NCBI GenBank assembly: GCA_964059195.1
Contig: CAXKWD010000001.1
Location: 218,434,484-218,498,483 of the forward strand
Direction: 5' to 3'
Source: Ectobius pallidus
Lineage: Eukaryota > Arthropoda > Insecta > Blattodea > Ectobiidae
Length of the DNA: 64,000 nucleotides
Shown here: positions 1 through 64,000 of the stretch, one piece after another
Layout of the letters: each line of letters opens with the position of its first letter
How positions within the stretch are numbered: the first letter of the stretch is position 1
Made by a program: the position numbers and the translations under genes
The notes under the pieces: model-generated
What the model saw: the letters and a program-made list of their open reading frames with translations, nothing else
What the model was told of the DNA's origin: nothing
The model's database searches: none

Positions 1-418
1 AACGTGTAAAATATTGAATGTGAAAAAAATTGTGCAAAATATTTTCTGCCGTTTATTTTAAATTAATTTACGGGCAAAGATTTTCAAAACAAGGGGCTCA
101 AATCAGGGTTTAAAAAATCGATATTGCTGAGCCATTCTTAAAGATATAGTCAAATACTTTTTTTAATTTTACTTGTAAAAGCATGCCCTACAAAGTATCT
201 AAAACAGAAGTTTTATTATAATATAGGTCCGTACATTTGAAAAAAAGAAAGAAAGAAGGCAATTCAATTTTTAAAAAGCAGACATGTATAATTTTACATT
301 GGAATCAATTTTAAAGATTATATTATCAGAAAGGTTTTCTAAAAATTTAGAACATTTGTAGTCGAAATTACGAGTATTTGGAAGATGTATCAATTTTAGT
401 TTGGCAATGTGACTTAAA
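1..418. other. Unassigned AT-rich sequence
   Basis: No reading frame, repeat family or structured signal recognised. A short A-rich stretch with GAAA repeats lies near 241-258. Confidence 0.5.
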
Positions 419-1280
419 ATAAAATCAGGTATACTGATATATCAAAGTGCTAGAATGCTTTTGTTTAATCAGTGATAATTGCAATTATGATATGCAGAAA
501 ATAAGTTATTTTTGTTATCGATATTCGAGTTAAGCTCCAGATGGATTCATTAAGCATGGCTTATGGAAGAACAAGATCTAGTTTGATAAGCATATGTGAA
601 GGAATATGTGGGTAGTATTATTTGTAAAAGCGAACTCTATTGCAACTTCCAAAGCCGTACATGGACACTGTAAAACATTAAGTTGTCATGAGAACTTATT
701 TGCATTTCATATATTCCTAGTAATATATTACCATAAAATAGTCACTAAATTGAGCAATGTTTCAGTACCGGTGAATAGATTTGGTCCATTATCTATAGAC
801 TTCTGTCCATGTGTCTGTACGCGCGATAACTCAAATACACTTTATCGGATTTTCATGATACTTGGTATACGCATTTATAACGTCCATGGGAAGAAGGCTA
901 CATATTTTGGACCAAATTGATTGACCGTCACTGGAGTAATACCCAATTTATAGTCTATTTTATGGTAATATATTGGAAAGAATTTATCAAATGCGAATCA
1001 GTTCTCTTGGCTAAGTATTGTTTCACAGTGTTCATATACGGCTTTGGAAGTTGCAATACAGGTAGCTTTCACAAATACCACTACCCACATATTCCTTCAC
1101 ATATGCTTATCAAACTAGACCTTTGTTCTTCCGTAAGCCCTGATTAGTGAATCGATCTGGAGATGAACTCGGAAATCGATTAAAAAATAACTTATTTTCT
1201 GCATATCATAGTTGCAATTATCTCTGATTAAACAAAAGCATTTTGGCACTTTCTTAGATCAGTTTACTTATTTGATTTAT
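419..1280. mobile_element. Family A element, inverted dimer (A1)
   Basis: Two copies of the same dispersed repeat lie tail to tail. The left arm (419-804) is minus strand and the right arm (about 804-1280) is plus strand, so the unit folds back on itself. Family A is about 530-700 bp. It starts near AAGTGCCAGAATG and carries CATTCTGGCACTT near its other end, which act as terminal inverted repeats, followed by a conserved tail reading TTTACCTGATTTTATT. Its left part holds GTCTGTCTGTCCG runs and a GTACGCGCGATAACTC motif. It appears non-coding, and small ORFs across it are incidental. I infer a MITE-like, non-autonomous DNA element, but no target duplication was clear. Confidence 0.75.
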
Positions 1281-1417
1281 ATCCACAACGGCTGAACACT
1301 GAAACATCTTCATACCTGTAGCTTAAAAAAAAAACGCAACGATTGGGTGTTTATAAGGTAGGCGTACGTATGAGCAAAAGGAGATACGAAAACATTGAAT
1401 AGGCTACTTATATGTGG

Positions 1418-2464
1418 GGTTCGGATGTTTACGGCATCTCATATTTTTATCCTGACCTCCGTTCATTAAACATGAATTGTATATTTGTTATCCTAATCGT
1501 ACCGTTTTAATTTTGCATATAAAGTCATATTTTGGTCATTTTCATTTTATTGTCATATTTTAGTTATAAATTCGGTAAAAGAGCACAATTATTATACAGT
1601 GTATGTACCACATAGTCAAGTTAAATTTGAAATTTATTTGATTAATTTCATGTTTATGTCCACCGCTGTGGCTCAGGGGATGCGTTCAATCCTCTCACGC
1701 AGCGGGCCCGGGTTAGATTCCTGGTCGGGACAAGTTACCTAGGTGCGGTTTTTCCGGGGTTTTCCCTCACCTTTGAGACAAATGTCAGGTAACTTTAGGC
1801 CCTTGTGGTCCCCGGATATCATCTGGCCGTCATTATCATCTTCATCCCCATTCTCGCCTTGTTCTGAGTGAGTGTGTGTGTGATTGGTGTGTATCGTCCT
1901 ATGTGTTCGTGTTGTCTCGGAGGTGGCCCCGCGTTGGGCTGATCACTCATCCGGGGAGGCCCTCCATGTCCTTGTCTGGTCAAAAAAGTATGTATGTGTT
2001 TCAAAGATAATCCCTCTCCCGACAGGTCGCGGCCCTGTAAGGCCCGGGCGGCTTGGGTCGCTTAAATCCTAAATGGGAGAGGTAAAACTACGACTGAGAG
2101 ACAGAATTTCATGTTTATGCCAAATTAATAGGTAAATAAATTTTAAAATTAATGCAATTGTTCATATTTTGTTCATATTTTATAGGTCTACAACATAATA
2201 CGAGTATTTGGAGCTAATAAAACGAGCAGACAGGAGTAGGCCTAAATTATTTAAAAATAGAAGTTCATTAAAAGTAAAACTGTAAATCACTAAAAAAAAT
2301 TAAAAGGTGATTATCCGATTGGATTATGTGATGTGAGAATTTAGTGTCTTTAAAAGTTTTAAATTGGAACATTTAGTTTTTGAAAATACGTTATTTTTTT
2401 AGGTCATATTTAGGATTTTTTATGGTCATATTTTCCACTTTTTTAGGTCATAAATACCCGAACC
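1418..2464. mobile_element. TAGGT-type TIR element (H), split by a SINE
   Basis: The ends read GGTTCGGATGTTTA and TAAATACCCGAACC, inverted repeats matching at 12 of 14 positions. The interior is T-rich and repeats TTTAGGTCATATTT-like motifs in its right part and GGTCAT motifs in its left part, as in the hAT-type elements E and G of this window. A SINE occupies 1659-2104, so the element alone is about 590 bp. No matching 8-bp target duplication was seen at the outer ends, so the class is by resemblance only. Confidence 0.55.
1659..2104 (+). mobile_element. tRNA-derived SINE, full length (SINE1)
   Basis: Starts TCCACCGCTGTGGCTCAGGG. It has a tRNA-like head with an A box near GTGGCTCAGGGGATGCG and a B box near GGGTTAGATTCC, which would drive Pol III transcription. 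The roughly 370-bp body ends in GGGAGAGGTAAAACTACGA. A perfect 15-bp target duplication, AATTTCATGTTTATG, flanks it (1644-1658 and 2105-2119), the mark of LINE-mediated insertion. Related copies lie at 27596, 36217, 36823 and 41308. ORFs reading across the body recur in each copy because the SINE recurs, not because it is coding. Confidence 0.9.
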
Positions 2465-2983
2465 GTAATCATAGGGCACTTACTCCACTGATTGTAAACA
2501 ACTCCACAATGATGTATAGTCCGAATGAAAACAGGAGTTAAACGGTTATGTAATAGAATAATACACTTGTTGTAAGCCTGCTCTCAAGGAATGTTTTAAC
2601 AATTACTTTCGCATACAGTACTATGTAATTATTTGTAAATTGAAACACTAATTTTATTTAATATCTTACATCTGGTTTATAATTAGTTTGTGTACTCTGT
2701 ATTTACCGAATTTCAGCATATCTCTAATCATTTTATGCGCTCATACGTAATTCATGCAGATCTAATTCGCGCCTACAGAACATTGTGAGAACAAGACTTT
2801 TAATATCGTCGGCATTAGTGTCTTCATGCTTCATTGGAGGCGAGATAATGTGTTTGTTTGCTACTAAAACTAATTTGTGAGACGTAATATCTATTTCAAT
2901 TACGTTGCTTTTATTTCCTTCTACAAAACAACTTACAAAATAAAGAAAAGATATATGGTACAATTTGGTTAAGTTTAGTCTCA
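2465..2983. other. Unassigned sequence
   Basis: AT-rich. It contains an 83-codon minus-strand ORF (2733-2984) with no recognisable motif. I see no repeat shared with the rest of the window. Confidence 0.4.
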
Positions 2984-3345
2984 TCTATAATAATAAGAGG
3001 AAGTGTTTGTTTGTACGCGATAATCAGCTAAATCTACTGCAGACAGAAATCTTAAATTTTAAACGTATATGAAGGGTGGACGAATGCACCTCGAAGCCGG
3101 ATTTTTAATTTTCGCTTTCGTTCGCGAGCTACGAATGAAAAACTGGCAGAAAACTTGATTTTTTTCGCTATTGAAGCATCAGTTTTTGGTAATCCGTTTC
3201 ATTTGTCAAATCCGTTTCAGGTGGCTTTGTCATTTTTTTTTTTTTGCATAACTCGGAAATAAAAGCATTGCGATTTTTTCATCATATTGCTTGGAATTAC
3301 CGATCGCTTCAATTTTGTGAGCTCACCCTGGTCGATTCATTTATT

Positions 3346-4254
3346 AAGTGCCAGTATGGTACTTTATGAGATTGTGTGGGGGACGAAAAAATGTCTATCC
3401 GTCTGTCTGTCTGTCCGTCCGTCTGTCCGTGCGTCTGTACGCACCATAACTCAAGTACGCTTTTTCGGATTTTCATGAAACTTGGTATAAACATTCATAA
3501 TGTCGATGGGAAGAACCCTATTGATATTGAACCAAATCGGTTCACCGGTACCGGAGTAATGCCCAATTTAGTGCCTATTTTAATATTAGTGCCCATTTCA
3601 TAGAAAGGCGCCATCACTCAAATACGCTGTAACGGATTTTCATTAAACTTGGTATACCCATTTATGACGTCCATGAAAAGTGCCCTATTGAATTTGAACC
3701 TAATCTGTTGACCGGTACCGGAGTAAAACCCAATTTAGTGTATATTTTAAAGACGCGGTAACTCAAATACGCTTCACCGGATTTTTATGAAACTTGGTAT
3801 ACACATTTACAATGTCCATGGGAAGACGTCTATTCATAATGGATAAAATCGGTTGATCTGTTTCGGAGTAATGCTCAATTTAGTGCCTATTTTATGGCAA
3901 TATACGTATTAGAAAGAATTTATAAAAAAATGAAAATCAGTTATCTTGACAACATAGCCTATTGTTTTACTGTGATCTTATAAGGCCTTGGAAATTAAAA
4001 TACAGGTAGCTATGACAAAAAACACTATTGTTTTACATGCGCTTATCCAACTAGACCGTTAAAATGACCCAGGTGGCCGAGATGGTAGACCTTTCTTCTT
4101 CCGTAAGCCCTGCTTAATGAATAAATCTGGAGCTTAACTTGGAAATCAATTTAAAAAAAAAACATATTCTGCATATCATAATTGCAGTCATAACTGATTA
4201 AACAAAAACATACTGGCACTTTTTTACATCAGTTTACCTGATTTTTATTTATAA
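3346..4254 (+). mobile_element. Family A element (A2), expanded copy
   Basis: Starts TTATTAAGTGCCAGTATGG and runs to the family tail TTTACCTGATTTTTATTT. It is longer than other A copies because a section of about 150 bp occurs three times in tandem (3430-3905). Near 4073-4097 it carries a GGTGGCCGAGATGGTAGAC stretch absent from other copies, which resembles a tRNA-like SINE head. It sits inside Helitron f1 and abuts Helitron b. Confidence 0.75.
3430..3905 (+). repeat. Three tandem copies of a ~150-bp family A segment
   Basis: Each unit contains an ACTCAAATACGCT block, then AAACTTGGTATA, then GTCCATG or GTCGATG, then CGGAGTAA and CAATTTAGTG. Units run about 3430-3605, 3606-3755 and 3756-3905. 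Other A copies have one unit. The units have diverged from each other, so the expansion is not recent. Confidence 0.75.
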
Positions 4255-5248
4255 CTAGCTGAAAAGGCCCGGCGTCGCCCGGGCTTTGTATTTTGTAATT
4301 TGAAATTAACTTTTGGAGGGCTTTCGATTTTGAAACTCTAGGTGCTTATATAATATGTATGTAAAACTTGAAATGAAGAAAAAGATTTATCACACTCAAA
4401 CTATTCCATTAGAAAACGCTAGATATAGCTTTTTATGGCTCATAGAGGATGTCGAAAGCTGCATTCCGTTGCTTCTACACATCATGCTTGGGACGATTTG
4501 AAATAAGAAGAAACATAAATTAAATAAGATTGTATTGACTTGACGGAAAATTTTATTTCTCATTCTCATGTTACCATACAACCGTTTCGGTTCTGAAATA
4601 AGAGAAATGCAGTATCACTTTCATACTTTCCTCCCCTAAAACCCGGGACATAAAATACTGCGAGCATAGGACTCAAAATGTTCCATCCCATGCTTAGGGT
4701 CTTATTTCTCAACTAATACAAAGCATACAGCTATGGATAACGTATAAGCGGAAAGGATTGTTTACCTACTTCTGATATAGCATACTCACACACTTAAGTT
4801 ATCCCTGCATTACGACCTCTTATTCTACATCAAAATGTGAATTGAGAAAATATTTCTTGTGTCGAGGGTAGAGAAAGTTATGTGACTGCATTACAATGTG
4901 CTTTATTCTCGTGGATTTTATTCTTCAAGAATTATTTTTACAAAACGTTAGCATCAGAATTCGTTAAAGTCCAATGTTATGTAATGTCCAGAGCCCTATA
5001 TGAACTGTGTAAACAATACACTGTTGTCTTGACAACTGAATGGGATTTCATTTTGTTTGCATAATATTCTCAGAAATTATATAATTTTCAAGGGAAGGAC
5101 TGATTTGTTTCAATTTTAATGTTGACAGCTATACTTCCCGGGCTTAACTGGCTATGTGTGCAAAGTGTCGTGTAAATTGGTAAAGAAATGTAGATTTGTA
5201 TAAGGAACAAACATACATACATACACACTTTCGATTTTATATATTAGA
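4255..5248 (-). mobile_element. Helitron b, minus strand
   Basis: On the minus strand the 5' end is A|TCTAATATATAAAATCG at 5248 and the 3' end carries the hairpin CCCGGGCGACGCCGGG and then TTTTCAGCTAG|T at 4255. All expected Helitron marks are present: TC start, GC-rich hairpin close to the 3' end, CTAG terminus, and A/T flanks without target duplication. It is 994 bp, without a Rep/helicase ORF, hence non-autonomous. It is a close relative of 53675-54674. Confidence 0.85.
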
Positions 5249-5565
5249 TGTCAAGGCATGTAGACATCTGAAATTCTCTACATAGACGGAAGAGGGATAA
5301 TGAATGTAGGCCTAATGTGCAAACATTGATCGATTTGGACGGAACTCATAGGCTAATGTAGGGGTTTTATGGGCTAGAGAGCTCGAATCTGAGGTCTTTC
5401 TCCCAAGCAGCGTTTCTAACCGTGGAATGCACTCCAAAGCCGGATTTTTAGCTATGAATGTTTCGCGTGCAAGTGTTAATAAATATAGTGTTTTAATTAT
5501 TTTGCTCTTAATTTTTATTCTTAGAATTAATTATCGTGGGTGAAATCGCGGGGACCTGCTTGTAG

Positions 5566-6020
5566 TTTAAGAATTAAGAAATCACATTGTGCACATTATG
5601 AAAATTTAATAAAAATACAGGTTTAAGCTTTTTGCTCTGACTTGTGATGGTCTTATTTTCTTCTTGGGTTCACTAGGGAATAATGACAAAAACTCATAAG
5701 CAATAAGTCGTGAATTCAGATTAAATATACATTTTTTTAAATCTGTTACAGTTACATAACTTTCTTCACCTTAAGTATGGGCTAAGGTTAGGATGTTCAA
5801 TACCTGTCATGTTTTTTCTTGATTAGATTGAACGTTTCTCACTTTTAGGCATAGTCCTATTATTTTCCCGTCCAACACAGATTACAGAATCTCATAACGT
5901 ACCATTCTGGCATTTAATATTGTAAGAGTACCAAACAAAGAAAGCACGAAGAAATTACAGAAATAAATAAAAAAAATAAACATTAAAGACCCAGCCTTAA
6001 AGGTGTAGTAGCCTATAGGT
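5566..6020. other. Unassigned AT-rich sequence
   Basis: Nothing recognised. A G-rich run at its right edge belongs to the next element. Confidence 0.4.
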
Positions 6021-6241
6021 AGGGGGGGGGGGAAGGCGGACCTACTAAAATATCCAATTTGCCAATATGAGCCACTAGGCATGCCTAGAACCCGCTAGGC
6101 ACTTAATTACTTAATGAAACTTAATAATTTAATAAAATATCTAAGTTGCCGATATGAGCCACTGCGCTTGCCCAGTGGGTTCTAGGCATGCGTAGTGGCT
6201 CATATCGGCAACTTAGATATTTTAATAGGTCCGCTTTTTTT
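6021..6241. mobile_element. Short foldback element (Y), GGCGGACC family
   Basis: The left end is a G run followed by GGCGGACCTACTAAAATATC. The right end is the inverse, ending TAGGTCCGCTTTTTTT. A block containing GATATGAGCCACT occurs three times, twice forward and once inverted, so the element forms a long hairpin. The same termini and the ATATCGGCAACTTAGATATTTTA block occur at 45851-46114. Non-coding. Confidence 0.7.
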
Positions 6242-6536
6242 CACAATATCTTTAAACTGGCATCTTCCTATCCTAATTTATTATTGTATTTTCGTTGTCC
6301 TTGTATATTTAGACTTGAAACTATGCGCTATACTTGGGAGGAGCATGTAATCGGGCACTTCAGCTTTATCGTTTTGGCCTTCAGCCTGTTGATTCATCTG
6401 AGTGCCGTGCCTAAAACGGAAGAGCATGGCACCTTGATCTGAAATATCTTCATTCAGTAAATTCCTTTAGCAGATTCACTCAAGTATGCATACCGTAGTA
6501 TCGAGATTCAAGGGTAGAATACTTAATTTCGATATA

Positions 6537-7072
6537 AGTTAAATGCCAGAATGGTACTTTATGAGATTGTGTGGGGGACGGGAAAATCTCTGTCTGTCTG
6601 TCCATTGTGTCTGTACGCGCGATAACTCAAATACGCTTTATAGGATTTTCATGAAACTTGGTGCACGCATTTATGACGTCCATGGGAAGAAGCCTATTGA
6701 TATTGGACCAAATCGGTTGAACTGTACCGGAGTAAAGCACAATTTAGTGCCTATTTTATGGTGATGTATTAGAAAGAATTTATGCAAGTCATTTCTCATT
6801 GCAATATATTGTTTTACACTGTTCAGATACGGTTTTGGAAGTTGCAATACAGTTAGCTTTGACAAATAACACCACCCACATGTTCCTTCACATATGCTTA
6901 TCAAACTTCAGAGCTTTGTTCTTCCGTAAACTCTGCTTAAAGAATCGATCTGGATCTTAACTCGGAAATCAATTAAAAAATAACTTATTTTCTGCATGTA
7001 TATAATTGCAATGATCACTTATTAAACAAAAGCATTCTAGCACTTTGTTACATCAGTTTACCTGATTTTATT
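6537..7072 (+). mobile_element. Family A element, single copy (A3)
   Basis: Begins AAATGCCAGAATGGTACTTT and ends CATTCTAGCACTTTG followed by the family tail. It is about 535 bp and is the cleanest single-unit copy, useful as the family reference. Confidence 0.8.
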
Positions 7073-7788
7073 TACCATGGCATACATTGAATATAATAAT
7101 ATTTGCTGGTGAAATTTTACCACATCAAACTTATTTATGTCTTTATTTTATTTTTTATTCCATAATATTGACTTAACGCTTTCGTTCCCAGCACCTAAGT
7201 TGTAATGCGATTGCTTACGCCTTTGCGTAAGTAATTAATGAATCGATCGCCACCATGATTAAAATAACTACTTTTTTCTTTCGGTATTCCGAGCAACTTT
7301 ACCACCATTTCGAACATATAAGTAATATTTTTATTATTCCCTATTGTAGCAAAAATCATATGCAATACACATGCGTTAACTGCATTGGAGAATCGGAAAT
7401 TAAAAAAAAAATCATTTTCGGCTCGTCTTTCAAACTTTTCCTAGATTCTCCGATGATAAAACTTGTAATCTTGTATCGCAATCTCTTATTTCCTTTGTTT
7501 CATAAAACTGAATACTTTTTCGACCGGTGTCTGTGCTCATTGCAATAAATTTAGCATCACTGCTGGCGAATCTGTGTAGTTAACAGAATGGTGGACAGAA
7601 GTTAGCTATATTTATTGGTCTTAAAGTTGCCAGACGTGTCTGAGGCTGTGCTGTAACCCTGTGGGCAATAGTTTACGATCACTCCAACTTACTCAGACAA
7701 CTAAGCTATTTGTCCTTGGCTTTATGGCACATCTGCCTCTATCTTCTTTGTTTTCGTAGCTTTTAATTTTAAATGCTGACATTATTAA
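7073..7788. other. Unassigned sequence
   Basis: Contains a 97-codon plus-strand ORF (7255-7548). Its composition is low-complexity and rich in Phe, Ile, Lys and Tyr, with no family motif. I do not consider it a gene. Confidence 0.4.
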
Positions 7789-8320
7789 GTGCCAGAATGG
7801 TACTTTATGAAATTGTGTGGGGGACGAGAAAATGTATGTCTGTCCGCATGTCTGTACGCGCGATAACTCAAATACGCTTTATCGGATTTTCATGAAACTT
7901 GGTATACACATTTATACCGTCTATGAGAAGAAGCCTATTGATTTTGGACCAAATATATTGACCACTACCGGGGTAATGTTCAATTTAGTGCCTATGTTAT
8001 GCTAGTATATATTAGAAAGAATTTATCAAATTAAATCAGTTCTCATGACAATATATTGTTTTAGAGTGTTCATATACGGCTGTGGAAGTTGCAATACAGT
8101 TAGCTTTGACAAATAACACTAACCACATATTCCTTCGCATATACTTATCAAAATAGAACTTTGTTCTTCCGTAAGCCGTGCTTAATGAATCGATTTAGAG
8201 CTTAACTCGGAAATCGATTTAAAAAAAAAAAAAACTTATTTCTGAATTTCATAATTGCAATTATCACTGATTAAACAAAAGCATTTTGGCACTTTGTTAC
8301 AGTTTACCTGATTTTATTAC
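7789..8320 (+). mobile_element. Family A element (A4)
   Basis: Begins ATTATTAAGTGCCAGAATGG and ends GCATTTTGGCACTTTGTTAC plus the tail. Single-unit copy, about 530 bp, with an extended A run at 8221-8234. Confidence 0.8.
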
Positions 8321-8517
8321 TTTTGTAGCATTTCTTTAAACAGTAGACCTCGCGGAAAAAAGTATGCTCCTCATCTTGAAACGGAAACAAAAATCTGATG
8401 TGAAACACATAACTTCCTGTACCCAAATAAAAGTTAGGACCTTAGTATAATATAATATATTACGTATGACATCCTCGTCATGTAAATTGGTTGTAATAAT
8501 GAGACGGTCGTTACCAC

Positions 8518-8867
8518 ATCGCATCCCCGCAGGATTCACAACCAAAATATGGATGGGAAAGACTTCCCCACCCATCATACAGTCCTGATTTGAGCCCACC
8601 AGACTTGGTTTGTTTCACAAATTGAAGGAACCACTCCGTGGAAAACGTTTTGTTACAATTGATGAAGCTTCCAGTGAGGTGACCTGAGTAATCAGACAGC
8701 TCAACAACGAAGGTGCCCTATCCAGAATAAAAAAATTGCCAAAGCGTTGGGAAGCTGTCATAAGCAAGAATGAAGATTATATTGAAGGCCTGTTAAGGTA
8801 TTTTGTAAAATAAGTTATTTTCTTTAATTGTATCTTATAGTGTGCAGAACTTTTGAAATGACCCTCG
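8518..8867 (+). pseudogene. Mariner transposase C-terminal relic
   Basis: Reading forward gives KYGWERLPHPSYSPDLSPPD, the mariner block around the third catalytic acidic residue of the DDE/D domain. A frameshift near 8613 is followed by LKEPLRGKRFVTIDEAS, an in-frame stop, then QLNNEGALSRIKKLPKRWEA and a terminal stop at 8811. The 3' inverted-repeat end reads CTTTTGAAATGACCCTCG followed by TA at 8868. The upstream two-thirds of the gene is missing or unrecognisable. It is dead because of one frameshift, one internal stop and no N-terminal DNA-binding domain. Confidence 0.85.
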
Positions 8868-8969
8868 TATTTTTGCAAATAGTATTTTTAGATTCAGGGC
8901 ACATCAAAAACTCTGATTCGAAATTCGGGGTCGAACACAATACTTAGGCCTATATATATTTATTTATTT

Positions 8970-9282
8970 CAACTGTGTTTATACTCCTTTTAGCTTCGAG
9001 GCTATATCAGGAGTTCGCTATTGAGGAACTATTGATTGTCAATTGTATCTATTGTCAATGTATTTTAATGGAGTAAATTTCAACTGATATTAGTTTAAAT
9101 TGATATGATATAGGATGAAATGGTGAGGATGATTCATGGTATGTAAATATCCAATTCGGCATTTGCCTTTACGAGTGGGGAAACCATGAAAACACACATG
9201 TCAAATTTGCTGGTCACGGGATTTGAACCTGGGAGCTCCCGAAAGCGAGTCCAAGAGGTTACCATCTCGGCCACCTCGCTCG
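8970..9282 (-). mobile_element. tRNA(Ser/Leu)-like SINE, copy 1
   Basis: On the minus strand the head starts GCGAGGTGGCCGAGATGGTA and carries a B box GGTTCAAATCCC, as in class II tRNAs. A body of about 240 bp follows, shared with 54708-55008 and including GAGGATGATTCATGGTATG. The matching body outside the tRNA-like part argues for a SINE rather than a tRNA gene. Confidence 0.75.
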
Positions 9283-9663
9283 CTCGGTGCGGGCAGAGGA
9301 AGTAATAATTGAATATCTTGTCGTTAAGAGCATTCTAACAAAATAATGGATTCATTCCGAGTATAACAAAACTATTCCGTTGCTAAGAAAAGTTGTAAAT
9401 AGAGAACTACGTAAGAATACTTGCGTTTCGAGAGGAGGGCAATGACTGAGTGCTATTCGTGTGCGACATTCAGAATGATTCAATTGCTAAGTCAACAACC
9501 TGGGTAACGAACATTTTTTACAAGGAAATATTTGCAGTTAATATTCACGAAGGTACTCACAGAACACATGAAAATACTTGGATCAAAAACCTTGAATTTA
9601 ATGATATAATTCATTCAGATATAGCTCTACCAGAAAGTGCAATTAGCTTATATAGAACTTATA
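9283..9663. other. Unassigned sequence
   Basis: Nothing recognised. The ORF at 9450-9743 runs from unique DNA into the mariner-derived element and has no family motif. Confidence 0.4.
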
Positions 9664-10350
9664 CGAGGGCCGTCCACAAAGTAAGTTTCCCTGGGGGACG
9701 TTTACAGAAACAAAACACAATTTCGTGGAAATACTTATTGTAACGGATACAGCAAGTGTTCAGCTATTTTTCAACATATTCGCCACAGGAATTGAAACAT
9801 TTGTCATACCGTGGAACCAATTCTTGAACACTTGTGTCATAGAAGTCTGCCGCCTGGGATTTGAACCATTGTGCGATAACGTTCCGTTTCTCTGTCAATC
9901 TCTACCATTCTCTGTCATTCACTGTCATTTCTTGAGGGGTAGGAAAAGATGAAAATCTCTGGGTACGCGGTCCGAGCTGTAGGGTGGAGGTTTAAACACC
10001 TCCCTGCAAGCCTCCTGCAAAAGTTCGGCTAGGAGATGTTTCAACTTCCACCCTACAGCCCGGACCTCGCTCCCAGTGATTTCCATCTTTTCCTACACCT
10101 CAATAAATGACAGAATGATAGAGAACCCGAGATGATTGTCACACAGGGGTTCATATTTCAGGCGGCAGACTTCTACGACACAATTGTTCTATAGTTGGGC
10201 CCACGGTATGATAGATGTCTGAATTCCGGTGGCGAATATGTTGAAAAATAGCAGAACACTTGCTGTATCCGTTGCAATAAATATTTCCACGAAATCGTGT
10301 GTTGTTTCTGTAAACGGCCCCAGGGAAACTTATTTTGTGGCCGCGCCTCG
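9664..10350. mobile_element. Palindromic mariner derivative (P1)
   Basis: The element is flanked by TA on both sides (9662-9663, 10351-10352). Its two halves are inverted copies of the 3' part of a mariner transposon. The outer ends read CGAGGGCCGTCCACAAAGTA and, on the other side, its inverse. The right half, forward, reads SPDLAPSDFHLFLHL; the left half encodes the same region on the minus strand. The loop at about 10000-10030 is short. Both halves carry stops, so no protein is made. Mobilisation by a mariner transposase recognising the ends is inferred. Confidence 0.9.
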
Positions 10351-10352
10351 TA

Positions 10353-10699
10353 TTATCATATTTTAAAAATAAATTAATAACGCAAGAGCTTTCATCCTGT
10401 GGATAATAAAAGGCTGTGAAGCATGAGCTAAGCTTCTGTGGTATTTAAGAGGACTATTTAGCGAATATATTTAAAAATAAGTGATTAAATGAGGACAAAA
10501 ATTGTAATGTAATAATTATAGCAAGAATATCAAAATATGTTGTTATTTGTTAATACTAAGATTATGTAAAACATAAACATGATATACTTATATAAAGCTA
10601 TAATGGTCACCTCTGTCCCGATTTGTCGCAAAAACTACTGAACTGATAGACCTGAAATTCTACATGAACATAGTTGTTATACCCGGAAAGGTTATAGGA
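10353..10699. other. Unassigned sequence
   Basis: AT-rich. Near 10605-10690 there is a GTCCCGATTTGTCGC...CTACATGAACATAG segment of unknown origin. Confidence 0.4.
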
Positions 10700-10843
10700 C
10701 TTGTTCACTAACCACCGTGTGTAGGCTAAGATGGATAGGTTGATTCAGACTGAAAAACTCAGTGCCATAGCAGGTATTTGAACCGGGATCTTCGGCTCTC
10801 TATGCCGCTGCTCTACCATTGAGCTACCATGGCAACGTGCCGG
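10700..10843 (-). mobile_element. tRNA-like SINE, second family, copy 1
   Basis: On the minus strand the head reads GCCATGGTAGCTCAATGGTA, then GAGCAGCGGC, with B box GGTTCAAATACC. The acceptor and D arms pair, but the T stem does not, so it is not a working tRNA gene. The 3' body (GCCTACACACGG) is shared with 34055-34185. Confidence 0.7.
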
Positions 10844-11929
10844 TAAAACATAATGCTCCAACTAGCTCACATATCCCGGTATACCACCAGGCGTTCTCAT
10901 TATGAGATCCCAACCCAACTTACTAACTTCGTTGAGTATTTTATCTTATTTTAATTAAAAACAGTTTCAGCCATTTTTAGTTCGTAACGTCTTATTTAAC
11001 CATTTTTAGGTATTATAAAATTGGATTATGACCATGAAAAGGATAATTAGGTTAAAATATAAGTTAGTTAGCAAGAATCAAAATAGATAAATACCTAAGA
11101 ATACGGGCCCTAATAAAGATTAATTCTTGTTGTCTCCGGGTATTGATTCAGATTGATAGGGAACACTTTCTGGAAGCTTTTTCCCCTCCATATTCTACTT
11201 TTAGTAGCGATTTTAGGTATTACTAAAATATTGCAATGTTGAACTTTATATTTTCTCCACCACAGCATGATTAATGAATCTGACAAAATGTATTTACCTT
11301 TTCGCTGCTGCTGGCGTATTAATTCGTCACCACAATTAATTGCATAAAGGCAGAATTATTAGATTAATAGGGTAATGATTTGTGCTAAAATGTGATAATT
11401 TTATATTTGTGTATTATGGTTTTAATTGTTGGAAATCAGTTACTTCATTATAATTTTCCTAATTTATTTTAAACTTTTAAATCACTGATGAATTCGCTTT
11501 ATGATTGCTTATAAGAATGCGTATATTCAGCATTCAGCACTACATGCTAGAAGTCTTTTATTACCTGTTTAAGTCGACCTCAGAGAACAAAGAAACGAAT
11601 TTGAATAACTTAACCAGAAAAGGAAACTGTTAATTGCTAGAATAAACAGAAGTACAGATTCTTAAGCTCCTTGGTTAGTGATGAACTTTCACATATGCCC
11701 AAGTTTGGAATTGGATACTTTGCAAACAAATAGATTTCCTAATAATTGCAAACTCCATTCTGTTTTGTATGGTGTCGAAAATTATGTGATGTTACCTTGA
11801 AGTGTCTGATCGTTGCAGAACTAACAACTTTTCAGCTATTAGCGTTTTAAAAAAATGTTATATCTAGAAAGGCATACATGATCCACCCATGGAAATTTTT
11901 CTTATGATTAGACAGTAATTTTAAGTGTC

Positions 11930-11933
<4 letters not shown>
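10844..11933. repeat. Mostly unassigned; hAT-like fragment near 10950-11112
   Basis: At 11088-11112 the sequence AAATACCTAAGAATACGGGC resembles the inner right end of elements E and G. TTTTTAGGTATTATAAAATT precedes it at about 11004. The left end was not found, so this is a decayed fragment. The remainder is unassigned. Confidence 0.35.

Positions 11934-11978
<45 letters not shown>
11934..11978. repeat. (GT)n(AT)n microsatellite
   Basis: About 14 GT units are followed directly by about 9 AT units. The histidine/tyrosine-rich minus-strand ORF across it is a repeat artefact. Confidence 0.95.
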
Positions 11979-11984
11979 CTCATA

Positions 11985-12444
11985 AGCAGAGCCAGAAAAC
12001 CGGATAAACCTAGGTCTACCCGAGTAATGTGCTCTTGACCCGATCAGTTTGGATACAGCAAGAATCATAAACCAAATTTCCTTCACTTCTGGTTTTATCC
12101 GGGTAAAGAGCGACCTACCGTCATGCCTCTGGGTAAATAAAGCCGGCTTCTTATTTTGTTAGAGGTCTGGGCATGCGCAGTGTGGTTTGGTTAGATTAGG
12201 TTATTTCAAAGTGACATTCAATCGCATCCTGTTCAAACAAGTAACATTACTAAATAGCATTTGAAGTGGTTATAATTCCATTAATAGGAATACAGTATTA
12301 TTTGTTTGAAATTCATCTTGGGGAAACCTAAGATTTATCCGGGTTAAGCTAGAAACGTATATTTTATTAAATTTTGCCCAGAACTTTTGGATAATGTGCA
12401 TCTTATCCGGGTAAAGCTAGTTTTACCCAATTCCCAGCTCTACT
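11985..12444. mobile_element. TIR element with GGGTAAA motifs (AD)
   Basis: The ends AGCAGAGCCAG and TTCCCAGCTCTACT are roughly inverted. The motif TTATCCGGGTAAA or close variants appears at least five times, clustered toward both ends. This resembles the subterminal transposase-binding repeats of hAT elements. No target duplication was confirmed and it is non-coding. Confidence 0.5.
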
Positions 12445-12470
12445 TGTAACATATACTAATATATGTTGTG

Positions 12471-12990
12471 GTAATGCAGAAATAAGTTCTTTTTGTAATC
12501 GATTTCCGTGTTAAGCTCCAGATCGATTCATTAAGCAGGGCTTAGAAGAAAAAAGGTCTAAAGTCTCGCCGTTCTAAGAAGGAAACCTGAAGTAAACAAA
12601 ATCCAGTACATCTGTCTCACTCTAGCACATTACTCGTATGACTTGATCAGTGAGACAGACATACTGGTTTTTGTTTACTTCAGGTTTCCTTCATAGCTCG
12701 TCTCGGGTTATAGTTTGATAAGCATATGTGAAGGAATATGTCGGTGGTGTTATTTGTGAAAGCTAACTGTATTGCAACTTCCAAAGTCGTATATGAACAC
12801 TGAAAAAAAACAATATGTTGTCATGAGAACTGATTTGCATTCGAGAAATTCTTTCTAATATATTACCATAAAATAGGCACTAAATATGAATGTGTTTACC
12901 AAGTTTCTTGAAAATCCGATAAAGCGTGTTGAGTTATCGCGCGGACGGACGGACATTTTCCCTAACACAGTCTCATAAAGTAGCATTCTG
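12471..12990 (-). mobile_element. Family A element (A5) with an inserted hairpin
   Basis: Minus-strand copy whose left terminus lies near 12990 (inverse of GCCAGAATG). It is truncated at 12471 beside element AD. A foldback of about 145 bp interrupts it at 12563-12708. Confidence 0.75.
12578..12692. mobile_element. Foldback insertion inside A5
   Basis: Arms 12578-12621 and 12649-12692 are inverted copies matching at 41 of 44 positions, starting GAAGGAAACCTGAAGTAAAC, around a 27-bp loop. All other A copies lack it, so it is an insertion. Its class is unknown. Confidence 0.8.
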
Positions 12991-13039
12991 GCTTTAATAA
13001 TGTGATGATCACAGGTATTAAGATAAATTATAAAAAGAA

Positions 13040-13725
13040 TCTACTCTTATACAATTCAACGGCCCTAAATAGCGTGCTCACTCGCTCGCCCGCTTCGTGA
13101 AACATCGGGTATACTCGGCGATGTTCGTCTCTCGCAGTCTAAACTTTCACGAAGAGTACAAAATTAGGAAAACCGTTTCTTTATTATATAAGGCCTAAGT
13201 GAAATGAACACAATGAACAAATATTCTAATTTTATTTTTACTTACAATTTTCATAGCTCTGAACCACAAACATTTTAAATAAACTGACAGTGTAAATTTC
13301 TTCCTGGAGTCAATTAATAATGGCGGGCGAAGCTGCGGGCAGTATCGCGGACAGTAAAAAATCCAAACAGAATAACTCCTTCCCTTGAAAAATTATATAA
13401 TTTCTGAAAATTACACTGAATTGATCAAATAAAATTCACATCATATTCATGTCAATAAACAGTTGAGAAACAATACGTATTATGTGTTCACAGGTTCCTT
13501 TGGAAATGCATAATCGATTCTGATATCGTTTTCCCAGGGGGCGCTTTCTAATCGTGGAATGTACTCTAAAGCCGGAATTTTAGCTGTTTCATTAATTATT
13601 AATGGTTTAGTTTATGAATGATTCGCGTGCAAGTGTTAATAAATATAATGCTTTAATAATTATTATACTCTTAATTTTTAATTTTTCAATTAATTATCTT
13701 GGGCGAAGCCGTGGGCACCTACTAG
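13040..13725 (+). mobile_element. Helitron d1
   Basis: The 5' end is A|TCTACTCTTATACAATTC. The 3' end is GGGCGAAGCCGTGGGCACCT followed by ACTAG|T. It is 686 bp with no ORF for Rep or helicase. Its copy of the TACGTATTAT/GTTCACAG site is uninterrupted, whereas the two related copies carry a small insertion there. Confidence 0.85.
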
Positions 13726-14625
13726 TCTGATACATATCATTCTAGGAAGAAAACACTCATTAGTTGTAAGGAATGTCATCTTCTGGTCACTCATCATTAC
13801 ATAATGTGTGGCAATGACAATAACATTAACGTCGCCTCTGTTTTGCTTAATCATGCTCACTCTCTCCTGCTCTGGAATAAGAATGCTTCAGTTCTAGGGA
13901 AATCTCTCAAGGTTCTTCTTTGTTTCAAGTCCATCTCAGGAAAATTCCTGTTTCATAACAAAAAAAAAATAACTTCTACATTAGCTGTCTACTTACTTCG
14001 CCATACTCATCTACTGGAAAAAATTGTTTGTTTTAGGTGCCAGGCTGTAATTCTAACCTCGTAATTCAGAGCGTCGGAAACCATACCGAATGGTTTTGGG
14101 GTTATTTAAAACTAATTTTACTTCAAAAATTAACAAAAAGTTGATTAAAAAAGCCAAAAAATGTGGGATAATTTTGAAATACAGGCCTACAAATAAAAGG
14201 GGCAGGGTATGGAATGTATGTTTGTAGTAGATGTAGGGAGAAGACACCTACAACCATGCATACATGATGGCATCGTGCCACTCTAGTTTATTGCAGTAGT
14301 GGAAGCGTGAAAGCACGCATAACCCAACCTATAAAACCCTCGTAGTTCGGTACGGAAGATCCTTATTCCCAAAGCTTCCAATCTCCATGGAGACACATAA
14401 TTCGATGCCATTTTTATATGCACAAAGGGATTAAGTTGTGAGTCACCGCCGTGCAGATTGGATGTGACACAGCTTCTTACGTCAGAATAGCTTTTTATTT
14501 GTTAGAGCAAGAATGCCAGGAGCACATAGGCTTAAGTGTAAGGATTTTAATTTCTTTATTCTGTTCCAAGATAACGAGCAAATTTTAGATTTTCTTTTTT
14601 GACGCGAGGTCTACTGTAAATGTGT
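13726..14625. other. Unassigned sequence
   Basis: No family or motif recognised. The ORFs at 13804-14064 and 14053-14247 lack recognisable domains. Confidence 0.4.
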
Positions 14626-15212
14626 ATAGTATGCATGGGCGCCCATACCCGGGGGCAAGGGGTGCCTAGCTCTCAGGGAAAGGAAAAAAATATTAATAAT
14701 AATTATAGTCGGGTGTTTTTCTTTTAGAACAACTATTTAAAAGTCATTAAGGACATAAAAAGTTTGCAGACGTTTTACCAAATCGACAACATGGAAGCAG
14801 AATTCACAGTGGAGTAGGAAAAGGGGGGAGTCCAGACTCTTAAAAATCAAGAGCTAAAATTCTATTTTTTTATTTAAAAAAAAATCATTTAAACAAGTTT
14901 TGTTGGTGTGTCAAATATGATATAGGCTAGCAGTTATTTTGTTTCCATAACATAATGAGTAGGCTATTATTTCCATTGTTCCATGACGTGTTAAAATTTT
15001 CTTATGAATAGTAATAAGTATTATAACTTAGGTAACGATTGCTTGTTTACGTTGCTAAAATAGCGTAAAACTGATTTTCATTAGTTCAATATTTAAACAT
15101 TTTCCGGGGGTGCACCCCCGACTACCCTTTCTTGGGGGTATTCCATCACTTTAGACCCTCCCTGAAATTATTTTCAGGCTACGTCAGTTTTGCACTTATT
15201 ATATTATTAATA

Positions 15213-15994
15213 TCTACTCTTATACAATTCAACGGCCCTAAATAGCGTGCTTGCTCGCTCGCCCGCTTCGTGAGACATCGGGTATACTCGGCGATGTTCG
15301 TCTCTCGCAGTCTAAACTTTCATGACGACTACAAAATTAGGAAGGAAACCCGTTTCTTTATTATATAAGGCCTAAGTGAAATGAACACAATGAACAAATA
15401 TTCTAATTTTATTTTTACTTACAATTTTCATAGCTCTGAGCCACAAACATTTTTAATAATCTACCAGTGTTAATTTCTTTAAAATCCTGGAGTCAATTAA
15501 TAATGGCGGGCGAAGCCGGGGGCACCAGCTGTAAAATATTGATGGTTTAACTCTTGAAATATCGCTGATAATAAAACTTCCAAACAAACAATTCCTTACC
15601 TTGAAAAATTATGTAATTCCTGAAAATTACACTGAATTTATCAAATAAAATTCACATCACATTCATCTGTCAACAAACAGTTGAGAAACGATACGTATTA
15701 TCCACCGCCGTCTCGAGAATTACGCAGGAGAATTATACAGTTTAGAAGGCAGTGGTTCACAGTTATCTTTGGAACTGCATAATCGAATCTGAGATCGATT
15801 TCCCAGGTGGCGATTTCTAATCGTGGAATGTACTCTAAAGCCGGAATTTTAACTGTTTCATTAATTATTAATGGTTTAGTTTAAGAATGATTCGCGTGCA
15901 AGTGTTAATAAATATAATGCTTTAATAATTATTATACTATTAATTTTTAATTTTTCAATTAATTATCGTGGGCGAAGCCGCGGGCACCTCCTAG
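15213..15994 (+). mobile_element. Helitron d2, nested in K1
   Basis: The 5' end is A|TCTACTCTTATACAATTC, with the 3' hairpin region GGGCGAAGCCGCGGGCACCT and CCTAG|T. It is a close copy of d1. It lies inside K1: K2, which lacks it, reads continuously across the same point. It carries a 52-bp insertion at 15703-15754. Confidence 0.9.
15703..15754 (+). mobile_element. 52-bp CACCGCC miniature element
   Basis: Starts CACCGCCGTCTCGAG and ends AGAAGGCAGTG, imperfect inverted ends. Helitron d1 lacks it at the equivalent position, and Helitron d3 has it (32284-32340). Other copies at 41339-41831 and 41619-41664 have 8-bp duplications. Confidence 0.8.
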
Positions 15995-16096
15995 TAATAT
16001 TACAAAGTGGCCCAAGAAGTTAAAGCGCAACAAATAAATAAATTAAAAAATTGCCCCCCCCCCTAGAAAAATCATATGGGCGCCATTGATAATATG

Positions 16097-16706
16097 GGAT
16101 ATTTAAATCGTGATGAACACTTGTACATTGGCACGTATAAGACAGTCGTGTAGAGACCACGCCCTGGTCCAGTTAAAAACTGATTTAGCTGCAAACAAAA
16201 TGTAAAGATGTTATGTTATTCTGTTTTGCATTTATTCATGAGCTTCTATTCTGATACCGAATTTCAAGTGCATGAAGATTAAGCCGGGAGACAAAGCCAA
16301 CAGTAATTACAGGGTTCGAATGTCATTTGTTCCGGGTTATGGGAGATGTTTATCTCAGGAGGCTATGATTATAGGTTCCATTGCATATGTACGTATAATG
16401 CTCACAGCTGTTGTGCACTGGGCTCATTTGCAATGATGCTTAGATATAGGCTAAAATTGTATCTTTAACATGAACCTGCCTTGACATTTCCGGATACCTT
16501 CTGCCTGATTCAATCTATGGCTTCTTGATTAATGAAAGGGGTCGTACACTCGAAAGATGTCAAAAAAAAAAATTTTTATCTTTCCAAAATGTAGCATATA
16601 TACTATTTCGTAGATAATACTGAATTTTAAGGTAAATATTCCTATTTGGTCTAGAGCTGGGACGAATAACTGGACAACAGTTAATTAATTTTTACTTTTT
16701 CGCATA
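16097..16706. other. Unassigned sequence
   Basis: Nothing recognised on either strand. Confidence 0.4.
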
Positions 16707-16708
16707 TA

Positions 16709-16972
16709 CGAGGGTAGGTCGAGAAGTAATGCACATTTTTTTTTTACAAAAAGTTTAATAGGTACAATTATAAACAAATGCACAGATGAAGGAACATCTT
16801 TTGTCTATTTTTCTATAGGTTTATAGTTGCCAAGTTTCTCAACACATTTCTTCCATCGTGATACCAGTTTCAAAATACCCTGTTCATAGAAGTCCGTTCG
16901 GTTGGAGTATAGCCATCTGCGGACTGCTGTTTTCACTTCTGCAAAGCGTTTACCGGCCAGGAATTTCTTCAT
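16709..16972 (-). pseudogene. Mariner transposase C-terminus (second lineage)
   Basis: The minus-strand reading frame 16972-16805 encodes 55 residues and a stop, including KRFAEVKTAVRRWLY, then DFYEQGILKLVSRWKKC and VEKLGNYKP, the typical end of a mariner transposase. The terminal repeat beyond the stop reads CGAGGGTAGGTCGAGAAGTA inverted, and starts at 16709 next to TA. Upstream coding sequence is lost where it meets an A fragment at 16974. The surviving frame has no stop, so this is younger than the relic at 8518. Confidence 0.85.
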
Positions 16973-16973
16973 T

Positions 16974-17345
16974 TAGTTTGATAAGAATGTGTGAATGAAT
17001 AGGGGGGATAACAACAGAACGAAATACAACAAATGCCTCACATCTGAAGCAAGGCGTGATATAATAAATTTACAAAGATCTGACTGTTTTGTATCAAGGT
17101 CCTCAGTGATTAGCAACGCGGCTTTGTAGTATAGTCGTGATTTGCCATTTAATAGTCGTTACTCCGGTACCGGTCAACCGATATGGTCCAAAATCAACAG
17201 GCTTCTTCCAATGTTCGTTATAAATATGTATACCAAATTTCATAATAACCTGATTGAGCGTGTTCGAGTTATCGCGAGTACAGACGCAAGGACATGCAGA
17301 CATTTCGCGTCCACCATACAAAATACCATACTAACATTTAATAAC
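16974..17345 (-). mobile_element. Family A fragment (A6)
   Basis: Pieces of the A consensus on the minus strand: TAGTTTGATAAGAATGTGTG at the left, then CCGGTACCGGTCAACCG through to the start of the element near 17340. The middle is replaced or strongly decayed. Confidence 0.65.
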
Positions 17346-18071
17346 TTCAACATTCATAATAATGAAATTAATGAAAAGGGAAATAGTAAGTTTAATATAG
17401 GTTACTATATTTACTAGACCAAATCTATTAATCATAAAAATGAAAAGTATACAGATATTCAGATAAGAAAGAAAGTGTTGCCAGTGAAAGTTTTATTTTT
17501 CAACTTAAAATTAGTTGCAGCGAAGGTTAACCACTGGAATAACGGCGGGGTTTTCCTTCTTTACGTTAGTTCCCATGTCTGAGAGGACTTACAAAAAATA
17601 CTGTTAGGTCTGTGGGTGTCTGTCTCATTACTGTGAACTTTGCATGATCATAATTACAAAAGATTTATTATTTTCAAACGTCACGGTTGACATATATGTA
17701 GCACTTTACACTGAACGTGTCTGACACATACAATCTGATGTTTTCGTTATCTAGAGATTTCCATACTTATGTTTCCTAAGACGCGGTGCTAAGAAAGTAC
17801 TGGAGAATTGAGTGAATAACAAAAAACTTGCGTGTTCCAAGGAAGAATAAAAGGGATGGCCGAAATGTTGAAGAGTGATTTTGTAATCTATTTGTCCTTC
17901 AAAATAGGAACTATACACACTTAAATAAATTTTAACCAAAATTAAAGTTAAAAATTAATTTTAATATGTCAACTTGTTTTTGAGATATTAATTATTTAAT
18001 TTCTTTTTTAAAATCAAAATTAAAATCTTCTCCGAGAGGTATTACAATTTTATCTTAATTTTAAAGATTTT
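17346..18071. other. Unassigned AT-rich sequence
   Basis: No recognised family or motif. Confidence 0.4.
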
Positions 18072-18695
18072 TAGGTAGATTTCGAAGAAAAATCTACCTA
18101 TTGGGATTGCTACCATGTCATGACTTTTGAAAAATTATTTCATATCTTGACGTTTCATGCCTTCTTAAGGACGAAACCACCGCCCGTTCAAAAGCTTATT
18201 TATATTACCCGCTAGCAGCCGTAATTTTTTAGATATTTGAACCAAATTTTATTATGTTATTTCTAGGCCCAATAGTACGGACAAGTTCGTTAATGAGAAA
18301 AATTGGCCCAACGGGGGTCGGGGAGGGGGTTGAAATTTTGAAAAAAATTATATATCGGCCCCTATGAAGTATAGAGGGAAACTTTGTTTGGATAAATTAG
18401 AGAACTCCCTATGGAGTTCACAGTGATATCAACGATTCGGGGGTTTTGGGGGTACGAGTGGGGGTGGGGGATGGAAATTCGAAATGTTTGAAACCATGTC
18501 TTATGGGGTATCGTTGAAAAGTTCTTGATGAGTACTCTAAAAATCAATAACTAGTTTCTCGATAGCTCTCATATAAGGCGAGATGTGAATGTTTTAAAAA
18601 CAATAACACTTAAAAATATACCTCTGCCTGTAGGCCTGTCGAAAACCAAAAGCACTTCGAAATCTACCTCAGGCTGTAGGCCTGCCTAAAGGGAT
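18072..18695 (-). mobile_element. S-family element (S1)
   Basis: A terminal hairpin at 18072-18101 pairs TAGGTAGATTT with AAATCTACCTA. The opposite end contains GAAATCTACCTC and TGTAGGCCTGCCTAAAGGGA. The family includes a C/G-rich run (CCCCCACTCGTACCCCC-like), CTCCATAGGGAGT and ATTACGGCCGCTA blocks. Copies at 25178 and 29748 are in the opposite orientation. The inverted AGGTAGATTTCGAAG ends suggest a DNA transposon, but I do not recognise the class. Non-coding. Confidence 0.7.
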
Positions 18696-19242
18696 TTTTT
18701 AATTTACTGATGGGATTTTTATATTGTTTATACTTTAAAAAAAAAGAAAAAATACCCAGATAAATTAAAAGTAAAAATAACTATTATATGATTATACAAA
18801 ATATTGTTTTAAAAGAAAATAAGAATTTAGTAATTTTAACACACATTGTACATTTAATTTACATTGCGAAAAAAATTCATATCTGTTTTTGTGTAGGTGA
18901 AATAGCTTTTGAATTTAGCAAAATAACAAGCAAATTGGGACCGAGAAAACGCATGATTAAACTTTGCATGCACTGAAGGGCACTGAGGTTTGAAAATGAG
19001 GGCAAGCAGCGCCTGTTCCATGCTTCCAAACGGCATAAAATTTTTCACGGTTATACTTTAGGGCAATGCTTTATTTTTTAGTGGAAAATCCAAAAATAGG
19101 TTTTTTGGACAAAATAGTTAACCAGCGTTTCTGTCAACATTTAATGAAATAGACGACCAAAGAAGGAAAGAAAGAACTTAAAAAGACAGAAGTAGATATT
19201 AAGAAAATAATTAAATATAGAGGAAGACTGAAAGTAAAATAA
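18696..19242. other. Unassigned AT-rich sequence
   Basis: Two overlapping ORFs on opposite strands (18788-19048) have no recognisable motif. Confidence 0.4.
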
Positions 19243-20083
19243 TCTCTATATATATAAAAGGCTTTGTCCTGACTGATTGACTGAATGACAGGAATCAACG
19301 TACAGCCTAAACTATAACAGGTAGAGACTTGGAATTTTGACAGTACCTTCGCTTCATAATGTAGGTGCTCACTAAGAAAGGATTTTGAAAAATTCTGATT
19401 CTAAATGCCAAAAATTAAATGTTTTTGAAAATACTTAAGCCCTTTTTGCATAGAATTATCGAAACAAATTCCCAGAATATATTGTTGCCAAATGGTATCA
19501 GGTGGGCTTGGAAAAAACAATTGAAATGCACTTTTGACAAATAAGAGAAGTTATCAAAATAATTCATGTTATAAATAAATATTACAGGATGAAATCCACT
19601 AAAATAATGGAATCACATAACTTTCTCTACCCTGGACATAGAGAAAACAAAACGAGGTATGGTAATGTGTATATTATTATATTATATCGCAGGTTTTTGG
19701 AGAGAAAAGTATGAAAGTGATAATGCTTTCTGTTTAATTTCATCTCCAAAACGGCTTTATGGTAACATAAGAGTGGGAAATTTCCCGCCTCGATATTACA
19801 ATTTTATGTTACAGGAATTTCTGTTTCTTCTTATTTAAACCTCTACCAGGCTTGCTGTGCACTGTACAAGCGATGGGATGCAAAATTCTAGATCCTCTAT
19901 GAGCCATAAAAAACTATATCAAGCGTTTTCTGAGGGAATAGTTTGAGTGTAATAAGTCGTTCTTCCTATTTCAAATTATAAATGCCTATATAAGGACCTA
20001 GAATTTAAAATTGAAAATCCTTCATAAGCTAATTTCCAATTACAAAATACAAAACCCGGGCGACGCCGGGTCTTTTAAGCTAG
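19243..20083 (+). mobile_element. Helitron a
   Basis: The 5' end is A|TCTCTATATATATAAAAGG. The 3' hairpin CCCGGGCGACGCCGGG is followed by TCTTTTAAGCTAG|T. It is 841 bp, non-autonomous, and shares its 3' end with Helitrons b and c in inverse orientation, including the GCCATAAAAA...CAAGCG block. Confidence 0.9.
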
Positions 20084-20494
20084 TAAACTATAAAGAATTA
20101 ATTAAAATTAAAAAAAAATCAAAATAACGAAAGAAATAAAAATAAAATACAAACGAAAGACATTCATTCCATTTGCTTATTGTGGTGCTTTACTTTGTCA
20201 CAAACTAAATAAACAGGCTAAATCAACGTGGTTATTTTATTTTCTCGGGCAACCACAAAAATGTCTACTAACACATAAATTGAGGCACCGAAGTACGTTC
20301 ATAAAAACAAATTCTCAGTCACTGCCATCTAGATTGCTGATGTTCCTATGTCCTGCCGAAAACTCATGGTGAAACATGTGAGTCACAGGGAAAAGTTAAC
20401 ATTTTTAGCCCGAAGTTAACAAACCCAGGGTTAGTATATAGTTAACCCGAGGTCGGTAGCAGGAAATCTAAATAATTACCAAACCTACATTTCT
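20084..20494. other. Unassigned sequence
   Basis: No family recognised. Confidence 0.4.
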
Positions 20495-20502
20495 GTTGTG
20501 AA

Positions 20503-20995
20503 CATAGGCATACCGAGGGGGGGGGGTTTGGGGGTTTGAATCCCCCCATTGATTAAAAAAAGGAAAATTGTATAATTTTTTAAGTCTGCCCATAAATTAC
20601 TTAATACAAGTATAAAGCGTGAGAAGCTTAAAACTCGTTTTAAAATTTTCCAGGGGAGACCCCCGGAAGCTTAAAATTCTTTATTTTGCATCTGAATTTT
20701 TAAAATTTTCCGGGGAAAGTCCCCCGGAAGCTTAAAACTCGTTATTTTGCGTCTTAATTTTTAAAATTTTCCGGGGAAGACCTCCGGAAGCTTAAAACTC
20801 GTTATTTTGCGTCTTAATTTTTAAAATTTTCCGGGGGGGGGGGCCCGGAAGCTTAAAACTCGTTATTTTGCATCTTAAATTTAAAATTTTCCGGGGGAGG
20901 ACCCCCGAACCCCCCTCTCCCTGGGAGATATTCCATACCCCCCAGACCCCGCGGATGTTATTACCCCCCATATGGTTGGCCTGGTTACGCCTATG
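20503..20995. mobile_element. hAT-type element M1 with internal tandem array
   Basis: The ends are CATAGGCATACC and GGTTACGCCTATG, with a perfect 8-bp target duplication GTTGTGAA (20495-20502, 20996-21003). Within the element a 60-bp unit is repeated about five times. GC-rich G and C runs border the array. It is 493 bp and non-coding; ORFs extending across it are incidental. M2 (61354-61674) is a two-unit version. Confidence 0.9.
20634..20890. repeat. 60-bp tandem repeat inside M1
   Basis: Units begin with GGAAGCTTAAAACTCG at about 20634, 20665, 20726, 20786 and 20847, each followed by TTTTAAAATTTTCC and a GGGG...CCCC block that can pair as a short stem. The first unit is short (about 31 bp) and lacks the central part. 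It is not a CRISPR: there are no variable spacers. Confidence 0.9.
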
Positions 20996-21003
20996 GTTGT
21001 GAA

Positions 21004-21409
21004 TACTAGTAAGCTTATACAAGGAGGAGGTTGTAACAATGGTATGTTGGCAAGCATGATTGGTGCTAGAGAATGGATGTAAATAAAGTACGGCGTGGGA
21101 AGTTTCCAGAAGCTTGGCATGCAGATGTGTCAAATGTCGCATTCTCCTCACGTGGAGATAGCATCGCATCGGACGCATGCATCTTATACGTGTGCCAGAT
21201 TCCGATCAGGTAAAACTGCTATTATACCTTACTGAATACTTGTGTTCAATTGGACACTCACTGCAGAAAAATCCTGTAAATTCTCGTGGTGTCATATCTG
21301 ACGCTATAGCAACAATAAGCAATGCATACTCTAATTTCTTTCGCTTAAGCATGGCCCGTAATACATTTTACTTAGATAGAGGCCATGATAAAAATCACGG
21401 CCTTCTTTA
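21004..21409. other. Unassigned sequence
   Basis: No family recognised. Confidence 0.4.
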
Positions 21410-21411
21410 TA

Positions 21412-22079
21412 TGAGGCGCGTCCAGAAAGTAAGTTTTCCTGGGACCGTTTACAGAAAATAAAAACACAATTTCATGAAAATATTTATTGCAACAGATACA
21501 GCAAGTGTTCAGCAATTTTTCAACATATTCGCCACCGGAATTCAGATATTTGCCATACCGTGTGACCAACTTTTTAATGCTTGTGTTGTAGAAGTCTGCC
21601 GCCTGGGATTTGAACCACTGTGGGACAACCTTCTCTGTCTCTTTCGCTCTCTGTCATTTCTTGAGGTGTAGGAAAAGATGCAAGTCGCTGGGAACGAGAT
21701 TCGGGCTGTAGAGTGGATTTTTAAACACCTCCCAGCAAGTCTCCTGCAGAAGTTCGGCTGGGAGGTGTTTAAACATCCACTCTAAAGCCCGGACCTCGCT
21801 CCCAGTGATTTCCATCTTTTCCTACACCTCACGAAATGACAAAGAATGACAGAGAGGCGAAGGCGGTTGTCACACAGTGGTTCAAATCCAAAGTGGCTCA
21901 CTTCTACGAGACAGTCATTCAAAAGTTGGTAACGGGATGACAAATGTTTCAATTCCGGTGGCGAATTTGTTGAAAAATAGCTGAACACTGTCTGTGTCTG
22001 TTGCATTAAATATTTCCTTGAAATTGTGTTTTGTTTCTGTAAAGAGCCCCAGGGGAACTTACTTTGTGGACGGCCCTCG
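21412..22079. mobile_element. Palindromic mariner derivative (P2)
   Basis: Same architecture and same central junction as P1. TA flanks lie at 21410-21411 and 22080-22081. The right half, forward from about 21740, reads LLQKFGWEVFKHPLYSPDLA, then PSDFHLFLHL, and after a frame change VVTQWFKSKVAHFYE. The left half, on the minus strand, reads VTRYGKYLNSGGEYVEK. Both are from the transposase C-terminal third. Each arm is broken, and no N-terminal DNA-binding region is present. Confidence 0.9.
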
Positions 22080-22081
22080 TA

Positions 22082-22172
22082 GTTATCGCGCGTTGAGGCA
22101 CACGGACGAACTGGCATATTTCTCGTTCGCCAAGTAATCTTACAATTAGAAAGTACCATTCTGGCACTTAGT
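22082..22172 (-). mobile_element. Family A terminal fragment (A7)
   Basis: Starts at GTTATCGCGCG and ends at ACCATTCTGGCACTTAGTAA, the A start on the minus strand. It abuts P2, so P2 probably inserted into a longer A copy that has since been lost on the other side. Confidence 0.7.
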
Positions 22173-23018
22173 AATTTTTATTAAGGATATTAAGAAATGT
22201 ATACACATAAATTGAATTGTATATAATTTTATGTGACCATGAGCTCATGCAGTTTACACCCCACACATGATATCTTGGAGATGATCTTCACGCATCTCAC
22301 ACACGCCTGTAGTCGCAACAATGCAGTTATAACCTACATTTATTATCATGCCATCAAGATATACAGTTTTACCACGCCTTTATTAAGACAAACAACTGAA
22401 GGCTAATTCCCGCAATGCGCACCTACTTCGAGGAGGAATGTGAAGCTGGATATTGAAAGCACAAATGAGAATGTCATCTGTGTGTTTCATTCGTATGAGA
22501 TAATTTTGCTTAGAAAAACGTATTATTAAAATTTGACCGTCTAAACCTCTTGACTATCCGACCAAATTGATATTTTTAGAATTCAACGTATATAATGTCT
22601 ATCAAATTTACAATTAACATATTTTATTAGTTCGTTAATTATATTATTAATACGTTAATATAAATTCAAGCTTTAGATCATATCCACATCCCCACAATAC
22701 AAGACGAAAAAAATTATATATGCAGGTATAAAACACAGCTATTCAATTCCATTGTAAAAAATAACTCTTCATTTAATTAATCTAAACAATTACAGATTTA
22801 CAAAAATAATTAAGTTTAGTTTATAAATAAAGGAAATATTTCAAATAAACACTTATATAAGCATATAGGCTATATATATATATATATATATATATAACGA
22901 TTTAATAAAATATATTAATTATAAATATGATAGACACAATGTACGTTAAATTCTGAAAATATTAGGCTAATTTGGGTGGATTTCTTGTTTGAAGAAAATA
23001 AACGGCTACCCTATAGCA
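22173..23018. other. Unassigned, very AT-rich; (TA)n at 22869-22897
   Basis: Only the TA dinucleotide run is identifiable. Confidence 0.5.
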
Positions 23019-23310
23019 GTCGGTATAATAATATCAATAATAATAATATTAATTAACGATAATTATTATAATGATAATACATATTTTATTATTAATAATA
23101 AATAATGATAATTATTATATTGATAATACATATTTTATTATTAATAATAAATAATGATAATAATTATAATGATAATACATATTTTATAATTAATAATTAT
23201 TATAATGATAATATATATTTTATTATTTTAGTATTATTACCACCAATTAATGATAATAATTATTATAATGATAATACGCCTACATATTTTATTATTATTT
23301 ATATTGTTAT
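23019..23310. repeat. AT-only minisatellite, ~50-bp unit
   Basis: Roughly five degenerate units share ATAATGATAATACATATTTT. The ORFs over it are rich in Ile, Asn and Tyr and are artefacts. Confidence 0.85.
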
Positions 23311-23418
23311 TATTTGTTCTTTTTAAAATGCCCTTCCTATTATTAATATAAATTAATGTATTTGGTTTATTTTTATTTAATTTATTTATATTCATTACCA
23401 AACTGCTCCTGACATGAC

Positions 23419-23677
23419 TGAGGAACATCGTTTCAAAACGTATTAAGTGCACTAAAGTAAAGTTGTACATAATACGCTTTGAACCGGTCATTCCCGTGCA
23501 CATAATACGATTTGATCAAATACGTCAACTTTGACAGTGAATTTACACGGGATAGAACATGAAATGTTCCATTCTGAATTGATAGCGTTAAAAAGCGCTT
23601 AAGAAATAAAGCGAAATCGTATCAAACCGTATTTTAACCAAGAGTGCACTTAATACGTTTTGAAACGATGCTCCTCA
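23419..23677. mobile_element. MITE with 35-bp terminal inverted repeats (AF)
   Basis: The arms at 23419-23453 and 23643-23677 match at 34 of 35 positions, starting TGAGGAACATCGTTTC and ending AAGTGCACT. AATACG/CGTATT motifs recur inside at 23470-23640, as AATACGCTTTGA and AATACGATTTGA. It is 259 bp and non-coding. No convincing target duplication was found, so the superfamily is open. Confidence 0.8.
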
Positions 23678-24232
23678 TGTGCTCTTTCGGTTGGCGTCTG
23701 ATGAAAGAATAAATTTGAAAAATTGTAAGCAATTATTTCATACGTAATATTAATTCAAGGAAATTACCCAACTTTAAACTTCACATTTTAAAATTATGAA
23801 ATTCAAATATTTCTCCATATTTTCATGATTTCACGAAGTAGATTTGCGTAAATGCACGTGATTAGCTCGAGTGTTTCCCACGTGAGGAAGATGCGCATTT
23901 GAGAGGAATCCTGAAGGTGTATTTTGCAAGGAAACAGGATACGAATGACAGAGAAAAGTGGCCAGCACGCTGAGAGGTCGCTAATAAACCTGTTTGCTCT
24001 TAACCTTAGCATACATCACGATTCTTGAGTCAAGGTGCAATTCATTGAGCTTTACATTTCGGCGGTGTCCAGTCGCCCACTGTTAAGTTATCTTCAGTGG
24101 GAGTCAAGGTCTTCACTCTTCCCTAAAGTGCCGACTTAAACTAGAAGCTCTTTCTTACTTCTACGCTTGCGAATGTGTCCACCATATTTTTTTCCATGCT
24201 TTTGTTTAATACTCAGCTTTATTTACACTCCT
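23678..24232. other. Unassigned sequence
   Basis: No family recognised. Confidence 0.4.
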
Positions 24233-24233
24233 G

Positions 24234-24267
<34 letters not shown>

Positions 24268-24375
24268 GTAATAATAATAATAGCAATAATAATAGTAATA
24301 ATAATAATAGCAATAATAATAATAATAATAATAGCAATCACAATAATAACAATAGCAATAATAATAATAATTATT
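24233..24375. repeat. (AAT)n microsatellite with AGC/AGT interruptions
   Basis: A trinucleotide run of about 140 bp. It explains the poly-isoleucine ORFs on both strands. Confidence 0.95.
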
Positions 24376-25177
24376 ATAATAATCAACATCATCATCGTCT
24401 TCGTCGTCGTCTGTTTGAGCATGAAAGCCATAATACTTGTCACTACATTTAAGATTAAATATTAATTAATAATTATACATGGTCCACACTTACTTCGTTG
24501 ATACTGTATGGATACAATTGAACTAAAAAGGTTTTAATACGTCTTTTAAAAACTTCCATGTCACTAATAACTAGGGCAAGGTATTTAATTACCATAAAGT
24601 GAAAAAATGGCCTAAAATTTTTTAAAATAACCAATAAATTTACCATTATTACTTATAATTAATCTTTTAAAGTTGTAAATTGCTAAAAGTTAATTAATGG
24701 ATGTCAGTGCGTTATATATGAATTTACAATGTAAAACACACTTATTTTGTTACTAAAGAAATAAGTTTATTTAAACTACTTGGCGAAAAAGAATTCTTTC
24801 TGAACTGGCATGCCCATAAAATTGCCCTTAGAAAATATGTGTTATATAAAAAGAAAGAAATCTTGATTGTTAGAAGACAAACGTCTATGGTGTTTACAAT
24901 AAACCTGAATTAAAATGAACTAAGAATTCTTGGCGGGGATTCTCAAATAAAAACGATTATGTCTGTTGTCTGAAAGTAACGATTTTTACATGGAAAAGCT
25001 CCTCTCTACTTCCACTGAAACATTATCTAAAAATGCCGAAAATGACGTAAAAATTGCAAAAATAAAATGACTGATATCTTGAAAATTTCAGAATAAAGAA
25101 AAAATGCAAAAACAAGCTGCCCTTATTTAATCAGTTATTTCATGATTCGAGCTATCTTTTAACCTTCAAATAAAAAA
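24376..25177. other. Unassigned AT-rich sequence
   Basis: No family recognised. Confidence 0.4.
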
Positions 25178-25869
25178 ATCCCTTTAGGCAGGCCTACAGG
25201 CGGAGGTAGATTTCGAAGTGCTTTTGGTTTAATTTATTGTCGCTGCATAGCACTCTTCTTCTTTAGCCTTGGCATGGTAAACCTGCAGTAATAAGAACTG
25301 AATTCGGTAAAGAGGAAGAGCCTACAATCATTTGTTTTGACAACAAGAATAGGATATAATATTCTGGGTGGCCGTGCGCAAGATCAGCAATGAATAAAAT
25401 TAGCAAAGCCGCTAAACAAGACAAAATTATGATATTATAATAATTCTTTTAAGTGTTATTATTTTCAAACATTAAAATCTCGCGTAATATGAGAGCTATC
25501 AAGAAACTATTTATTGATTTGTAGAGTACTCATCAAGAGCTTTTCAACGATACCCCACAAGACGTGGTTTCAAAAGTTTCGAATTTTCATCCCCCACCCC
25601 CACCTCCACCCCCACCCTCACTCGAACCCCCGAATCGTTGGTGTCACTGTGAACTCCATAGGGAGTACTCTAATTTATTCAAACAAAGTTTCCCTCTATA
25701 CTTCATAGGGGCCGAGATATACATTTTTAAAAATTTCAACCCCCTCCCCCGACCACCCCCTTGGGCCAATTTTGCCCATTAACGAACTTGTCCGAACTAT
25801 TGGGCCTAGAAATAACATAATAAAATTTGGTTCAAATATCTTCAAAATTACGGCCGCTATCGTGTAAAG

Positions 25870-25906
<37 letters not shown>

Positions 25907-26046
25907 AATATCACAAAATTTTTTTTTGAACGGGCGGTGGTTTCGTACTTAGGGGAGCATGAAACGTAAAGATATGAAAGAATTTTTCGAAAATCATAAA
26001 GTGGTATCCATTGCAATAGGTAGATTTTTCTTCGAAAATCTACCTA
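25178..26046 (+). mobile_element. S-family element (S2)
   Basis: Starts ATCCCTTTAGGCAGGCCTAC and ends with the hairpin TAGGTAGATTT...AAATCTACCTA (26017-26046). It is longer than S1 mainly because of a 5' section with TTATTGTCGCTGC and a (TA)n run at 25869-25908. The proline-rich ORF comes from its C-rich tract. Confidence 0.7.
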
Positions 26047-26427
26047 AAAATGCAAAATCATCAAATGCCTTGCCCTACTAATCACTCTAATGCCAACAGG
26101 TTGATCATTGTACATCTTTAAACCATACACCATGATGGATTTATTGAAACTGTTTAAATTATGGTGAGGAATGCTAAATTTATCCCTATTTCAAGTGTTG
26201 TAAGGATGAAAATCAGTATTGCAACTAAAATCTTTTCTATGAATGTGCACAAATTCTAGTTTGAAAACGAACAACCAATAGACTGTTAATAGCCTATCCT
26301 AAAATGTATAAAATAGTCTGTTTGAACATTGAAATATACCACGAGTCTATGTTGTATATCAGTTGGTCATGAGGTGCATCTGTTTTCTATTATTGATTGG
26401 TTTCGCAAGGGTTTATTAGTTTTAAAT
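26047..26427. other. Unassigned sequence
   Basis: No family recognised. Confidence 0.4.
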
Positions 26428-26545
26428 TTCATAGCACTACATCCCTTGGAGGAATAGGCCCTACCGTTGTCGTAGTTGCCATCGTCTTTCGATTAAATTG
26501 ACAGGTGACAACTTTGGGGGTTTGCAGGCATCCACGTTAAGGTAG
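26428..26545. repeat. Short repeat shared with 43121-43405 (AC1)
   Basis: Shares CATCCCT...GG, GGCC(T)ACC and CATCGTCTTTC, then GACAG or GACAAC, in the same order with the copy at 43121. Diverged and short. Confidence 0.5.
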
Positions 26546-27595
26546 GCCTAAAGGAACATAAGAGCAGTAGGCTTACGTCATGGTACAATATTGCGTAATA
26601 CGAACATGTTAATGCAATTATTGGCCTACAGCACGGCCGTTGTAAAGCCATTAGTGCTGTTTGCACTGTAATTTGTGCACATACTGTTAACGTGAACTAT
26701 TCCTGTTTTAAGTGGAATATATTTGCTTGTTAATGAGCTTGGCCTTGATTAAATTTATTATTTATTTGTTATGTAATACTTGTATGATTTTACATGAACT
26801 GCCGACTGCGAAAAGAATGGTCATCCTAAAAGTTATGTTCCAGATTCAGAATACTGCGCATGCATGTCTCCTCATCGCCTTCATACACAAGATAACACGT
26901 AACTAAAACATTCAAGATGTCTGTATATTTCTTAAGAATCTGATATTTGTTATTACACTGAACGGAGTCGAATCTGATTGCACTGAGAGTTATCTGAAGA
27001 ATTAAATGAAAATGCAATTGAGATATATAAATTCCACCACAGCCAACACGAATCCTATAGCCCCGTATGCCGGCTTTTAAATTACAGTCTGTTAGTATAG
27101 TCAGGTTATTCTGTGCATACCCAGATGACTTCCTTTTGTTAGGAGAAAAAGTTTGTTGACAGCTCAACCCATGCTCTTTATTTTTACCGCACCAATAAGC
27201 TAGTTACCTCAGCCAATCAAAATCTAAGAATGATCTGTGACGGCTGTGACAGCTACTCGTCAAGTCCGCATGAAGCGAAACGCGGGGTTGCCAGATCTAG
27301 TTACAGTAAACAATAACACGTGTGAATTGACTAAAGCGAAGGAAGAACTGAAGTCAGTGATTGCAATGAGAGAATATTGCAACGTTGCTTTTGTTATGGA
27401 CCGACTTGGTCAGATAAACTAACATAAAGAAACACCAATACAATGATTTATTCCTTTGAAGCCGCCTGGGAATGCAATGAAAAACTCTGCTATAACTAAA
27501 GTGGCTACGCTTGTTAAATCGCTGCTCCACGAAACGAATGCTCTTCGACATCTTCCGGAATAAGTAACATTTTAAAAAAATATATCTTGCTTGTG
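26546..27595. other. Unassigned sequence, the longest stretch here without a repeat hit
   Basis: ORFs of 61-113 codons on both strands lack any recognised domain. GC content rises at 27180-27320. I see no convincing promoter or exon structure. Confidence 0.4.
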
Positions 27596-28003
27596 GCCAC
27601 CGCTATAACGCAGGGGGCCCGGGTTCGATTCCTGGTCGGGACAAGTTACCTAGGGGGGATTTTTTTCTGGGGTTTTCCTCACCTGTGAGACAAATGTCGG
27701 GTAACTTTAGGCCCTTGTGGTCCCCAGATATCATCTGACCGTTATTATCATCTTCATCCCATCCTCGCCTTGTTTGGAGTGAGTGTGTGTGTGAATGGTT
27801 TGTCTCGGAGGTGGCCCCGGCATTGGGCTGATCACTCATCCGGGGAGGCCCTCCATGTCCTTGTCTGGTCAAAAAAGTATGTATGTGATCCAAAAATAAT
27901 CCCTCTCTCGACAGGTCGCGGCCCTGTAAGACCCGGGCGGCTTGGGACGCTTAAATCCTAAAAGAGAGAGGTAAAACTACGATAAAGAAAGAAAGAATGA
28001 AGG
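27596..28003 (+). mobile_element. tRNA-derived SINE, internally deleted head (SINE2)
   Basis: Same family as 1659-2104. The A-box side is shortened (CCACCGCTATAACGCAGGGG) and the B box GGGTTCGATTCC is better preserved. A diverged target duplication, about 11 of 14, ends in TGCTTGTG on both sides (about 27582-27595 and 28004-28017). The tail is GATAAAGAAAGAAAGAA. Confidence 0.85.
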
Positions 28004-28539
28004 AAATTCTGCTTGTGAACGATTCTCTCACTGCTACCAAGGATGGCTGACAGACAAGTACTTTGCCATCAGCACAGTGTCTTAGTTGGCGTCGGTTACT
28101 CTCCGAACTCACAATCTTTGGTGCAAGAAAATGTAGACGTCACCTTTGCTCCGTGCACACCGCATTGAGTTTAATACACGATCAACTTCCAGTGAACAAA
28201 CATCACAGCAATGTTTACACATCTTGTGAACCGCGCCATAGAACTTAACATTCTAGTGCTCACTTTTTTTTTACAGCCGTCTGTACCTTATAGTTCGGGC
28301 TTTGTCCAGCTGTGACTTCGCTCGTTTGTAAAGCTTATTAATTTCTGCTTCTCCCTCTTTACGTAATGCAAGTTTTGAACCCTGGCACTGAAGTCCTTAC
28401 AAGGGCATTCAACTTGTTACCGGCTCCTAGCTAAATTGTCACGTCGTGTCTTATCGTCCACTCCAGTGTCATTACTTGATGGCCGAGTTGACGTAAAAAT
28501 CCAAGTAATCGCTTTCTATCAGTTTATTGTTAACATGTA
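28004..28539. other. Unassigned sequence
   Basis: No family recognised apart from the SINE2 target duplication at its left edge. Confidence 0.4.
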
Positions 28540-29156
28540 CAGTAGAGCCCCGGTATTTCGAGGTTCCGTGTAATTCGAGCTGGTCTCAAGAAAATTAAAA
28601 TTTTCCATAAAACTAGAGTAAAATCCCGTTTTTATACCGTGTCCGCATGTAAATTTTACTCACTTCCGAATGTGTTACATTTTGAGCTTTTTTCAATTTT
28701 TCCATGTACAAAAATGCAGGTAAAACTGGATTTTCGTTCATAATACACAGAAATAACCTTGGCTTCAGACTGCTAATGCATTTCTATTACAGATTGACAG
28801 AAACCGAATTGTTACAGTAATCCCTACTCAGCAACAATGGTAATTTCAGCAACAATAGTAATTAAAAGTGTTTTCCTAGTAGCGCCGCTTTCCCGTTCCA
28901 CCCCATTAAGAGTCAGACAATGACTTAATCCTTAAAGGATGCCGATGTAGCAAATTGGAAGTGTTTGCCAATATACATACAGGCCTAAAAATATATGTAT
29001 GCCTAAAATATATGTATGCCTACTATATTGTTTATTTATTTTTTAACCATTATTTATGATTTGCCCATTGATTTAGTGATGTTTCCGTATAATCCGAGTT
29101 TTTTTAATTCGAGGTAGCAACAGCCCCAATTAGCTCGAATTATCGGGGTTCTACTG
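28540..29156. mobile_element. Pogo/Tigger-like TIR element (AA)
   Basis: The ends are CAGTAGAGCCCCGGTATTTC and, inverted, CAGTAGAACCCCGATAATTC. TA flanks lie at 28538-28539 and 29157-29158. This end sequence is close to those known for pogo/Tigger elements of the Tc1/mariner superfamily. It is 617 bp with no transposase ORF, so non-autonomous. Confidence 0.85.
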
Positions 29157-29164
29157 TATATATA

Positions 29165-29712
29165 GGCTAAGCTCAGGTCATGAAGCTCGGCGTTACGCAG
29201 TTTTCTCTAGTCCCCATTTTCATCTTTCTTGGGTCCAAATATTTTCCTAAGCCCCCTGTTTTCGAACATTCTCAGATTATTATCTTCCCGAAAAGTAAGC
29301 GATCATATCTCACATCCATATAATACAACCGACAGGGAGGAGCGTTTTTTCAAAAGCCGATATCTACATGGATATCTCAGTGCAAGAGGTGACTAAGTGC
29401 CATCAAGAAAAGTGCTAATATTTGTGTGTATTGACCAGCAAAGATCGTATTCTATCTAAGCCAAACATGACAAACAGCCTTGCTGTATCAGTTACAGACA
29501 CAGTAATGGCTGCTAGTCCTGTTTGGTGTAGATAAAATACAATTTTTGCGGTCAATACACACAAATATTAGCACTTTTCTTGATGGCACTTAGTCACCTC
29601 TTGCAACGAGATATCCATGTACATATCGGCTTTTGAAAAAACGCTCTTATAAATGTTTACTTTTAGATTTCTGGACAGAAGACGAGAAGATAAAAATTTC
29701 TGAACTGCATAA
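29165..29712 (-). pseudogene. Non-LTR retrotransposon RT C-terminal fragment (L1), interrupted
   Basis: On the minus strand, 29339-29165 reads as the region LPVVLYGCE-like, NLRMFENRGLRKIFGP and HDL, the domain after the polymerase core in a LINE reverse transcriptase. The upstream part resumes at 29647-29712. A foldback occupies the gap. The copy at 58146-58803 is continuous across this point. Frameshifts are present. Confidence 0.8.
29340..29646. mobile_element. Foldback element inside LINE L1 (R)
   Basis: Inverted arms at 29340-29479 and 29508-29646. The outer ~97 bp are nearly identical, beginning GAGCGTTTTTTCAAAAGCCG; the inner parts are diverged. The loop is about 28 bp. Non-coding, class unknown. 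Confidence 0.85.
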
Positions 29713-29747
29713 AAGCAGGCATTTAGAATTATACTAGAATACTAAAT

Positions 29748-30493
29748 ATCCCTTTAGGCAGGCCTACAGGCTGAGGTAGATTTCGAAGTGCTTTTGGTTT
29801 AATGTATTGTCGCTGCGTAACACTCTTCTTCTTTAGACTTGGCACGACAAACCCGCAGTAATAACTGCAAAAAAAGAGGAAAGAGCACTTTTCCAAACAT
29901 TCAAATCTCGCCTTATATGAGAACTATCGAGAAACTAGTTATTGATTTGTAGAGTACTCATGAAGAGCTTTTCAACAATACCCCACAAGACGTGGTTTCA
30001 AAAATTTCGAATTTCCATTCCCCCCACCCCCACTCGTACCCCCAAAACCCCCAAATCGTTGGTGTTACTGTGAGCTCCATAGGGAGTACTCTAATTTATT
30101 CAAACAAAGTCTCCTTCTATACTTCATAGGAGCCGAGATATATTTTTTTAAAAATTTCAACCCCCTCCTCCGACCCCCTTTGATCTAATTTTGCTCATTA
30201 ACGAACTTGTCCGAACTATTTGGTTTAGAAATAACATAATAAAAGTTGGTTCAAATATATTCAAAATTACGGCCGCTAGCGTGTAAATTATAAGTGTATA
30301 TATAGGCTATATATCTTCAAAATTACGGCCGCTAGCGTGTAAAGATATATGTTTATATATATATATATCACAATTTTTTTCAACGGGTGGTGGTTTCGTA
30401 CTTAGGGAGGCACGAAACGTAAAGATATGTAAGAATTTTTCAAAAGTCATGACATGGTATCCATTGCAATAGGTAGATTTCTTCGAAAAAATC
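29748..30493 (+). mobile_element. S-family element (S3)
   Basis: Starts ATCCCTTTAGGCAGGCCTAC and ends near AATAGGTAGATTTCTTCG. Near 30262-30343 a short block with ATTACGGCCGCTAGCGTGTA is duplicated around a TA-rich run. Otherwise collinear with S2. Confidence 0.7.
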
Positions 30494-30958
30494 ACAAAGT
30501 TAAAGAATTCTAGCACAATTCATCTGCTAAACCTGTAAGTTACCTTACATCCGATTCATGGCTTACATTCCGTGTTAGTTGTTAACCTTGATTCTCATTA
30601 AAGCAATGTTGCAGATTTAATGCATAGGTATGTGAGAATGAGATCTTTTTGCAGAATCTGCGTAAAGTACGGTGTTGATGAGAAAATACAAATTGCAAGT
30701 GTGTATGTTTCTCTTGACATGGTTCACACAGTGTGTCCACATTCAATAATTAAGTTACAATATTTTATACCCGAGTGACCATCACAAGTGCGTGCTTTGA
30801 AGTCTCGTTGCAAAATGTAATTATCACGTTTGTTAAAAATCATTCATTACTGATACAAAGCTGGGTTTCAAGATAACATCTATCATGGCAGAATCATGTG
30901 TATAATTGTTTATAATTGTGCAAGCGTTTCCAGCATTGTTGCATTATCATACATCATA
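30494..30958. other. Unassigned sequence
   Basis: No family recognised. Confidence 0.4.
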
Positions 30959-30966
30959 GTTATTAT

Positions 30967-31603
30967 TAGGGACCGGATTTTTAGGTTTTTAAAAACACTG
31001 TTTTAGGTTTTCCATTAGGTGAAATAGTTTTATTTAGGTTTTTTCTCCAAAATATCGTTTTCGGGTAGAATAATTGGTTTAAGGAATTTAAATTTGCTAC
31101 ATAGGATTTAATACATAATACTTTTAAAGTTTAACTTAACTAAATTGACTTAAATTTGTGTAAACTTGCTTTAGGACAATATTATACAATTGAAGAAAGA
31201 AAGCATAAACAATCAAAAGAAGCAGTGAAAATAAGATTGCCTCATATTTCCTGGTTACAGTAAGAAATACGCCGGTACTCTTATACTTCCTCTCTTGATA
31301 CTGTCCATCCTAGACGACAATGGGTTGAACGAAACGCTGGTGGTATTAATTTCAACCCGACAAAAATTATTGTCTCTCCTCAACTGACAAACAAAAAAGA
31401 CAAAAAAGTAGCCTAAAATGGATATTTTAGGTTTTATATCCCGTTTAGGTATATTTAGGTTTTTATACCCCATTTAGGTATTTTTAGGTGCCACAGAATT
31501 AATGTGGGTGAATCCTATGGGCGTGATTCGAAAAAGTGTATGAGCGCTTTTTGTTTTGGAAGTAAGGAAAAAAATAGGTAAAAACCTAAGAATCCGGTCC
31601 CTA
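30967..31603. mobile_element. hAT-type MITE with TAGGT motifs (E1)
   Basis: The ends are TAGGGACCGGATTTTTAGG and CCTAAGAATCCGGTCCCTA, with a perfect 8-bp duplication GTTATTAT (30959-30966, 31604-31611). TTTAGGT-type motifs are packed into the ~90 bp inside the left end and the ~190 bp inside the right end and are absent from the middle. Such clustering is how hAT transposase-binding repeats are arranged. It is 637 bp. The 72-codon minus ORF in the middle has no known motif. E2 (56614-57399) is a longer copy. Confidence 0.9.
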
Positions 31604-31695
31604 GTTATTATAGAGAGTATAATAACTGTCCCTTTCAAGGGACAGGAAGGGCATCGGTTGCTACCCCCGAGAATTAAGTTTTTAGCCCAATATTA

Positions 31696-32043
31696 ATTAG
31701 AAGCAGGTGCCCGCGGCTTCGCCCACGATAATTAATTAGAGGATTAAAAATAAAGAACAAAATAATTAAACAATTATTAACACTTGCACACGAATCATTC
31801 ATAAACTACAAGATTAATAAACATAATGAAACAGCTAAAAATCCTGCTTTGGAGTGCATTCCACGATTAGATAACTCCTCTATTGTATTTGACATTATAA
31901 ACAAACGAATCGACCAGGGTGAGCTCGAAACGGTCGATTATTCGATATATTGAAAAAATCGTTGCTTTTATTTCCAAGTTATGACAAAAAAAAAGGCAAC
32001 GCCACCTGTAATTGATTTGACAATTGAAAAAAAATGTAAGCTA
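31696..32043 (-). mobile_element. Helitron e, 5'-truncated
   Basis: The minus-strand 3' end (CCGCGGGCACCTGCTTCTAAT) is at 31696. Its body matches parts of Helitron f1, including the segment at 3190-3345. It stops where Helitron d3 begins (32044), and the remainder is not found beyond d3. Confidence 0.7.
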
Positions 32044-32421
32044 CTAGGATGTGCCCGCGGCTTCGCCCACGATAATTAATTGAAAAATTAGAAATTAATA
32101 GTATAATAATTATTAAAGCATTGTATTTATTAACACTTGCACGCGAATCATTCTTAAACTAAACCATTAATAATCAATGAAACAGCTAAAATTCCGGCTT
32201 TAGAGTACATTCCACGATTAGAAATTGCCACCTGGGAAAACGATCTCAGATTCGATTATGTAGTTCCAAAGATAACTGTGATCCACTGCCTTCTAAACTG
32301 TATAGGCTAATTCTCGTGCGTAATTCTCGAGACGGCGGTGGATAATGGCGTTTTTCAACTGTTTGTTGACAGATGAATGAGGTGTGAATTTTATTTGATA
32401 AATTCAGTGTAATTTTAAGTA
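32044..32421 (-). mobile_element. Helitron d3, 5'-truncated
   Basis: The minus-strand 3' end is CCGCGGGCACATCCTAG|T at 32044. It is collinear with d2 up to the block GTAATTTTAAGTAG, then switches abruptly into family A sequence at about 32425. It carries the same small CACCGCC insertion at the same site as d2. Confidence 0.8.
32284..32340 (-). mobile_element. 57-bp CACCGCC miniature element
   Basis: Same position within Helitron d3 as the copy within d2, so it was probably inherited with the Helitron rather than inserted twice. Confidence 0.8.
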
Positions 32422-32424
32422 GTA

Positions 32425-32490
32425 AAGCAGTTAACTTTGACAAATAACACTACCCACATATTCCTATACATATGCTTATCGAACTAGCAT
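32425..32490 (+). mobile_element. Family A internal fragment (A8)
   Basis: Matches TTGACAAATAACACTACCCA through ATGCTTATCGAACTAG of the A consensus. No ends. Confidence 0.65.
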
Positions 32491-34054
32491 GGCTACAAAT
32501 TTGTCGAAATATAAAAATCAGGTAATTTTATCATTTTATAACGAAGTTTCGACATTTTAACTGAAATACTATCAATACATCAATCTGGCTTTTTTTAACA
32601 GCCTTGTAAAAACAGGCGGTGCAATTTTATGCTATGTTCATATGATGCAGGTCCACAAGTTAGTAATAATTAAAATTTACCTTTCGACTGCACATCAGAA
32701 ACAAATGACAAAATCTCAAGAATTGTTTATCAAGGGATTTTCTCAAGGATCAAAAATAACAATACAAGAATCTTTTTGATGTATTTTCCACTCTGATACA
32801 TCAAAACTAAACATTCACACGAAGAAAAATAACGAACTTGCGTCATAGCCACTTAGAAATTCCAGAAGCCCATGGGAAAATCTGTCAAAGCAGAAAGCCT
32901 GCGCGATTATTCATTCGCGATATCATCTTAATGCGTGGAGTTACTTTATTAAAATGTATGCAAACCCATTGTTCTAAATTTACGCACAATTAATATGGCA
33001 CCATTCAGCAAGCTCAATTATGTCAAAACAAAGTGCAACTGTATCTGAAGTCGTTGTTCTGTTGTTCTTAGTTGTGGAAACAGGTGGCCTTGAGACTAGC
33101 GCAATTACTTCAGCGGAATGTGATCTTTAGGTCTGTATTCATAGTCGCAACAAGTCGTACTTATATCCAAGCCAAACTTAAATTTCGTCTTAAGATGAAT
33201 TTCTGGCACAAACAAGTCGTGCTTATGACGTGGTTACTTTATAAAATGACTCATTGCTATTCATAGTCACTAAAGTACGACTTATTTGTCGAAATAAGTC
33301 GTTCTTTATCAAGTCAAGGGTCTCCCTGACTTTTTCAGTTTAAGCCAGAACTATGGACAGTCATTTTGAGAAACTGGGCGAAGTATTAGAAGAAAATCGC
33401 GCCCCAAAGCGTTATTTGTGAAACATGATGAATCCATTCAAATTCTAGTGACAATAAACTTAAAAAGATATTTCTTTTCAAGAAGACACAATTTTTGGAA
33501 TATAAACCGACTATCCATCAGCATTTCTCTCTGCTGGCATTTCATATCGGACCAACGCTTCCTATGCTGTTCTGAATCTCTCGAGAACAATAATATCGAA
33601 ATAAATTGTATAAGCTTACTTTATATTAATTCTGAACGATGTTCAAGCTAGTATATATACAGAATATTCTGAAGAAACTATTGATCATCTTACTTACACG
33701 CTGCATAATACCGTGTGTCCGTCAAGTCACACCATGTAATGGAGCACGATGACTTTACGGACTCACGGTACCTATGTATGTTTACAATGCACACCGTCGT
33801 TTGTATTTGTATATCACGACAGCGAAATACGTACTGAGATGGCTTTGCATTTCACAAAATCAGAAAAAATCTGAAATAGGATTTACTGATTCAATTGTTA
33901 TGGCAGTGAACGCGGGATTTTTCGTATTATCATGTTCGACTTTAATATGTAGAACAAGTAAAGCTTTATGAAGTTAATCTTAACAAAGTATGATTTTAAA
34001 GAAGACCATGGATACGAAAAACATATAAATCGACTTGTTCAATTTAATGTTGTA
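32491..34054. other. Largely unassigned; possible decayed TIR element near 33131-33300
   Basis: AAGTCGTACTTA-like palindromic words recur four times between 33150 and 33305, and TATTCATAGTC occurs at 33137 and 33258. No clean ends. The rest holds small ORFs without motifs. Confidence 0.35.
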
Positions 34055-34185
34055 CCGGCACGTTGCAATGGTAGGTCAAGGTAGAGTAGCGGCATGGAGA
34101 GCCGAAGATTCTGGTTCAAATCCCGGTTACGGCATTGAATTTTCTGACTTCACCTTTCCAACTTAGCCTACACACGGCCAGTGTG
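34055..34185 (+). mobile_element. tRNA-like SINE, second family, copy 2
   Basis: The head is CCGGCACGTTGCAATGGTAG with B box GGTTCAAATCCC, followed by the body CCTACACACGG shared with the copy at 10700-10843. Confidence 0.7.
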
Positions 34186-34704
34186 AAAGAATTACCATTT
34201 CATAAATATCTTTAAAATTTCCCGTTAATAAATGAAAAATGCATCCATCATGTTTCACGCGTTGAACCTGTGAAAATTCATATCAGCTGACAGAGCGCAA
34301 ATATGCAACATGTTAGTAAACTGCTTACTATTTACAGTTTGTGCCTCCTTATTAAGAGTTCATATCTCACCCACGCGTTGGAATTTCCAACTGCATTCTG
34401 TGTTTATGCGAGGGAAACATTCCAAATTAAAATTACAGTTATGAAAACGTGCAGGGTAATTTGATTTTAAGTGAATCCGTTGCTCCAAGGACGTAAACAA
34501 AGGAGGTACTTCAAAATAATGTCACAATGAGTCATTGTTCTTGTCTGATTTGGTTAACCAACATTGTTTGTAAACAACTGAGATAGGATCTTATTTTATG
34601 CTAGTAATCTAAGATGAAACGAAATTTCTCAATGATCTGTGCATTATCGCCTTAAAAATATTTGTCAATAAATGTTAATCTGTACAATCTATTTTACTTC
34701 AGTC
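34186..34704. other. Unassigned sequence
   Basis: No family recognised. Confidence 0.4.
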
Positions 34705-34712
34705 CTGTTAGG

Positions 34713-35300
34713 TAGGAATGAGTATCGATAGTTAAAACATCGATATTAAAATCGGCTGTAACCATCGAAGTTACGATAATATCGACCTGAAAACATCGAT
34801 GTTTATTTTAAAAAGTCGTGGTTTCAGAAATTAGGCAAAATTCATATATTTTTTATGTTATTTACATTCAGCTTCCCTCAGTTAAGGGTTGCCCTAAGAC
34901 AAAGCGTACCGGTAATGAAAAATAATAATTTGCACCACAAAGAAGCGTTTACAAGCATTTACAATAAACATTAAGAACAACTCACATTAACAACTAAGTC
35001 TTATATCAAGAAAACTTAAGAAACAACAAGAACAATAACTAGAAGACAAATATATAACAAATATAATTATAGAAAAACAAAATAATACCTAGGTATATTA
35101 ATATATTAAAAATATGGATATGGATATAAAAAATGGATATTTTGGGAAAGGATGACGCTGCAAATAAAATTATATCTTAGGACCAAGGTTAATTTATGAA
35201 AGTAAATGTAAAAAAATAATACTGTAGATTTTAAAAAACATCGATCATCGACATGGAAACATCGATTTTTTTTAAAATATCGGGCATCGATACTCAACTA
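34713..35300. mobile_element. hAT-like MITE with ATCGAT motifs (Z)
   Basis: The ends are TAGGAATGAGTATCGAT and ATCGATACTCAACTA. Flanking octamers CTGTTAGG and GTGTTAAG match at 6 of 8. CATCGAT or close variants occur repeatedly within ~90 bp of each end and not in the middle, a subterminal motif layout as in E1. No coding capacity. Confidence 0.65.
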
Positions 35301-35308
35301 GTGTTAAG

Positions 35309-35700
35309 GTATTGAAAGGCTCTCTTAAAATATCATGACCTCATTTACGGTATAATTTGGCACTGGGATTAAAGTTAACAGCTCAAAATACTAATTTTAG
35401 GTTTGAATTTTTTTTAATGCGTAAACGACTTTAATCCTTAAACCTTGAGTTTTCAACCCGCAGTCCCCGGTCTGTATGTGGCTCGCCAAGATGTTTTATT
35501 TGGCCCTCAGAGATTTGTTGTGACTGCATCAGTATAAATTTGAATTAAATGATATGTTTTCTGTTCCCTTAAGTGCCGCTATGTATGATATTCCTAGTGA
35601 AGTACAATAAAAATAATAGATCTGCAGTGTAACTTGAGTCGCTGTTTCTATCGCAAAAGCTTGGCTAGAAAGTAATATTTTAAATATCTTCACAGCTATA
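35309..35700. other. Unassigned sequence
   Basis: No family recognised. Confidence 0.4.
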
Positions 35701-36127
35701 ATAATACTTACTTACTTACTTACTTACTTATTTTCTCAATGGCAATAGACAATTCCTCAGCAAGCTAAAGGAACCCGAAGGTTCATTGCTGCTCTCACCT
35801 GAGCCCGCCATTCAACCCTATTCTGTGCTAACTCCTTCTAACCATCCCTCGAAAATCCTATTTCCCTTAAATATATCCTAATATTGTCCTCCCACCTACA
35901 TCTAGGTCTTCCAGGTGGTCTTTTCCCTTCGGGTCTCCCAGTCAATACTTTTGAGATATGTCTTTCCTCCCCCATGCGCGCAACATGCCCACCCCATTTC
36001 ATCCTCCGTGATTTAATTACCCTCACTATATCCGATGAAGAGTACAGGTCATGAAGCTCATCGTTATGCAGTTTTCTCCAGTCCGCATTTTCATCTCTCT
36101 TAGTCCAAATATTTTCCTAAGCTATAA
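35701..36127 (-). pseudogene. Non-LTR retrotransposon 3' end (L2)
   Basis: Minus strand: NDELHDLYSSSDIVRVIKSR, RMKWGGHVARMGEERH, then KVLTGRPEGKRPPGRPRCRW and DNIRIYLREIG, the conserved C-terminal tail of a LINE reverse transcriptase. A stop follows, then WRAQVRAAMNLR-like remnants. The 3' end carries an (AAGT)n tail (35703-35730, seen as ACTT on plus). Heavily 5'-truncated, as usual for LINE insertions. Confidence 0.9.
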
Positions 36128-36216
36128 TAATACAGCTAAGGAAAAGTACATTGTAAAATGTCGCACTTATCGCTGTTATAACAAAATAAGTAATTTTCTT
36201 AGCATGTAGAAAAGTG

Positions 36217-36377
36217 TCACTCATCTGGGGAGTCCCTCCATGTCCTTGTCTGGTCAAAAAAATATGTATGTGATCCAAAGGTAATCCCTCTCCCGACAGG
36301 TCGCGACCCTGTACGGCCCGGGCGGCTTGAGTCGCTTAAAGCCTAAAAGGGAGAGGTAAAACTACGATAAAGAAGAA
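36217..36377 (+). mobile_element. SINE1-family copy, 5'-truncated (SINE4)
   Basis: Contains only the 3' 161 bp of the family. A perfect 11-bp target duplication GTAGAAAAGTG lies at 36206-36216 and 36378-36388, so truncation occurred during insertion, not afterwards. Confidence 0.9.
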
Positions 36378-36388
36378 GTAGAAAAGTG

Positions 36389-36739
36389 AACATTCCACGT
36401 GCCTGTTCCCACTTTGCATGATAAGTAACGATTTTAATTAGCAATGGCATTTTCTCATCACACTTAGCTCCACTGAACAGGCTTTTAATTGATGTCCGAA
36501 GTGACAATTGTGACATCTGTGAAGGTGACAAGATTGTAATAAAGTAGAGACGTCCTTTTCCATATTTATGAGCATCTACTATACCGCCCTTGCTGTAATT
36601 GCTTATGCCACAAGTCGTTAATTACTGATGTATTTGTTATTACTTTAAATTCAATTTCCTTCTTCGTGATACATTATGTGCTCGAGTAGTTAATTTTTCT
36701 ACCTTCCAACATCCGAGCAATTTTGATAATTTACGTCTT
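36389..36739. other. Unassigned sequence
   Basis: No family recognised. Confidence 0.4.
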
Positions 36740-36822
36740 TAATTTATTTTTATTTTTCATTTGCTTTATTTTGTGCGTTTCCATTAACATTTTAAATTTA
36801 GTATTAATATATCTTTTTCAAG

Positions 36823-37257
36823 TCCACCGCTGTGGCGTAGGGGAAGCGTTCGCTCCTCTCACGCAACACGGGCCCGTGTTCGATTCCTAGTTACCTGGGT
36901 TTTTCCTCACCTGTGAGGCAAATGTCGGGTAACTTCAGGCCCTTGTGGTCCCTGGATATCATCTGACCGTCATTATAATTTTCATCCCATCCTCGCCTTG
37001 TTGGGAGTGAGTGTGTGTGTGAATGGTGTGTCTCGTCCTATGTGTTCGTGTTGTCTCGGAGGTGGCCCCGGCATTGGGCTGATCACTCATACGGGGAGGC
37101 CCTCCATGTCCTTGTCTGCTCAAAAAAGTATGACTGTGTTATGATCCATAGTGCATTCCTCTCCCGACAGGTCGCGGCCCGATAAGTCCCGGGCGGCGCT
37201 GCTTGCATACAGGTGCCTACAAGGGAGAGGTAAAATTACGAAAGAGAGAAAAAAAGA
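36823..37257 (+). mobile_element. tRNA-derived SINE (SINE3)
   Basis: Starts TCCACCGCTGTGGCGTAGGG with B-box region GTGTTCGATTCC. It lacks about 20 bp after the head compared with SINE1. The tail is GAAAGAGAGAAAAAAAGAA. Flanks resemble each other because of the tandem array, so the exact duplication is ambiguous. Confidence 0.85.
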
Positions 37258-37424
37258 ATTATTTTTCATTTACTTTTACGTGTTCTTTTCCATTAACATT
37301 TTAAATTTAGTGTTCATATATCTTTTTCATTTCTTTTGTCAATTACTTTTTTGATTATATTTATTTGTAATTTCTCGTATACTTTTTTGTTATCTTTTTA
37401 TTTTTTTTATATTCTTTGTCGATC

Positions 37425-37565
37425 GCCTGCGTGGTTTCGTGGTTAGCGTCGCTAGCTGCGTATCCGTCGGCCCGGGTTCGATCCCCGGTACCTCCTCGGA
37501 TTAATGGCCGTGGGTCTGCCTATGGCGGTAGGCATAGTCCCTTCAGTGATGTATCGCCATTGAGT
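37425..37565 (+). mobile_element. tRNA-like SINE, third family
   Basis: The head is GCCTGCGTGGTTTCGTGGTT with A-box-like TGGTTAGCG and a strong B box GGTTCGATCCC. It is followed by GGCCGTGGGTCTGCCTATGG. The acceptor stem does not close, so it is not a tRNA gene. Single copy in the window. Confidence 0.6.
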
Positions 37566-37720
37566 TTATTTTTTATATAACTTACTTTGTAATTATAGTA
37601 TTTTCTTCTCCATTCAGTTGTTTATTTATCTTTATCATTTCTGTTGTCATTTACTTCTTTGTTTAGATTAATTTTTGCTTTCTCGTACAATTTTTTTCAT
37701 TGTTCATTAAGTAATCTTGA

Positions 37721-38524
37721 CCCATTAATTCGTCATGAGATTCAGTTCCTCACAGAAATTGTGCCGAACTGCAAAGAAAACAGATAAAAAGATTATTAGG
37801 CTCATAGTTAATTTCTTGCTCGCTGTTCCTTAAGATTACCAAGCATTTTAAAAGTTCTTTCGAGTTATTATCCGTTCTTTTATTACAAATGTATGGCAAG
37901 TATTGTATCCTATAGAATACTTTACAAATTTAAGGGCTTCACTTCTTTAAGTAAATGTAAGTTGGATAAAAAATCGCAAATCTTCTGACATTTGATTGAT
38001 AATTATTAAGATTACATTTTACCTCATATATATAATCATATATATGCATATATATAGATTATTATTTATAGATTATATATAGATTATCATTACTGATCTC
38101 GGATAGAACTTATTGAAGAACCTGTTCTGCATTTCATCTTTAAATTAAACGGTTCATCTATGTAATTGAGTTTGTTATAAAAGTAGTCTGACCAGGAAAT
38201 TTAACTAGTATCGGTAATAAATAATCGATAATCGAAATATCCTGATCGATTTTAATCCTATTAGACTACTGATTATGAATACATATTCATGACAGTGTAA
38301 TATTTAACACGGTGTTTAGCACGGCTGTCATTCTGGATTGCCTAATGCAGTGTTTAACACCTGTGACCGTGCAGTTTTACTTTATGAGACCATAAAAACC
38401 TCTGCTTAGGAATATGAAATGAAATTACTTCTTACAACTATGTACAGTATATTACTTTGTTAAGGTTTATAACTGCTCTATGGCTCGTTCCAATAAAATT
38501 TGCCATTCTATTCGATAATAGCTT
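37721..38524. other. Unassigned AT-rich sequence
   Basis: A small TATATA-rich palindromic patch lies at 38030-38090. Nothing else recognised. Confidence 0.4.
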
Positions 38525-40204
38525 TTTTTTAGTACACGCTCTCTAAAACAGCTGTTTGTCGGACTGGTAACAAGCTAGCTATAATAGCAACCAAGGTTGC
38601 TAAAATTGCATAAAACTGCATTCATAATGCAGTTTTATCGGTCTAGTACTTTAAAGTCGTAATGACAATCTATTAAAAAAATCCAGATGGCATTGACCAG
38701 TCACACCAACTTAACATGGATTTAAGCATATGAATGCTCATAAAACAACAATTTTATGCCAACATGTTTCTTTATGATAATCAGAAACTTTACCAGGGTT
38801 TTTCACAAAACACGGTAATATACTTCATCATATAACAACAAACATAAGACAGCAACTTTTCACATCTTTGTTCACAAGAGAATCATTGCTTACCATGGAT
38901 GCACCAGCATTTAATTGCAATATATTCATTCTCATAGTCTACCGCTGGCGTGATGTTGCTGGCACCAGCTCCAATTCAACGTTTCTGGCTTGGATTGAAA
39001 TTTCCTCGGGATTATCACTCATATTTCCACAAGATTTTCATAAATACTAGTTCATATGCATTACTGTTTACAAAAAGGATCTATACCGCATTTCGTATTG
39101 GTACGATTCATTGTTGTTCCGCGATTCAGATGGCCTGGAGAATATGACTTTAACAAATGGCTGACTATCTTCCATTATACTTAATTATGTTTCATTGCAT
39201 GTAATTCAGAGAGCTCTTACGCAAAAAAAAATATTGTATGCACCACGTACGCAAAAAAACTTTATCGAACTAATCCAGTATTTCAGCCTCGGCTCACGCC
39301 TCGGCCGCTATACTAGATTCCTCCGCTAATAGCTATTTATGTATCAAGTACGCAAAATAACGCTTTAGCGGACGAATCTAGTATAGCGGCCGAGACTGAA
39401 ATACTAAATGAGTCCGCTAAAGTTTTTGCGTACGTGGTGCATACAATATTTTTTAGTAAAAGTTCTATAAATTATATGAAACAAAACAAAAAATACCGTG
39501 TAATTAATTATAATGAAAGGAAGTCAGTCATTTCTTTAAGTTATATTGTCATGGCCATCTAGATCATAAAACAACAATGACCGTACGTACCAATAACAAA
39601 TGTGATAGTAAAGATGCATAATATATGAGTCCCTTGTTTGTAAACAATATTGCATACCAACTAGTATTTATGAAAAGCTTATGAAAATATAAATGATAAT
39701 ACCGAGGAAATTTCAATCCAAGCCAGAAACATTGATTGGAGCTGCTACCAGCAACTTCACGGCAGAAATAGGCTATGAGAAGGGATATATTACGGCATTT
39801 AAATGCTGTTCGTCCATGGTAAGGAATGTTTTTCAAGTGAACCAAAATGTGAAAAGTTGTTGGCTTATATTTGTTGTCATGTGAAGAAGTGGGCTACCGT
39901 GTTTTGCGAAAAATCCTGGTAAAGTTTCTGATTATCATAAAGAAACGTGTTGGCTTAAGTGTGTTGTTTCATGACCAATTATATGCGTAATTTCATGTTA
40001 AAGTTGGTGTGACTAGTCAATGCCATCTGGGTTTTGTTTATAGATTACCATGACGACTTTAAAGGACAAGGCCGCTAAAATTGCATTTTGAATGCAGTTT
40101 GAATGCACTTTTATGCAATTTTAGCGGACTTGTCCTTTAAAGTGCAGCTTTTCGGCGTGTTACCAGTCCGATAAGCAGCTGTTTTAGAGAGCGTGTACTA
40201 AAAA
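38525..40204. repeat. 1.68-kb near-palindrome (T)
   Basis: The left arm (38525-39327) and right arm (39366-40204) are inverted copies around a 38-bp loop. Matches run the whole length: AGTACACGCTCTCTAAAACA at both outer ends, CAGATGGCATTGACCAGTCA, TTTCTTTATGATAATCAGAA, CTTGGATTGAAATTTCC and TGCACCACGTACGC. The arms have diverged, with small gaps. Each outer third holds shorter inverted words (GCTAAAATTGCAT). ORFs in the two arms are not each other's equivalents and have no motifs. Could be a large foldback transposon or an inverted duplication. Confidence 0.9.
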
Positions 40205-40315
40205 GAGTTATTTTGCGTACTTGATACATAAATAGCTATAAACGACCCAAAAAGCTACGTAGTTTTACTACCATAAGACTTTCTTTTAAATATCTATATT
40301 AGAAGAATTGAGAAG

Positions 40316-40738
40316 AATTAAAAATGCCTCGAATCAAACCTATTATAAGTCGTCTTCTTCTTCTTGTGAACAGCTCTTACAGTCTATAGCTAGCGCCTCC
40401 TTATTGATGATAGCTCATTCTTCTCTGATTTCTGCCTTTCTCCTCCTTCTTCTTATCCCCATACTATGCAAGTCCTTCCCCACACAATCCAACCATCTTA
40501 ATCTTGGTCTTCCCCTATTTCCTCTTCCTTCAGGTTTGCCTTCCAAAATCTTTTTAACCGATCTAACTTCTTCATCCATCCTAATCACATCCCCAATCCA
40601 TTCAATTCTTTTAGCTTTAAAAAGTGTTACTATGTTAGGTTTTCTATATAGCAAATTTAGTTCCATGTTTGATCGTATTCTCCACCCGTCTTTATCCTTT
40701 ATTGGTCCAAATATTTTCCATAATATTTTCACTATAAT
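40316..40738 (-). pseudogene. LINE reverse transcriptase C-terminus (L5, second lineage)
   Basis: The minus-strand 105-residue frame includes KILWKIFGPIKDKDGWRIRS, then KAKRIEWIGDVIRMDEE and KILEGKPEGRGNRGRPRLRW. It has the same order of motifs as L2 but different sequence, so a different LINE family. The frame is open but lacks the catalytic core. Confidence 0.8.
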
Positions 40739-40800
40739 AAAATAAAATCAGATAGACTGGTATAGCAAAGTGCCAGAATGCTTTTGTTTAATCAGTGATA
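40739..40800 (-). mobile_element. Family A end fragment (A9)
   Basis: Starts AAATAAAATCAGATAGACTG and contains AAGTGCCAGAATGC and TTTGTTTAATCAGTGATAAT, the far end of A on the minus strand. Confidence 0.7.
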
Positions 40801-41307
40801 ATAAATTTATGACTACTGATTAATAAATAGCTACAATTTAGTTTTTTCGAGTGCTATTGTGTTATGAGAACTATTTTACATATACTACTTTTTTGGGGCA
40901 AAATAATTTTTTGGCCTTTTTTTCCTTTCTTTGATGCCTAACCTAAAATTCTATTTTTAATGCCTTAACTTCCGATGCCTATTTATGCCAAATGAGCCAC
41001 CAGGAAGTGATGAGATGAGGGAATGTCATTGTTTCTGGGAACCTTGACATATCGATGAGTCAGGTACACATTACCCCCAGCGAAGTGGCTGCTAGATGTT
41101 ACTTAGTAAGAAGACATGTGGATAGAATACATAATGAAGACTTTAATAGATGTAACTTATTATGGGTATGCTGCCACTCATTTAATGACAAGCACAGTAA
41201 AGGAATACAAATGACAACCTCTACGCTGTACAAATCCCCGCTTTCCATTTCTCTCGCAACCAAAATACTTTTTCACCTGTACGAAAAGCAAAACAGCAGG
41301 GTGGGTT
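40801..41307. other. Unassigned sequence
   Basis: A T-rich block at 40890-40990 with GATGCCTAACCTAAAATTC may be an F-like fragment. Otherwise nothing. Confidence 0.35.
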
Positions 41308-41358
41308 TTTGTCTAGTCAAAAAATTATGTATATGATCCACCGCCGTCTCGAGAATTA

Positions 41359-41799
41359 CACTGCCTGTCCTATGCTTTATTTTAACATGGAGTTCAGAGT
41401 ATTGTTAAATTGCCTAATTTATCCAGTAGAGGCGACACAGTTCACACCCAGATTGCACCAATCACTAATCAAAATAAGCATTAAACAGACACAGATACTT
41501 GTGTTATTTGTTTAGAACGTAATATTATTCCAGTATATGACACGTTGAAATGGAATTTTGGAGCAATAATTAAAATAAATGTAAATTAATTAGACGCATT
41601 GATAGACTATATTATGAGCACCGCCGTCTCGAGGAGTAGGCCTAATACAGTTTAGAAGGCAGTGATTATGAGACGGCGGTGACAGCACTACATAATCAAC
41701 AATGTCGTAGCAAAAAACAAGAAGCAGTCTGGGTGTGAAAGGTGCTGCCATCTGTAATGTCGCCGAGTACGCAAAATTAGCCGTATAGGACAGGCAGTG
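41359..41799. mobile_element. TIR element nested in the CACCGCC element
   Basis: A perfect 15-bp inverted end pair, CACTGCCTGTCCTAT (41359-41373) and its inverse (41785-41799). Subterminal blocks GGCGACA and TTCACACCCAGA occur inverted on both sides as well. No unambiguous target duplication. It holds a small CACCGCC copy at 41619. Confidence 0.8.
41619..41664 (+). mobile_element. 46-bp CACCGCC miniature element
   Basis: CACCGCCGTCTCGAGGAGTA to AGAAGGCAGTG, flanked by ATTATGAG on both sides (41611-41618, 41665-41672). The right duplication runs into GAGACGGCGGTG, an inverted copy of the left end, so a slightly longer element ending at 41681 is an alternative reading. Confidence 0.75.
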
Positions 41800-41949
41800 T
41801 ATACACGATTAATACAGTTTAGAAGGCAGTGATATGATCCATAGAAACTCCTTCCCTCGGTAGGTCGCGGTCTTATAAGAACCGGGCGGCTTAGGCCGCA
41901 TAAATCTTCCTAAAAGTGGGAGGTAAAGCTGATAAAGAAAGAAAGAATA

Positions 41950-43120
41950 TCCATTTTTATGGGGATTTTCAACATCTAGGTTAATGCAGCGGAGGTTTTG
42001 CACCTGAGGAACTATGCCACCCACAGCGAACTGTCTGTCAGTGGTAGGGTCATGTTATGAACTCTGTCATCCATCCTGTCTAGATATTATTTGGATAAAA
42101 AGGTAAAAGGATGCCATAAAATGTACAAGTAGTAAGAACTTGTTTTGCATTTGATTTGTGTCTATGTGTGTGGTATTCGCATTAACCTATCACCTTTACG
42201 CATACATGTAATTTATTTTTAAAAACTAAAAAAAGCAACTATCCTTGAAAAAGAAAATACATTTTGCAGATCGTAAGGCTGCATGGGATGAGTTAATTTG
42301 TATGAATTACTTCCGACAAGAGTGAGGTTCGTGAATATACGTACCGAATAGCTAATTAAACCTACAAATTATTCAGGTAAATCTTATTTTTTGCACGACG
42401 TAACTAATTAGTGGTACTTACGAATATTGTTGCCGTGGATCGTAACTTGACATTCCCACACACAATCTGGTTGCTATGAAAACAGAAGAAATCATAACGC
42501 TGAAAAAATTACAAAAAGCACTAGTGCCGTAAGTAAAACCATCACAATACAAGCCTTTATTTTGATATATTTATCGCAATAGTACAATCGTTTCAGTTAT
42601 TTAAGGCAATAAAATTCCTTCATCCCCTCTCATGGCGTTTAGATCCAAACTACTTCTTGTAGGCCTACTTAAATAAATCAAAATCCTAGCTTATTATACA
42701 ACTCCCTGGGACAAGATAATATGGCGACTCGGTCAACAATACTTATTTACAAATATTCCCATAACAACCAACACATGCGAATCACTTTCAAAAATATAAC
42801 ATCTATCTTCAATAATGTACCGGTATTTACATAATATTTTCAGCTAATATCTCAATTAATTTTATTAAATTGATATAAATAATCATCGTGCAAAAAATAG
42901 CATGCAATACTCGTTCCGTAAGTGCATAACGGATCTCGGTAATTGAAAAAACTCTTTCCTCGATCCGTATGCACCGCTTACAGAACTAGTATCGCAATAT
43001 ACTACTATAGTATTTTAACAAAGAGTCTGGTCCAAGTTAGATGTAAGCTCTTCCAACAGGTGTGCATGTTTTTGCTCAAAGGAATGTTTCCTGATACTAA
43101 TTTGATGCGATTATCTAAAC
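41950..43120. other. Unassigned sequence
   Basis: An imperfect inverted pair around 42910-42985 (CCGTAAGTGCATAACGGATC and GATCCGTATGCACCGCTTAC) may mark a decayed short element. No coding signal. Confidence 0.4.
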
Positions 43121-43405
43121 TAAACTCCGTAGCGCTGCATCCCTGAAGGGCAAGGCCTACCACCCGACCACTGCATCGTCTTTCACAGGCAGATGACAGT
43201 ATTTGGGGCATGTGTCAGCATGCCGACACCGACGGTCGTTAATGGTGGTTTCCGTAACCGGAGCCGCTATTTCTCTATCAAGTAGTTCCTCAGTTTGCAT
43301 CATGAGGCTGACTGCACCCCGTTCCAGTCCTCCCTACCTCAGAAAAATCCCAGGAGGATCGAACCCGGGTCTACGGATCAGTAGCCAGTGACGGTCCGAT
43401 GCGAA
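43121..43405 (-). mobile_element. Probable SINE (AC2)
   Basis: On the minus strand a B-box-like GGGTTCGATCCTCC follows a GGCTACTGATCCGTAGAC segment. The distal part matches the fragment at 26428-26545. The tRNA-like head is incomplete, so assignment is tentative. Confidence 0.5.
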
Positions 43406-43604
43406 CATCTCACTGTATTAAATTATTTTACTGGTTACTTACTAAATGTGCAATAGGCCAGTCAGTAGAGGATCGAAACAGTGGGATATATTGCAAACGG
43501 TGATGTATAAGCTTTTATTTTTTTTAATTTGTATAGGCCTATATGGATACAAACATGTAAAAAACAAAAATGCTAACACGGGTGACCTCGGGAAAACTTT
43601 TGGC

Positions 43605-43652
43605 AGCAAAAAAAAAAAAAAAAAAAAACAAAAAAAAAAAAAAAAACAAAAA
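43605..43652. repeat. A-rich tract
   Basis: A nearly pure A run with three single C interruptions. It abuts the start of a Helitron fragment. Confidence 0.95.
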
Positions 43653-43659
43653 AACTCGG

Positions 43660-44146
43660 AATTTTAATGCCTTTTTTTGGTTTCTTGCCTATAACTCCTA
43701 AACGGTGCATTCTAGCGAAAAAACTTGTGCTTAAGAGCATCGCGATTTTTTTAGTATAGGTCTATCGTAAAGAAATATCGATCACTTCAATTTTGTAAGC
43801 CCACCCTGGTCGTCTCATTTGTTTATAAAGACAAGGCACACAGACAAATGAAATTTTCAACATAGACGGGAAGAGGGATAATGAATGTATGCCTAAATGG
43901 ACAAGCATTGATCGATTTGGACGGAACTCACTATGCAGTTGTTTTATGAGACAGGGAACTCGAATCTGAAGTCTTTTTCCCAAGCTGCGGTTTCTAATCG
44001 TGGAATGCACTCCAAAGCCGGATTTTTAGCTGTTTCATTATAATTACTAATCGTTTAGTTTATGAATGATTCTTGTGTAAGTTTTCATAAATATGTTTAC
44101 AATCTTCGGATTAATTATCATGGACGTAGCCGCGGATTTCTGCTAG
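43660..44146 (+). mobile_element. Helitron f2, 5'-incomplete
   Basis: The 3' end TGGACGTAGCCGCGGATTTC is followed by TGCTAG|T. It is collinear with Helitron f1 and gives the uninterrupted version of the f1 insertion point (CACCCTGGTCG...ACATAGACGG). No 5' TC end was found beyond the A tract. Confidence 0.75.
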
Positions 44147-44727
44147 TTAAGTTATTTAATAACTCTGCCTCAGGGTTAATTTCAACATCATCAATGGTTG
44201 TAATGGGTACCAAATTACTAATAATTATAATTAACGCGATGTAGAGTTCAGAGTGCGCAATGATGATGCGCATTTTGTGGTTGATAAACAATTTTCCAGT
44301 TGTTTGCATGTGAATTTTATCTTTGGGGTTTTCCACTTCTCTATCTTCAATATTGTACATTTCGTTTTGTCGGTTATGTGCATTACTGACGTCAGGGTCA
44401 ATTTGCAATTCGATATGCTCAATTTAAGAAATCATCATGATGCAGTAGAAACGGAAAGTGTAGAACATCTAAGACTAGGTGGTTATTTCACCCTTACATT
44501 GCTCTTTTATTTCAGACCAGTAATATGTAAGGATTTGTTCAAAATCAACCGATAAAAGTGCCCTATTTAAGATATTCTTGGCTATATTAAACCTTTTTAT
44601 AGGTCTATCATTTTCGGTTACAAACCTGCAGCCGGTTAGGATAAATAAATGTAAACCTAAAAATATTAGAGGTCAATTTTCATTTTTGGCCACTTAAATA
44701 TTTGGAATAAATATTTGAAGAAAGGTA
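44147..44727. other. Unassigned sequence
   Basis: Overlapping ORFs on both strands (44118-44555) of 96-100 codons have no recognised motif. They might be remnants of a transposase but I cannot support that. Confidence 0.35.
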
Positions 44728-44729
44728 TA

Positions 44730-45494
44730 CAGTGCACACCGCTTATTGTGATTACTTCGGGACATAACTAATCTGATAACATTAACCGATTGATAACAGT
44801 AGCGGAAGGAATTAAATTAAAGGTATTTATTAATTTTTAAGAAAATTAACTACAAAACATAATTTAAAATATTACGTAACTGTGAATAATTGAACCACTC
44901 ATAGGCCAATAGGCTGTAGTAATAAACTGCAAGCAACTATTTTTTCAACCAGTAACAAAGTTTTTAATTGTTTTACTTTCCTTTAGGAGTCCATTAACCA
45001 ATACTCCATACTCAGTTACGAGTATTTTTGGAAATCTATAGGCCTACTGATCTGTGGGGAACAAAACATCTAACGCCTGTCTGTTCAAGTCTCTTCATTT
45101 TACACTAACCATCAGTGCATGTCAGCACTGTTATCTTCATAAATCAAAAGCTGCAGCTTAACTGTGGGGTGAAACATGTTTTATTGCTTAAAGAGAATGC
45201 CACCCCCTCGAACAGGTCATCCTGTGAGCTGGAAACAGTACCGTCACTTCCAATACAACACAATACAGTTGAGTCAGAAACGAAATCCTTAGTAAAAAAA
45301 TTTTGAATGACATACAATACTTGGAAATAAAGCCGAAAAACAGAAAATGTGATAACATAAACCGAATCTTTGATCACAATAAACAGTATTTTTTCAATGT
45401 ACCAGTAGCCTATTAACCCGTACTGGACTCATAAAAGTGATAACATTACCTGATTGATAACATTACCCGCGATTACATTAAGCGGCGTTCACTG
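44730..45494. mobile_element. TA-flanked TIR element, pogo-like (AB)
   Basis: The ends are CAGTGCACACCGCTTATTGT and, inverted, CAGTGAACGCCGCTTAATGT, flanked by TA (44728-44729, 45495-45496). TGATAACATTA motifs recur near both ends. It is 765 bp. Two ORFs inside (45115-45306 plus, 45144-45377 minus) are mutually overlapping and unrecognised. Tc1/mariner-pogo membership is inferred from the ends and the TA duplication. Confidence 0.75.
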
Positions 45495-45496
45495 TA

Positions 45497-45850
45497 TTGG
45501 CAATGTTGGGCAATGTACGCCCATGAAGGGTGTATCGTATTTTAGAAGGAACTTGGTACCTAATATTTAAATCATGCTTTAATTGATTAAGGAAACATAC
45601 CCGAGAAAACTTCTTCTTCAATGTTAGCAGCTGTTTAACTGGTTAGCAGCAGATCTTCACTCTTGACGTTTTCTGCTTTCCTCTTGATTTGGCAGTAGGA
45701 ACCACGAACTGAGAACACATACAGTAAATGGAGGTTAAAATATTAAAAATTAGTTCAAGCCTCATTATATCGTTCTTTTGATAAAATTCTGGAGCATAGC
45801 GAATGAGAAGCTTAAAGAACCATGTGAACTTGGGTGGTAAAAGTACAGGT
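45497..45850. other. Unassigned sequence
   Basis: No family recognised. Confidence 0.4.
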
Positions 45851-46114
45851 AGGGGGGAAAAAAAGCGGACCGACTCTTGTAGCTGATTTCAGAGACTTGT
45901 GATACGTAAATAGGCTAAATGTAAGAGATGTAACGGAAACGTTTGTTTTCACAAGCAATGCAAATTACGTGAAATTATTTCTCAATTCAAGCAATTTATC
46001 GGCTGTAGAACAAATTTCAATACATTCCCTACTATCTTGTGAATGCCGCTAGGCATGCGCAGTTGCTCATATCGGCAACTTAGATATTTTAGTCGGTCCG
46101 CTTTTTTCCCCCCT
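45851..46114. mobile_element. GGCGGACC-family MITE (X)
   Basis: The ends are AGGGGGGAAAAAAAGCGGAC plus CGACT, and the inverse AGTCGGTCCGCTTTTTTCCC plus CCCT, about 25 bp each with one length difference. The right interior (CATATCGGCAACTTAGATAT) matches element Y at 6021-6241. Target duplication unclear. 264 bp, non-coding. Confidence 0.8.
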
Positions 46115-46197
46115 CTCTCTCTGTAGTCATCAGTTTTACAACTGGTTTGATGCAATTCTCCAGTTCTTCCTATCTTGAGCCCCCCTAACTGTACATA

Positions 46198-46896
46198 ATA
46201 CGTAATAAAATCGGGTGGCAGAATGATTTTGTTTAATCAGTGATAATTGCAATTACGATATGCCAGAAAATAAGTTATTTTTTATAATCGATTTACGAGT
46301 TAATCTCAGGTGTACGGAAGAACAAAGATCTAGTTTGAAAAGAAAATGTGAAGGAATATGTGGGTAGTGTTATTTGTCAAAGCTAACTGTATTGCAAAAT
46401 ATTTATATATGTATGTGTATATATGTGAAATCTGTAAAGCAAATGTCTGATGGAATATTTCCTTGTTTTGCAGGTGAGTGCGGTGAATCCCAGCATTTCT
46501 TGGAGAACTCAACAATCCCAGTACTGTGCATGCGTGAGTAAGAAATCTCGTTCTGAATATTAAATAGCATGATCAACAGCATCCCATACTAAATAGGAAA
46601 GTTTCAAGTTTCCTGGTCTCGAAATAATTATCTCATGGCAAAAAATGAGTTTAAAGCGAAATTAAATTACCGAAGTAAAACTTGGCCACTAATTTGGACG
46701 TTATTCCAGTACCGGTCAACGGATTTGGTTCAATATCAAAATGCTTCTTCCCATGGAGGTTATAATTGCGCATACCAAGTTTCATGAAAACCTGATAAAG
46801 CTCATTGGGGTTATTGCGCATACTGACGGACGGACGGACGGATGGACAGACATTTTTCAGTCTACCATGCAGTCTTAGAAAGTACCATTCTGGCAC
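46198..46896 (-). mobile_element. Family A element with a 260-bp insertion (A10)
   Basis: The far end and middle lie at 46198-46397 and the start at 46660-46896 (ending ACCATTCTGGCACTT). The sequence between (46398-46659) is foreign and unrecognised. The next A copy begins immediately to the right in the same orientation. Confidence 0.75.
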
Positions 46897-48290
46897 TTAA
46901 TAAACTCAGGTAAATAGACGTAATAAAGTGCCAGATGGAATTAATAGGCCAATTTCTGAAACTCGTATTTTACATTCATAAATCCTCGCTGAAAAGGTTG
47001 TATTCTTTGTCTACATTTCATGCTTTCGTTTAATCAGTGATAATGGCAATTATGATTTGCAGAAAATAAGTTATTTCTGTAATCGATTTCCGAGTTAAGC
47101 TCCAGATCGATTCATTAAGCAGGGATTACGAAAGAACAAAGTCTAAAGTTTGACAAGCATAGGCCTATGTGAAGGAATATGTGGGTAGTGTTACTTGTCA
47201 AAGCTAAGTGTATTGCAATTTCCAAAGCCGTATATGAACACTGTAAAACAATATGTTGTCAAGAGAATTGATTTGCATTTGATTAATTCAGTGTTATGTA
47301 TTATCACAAAATAGGCTTAATTAGGCATTAGGCATCGGTCGACCGATTTGATTCAATATCAATAGGCCTAGGCTTCTTCCCGTGGACGTTATAAATGCAT
47401 ATACCACGTTTCATGAAAACCTGATAAAGCGCATTGGGGTTATTGCGCGTACAGACACAGGGACAGACAGACAGAAGGACAGACATTTTCCCGTCCCCCA
47501 CCCAATTCATAAAGTACCAAATTGGCACCATGGGTGCCCATACCCGTGGGCCCCCTAGCTCTCAGGGAAAGGAAAAATGTGTATTAATTGTAGTCAGATA
47601 TTTTTCTTTTAAGACAATTATTTGAAAGCCAGCAGAGACATAATTAAGTTTGGAGAAGTATTACCAAATCGACAACATAGGAGCAGAATCCACAGTGGGT
47701 TGGGAAAGGGGGGTCCAGGGGGTCCGTACCCCTAAAAATAAAAACCTAAAGTTCTATTTTTTAATTAAAAAATATTTATTAAATTAAATAAGTTTTGTGA
47801 GTGTGTCAAATATGATATAGCAGTTATTTTGTTTTCATAACATAATGAGTAGGCCTATTATTTCCATTGTTCCATGTGTTATTTAACTTTTCATATAAAT
47901 AGTAATAACCTAATAAGTATTACAACTTGGGTAATGATTTTTTGTTTACGTTGGCATGTTTAGAGTGTGGTAAACAACTTTGCTAACTAGTTTTTCAGTG
48001 CTCAAATAGTGTACAATTTGATTTTAATTAGGTCAATATTTACAATTTTCTCGGGGTGGACCCCGACTCCCTTTCTTGGGGGGTATTCCATACCCCGAAA
48101 CCCCCGCCACTTCCAACCTTCCCCGAAATTATTTTCTGGTTACGTCTTTGTTGCACTCACATTATTGTAATATTAATATAGGCTAATGTTACAAAGTTAC
48201 CCAAGAAGTTAAAGGGACAAAAAATTAAGCAAAAGAATTTGCCCCCTACTAGAAAATATCATATGGGCGCCCTTGACTGGCACTTAATAA
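46897..48290 (-). mobile_element. Family A element (A11) hosting K2
   Basis: Head-to-tail with A10. An ~80-bp foreign stretch lies at about 46937-47017. K2 sits four to seven bases inside the start of A, where the GGCAC end of the A terminal repeat was duplicated. Confidence 0.75.
47529..48275. mobile_element. hAT-type element K2
   Basis: The ends are CATGGGTGCCCATACCC and ATATGGGCGCCCTTG. Flanking octamers ATTGGCAC and ACTGGCAC match at 7 of 8. 747 bp without nested insertions, hence the reference for K1. No transposase ORF. Confidence 0.85.
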
Positions 48291-48837
48291 ACGTGGGCTA
48301 AACAGTTGGTTTCTGATAGGCCTTAGATTTTTAGTAAGTAGGGGGCTTTGGTCACCTTGTACGTGTTAAAGTAGGAAGTGTGTAACTATGTTAGCAGAGA
48401 CGTTCAAGTATTGTTTGCTCCTTTTGGATTGAATTTGAGAAAACTGAAACTTCTCTGACAATTTGCTGACTCCTGCACATCCGGGCGGAGCTCGCAGGAA
48501 ATGCTGACCGTATCCCGTAACGCGAGATTACAGTATTCACCTTGTTTCACATATACCACACCATTTCACTCTGTCACGGATGCTTTCCTTCCCATATATC
48601 ACTTGTATAATCTTGTACAACCCAAATCCTTGCCGTTTCATTATAAAATCCCGCCTATGTATAAATATTGTAAATGTGCACACCTTAACAATATAAGCGG
48701 TAAATAGGCCAATTTAAAATTTGTATTTTATTATGCGGTGTTCAAAGCCCCCAAGAGAAGTTATAGAGGACAGCCAATCAGCGGCCGAACTGCCAAAAAC
48801 CCAGTAAATGAATTATAGTTTTCAAAGCGAATATTGG
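48291..48837. other. Unassigned sequence
   Basis: A 68-codon ORF (48501-48707) has no recognisable motif. Confidence 0.4.
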
Positions 48838-48845
48838 GTCATTAC

Positions 48846-49476
48846 CAGGGCCCGGATTTTGTTGACATGTCATCTTTTAACTGGTACATCATGGGCATTG
48901 TCCACAAGTGCAGATTTTCTGATAATGACTCCTAGATTATAAAAATGGTAATTTGTAGGGTCTTTTTTTTTGTTATTTTCCCCAACTTTTCGTTTTTAGG
49001 TCATTTTTTAAATTTAATATCATTATCTTGTCAAGTTTTGGCCATTTTGTGGAATTTTTCCAATTTCGTATTTTTAGGTATTTCTTTTTTAAAATTCAAA
49101 GGCATTATTTTCTAATTTTATATTATTTTTATGTTGTTTTTCATTGTACATAGTTTTTGTGCATTTACTTACATGGAATATTATCGGAGCTCTAAATAAG
49201 CATAGATAAATAAATCTTGTTATAATTTTAACTGGGATATAGAAAGACGGCGTTTGCTGTTTGCATTTAACCGTATGTACCAATTAACTAATTACAAGCC
49301 TATAATTGGGTCAGCAACATAAATGTAGAATAAACACAAATCTGATGAATAAAATAGGATTTTCATACAATTTTTGGGTATTTTTCCCCCTAGTTTTTGG
49401 GTCATTTTCTTGTATTTTTGCAGTCTTTTATAGCTCATTTTAAATATATTTTTAGGTCTTCAAAATTCGGGCCCTG
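48846..49476. mobile_element. hAT-type MITE (G)
   Basis: The ends are CAGGGCCCGGATTTTG and CAAAATTCGGGCCCTG, with a perfect 8-bp duplication GTCATTAC (48838-48845, 49477-49484). The interior has repeated TTTTTAGGTC or TTTTTGGGTC motifs. 631 bp. Related in end sequence and motif to E and F. No coding capacity. Confidence 0.9.
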
Positions 49477-49484
49477 GTCATTAC

Positions 49485-50054
49485 ATACGTGTGAGGTATC
49501 AATTTTTTTTGCAAGGGTTTGACTAATTTACGAACAGCTGATTTTTAATAAGTAATATTTTGTTATAAACAAACAAAAAAAGTGTGCATGAATGTAGATA
49601 TGATATTAACAAACAGAGAGCTAGCTAAAATTGTCTTTCTCATATTAGGGACTGCCTAGTGGTTTCAGGTACAAACATACCAAATTCTGACGTCGACTTC
49701 ACGGTAAGCACTAGGTCCAAAGAGGCCGAAGACCTACCACAATAACAAGTTCCCCAAATTGTTTTGTTTTTATACGCTGGTGACGTCAATCACGGGGGAA
49801 TTTTCCAGAGTTGGGTCATATTTTTCACCAGAGAGTTGCATGGTTTACTCACCTCCGGAATTTATCTGAACCTAATTGCTTCCGTTGCGGTTAAGTCGCA
49901 TTACGACGAAACATACACTTAAAGTATACGTTAAGATCCAAATGGAAAGGATGTGCTATTCCCACAATTGCTTTAATTGCCCAGAAATTCTGCCTATCTA
50001 CATGTTTCACAGCTACATTATCCATTGCAGTCATGTTTAGGTTTAATCCTTTTT
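49485..50054. other. Unassigned sequence
   Basis: No family recognised. Confidence 0.4.
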
Positions 50055-50170
50055 ATCACGGGTAATTCCACGAGAAATTACGAAATCATAGATACGACGA
50101 CTATTCCACGAATAAAATGTTACGTATTAAACAGTAATAACAATAATAATAATTTTTATCACAAAAACTA
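50055..50170. repeat. Fragment of the U/V repeat
   Basis: GGTAATTCCACGAGAAATTA matches one edge of spacer V and GACTATTCCACGAATAAAAT matches the arm edge of structure U (62294 onward). Confidence 0.6.
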
Positions 50171-50261
50171 CAGGTATGGTGATGTTTCAGTCTTCAGTTT
50201 TTATGAATTTACGAAGAAAAGTAGGCTACACATGGGTGCGAAAAACTGAAAGCGATAAAAA

Positions 50262-50920
50262 TCCCTATAATAGGCCTATAAAGCTACATGGCTGACTCAC
50301 TCACTCACTGACAATTAATGTTTGCCCACTTCCAGATGAGCTAGAAACTTTAAATTTGGTCACATACTGCTTTTAAGCTGTAAACCACAGGAAAATTACA
50401 AAAAGTATTTTTTTTTTTTAATTTTTAGCCCTAAAAACTCCCGAAAAAGGGCTCACTCACTGCCTTTAGTGTTTGCCCACTTCCAGATGAACTAGAAACT
50501 TTAAATTTGGTACACGTACAGCTTTCAGGCTGCAAACCACAGCAAAATTCCATAAAGTGTATTTTTTTTAATTTTTAGCCCTAAAAACCCCCGAAAAAGG
50601 GCTCACTCACTGCCTTTAATGTTTGTCCACTTCGAGATGAGCTAGAAACTTGAAATTTGGTACACCTATAGCTTTTAGGCTGTAAACCACAGGAAAATTC
50701 CAAATAGTTTATTTTTTAATTGTTAGCCCTAAAAACCCCCGAAAAAAGGGCTCGGTTTCCATGACAACGGTAGGCCTAATATCAAACAGAGTCCACATAG
50801 TGCTATGCCAATGCAGCAGACTAAATACGCGCACTCTATCTCCCATAGATCTTTTAGAAAACCTTTCCCGAGAACCTCAGGGGGGGTTTGGGGGCTGAGC
50901 CCCCAATTAGCGAAGCGAGT
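50262..50920 (+). mobile_element. Helitron-like candidate with three 150-bp repeats (N)
   Basis: Begins A|TCCCTATAATAGGCC, followed by GCTGACTCACTCACTCACTG. Three units of almost exactly 150 bp start near 50295, 50451 and 50601, each with GTTTGCCCACTTCCAGATGA (or variant), AAATTTGG and CCCGAAAAAGGGCTC. The distal end has a GGGGGCTGAGCCCCC hairpin and then AATTAGCGAAGCGAG. TC start and distal hairpin suggest a Helitron, but there is no CTRR terminus, so class is uncertain. Confidence 0.55.
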
Positions 50921-51716
50921 AAAAATATAAAATTATGAGATAGACACATGGGAATGGTTGAAATTCCACATGTTCTTAATATACTGGGCTGATCATTGGT
51001 TCATGTGCAAAATAGTCACAGTAAAATCATAACCATTCTCATTTAAACACAAACTATTATGTTCTACTGGATGAAGCACGTTTTATCACATTTATTCAGC
51101 TGGAAACCACTTAAATGTTCAACGCCATATCATTCTACAATGAATAAAATACAGCAATAACTTACCCAAAAAATAGTTATGTTTGCTTGCTTTGTTTTAA
51201 TGCCCCAGCTTGGCCTTGTAGGTGGCAATATTTCATTCTGAATCGCTCTCAGCTATGATATTAAATTATACGTGTTCCATATCGTGAGGTAGAAAATACT
51301 GGGTACTGAAAAAAGTTCAACAAATGGCGGAACCACAAACGTTCGTGAGAATTTGCCATCTGTTGCAACTTTTAAATCTTAGCATTTGTTCTGTTCACTT
51401 CATTAAAATACATTTAAATAACTAAAGGAATATTTGTTTACATCCTTGACTGGAAATAGACTCATCAACACGTTGAGGTATGCCAGAAGGCCGAGACCTG
51501 CCTCTAGAGGCTATTTGTTTCATTTTAGTGCCGGTACGTGCACCATTTTCTTCTTTAGAATATCAAAGCCACAACAAAACAATACACACGCGCGTATGTG
51601 TGTGGCCTTATTGCCATGGAGAATACGAACGCAAGGCCGTCTATGTTAATTTATTTTGTCGTCGATAGTGTTTTATTTTAATTTTTTAACCCAATTCTCG
51701 ACTATGTAGACTTGGA

Positions 51717-51718
<2 letters not shown>
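50921..51718. other. Unassigned sequence
   Basis: Overlapping ORFs at 51434-51668 share no family motif. Confidence 0.4.

Positions 51719-51791
<73 letters not shown>
51719..51791. repeat. Self-complementary (AAT)n(ATT)n microsatellite
   Basis: About 12 AAT units run directly into about 10 ATT units, so it can form a hairpin. Confidence 0.95.
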
Positions 51792-51793
<2 letters not shown>

Positions 51794-51795
51794 TT

Positions 51796-52350
51796 TATTT
51801 TACCTGGCAGAGTTAAGGCCTCAAGCCTTATCTTCCACTCAACCAGGAGGAGAAGAAAAACAAGTTACAAAATAATTGATTATACTAGAAGTGATTTTAT
51901 AAGTAATATTACACAAAAGAAATAAGATAAGTTTTGAGATATTGTACATTAATATTATTTACAGAAATAGTAATAATTCTTACAATGTAATTACAAGAAT
52001 ATAATGATATACAAATTTACATCACTATTTTAAAGTAAAGTAAAATAATTATATATATATATAATTAAGCTAAGCATTTTCAGGAATATGTAAACAATTT
52101 ATTAATTTAGATTTGAACGATATGGTGCTACAGGCTCTTACTAGTTTGGTGGGCCTGTCACAGAATTTCGGGCTTCTAGATTAAATGCCAATTTATGACA
52201 AATATATAAAAACAAAAGCATCTGCTAATTCACGTTGATTTGCCCTAAGTAATTGTTTAATCCGAAGGGCATATTTGAAAAGCAAACACAGGCTTTCAAA
52301 AGATTATTCACTCAATCTCAGAAATATTTCATAGTAGGCTATACCACATT
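51796..52350. repeat. Possible dispersed repeat, class unknown
   Basis: Starts TTTACCTGGCAGAGTTAAGG and includes a small inverted pair AAGGCCTCAAGCCTT. From memory similar sequence occurs widely in insect data, but I cannot verify it and see no second copy here. Confidence 0.3.
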
Positions 52351-52356
52351 ACTTAC

Positions 52357-52735
52357 GTACTCAATGGCAATAGAGAATTCCTAAACAAGCTAAAGGAATA
52401 TTATCTATTTTATGTAACCTGGAGGTTCATTGCCACCCATATATGAGCCAGCCATTCAACCCTATTCTGCGCTAACCATCTCTTTCAAATCCTACTTCCC
52501 TTAAATCTATTCTAATATTGTCATCCCACATAGTCTAGGTCTTCCAAATGGTATTTTACCCTTCGGATTTCCTAGTCAATATGCACTTTTCTCCAATCCC
52601 TGTTTTCTCTCTCTTAGTTCCGAATATTTTCTTATGCCCCCTGTTTTTGAGCACTCTCAGATTATGTTCTTCCCGAAGAGTAAGCGACCGTGTCTCATAT
52701 CCATCTAATACAACCGGCAGGAAAATGATCTTATA
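52357..52735 (-). pseudogene. LINE 3' fragment (L3)
   Basis: Minus strand: VVLDGYETRSLTLREEHNLR, VLKNRGHKKIFGTKRE, then an internal deletion and the degenerate GRPR region and AQNRVEW. Same family as L2 and L4. The AAGT tail at 52357-52369 is degraded. Deleted by about 100 bp relative to L2. Confidence 0.8.
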
Positions 52736-53674
52736 AATTTGCAATATTTGATGGTAAATTATATATACATAAGGAAGGGATACGATACAAATAAGGTTTT
52801 TTACCCCACCATGGACCGATGGAACGTGGAGGTATTCTGATAAGGAAAGGTGGGTAGTCAGCTGAAAAAGGTTGGGAACCACTGCTCTAGACCATTGAGA
52901 AAGTTTTACTATGGCGTCTGTGGAAATATTTTCTCCTCCTGAACTACAGGAAATCTTTCCGCATTAACTATGAAATTGGCCTAAATGTCGTAAATATTTA
53001 TTCATAATCTTGAACACCAAATTTATCCTTCAAGCCCATATTCGACATCAGTTATTGGCTTAAATAATTGCCATAGCCAACAGTGAGTCGCACGCATTCG
53101 TGATACTCTCTGAAGAGCTTTGGCGGCCTTGGACTCGACTCCTTATGGTAACGTTGTCAATACAAGATAATTAAAACAAACAAAACCCGACTTGAAAATG
53201 CTCTTTAGTTTGTTACGGAAGTGAACGCATACAACACCAATGTGCAGGTCTTCTACAATCGGCGATGAACTCATCAGTCAATCTGGAAACTGAAGGATGA
53301 GATATCATGGTTATTAGTTGACATCCTTGGCATATCATCGAGAAGAACGGCCTCCTCTAGGGCAGTGTTCCCAAACTATTTTGGCTATATAACTTTTTTC
53401 CGATAGTTTAATCTTTTCACTGCTACTGACGTATATAATGCTCCACCGAAAAAATTGCATAAAAGTATAAAAATATAAATTTATAGAGTAATGCTTTATG
53501 TTACAATATTGATAATTTTATCCACGTATTAGAATTGCCGTTTATCAAAATCAGATATTCCATTAGAATTTTTGTACTAATTTGAAACTTATAAACCCGC
53601 TGATATAACTTGATGAATGCTTGTATTAAAATAAATTTACCTGTCAAAAGGTTAATATGAATATTATTATAATA
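52736..53674. other. Unassigned sequence
   Basis: No family recognised. Confidence 0.4.
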
Positions 53675-54674
53675 CTAGCTGAAAAGGCCCGGCGTCGCCC
53701 GGGCTTTGTATTTTGTAATTTGAAATTAACTTATGGAGGACTTTCGATGTTGAAACTCTAGGTCCTGATATAATAATGTATGTAGAATTCGAAATAAGGA
53801 AGACCAACATATGGCACTCAGACTATTCTCTCAGAAAACGCTTGATATAGCTTTTTATGGTTCATAGAGGATGTCGAATGCTGCATTCCGTTGCTTCTAC
53901 TCATTATGCCTGGGAGGGGTTGAAATAAGAAGAAACATAAATTGCATAAGATTGTATTGACTTGACGGAAAATTTTATTTCTCATTCTCATGTTACCATA
54001 CAACCGTTTCGGAGCTGAAATAAAATAGAAATGCAATATCACTTTCATACTTTCCTCCCCTAAAACCCGGGACATAATACACTGCAAGCATAGGACTCAA
54101 AATGTTCCATCCCATGCTTAGGGCCTATGATAAATCTCAACTAATAAAAAGCCTACAGCTATGAATAACTGACTATTTACCAACTTCTGATATAGCATAC
54201 TCACACACTTAAGTTGCTCCTGCAATACGACCTCTTATTCTACATCAAAATGTGAAGTGAGAAAATATTTCTTATGTCGAGGGTAGAGAAAGTTATGTGA
54301 CTGCATCACACTGTGCTTTATTTTCGTGTAATTCATTTTTCAGTAATTATTTTCGCCAATATATTACATGGAATCATAATTCGTTAAAGTCCAGCATTAG
54401 GCTATATAGTTGCCAAGGCCCTATGTAATCACAGTAAACAATTCACTGTTGCCATGTGAACTGAACAACATTTCATTTTTTTCAGTAGAATATTCACAGA
54501 AATTATATAATTTTCAAGGGAAGGACTGATTTGTTTCAATTTTAATGTCGACAGCTATACTTTCCGGGCTTAACTGGGTATGTGTGCAAAATGTCGTGTA
54601 AATTGGTAAAGAAATGTAGATTTGTATAAGGAACAAACATACATACATACACACTTTCGATTTTATATATTAGA
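53675..54674 (-). mobile_element. Helitron c, minus strand
   Basis: The minus-strand 5' end is A|TCTAATATATAAAATCG at 54674. The 3' hairpin CCCGGGCGACGCCGGG and TTTTCAGCTAG|T lie at 53675. 1000 bp and closely collinear with Helitron b. No coding capacity. Confidence 0.9.
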
Positions 54675-54707
54675 TTACATAATCATCCCCAGTCATGTTC
54701 TTAAAAT

Positions 54708-55008
54708 CAGCTGTGTTTATACTTCTTTTAGCTATGAGGCCATGTCAGGAGTACAGTAGGCAATGGAACTATTGATGGTCAATTATTTCTAGTATTGGAA
54801 TATTTCATGGAGTAAATTTCAACTGATATTAATTTAAATGGATATGATACAGGATGAAATGGTGAGGATGATTCATGGTATGCTAATATCCAATCCGGCA
54901 TTTGCCTTTCTGACTCAGGAAACCATGAAAAAAAACCCATTTCAAATTGGCCGGCCTGGGACCTCCCGAATGCTAGTCCAAAACATTACCATCTCGGCCA
55001 CCTCGCTC
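54708..55008 (-). mobile_element. tRNA(Ser/Leu)-like SINE, copy 2
   Basis: Collinear with 8970-9282. The B box is mostly deleted (GGTCCCAGGCCGGCC region), so this copy is older or damaged. The head edge GCGAGGTGGCCGAGATGGTA is intact. Confidence 0.75.
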
Positions 55009-55495
55009 GTGACCGAGAATTTGTTTACTCAGAAATTATTTTACCGTGACCTCCTAGTTCGGGTTGTTTTTTTAAAAATGATACAATTTAATTTCCAAAA
55101 GCAATTACCAAACAAACTTTAAAGTCATGCTTATGATAGAACAAAAAATCTGGAAATTAAAAATGATTGTTTCGGTTTTTTTATTTTTTGCAAAATGTTG
55201 CTGAAATTCGGAGAGCTGTATTTCCGAACTGTGGCAAATTTACTTTTAGGATGGATAATAAAACATTTTTGTCAGGTGCGTATTTTGGCAGATAATGGGC
55301 AAAAACAGAAATAAAATCGAGGATTTTGAAGTATTTTCAAGATGGCGGCTCCGCGCGGCAAAAAGATTTGTTGGCAAAATGTCAGAAAATACTCAGAATA
55401 CCATCCCAGACATCATAAAAAAAAATTAGCGCTACCCGTAATTTTGCATCCATGTGGCTTGTTTTGTGACAATTTGATTGGACTATTATTGTTGT
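55009..55495. other. Unassigned sequence
   Basis: No family recognised. AAGATGGCGGCT near 55341 looks like a start context but has no ORF after it. Confidence 0.4.
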
Positions 55496-55503
55496 ATCAT
55501 AAT

Positions 55504-56169
55504 TAGACCTGGGATTTTAGGCTCTAAAAAATTTAGTTTTAGGCACCTAAAATAGGCTTTTAAAAGAGAAAATAGGCACTTAAAATATGCTTTAAAAATG
55601 TGTAAGTATACCGAAAATAGACTTTAAAATACTACAATATGCTCTTCAACTGTAACGTGATCTTTTTTTCTCTGTAAAAACATGGTAGGCCTATGCCTAT
55701 TCTTAACAGAAATAATTGCAAAATTAAGACAGAATTAAAAATACATTTATCAAAGACAGTTTTGGATTATATGAAAAATTGACGCAGTATGTCCCTTCTT
55801 ACTGTATACCTGCTATTTGTTGTTCTGAGCGAATCCTCCCCCGTCATTCAGCATTCCTTTGGCGACAATTGTTTGGGAAAATCAAGTTTCTGTGGAAAAC
55901 CCACCCTCTGCTGTTCTGCCCTTCATTAAGGGATGTCCATTAAATTATTGTAAAAAATCCAGAAGTTGAATTTTATTTTAAATGTACAAAATAGGCATTT
56001 TAGGCACTAAAATAGTAAAAATAGGCTCCAAAGGTCCAAAAAGGCATTTTAGGGCACTATAAAACTCTGTAAATATAAGTGGTGTATCATGAAATGTCAA
56101 CATATTTAGAAATTTTCATGTTATTTCATAAGGAACAAAATAGGCATTTGCCTTAAAATCCCAGATCTA
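55504..56169. mobile_element. hAT-type MITE with TAGGC motifs (F1)
   Basis: The ends are TAGACCTGGGATTTTAGGC and GCCTTAAAATCCCAGATCTA, with a perfect 8-bp duplication ATCATAAT (55496-55503, 56170-56177). AATAGGC or TTAGGC motifs crowd both ends. 666 bp. A central block encodes, forward, VLSESSPVIQ- and PTLCCSALH-like pieces shared with F2, possibly decayed coding sequence, but unassignable. Confidence 0.9.
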
Positions 56170-56177
56170 ATCATAAT

Positions 56178-56576
56178 TTATTGCATTTTGTTTAAAATTT
56201 ATATTATATAAATTATAAATAACAATTTTAACCGTATATCAAAGTGTGTCTGTAAGGAAATCTCCCATGGGACCGTCAACAGAAAAATACCGGAGCTGTT
56301 CTTTGTAAGTTACATCACACAAGATAGATGCAATACAGAACACGGCTATTTAAATGAACTGTTCTGCCGATTCTTATACAACACGCATTCCTAAATCTGA
56401 ACACGAAGAACAAGTTATTGGAACGAAACTCGTGAAATTGTAAATATTTGGCCCCAGTCCACACTAAGCCGGGATATTATTACACAATACGGAGAAAGCA
56501 TCGCTTTAACGACCCTATTGTGTCTTTATGCCACATTTAGATCGTCCATCACGAACTCCTCATGACTAGGTCATAC
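56178..56576. other. Unassigned sequence
   Basis: No family recognised. Confidence 0.4.
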
Positions 56577-57436
56577 GTAATATTACTGTGCTCTGATAAA
56601 GATCAGTTATTACTAGGGCCCGGATTCTTAGGTTTTTAAAAACACTGTTTTAGGTTTTCCATTAGGTGAAATAGTTTTTTTTAGGTTTTTATCCAAAATA
56701 TCGTTTGCGGGTAGAACAATTGGTTTAATGAATTTGAATGTGCTACATAGGATTCAATACATAATACTTGTAAAGTTTAACTTAACAAAATTGACTTAAA
56801 TTTGAGTAAACTTGCTTTAGGACAATATTATACAGTTGAAGAAAGAAAGCATAAACAAACAAATGAAGCAGTGAAAATAAGATTGTCTCACATTTCCTGC
56901 TTACAGTAGCCTATATCACTAAATATCTTTCAAGATTCTTTCAGAAGTTCTTCCTGTTATCTCTTAGAATACATTTGAAGGCACAAAATGTACTTTCAAC
57001 CTCACATGACGTCAGCAATGGTTGTTCGTACGAATATTTTAAAAGGAATACGCCGGTACGCTTACACTTCCTCTTTTGATACTGTCATCCTAGACGACAT
57101 TGGATTGAACGAAACGCTGGTGGTATTAATTTCAACTCGACAAAAATTGTCTCTCCGCAAAATATTGATTTTTCAACTGGTGACAAACAAAAAAGACAAA
57201 AAAGTAGCCTAAATTAGATATTATAGATTTTATATCCCGTTTAGGTACATTTAGGTTTTTATACCCCATTTAGGTATTTTTAGGTGCCACAGAATTAATG
57301 TGGGTGAATCCTATGGTCATGATTCGAAAAAGTGTATAATCGCTTTTTGTTTTGGAAGTAAGGAAAAAAATAGGTAAAAACCTAAGAATCCGGTCCCTAG
57401 TAATATTACTGTGTTCTGATAAAGATAACTTATTAC
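56577..57436. repeat. 37-bp direct repeat on both sides of E2
   Basis: 56577-56613 and 57400-57436 both read GTAATATTACTGTG, a CTCTGAT or TTCTGAT, and AAAGAT...TTATTAC, with four differences. This is far longer than the 8 bp expected for a hAT insertion. Confidence 0.9.
56614..57399. mobile_element. hAT-type element E2
   Basis: The ends are TAGGGCCCGGATTCTTAGG and CCTAAGAATCCGGTCCCTA. Collinear with E1 but 150 bp longer in the middle, including CAACCTCACATGACGTCAGC. A 74-codon ORF (56988-57212) sits in this middle part and reads TSAMVVRTNILKGIRRYA; E1 has a matching but interrupted stretch. It might be a transposase remnant, unproven. The two flanks do not form an 8-bp duplication. Confidence 0.85.
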
Positions 57437-58088
57437 TAGACCTGGGATTTTAGGCTCTAAAAAAATTAGTTTTAGGCACCCCAAATAGGCTTTTAAAACA
57501 AGTAAATAGGCTTTTAAAACATAAAATAGGCACTTAAAATATGCTTTAAAAATGTGTAAGTAGACCGAAAATATACTTTAAAATACTACAGTGATCTTTT
57601 TTCACTGTAAAAAACACGGTTCTTTACTGAAATAATTGCAAAATTACAATAATTGCAGAATTAAAAATACATTTATCAAAAACACTTTTGGCTTATATGA
57701 AAAATTGACACAGTATTACACACAGTACCTGCTACTTGTTGTTTTGAGCGAATCCTCCCCCGTCAGTCAGGATTCCTTTGACGACAATTGTTTTGGAAAA
57801 TCAAGTTTCTGTCAAAAAACTACCCTCTGCTGTTCTGCTCTTCATTCATGGATGTCCATTAAATAATTGTAAAAGTTACAGAAGTTGAATTTTATTTTAA
57901 ATGTACAAAATAGGCATTTAAGGCTCTAAAATAGTAAAAATAGGCTCCAAAGGTCCAAATAAGCAATTTAGGGCGCTATAAAAATCTATAGATATAAGTG
58001 ATTTATCATGAAATGTCAACATATTTAGACATTTTCATGTTATTTCATAAGGAACAAAATAGGTATTTGCCTTAAAATCCCAGGTCTA
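57437..58088. mobile_element. hAT-type MITE F2
   Basis: The ends are TAGACCTGGGATTTTAGGC and CCTTAAAATCCCAGGTCTA. Flanking octamers CTTATTAC and GTTATTAC match at 7 of 8. Collinear with F1, with a small internal duplication of the AATAGGCTTTTAAAAC motif near 57486-57525. Confidence 0.85.
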
Positions 58089-58145
58089 GTTATTACTAGA
58101 GCAACGCATTAGCACGGGAGTTATTTTGCGTACTTGATACAGAAA

Positions 58146-58803
58146 TATCTGTGGATAAATTCAAATATCTGGGAGCAATAATTACATATGCAAATAATAT
58201 TAAGGCAGAAGTTAAGTGTAAAATCAAATCAGGAAATGTCTGGTTTTATGCAGTTCAGAACTCTATAGCCTATCTTCTCGTCTTCTGTCCAGAAATCTAA
58301 AAATAAATATTTATAAGACAATTATCCTGTAGGTTGTAGGGCTATTATATGGACGTGAGACATGGATACTTAATCTTTGGGAAGTGTGTTCGAAAACAGA
58401 GGGCTTAGGAAAATATTTGACCCTAAGAGAGATGAAAATGGGGACTGGATGAAATTGCATAACGACGAGCTTCATGACCTGTACTCTTCACCGGATATAG
58501 TAAGGGTAATTAAATCACTGAGGATGAAATGGGCTGGACGTATTGCGCGCATGGGGAGGAAAGACATATCTCAAAAATATTGACAGGGAGACCTGAAGGG
58601 AAAAGATCACCTGGAAGACCTAGATGTAGATGAAAGGATAGATTTAAGGGAAGTATGATTTGAGAGAGATGGTTGGATGGAGTTAGCACAGAATAGGGTT
58701 GAATGGCGGGCTCAGGTAAGTGCGGCAATGGACCTTTGGGTTTCATAATATTTCTTTAGCATTCTTAGGAATTGTGTATTGCTATTGAATAAGTAAGTAA
58801 GTA
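58146..58803 (+). pseudogene. LINE reverse transcriptase C-terminal region with 3' end (L4)
   Basis: Forward: DKFKYLGAIITYANNIKAEV, then several stops, then SVFENRGLRKIFDPKRDENG, WMKLHNDELHDLYSS and VIKSLRMKWAGRIARMG. After a frameshift come PEGKRSPGRP-like remnants and the untranslated 3' end with an (AAGT)n tail at 58785-58803. 5'-truncated. It supplies the continuous version of the LINE L1 site. Confidence 0.85.
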
Positions 58804-59290
58804 ACTTTTCACTACTTATTTTCGGGTTTAACTTATTAATTACAACAGTGAATACGGATAGTAATTCTCATACGCCTAGGCCTATGTCAGTAAATGATTC
58901 ACATTTCATCATTTGACTACAGGATTTCAACATTAAGATTATGAAACAGGTATGACGATTGCATATCCTTAAGAGAATTCCTTTGAAAACTGACGATATA
59001 ATAGTGAAAATCTCCTCGGGCCGTATCCTGATGAGCTGATTAACGTTTCAGAAGGAAACGGATGTTTATGAAGCCGTTTCTTATAATTCTGCTTTTGATC
59101 GTATCGTTATTCTTTTATTATCACCTTAGTCTGCGGACCAAAATTAATTTTTCACACTACTCATCTACCCATCTACAACAAATATATTTGTATTAGTTTA
59201 AAAATAGTATCTATAACATTATTACGGAGTGACGGATTCACGAATAAATATGGTTATCATCACAGTGGTTGGAGTAAATTTTTGGTAAAG

Positions 59291-59327
<37 letters not shown>

Positions 59328-59831
59328 ACTCTTCTAGGTCGAAATATTGTTTTACATTTGAGAAAAAAATTGTATAATCGCGAAATTTCCGTTTTTAGTG
59401 CGAAAGAATCTAATTTCAGTTCACTTTTGCTTAGAATAGTAGTTGAAAAAACTGTTTAGTAATTTCGTATTGTTACGAATTTCAGGCTCTTTTGGTTGGC
59501 AGCAATTTGTTCGGAAACAGATCACTGCATGAAAACGGTTGAAAGTGCCAGAAACATTGCGGAAAGGAATAAAACGTGATCTATTGATAAAGGATTGGAT
59601 ATCTCTTTTGAAGTTATTGAAAAAGGCAAATAACTAAATACTATTGAAAAATCCTTCGCTATGTTAAGGAGTTGGAGGCCTTTAATGAATGGAGAGAAAC
59701 TCGTTAGTTGTTTTAGACGAAACGGATATGTTGGCTTACGTCTGTGTTTTGTCAAAAACTATCTAGTTTATGGACCAAATCCTCAATTATTCTGAAATAG
59801 TTATTTTTTTTTATTTTTTATTAAGGAATAT
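58804..59831. other. Unassigned; (ATT)n at 59296-59322
   Basis: Apart from the microsatellite nothing is recognised. Confidence 0.4.
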
Positions 59832-61013
59832 TCCACAATGCAATGGTTTTCCTTCATCCCACAACAATCTTTTGCCTCCGTAAGTCCCTGTCCATAGCAT
59901 CTTCTTCACTTAATCCTTTTCTCGCCATACTCCTTTTCACCCCATCCATCCAGCATTCTTTGGGCTTCCCTCTTCTTCTTTTTTCCTTCAACTTTCCAAT
60001 TCAAAATTTTCTTGGGTATTCTATCCTCTGTCATTCTGAGTGCATGTCCATACCACTTCAAGCGTCTTTCTTCTAGAGTTTCCAAAATATTCTTTTCAAC
60101 TTGCATTATTTCCCTTATTCTATTATTCCGAATTTTTTCTTTCCTGGATTTTCTTGCTGAACGCCTCCAAAAAATCCATTTCTATTACCATTAATTTGTT
60201 TGCTTGTTGTCTACTTATGGTCCAAGTTTCAGCGCCATATAATGTTGTACTTTGGAATAGCCTACTGCCTGATATATTAATTTTTTAGTTCTATGTAAAA
60301 TATTTTTACTCCATAAGATAGAATTTAGCATTCCTATAATTCTCTTCCCATCCGTTATTCTTCTTTGAATCTCTAAATTTGTTATTGCATCCTTTTGTAT
60401 AATAGACCCTAGTTTTTTGAAATATTCAACATGTGCGATTTCTTCAGTATTACATATTAACTTTTCTTCCAAATCCATTGTCAAATATTCAGTTTTATTG
60501 ATATTTATTTCTAATCCCCATATCCTGTACTCTTCTACAGTGCTTTAGTTGGGCGGGTACGCACCGGTACTGCGTACCGGAATAAAATTATTTTCCTTCT
60601 ACCATACCGGGAAAAAGATGTGCTCCGGTACGTCGTACTGGCAGTACAGGAACGATATTGTCCTAAAATACTTATTAAATGTCCAATTCAATAAGAGAGT
60701 GTATTTGTTAATAATGACAAACACTATTAAATTCGCAATAGATATGCGATCTAATGTTCACCTTCGTGTGCATTTCTACAATAATTACTTTCTCCTTAGA
60801 TTACATGTTGGCTATCCTGATAAGGTGCTCGGTTTTTTAAAACTCTTTTGTATGAGGCGATATGGAAAATTTTGAAGTAAGGTGAGTACCCCCATAAAAT
60901 ATTTTCCAACTAAAGCACTGCTCTTCTACCAACTTTCTGATCATATATGACGCATCGTCTGTATCCTCAGTAATTATTACTTGATCATCCGCTGTTGTTT
61001 TTAATATTGTAAA
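59832..61013 (-). pseudogene. LINE reverse transcriptase relic (L6) split by a hAT element
   Basis: Minus strand from 61013: LKTTADDQVIITEDTDDASY, then MIRKLVEE, where ADD is the polymerase active-site motif (usually F/Y-A-D-D). The element Q interrupts at 60921. The reading resumes with LEININKTEYLTMDLEEKLI, the FKKLGSIIQKDAITNLEIQRR block and later EERRLKWYGHALRMTEDRIP and PKKILNWKVEGKK. Frameshifts lie near 60210 and at the ends. Related to L5 more than to L2. Confidence 0.85.
60538..60920. mobile_element. hAT-type MITE (Q) inside a LINE
   Basis: Perfect 15-bp inverted ends CAGTGCTTTAGTTGG and CCAACTAAAGCACTG, and a perfect 8-bp duplication CTCTTCTA (60530-60537, 60921-60928). 383 bp. A 108-codon ORF fills most of it, but I recognise no motif in it. 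The GCACCGGTACTGCG and CCGGTACG words near the left end recur and may be transposase sites. Confidence 0.9.
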
Positions 61014-61015
61014 TA

Positions 61016-61342
61016 AGTAACAGACACACTATAATAGTAGTGCAATAGGAATAATAGCATTTCTAGTAGTTAAAATTAAAGAAATTGATGGTTTTATTTA
61101 TTTGTACGCTACGTAAGGGAAGAAAACGACAGTGATATCTGATCATATCCTCGATAATTATTATAACGGGCTGGTGCATTTTTCTTTACACTTGGCTAGT
61201 GGCCTATCCCTAAGCTCAGCCCATATAAATGAACCTTTAAGAAAGTTTACGATTCAAAATAACATAAAATAATTAATATTTTCTAGGTGACAGAGCTACA
61301 AAGGACACAAACCAGTAATTCTTGAAGTCATGAATTATGGGG
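61016..61342. other. Unassigned sequence
   Basis: No family recognised. Confidence 0.4.
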
Positions 61343-62932
61343 ACTATTCCACTCATAGGCGTAACCAGGCCGACCATATGGGGGGGGTTATAACATCCGC
61401 GGGGTCTGGGGGGTATGGAATATGGAGAGGGGGTCCGGGGGTCCTCCCCCGGAAAATTTTAAAAATTAAGATGCAAAATAACGAGTTTTAAGCTTTCGGG
61501 GTCCTCCCACGGAAAATTTTAAAAATTAAGACACAAAATAACGAGTTTTAAGCTTCCCACGCTTTATATTTGTATTAAGTAATTTATGGCAGACTTAAAA
61601 AAATTATACAATTTTCCTTTTTTTAATCAATGGGGGGGTTCAAACCCCCAAAACCCCCCCTCGGTACGCCTATGATTCCACTCATACGCCGCGTGTTTGA
61701 TATTGACCAATAACGTTTAGCAATTCTTCGGATATACCTAGGTAGACCAATCACGATCGATTATCTTATAATAGCCTTCCTCGGATCGCAAGAATGCGAT
61801 TTTATCTGATAAAATGTCAGCTCGTTACTGGACACGTAAGGCATCAACGTGCTTTGATTAATACGTCACATGCTGCCCGTGAACACAATAAATCACATTA
61901 TTTTATACAACATAACTTGTATGGAAATTGAAATAATATAAAGGTATATTGATTAAAAACACAATTTTAATTCGTGTGTTTTTACTATTTTCTGCTGTTA
62001 GCTTACCTGAATTAGGCTAACTATGTCTTTTATGCACCATTGGTAGCTTTGGTAACTCGAATCGATTCATGGATGGTTGATTCATAGTATGCCGTGATCT
62101 CGCAGCTGTTAGTTTTGTTTTTATACATTAAAGCACGAAAGCAATTATTATTTGTATAATCCATTACATTTTTATTCATGGAATAGTCATAGGTAATCCC
62201 ACGAGAGTTGACGAGTTTATCGATAGATTCGCGACTGCGCAGCAGGAGCGAATTTATCTGATGCAACTCGTCAACTCGAGTTGGATTTATTAAGACTATT
62301 CCATGAATAAAATGTAACGGATAATATAAATAATAATTACTTTCGTGCTTCGTTGTATAAAAACAAAACTAAAAGTTGTGAGATCACGGCATGCTGTGAC
62401 TCAACCATCCATGAATCGATTCGAGCTTCCTTGGTGTAATCAGTGCTACCAAATGAGCATATAAGACATAGTTAACTTCATTCAGGTAAGCTAACAGCAG
62501 AACAGAATAAAAACACACGAACTGGCTTGCACCGAATCGAAATTGTGTTCTTAATCAATGTACATTTCTATTATTTCAATTTCTAAACAAGTTATGTTGT
62601 ATAAAATAATCTGTTTTCGTGCCGCGTAGTGGCAGCATCTGACTGTTAATCACTGCACACTGATACTTGCGTCTCCAGTAACGAGCGACGGTTTTATCAC
62701 GATAAAACACCATCCTCGCGATTCCACAAGAATATTGCAAGATAAACGGCCGTGATTGGTCTATATCTGAGAAATTGCTAAACGTTATTGGTCAATATCA
62801 AACACTCGGTGTATGAGTTGAATAGTCTTAATAAATCCATCACGAGTTTACGGGTTTCGTCAGATAAATTCGATCCTGCTGCGCAGTCGCGAATCTATCG
62901 ATAAACTCGTCAACTCTCGTGGAATTACCTAT
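61343..62932. repeat. Alternating inverted structure arm-V-arm'-V' (U)
   Basis: Arm 1 (61343-62188, about 517 bp once M2 is removed) and arm 2 (62294-62827) are inverted copies. Each begins and ends with GACTATTC or its inverse. Spacer V (62189-62293) and V' (62828-62932) are each exactly 105 bp and are inverted copies of each other. V holds a CACGAG...GTTGACGAGTTTATCGAT segment. The ORF at 62030-62266 is an accident of arm 1. Class unknown. Confidence 0.9.
61354..61674. mobile_element. hAT-type element M2 inside arm 1 of U
   Basis: The ends are CATAGGCGTAACC and GGTACGCCTATG, with a perfect 8-bp duplication ATTCCACT (61346-61353, 61675-61682). It contains two 60-bp units of the array seen in M1. 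Arm 2 of U shows the empty site (ATTCAACTCATAC, inverted). 321 bp. Confidence 0.95.
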
Positions 62933-63371
62933 GATAAAGCGGAAAATTGAAGAGGAGGAAATTAGTATGAAAAGCGCTAGAAGATTTGCTGGTTAGCTCT
63001 TAGCTTTCTATATTTAGCAAGAGATTCCATCATGACATGACATAAGCTCACGCAGAGTTTTATTGAGATGGAGTAACGCGCAGGCGCGTGATCTGATCAC
63101 AGACGACAATATTAGACCACTTACCCATCACTCAGTTTTAAATGCAAATCACTTCTGGCTCAATACTTTGTGTATAGCTTAGGCATTATTTAATATTGTT
63201 GAGTCAACTCTCTTCACTTCATGATGTGAAGGCTATTGAATGCATTACGACTGTCGATAAACGCAGATGAATTCCTAGGAAATTTCTTCATACTAGGCTA
63301 TAAGTAGAGGAAGTTAACTTTAGACGATATTAGACATTACCATTGTAATCATATTGATGTAATGCAACTAT
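62933..63371. other. Unassigned sequence
   Basis: No family recognised. Confidence 0.4.
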
Positions 63372-63535
63372 TTACTAATACGCAGAATGCTTTTGCTTAA
63401 TCAATTATAATTGCAATTATGATATGCAGAAAATAAGTTATTTTTTAATCGATTTCCGAGTTAAGCTCCAGATCGATTCATTAAGCAGGGCTTACGGAAG
63501 AACAAAGGTCTATTTTGATAAGCATATGTGAAGGC
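63372..63535 (-). mobile_element. Family A fragment (A12)
   Basis: Runs from GCAGAATGCTTTTGCTTAAT to GATAAGCATATGTGAAGG of the minus-strand A consensus and is then cut by the next element. Confidence 0.75.
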
Positions 63536-64000
63536 AGGGCGACCGGGGCGATCGCCCCGGGCTCCGCGACCAGGGGGCGCCGTGGCAACGGTAAAAATAA
63601 AACAACAAAATTTGAAATAATATGTTAGATGTACATAACGTATTTTTTAAAGTTAAGTATAACTGAATTTTGAATATTACGTTGTTTGTATTTATTGAAC
63701 AAATAAATATTTGACACCAATAACTTTATATTTTCTAAGTTACCCCCAAATAAATATTTGCTCAAAATTGAACAGCTGGATTTGCTTGTATACTGTTAAT
63801 AATAATAACCTAATAATAATGCGTGTTTAACCCCATTATGTTTATATGTATTTGATAGTGTCGCGTCACGTCGCTTGCTGTGTTTGTGTTTGAATCCTTA
63901 CAGATAGGTGGAATGTCGGGTGGGTGCACGTGGGATTGAGTTTTTTTTTGGGGGGGGGCGCCTGACGAAATCTTGCCCCGGGCGCCAAAAAATCACGCGA
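63536..64000. mobile_element. GC-ended element, probably hAT, running off the window
   Basis: Starts CAGGGCGACCGGGGCGATCG directly inside A12. The last 60 bases contain the inverted counterpart CTTGCCCCGGGCGCC. The right end lies at or beyond the edge, so the flanking duplication cannot be tested. The interior is AT-rich and non-coding. Confidence 0.45.

Follow-up and report, generated by a model that had tools for sequence, protein, structure and literature searches.

Two palindromic mariners of Ectobius pallidus are probably old copies of a non-autonomous family founded by snap-back copying

In the window (the whole 64,000-nucleotide stretch of Ectobius pallidus DNA analysed here), we found two palindromic mariners, P1 and P2, both old members of J1, a non-autonomous family of such palindromes that was probably founded by a snap-back event and is probably mobilised in trans. 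The family is recognised by its central junction and is represented by at least two subfamilies, named here after P1 and P2.

Results

Structure of P1 and P2

P1 (9664..10350, + strand, 687 bp, assigned to J1 and to the P1 subfamily from its sequence and its genome relatives) and P2 (21412..22079, + strand, 668 bp, with the J1 junction, P2 subfamily) are near-full-length palindromes in which two inverted mariner 3′ ends flank a 20-nt loop, and what is doubled is the transposase C-terminus, the 3′ UTR and the 3′ TIR. In P1, the left arm (9664..10007, – strand) is the mariner 3′ end inverted, with a 3′-type TIR at its end; the loop AAGCCTCCTGCAAAAGTTCG (10008..10027, + strand) is single-copy, continues the right arm and corresponds to the parent codons ASLLQKF; and the right arm (10028..10350, + strand) contains a transposase C-terminal remnant, with the third D of DD34D within SPDLAPSDFHLF, the 3′ UTR and the 3′ TIR. 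In P2, the left arm (21412..21736, – strand) is likewise an inverted 3′ end and is closed by CAGC at 21733-21736, the right arm (21757..22079, + strand) is opened by GCTG at 21757-21760, and the 20-nt loop AAGTCTCCTGCAGAAGTTCG (21737..21756, + strand) lies between the arm stretches 21638-21736 and 21757-21855. The P2 TIRs are mixed, since the right 3′ TIR is P1-type and the left TIR is P2-type. TA target-site duplications can be read directly in the sequence at 9662..9663 and 10351..10352 around P1 and at 21410..21411 and 22080..22081 around P2, and beyond the TA on both sides the flanks of the two elements are unrelated.

The coordinates given by the initial annotation were exact to the base, and its description of TA flanks on both sides of both elements and of paired inverted mariner 3′ parts at both sites holds, with an arm-to-arm identity of 79-81% in P1 and P2 (whole element, gaps included). 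It had also described a short unpaired piece at the centre; this shared piece exists, but its correct extent is the 20 nt at P2 21737-21756, because the GC of the final GGC that had been included is paired (GCTG with CAGC).

The arms derive from the 3′ part of a mariner that was already defective

The translation of both arms of P1 and P2, in pieces interrupted by stops and frameshifts, contains ...FGWEVFKHP-YSPDLAPSDFHLFLHLKK... and continues up to a stop codon that follows ...GGEYVEK; no open frame runs through the arms. In sequence comparisons, the arm consensus aligned with the C-terminal part of six SETMAR/Hsmar1 and Mos1 sequences (E 2.4e-15 to 1.7e-12), and a protein search with the arm gave 733 matches, many of the 120 listed being named SETMAR. 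In a Pfam scan of a 79-aa arm piece, mariner was not recognised and only two weak matches under the cut-off were returned. Homology to DD34D mariner transposase, together with TA duplications at P1, P2 and most readable copies, places J1 among the mariner-derived non-autonomous elements. The J1 arms share one 22-nt deletion, and the missing 22 nt are present in five other palindromes of the genome (L112-L115 and L089), indicating that the arms of P1 and P2 are the 3′ end of an already defective mariner.

We found no relatives of the arm protein or of the TIR in viral contigs, and none of the termite-type alignment in prokaryote genome contigs. A protein search with the frame that crosses the junction matched 277 proteins, 120 of them listed. 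None of the 226 proteins compared contained the left-side peptide, and the one motif match, protein P0162, was set aside as an ordinary mariner; the shortness of frames of this kind makes the test a weak one.

The J1 junction is present at about 5,000 places

The genome search across the central junction that the initial annotation had proposed (34 places of sequence, at most 3 mismatches) found the J1 junction at 5,022 places (2,466 + 2,556) in the 2.12-Gb genome, as compared to 0 for a reversed-pattern control. The junction is the same in P1 and P2, as had been claimed, and both belong to a set of about 5,000 copies. Among 100 exact junction matches listed and counted by hand, 68 were P1-type, 16 and 9 were P2-type and 7 were mixed.

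We fetched 80 copies, 40 per query and including P1 and P2. The junction register was identical in 80/80, and 78/80 fit a fixed 38-nt template with at most 7 mismatches (L056 and L098 deviate by short indels), although this agreement is partly by design because the queries contain the junction. Both terminal 12 bp were readable in 35 of the 80 copies, and 27 of those 35 have TA on both sides, which is the count of TA-flanked copies, also proposed earlier, for this sample; the background TA frequency is 9.3%. Each of the 80 copies has 12-bp flanks of its own, with no two alike, and 67/80 copies are 600-720 bp long. As in MITEs, there is no transposase gene, copy number is high and size is homogeneous; the consensus size of ~670-690 bp is at the upper edge of a MITE norm of a few hundred bp.

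Other 3′-3′ palindromes are present in the genome

Three further 3′-3′ junction types were found: J2 (L112-L114), J3 (L115) and J4 (L089), the last derived from a sister mariner. We had considered L112-L115 as unrearranged parents of J1 and rejected them, as all are palindromes (the right arm of L112 is cut after ~60 bp). The initial annotation held that different centre junctions elsewhere would argue for independent inversions; such junctions do exist, but P1 and P2 themselves are apparently not separate. The existence of other 3′-3′ junctions makes palindrome formation look recurrent and suggests that mariner palindromes arose more than once in this genome.

J1 was most likely founded once and moves as a unit

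Within each subfamily, left arms cluster with the left arms and right arms with the right arms of other copies. The palindrome therefore moves as a unit, in agreement with the initial annotation. Support for the arm groups was 99 (P1 left), 96 (P2 left) and 93 (P1 right), and with 8 copies per subfamily it was 100/100 (P1 left), 100/99 (P2 left), 100/98 (P2 right) and 94/83 (P1 right). The further claim, that the palindrome formed once, had been drawn from the identical junction. We dropped that argument as sole proof because the site of the junction is itself an inverted repeat and differently joined palindromes occur in the same genome, and the trees give no order of P1 and P2 arms between subfamilies: AU p values were 0.60-0.65, and trees constrained to hold left arms, right arms or P2 arms together scored slightly better, by 3.2 to 5.4 log units, than a quick unconstrained tree, which leaves the deep arm order unsettled. 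A single founding of J1, from an already defective mariner copy, is nevertheless most likely, because the sampled J1 arms (42) form one clade (100/98) as compared to J2, J3 and sister mariners and share the 22-nt deletion; the 5,022 copies and the intermediate junction haplotypes point the same way. We found no direct parent of J1 in unrearranged form, and L059, L072 and L085, tried as parents, were rejected as an unrearranged sister lineage.

It is unlikely, though conceivable, that the P1 and P2 subfamilies come from two separate snap-backs, in defective mariners closely related to each other, at one and the same hairpin-prone position. The junction does coincide with a natural inverted repeat, CAGC AAGTCTCCTG CAG[AG]AGTTC[AG] GCTG, and the palindromes with other junctions imply that such events probably recur. 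In addition, the P1 left arm joins the P1 right arm in the trees (86; 93/95 with 8 copies per subfamily), which could mean two snap-backs at one spot or arm-to-arm conversion, and TIR differences are common to both ends of a subfamily consensus. However, the exact junction and the 22-nt deletion are common to both subfamilies, all 42 arms fall in the one clade, and intermediate haplotypes occur among the 100 exact junction matches listed. Between subfamilies, left arms do not group with left arms: raw sites in the P1 and P2 arms gave 2 that unite right with right and left with left, 6 that separate P1 from P2 and 4 cross, and the subfamily consensus sites gave 1, 5 and 0, respectively, but 4 of those 5 lie in the last 32 bp, and without this stretch the signal is 1 site versus 1. 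Moreover, 5/22 copies readable at both ends (L001, L002, L009, L040 and L046) combine a P1-type with a P2-type end, as judged from the first two places, and exchange of ends can therefore account for the TIR pattern. We regard it as exceedingly improbable that the palindromes were produced by faulty assembly or by a single segmental duplication. Inverted repeats are prone to misassembly, but the arms diverge by ~20% within P1 and within P2, the flanks of the fetched copies are distinct and mostly carry TA duplications where readable, and the junction recurs at 5,022 places.

The initial annotation also suggested, tentatively, that the elements would give a long hairpin transcript and hence siRNA against the parent mariner. 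RNA folding predicts the hairpin, with an MFE of –451.8 kcal/mol for P1 and –431.1 kcal/mol for P2 as compared to shuffled means of –184.8 and –181.5, and 0/20 shuffles were as low as the real fold for either element. That the elements are maintained as siRNA or miRNA-like loci which supply hairpin RNA directed at mariners is a reading to which we give little credence, less than to a double founding. The predicted stems are ~320 bp, Muk of maize offers a described precedent (PMC1784062), and in 31 P2-type copies pair-keeping double changes number 94 as compared to 43.3 with shuffled partners, an excess that persists (35 versus 19.0, P 0.0005) when 7 odd copies and the TIR are dropped. In contrast, 36 P1-type copies show no excess of restored pairs (41 versus 42.7) and thus no sign of hairpin maintenance, and arms are as alike between elements as within them (difference 0.0078, 95% –0.0094 to 0.0259). 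Three copies (L109, L037 and L034) supply 33/94 of the P2-type restored pairs, a clustering suggestive of conversion between arms or of subgroups.

Discussion

Proposed origin and spread

Our preferred reading is that of one snap-back founding followed by mobilisation in trans. The junction is placed on CAGC-20 nt-GCTG, a sequence pattern consistent with snap-back synthesis; the parental form is found in the genome in L112, L113 and L115 and was also back-decoded from the Cryptotermes protein P0009. However, a 349-nt stretch holds 54 four-bp stems with loops of 3-40 nt, and the CAGC/GCTG microhomology is therefore weak evidence for snap-back. The exact 28-nt junction piece ranks 57/322 by DNA folding energy, although at this position windows displaced by 4-8 bases are the most stable in the stretch; given the 54 stems and that rank, we do not press a unique hot spot.

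In the proposed sequence of events, a defective mariner copy would have undergone snap-back (fold-back) copying: on the strand read from the 3′ end, the terminal GCTG would have paired with the CAGC 20 nt back, and the paired strand would have copied the mariner 3′ end a second time to give a product with two 3′ TIRs. Open mariners whose TIRs are almost identical to those of J1 would then cut and paste it in trans. Open 356-357-aa frames with D34D are present, and mariners such as L079 are candidate movers, judging from TIR likeness: the L079 5′ TIR is identical to the P2 TIR at 23/24 and to the P1 TIR at 21/24 positions, and its 3′ TIR at 21/24 and 20/24, respectively. Two like preferred ends are described as transposing best in vitro, 26-fold for Mos1 and 2-fold for Mboumar-9 (PMC4505599), and by analogy the two like ends of J1 may outdo a normal mariner as substrate. 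Later spread and decay would have involved several subfamilies, including at the least P1, P2 and one older group, and the hairpin may be a by-product of the palindrome architecture. A broader idea, which we hold only tentatively and at somewhat less than even chance, is that snap-back founded each of at least four junction types on its own, doubling the 3′ end in every case seen so far because two like ends are the better transposase substrate. Conversion into a 3′-3′ palindrome would then be a way in which mariners have repeatedly become successful parasites in this genome, one of them reaching ~5,000 copies from a defective founder.

Comparison with known systems

Palindromic Tc1-Mariner families are already known, and J1 is a further member of that kind. 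In Callosobruchus maculatus, 13 palindromic Tc1-Mariner consensus sequences of 654-2,199 bp are reported that, like J1, are non-autonomous, MITE-like, often fully inverted and very abundant; the host is a beetle, and the excerpted account gives no parent, junction, 3′-end identity or founding mechanism (PMC10849321). J1 is fully inverted and non-autonomous as well, and the likeness described here is one of architecture. Made1 / hsa-mir-548, derived from Hsmar1, is described as palindromic and as forming a hairpin if transcribed, as J1 would, but is 80 bp long (two 37-bp TIRs plus 6 bp), whereas J1 has ~670 bp and the transposase C-terminus twice (PMC1784062). Mos1 and Hsmar1 themselves share with J1 the C-terminal catalytic part and the TA target; unlike them, J1 is without 5′ end or transposase gene and has two 3′ ends.

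Mariner MITEs of aphids and Rhodnius are non-autonomous like J1 but are described, in the portions cited, as internal deletions, so that both kinds of end are kept (PMC5490172, PMC4678618). Three Rhodnius clusters listed start with TACGAGG (TA plus TIR), as does J1, and short mariner MITEs are described as rare there (PMC4678618). Muk of maize is, like J1, an inverted duplication of a partly deleted transposon, but it is reported as a locus that silences MuDR, whereas J1 is a mobile family (PMC1784062). The foldback-like Galileo has long inverted arms, as J1 does, but is a P-superfamily element whose target duplication measures 7 bp, in contrast to the mariner arms and TA target of J1 (PMC4168063). 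No 3′-3′ mariner palindromes of cockroaches or termites were found among the titles and abstracts listed in our searches of open-licence PMC papers, and the excerpted text of a Blattodea transposon paper does not mention palindromes (PMC9689775).

More generally, the J1 arms are mariner coding and 3′ UTR sequence with a TA duplication, which separates J1 from foldback elements. Those have long inverted arms built of internal repeats and a longer target-site duplication.

Implications

The origin of MITE-like families is hard to see once their interior no longer resembles any parent. Because the J1 arms are still legible as transposase, one can trace the junction at which the family was founded, the deletion that its founder already carried and the way in which it later spread, and other foundings within the same genome offer a comparison with J1. 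Doubling of an end is known to raise mariner transposition in vitro, and on this basis J1 provides a testable idea: that doubling one transposon end may let palindromes outgrow their parents.

The palindromes and their parent mariner

We found that P1 (9664-10350, 687 bp) and P2 (21412-22079, 668 bp) are palindromic from end to end; in alignments with their own reverse complements they are 79.3% and 81.4% identical, respectively, and P1 aligns with P2 at 80.8%. Both have a TA dinucleotide on either side, the flanks outside the TA are unrelated, and the loop in P2, AAGTCTCCTGCAGAAGTTCG, lies in the same register in P1. Self-alignment, flanks and loop register thus confirm two palindromic mariners with TA flanks and a common centre junction (J1). 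Searching the window, we found no copy besides P1 and P2 (two matches in the junction search, 0 expected).

Counting P1 and P2, there are seven full palindromes in the 64 kb. One (417-1278, 862 bp, 80% arms) recurs in the window as many complete or partial copies (3754-4253, 6597-7074, 7839-8318, 12711-12885, 46215-46397, 47020-47467 and 63383-63534). A 1,679-bp palindrome (38526-40204, 77% arms) has no second copy found within the window, and a 1,149-bp palindrome (61675-62823, 78% arms) adjoins a 60-bp-period repeat (61438-61555) related to an array at 20638-20907, some 500 bp to the left of P2. Two are short (29340-29646, 307 bp, 89%; 6033-6237, 205 bp, 79%). A minus-strand tRNA-Ser (anticodon AGA; 10762-10834) lies about 410 bp right of P1.

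The consensus of the four arms, with ties among arms settled in favour of the right arm of P2, translates as LLQKFGWEVFKHPLYSPDLAPSDFHLFLHLKK, stop, QNDREAETVVTQWFKSQAADFYDT...RYDKCFNSGGEYVEK, stop, and matches the C-termini of SETMAR/Hsmar1 and Mos1. A protein search with this consensus returned 733 proteins at E <= 0.001; among the 120 listed, the best is 83% identical and the nearest species-named matches (72-79%) belong to two termites, Cryptotermes and Zootermopsis, which suggests a cockroach or termite host. Because relatives have R/W-TASLLQ-F ahead of the arm, the loop (ASLLQKF) extends the right arm without a break, which makes the left arm the added copy. The four arms are also all 22 nt shorter at a place where relatives carry about 10 residues (such as FLSGERQHFE). 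Since this shortfall is found in both arms of P1 and P2, the sequence indicates that the founder copy was already defective when the palindrome formed.

In undeleted relatives from the same genome (L112, L113 and L115), the junction region reads GACAGC-AAGTCTCCTGCAGAAGTTC[AG]-GCTGG, with GCAG at the second place in L114, and P0009, a frame-shifted protein from Cryptotermes, back-decodes to the same ACAGCAAGTCTCCTGCAGG; the parent therefore had a 4-bp inverted repeat, CAGC/GCTG, 20 nt apart. A strand ending in GCTG that folded back onto CAGC and was extended through the 3' end would give exactly the observed palindrome. Because stems of this length are frequent (54 in 349 nt), the junction microhomology is consistent with an origin of J1 by snap-back synthesis and is not proof of it.

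A large J1 family that transposes as a unit

First-look searches of the 2.12-Gb genome (410 contigs) found 3,095 candidates with the P1 centre as query and 3,434 with that of P2; 40 of each were scored, all 40 match on both strands in either case, and these 40 + 40 copies, P1 and P2 included, form our sample of 80. When we searched with the junction, as the initial annotation had suggested, the junction pattern (34 places, <=3 mismatches) occurred 5,022 times (2,466 + 2,556), a count conditioned on the junction, and its reversed control 0 times. Among the 35 of 80 sampled copies with both terminal 12 bp readable, 27 have TA at both sides (P1-type 12/17, P2-type 15/18); taken one by one, 49 of 55 readable left ends and 46 of 51 readable right ends adjoin TA. 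The 12-bp flanks differ among all 80 copies, with no pair identical, and the copies match their subfamily consensus at 0.85-0.96 identity for P1 and 0.85-0.95 for P2. The same register was read in 80/80 copies, an agreement biased by queries that contained the junction; a fixed 38-nt template fits 78/80 with <=7 mismatches, the exceptions having a short insertion (L056) or a short deletion (L098).

To follow the arms separately, we entered them as separate rows in a tree of 29/80 copies picked by length and identity, plus 5 outgroup rows, with junction and TIR excluded. Although 41/60 inner branches are weak, P1-type left arms (99), P1-type right arms (93) and P2-type left arms (96) form clades, and P2-type right arms group together except that of window P2, which falls outside. 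A second, careful tree (8 P1, 8 P2, 5 older copies, J2, J3 and sisters) supports P1 left (100/100), P2 left (100/99), P2 right (100/98) and P1 right arms (94/83). Left and right arms in the subfamily consensus are 92-93% alike. The arms thus diverged before each subfamily's spread; this requires that the palindrome transposes as a whole, as had been proposed.

A probable single founding of J1 and probable further foundings of its kind

We consider it quite probable that J1 was founded once. Its register is identical in the sampled copies, its deletion is common to the arms, and the sampled J1 arms form one clade (100/98 in the second tree, 95/93 in another). Junction haplotypes are also mixed: by hand count at three variable places among 100 exact matches listed, 68 are P1-type (T,T,A), 16 A,C,G, 9 A,T,G (the state seen in L112-L115), 4 T,T,G, 2 A,C,A and 1 A,T,A. 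These points favour the earlier claim of a single formation, but the order of arms between subfamilies stays ambiguous in site counts and trees, which counts against it. Informative sites in the window copies divide as 2 uniting right arms and left arms across subfamilies (RR|LL), 6 for P1|P2 and 4 cross (5 : 6 : 4 with junction columns); in the consensus sequences they divide as 1, 5 and 0, with 4/5 P1|P2 sites within the last 32 bp. AU tests reject no clade (LL p 0.608, RR 0.603, P2 0.651), and trees constrained for LL, RR or P2 score 3.2-5.4 log units above a quick free tree that itself unites the P1 left and right arms (86). One P1-type and one P2-type TIR are found in 5/22 copies with both ends readable (L001 and L009, the window P1 and P2, and L002, L040 and L046); in these copies, the ends seem exchanged between subfamilies. 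In an older group among P2-assigned copies (L016, L027, L034, L108 and L109), left arms mostly retain right-arm states, and both arms of L109 are nearest to one another (91/94, second tree). Conversion between arms would obscure the older signal.

Different junctions elsewhere had been named as favouring independent inversions, and such junctions were found, but the sampled J1 copies themselves keep one register. J4 (L089), a palindrome of 693 bp flanked by TA, comes from a sister mariner; its arms are 84.8% identical, its junction is a different one and its loop is 85 nt long. The parental upstream pattern occurs at 89 places in the genome (control 0); of its five exact matches we examined four (L112-L115), and 4/4 have inverted 3' ends with junctions other than J1. 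J2, common to L112, L113 and L114, has a left arm that stops at about arm position 41 and a loop of 57-58 nt, and the right arm of L112 is cut after about 60 bp; the J2 pattern (<=3 mismatches) matches just L112 and L113. In J3 (L115) the left arm stops at about position 82 and the loop is 150 nt. The J1 deletion is absent from every L112-L115 and L089 arm that retains the place. The simplest reading is that J1, J2, J3 and J4 were founded independently. J2 and J3 could instead have been remodelled from one older palindrome; in trees the J3 arms pair together (86/80 in the second, 55/83 in another), and the J2 arms form no supported grouping. Among 30 loci selected by protein match (L059-L088), none has its own 3' end repeated in inverted orientation; other inverted repeats are present in L059, L068, L076 and L086. 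In L085 and, less clearly, in L072, about 1.03-1.07 kb separate the 3' TIR from a distinct 5' TIR that has been kept.

Tests of hairpin conservation

In RNA folding, 0/20 shuffles match the arms' stability for P1 and for P2 each. Arm likeness within P1 and P2 is not above likeness between them. Among copies of 600-720 bp (67/80), pair-restoring double changes number 41 vs 42.7 expected in 36 P1-type copies and 94 vs 43.3 expected in 31 P2-type copies (0/2,000 shuffles as high), with L109, L037 and L034 supplying 33/94. These three J1 copies, with their excess of matched double changes, possibly underwent recent arm-to-arm conversion. After dropping 7 odd copies and the TIR, P2-type changes are 35 vs 19.0 expected (24 copies, P 0.0005), and this remaining excess may reflect arm-to-arm conversion, subgroups or constraint.

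Candidate movers and known relatives

L079 and L084 have uninterrupted 356-aa frames, with HDN and SDF at D34D spacing and a TGDETW motif, and L060 has one of 357 aa. Pfam finds Transposase_1 and Mos1 HTH_48 in L079 and L060, and L079 matches a Mos1 chain at E 3e-52. Over the outer 24 bases, the TIRs of L079 and L060 are identical to those of J1 at 18-23 positions (L079 alone 20-23), and such mariners are, on sequence grounds, candidate movers of J1 in trans. The mariners of the L060 group (such as L060-L069) are nearly identical and have open frames, in most cases of 363 aa from stop to stop; their 5' and 3' TIRs differ at two places (CGAGGCGCG vs CGAGGGCCG), the same ones that separate P2 from P1 TIRs. 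One study reports that, compared with the natural pair, two right ends perform 26-fold better in Mos1 and two left ends 2-fold better in Mboumar-9 (PMC4505599).

In Callosobruchus maculatus, 5.2% of the genome consists of a group of large non-autonomous Tc1-Mariner elements that are often palindromes over their whole length (PMC10849321), and Made1 is a small palindrome derived from a mariner (PMC1784062). J1 is likewise palindromic and mariner-type, and is a new family within this already known kind of element. What it seems to add is a readable parent, a mapped junction, a defective founder and evidence for repeated founding.
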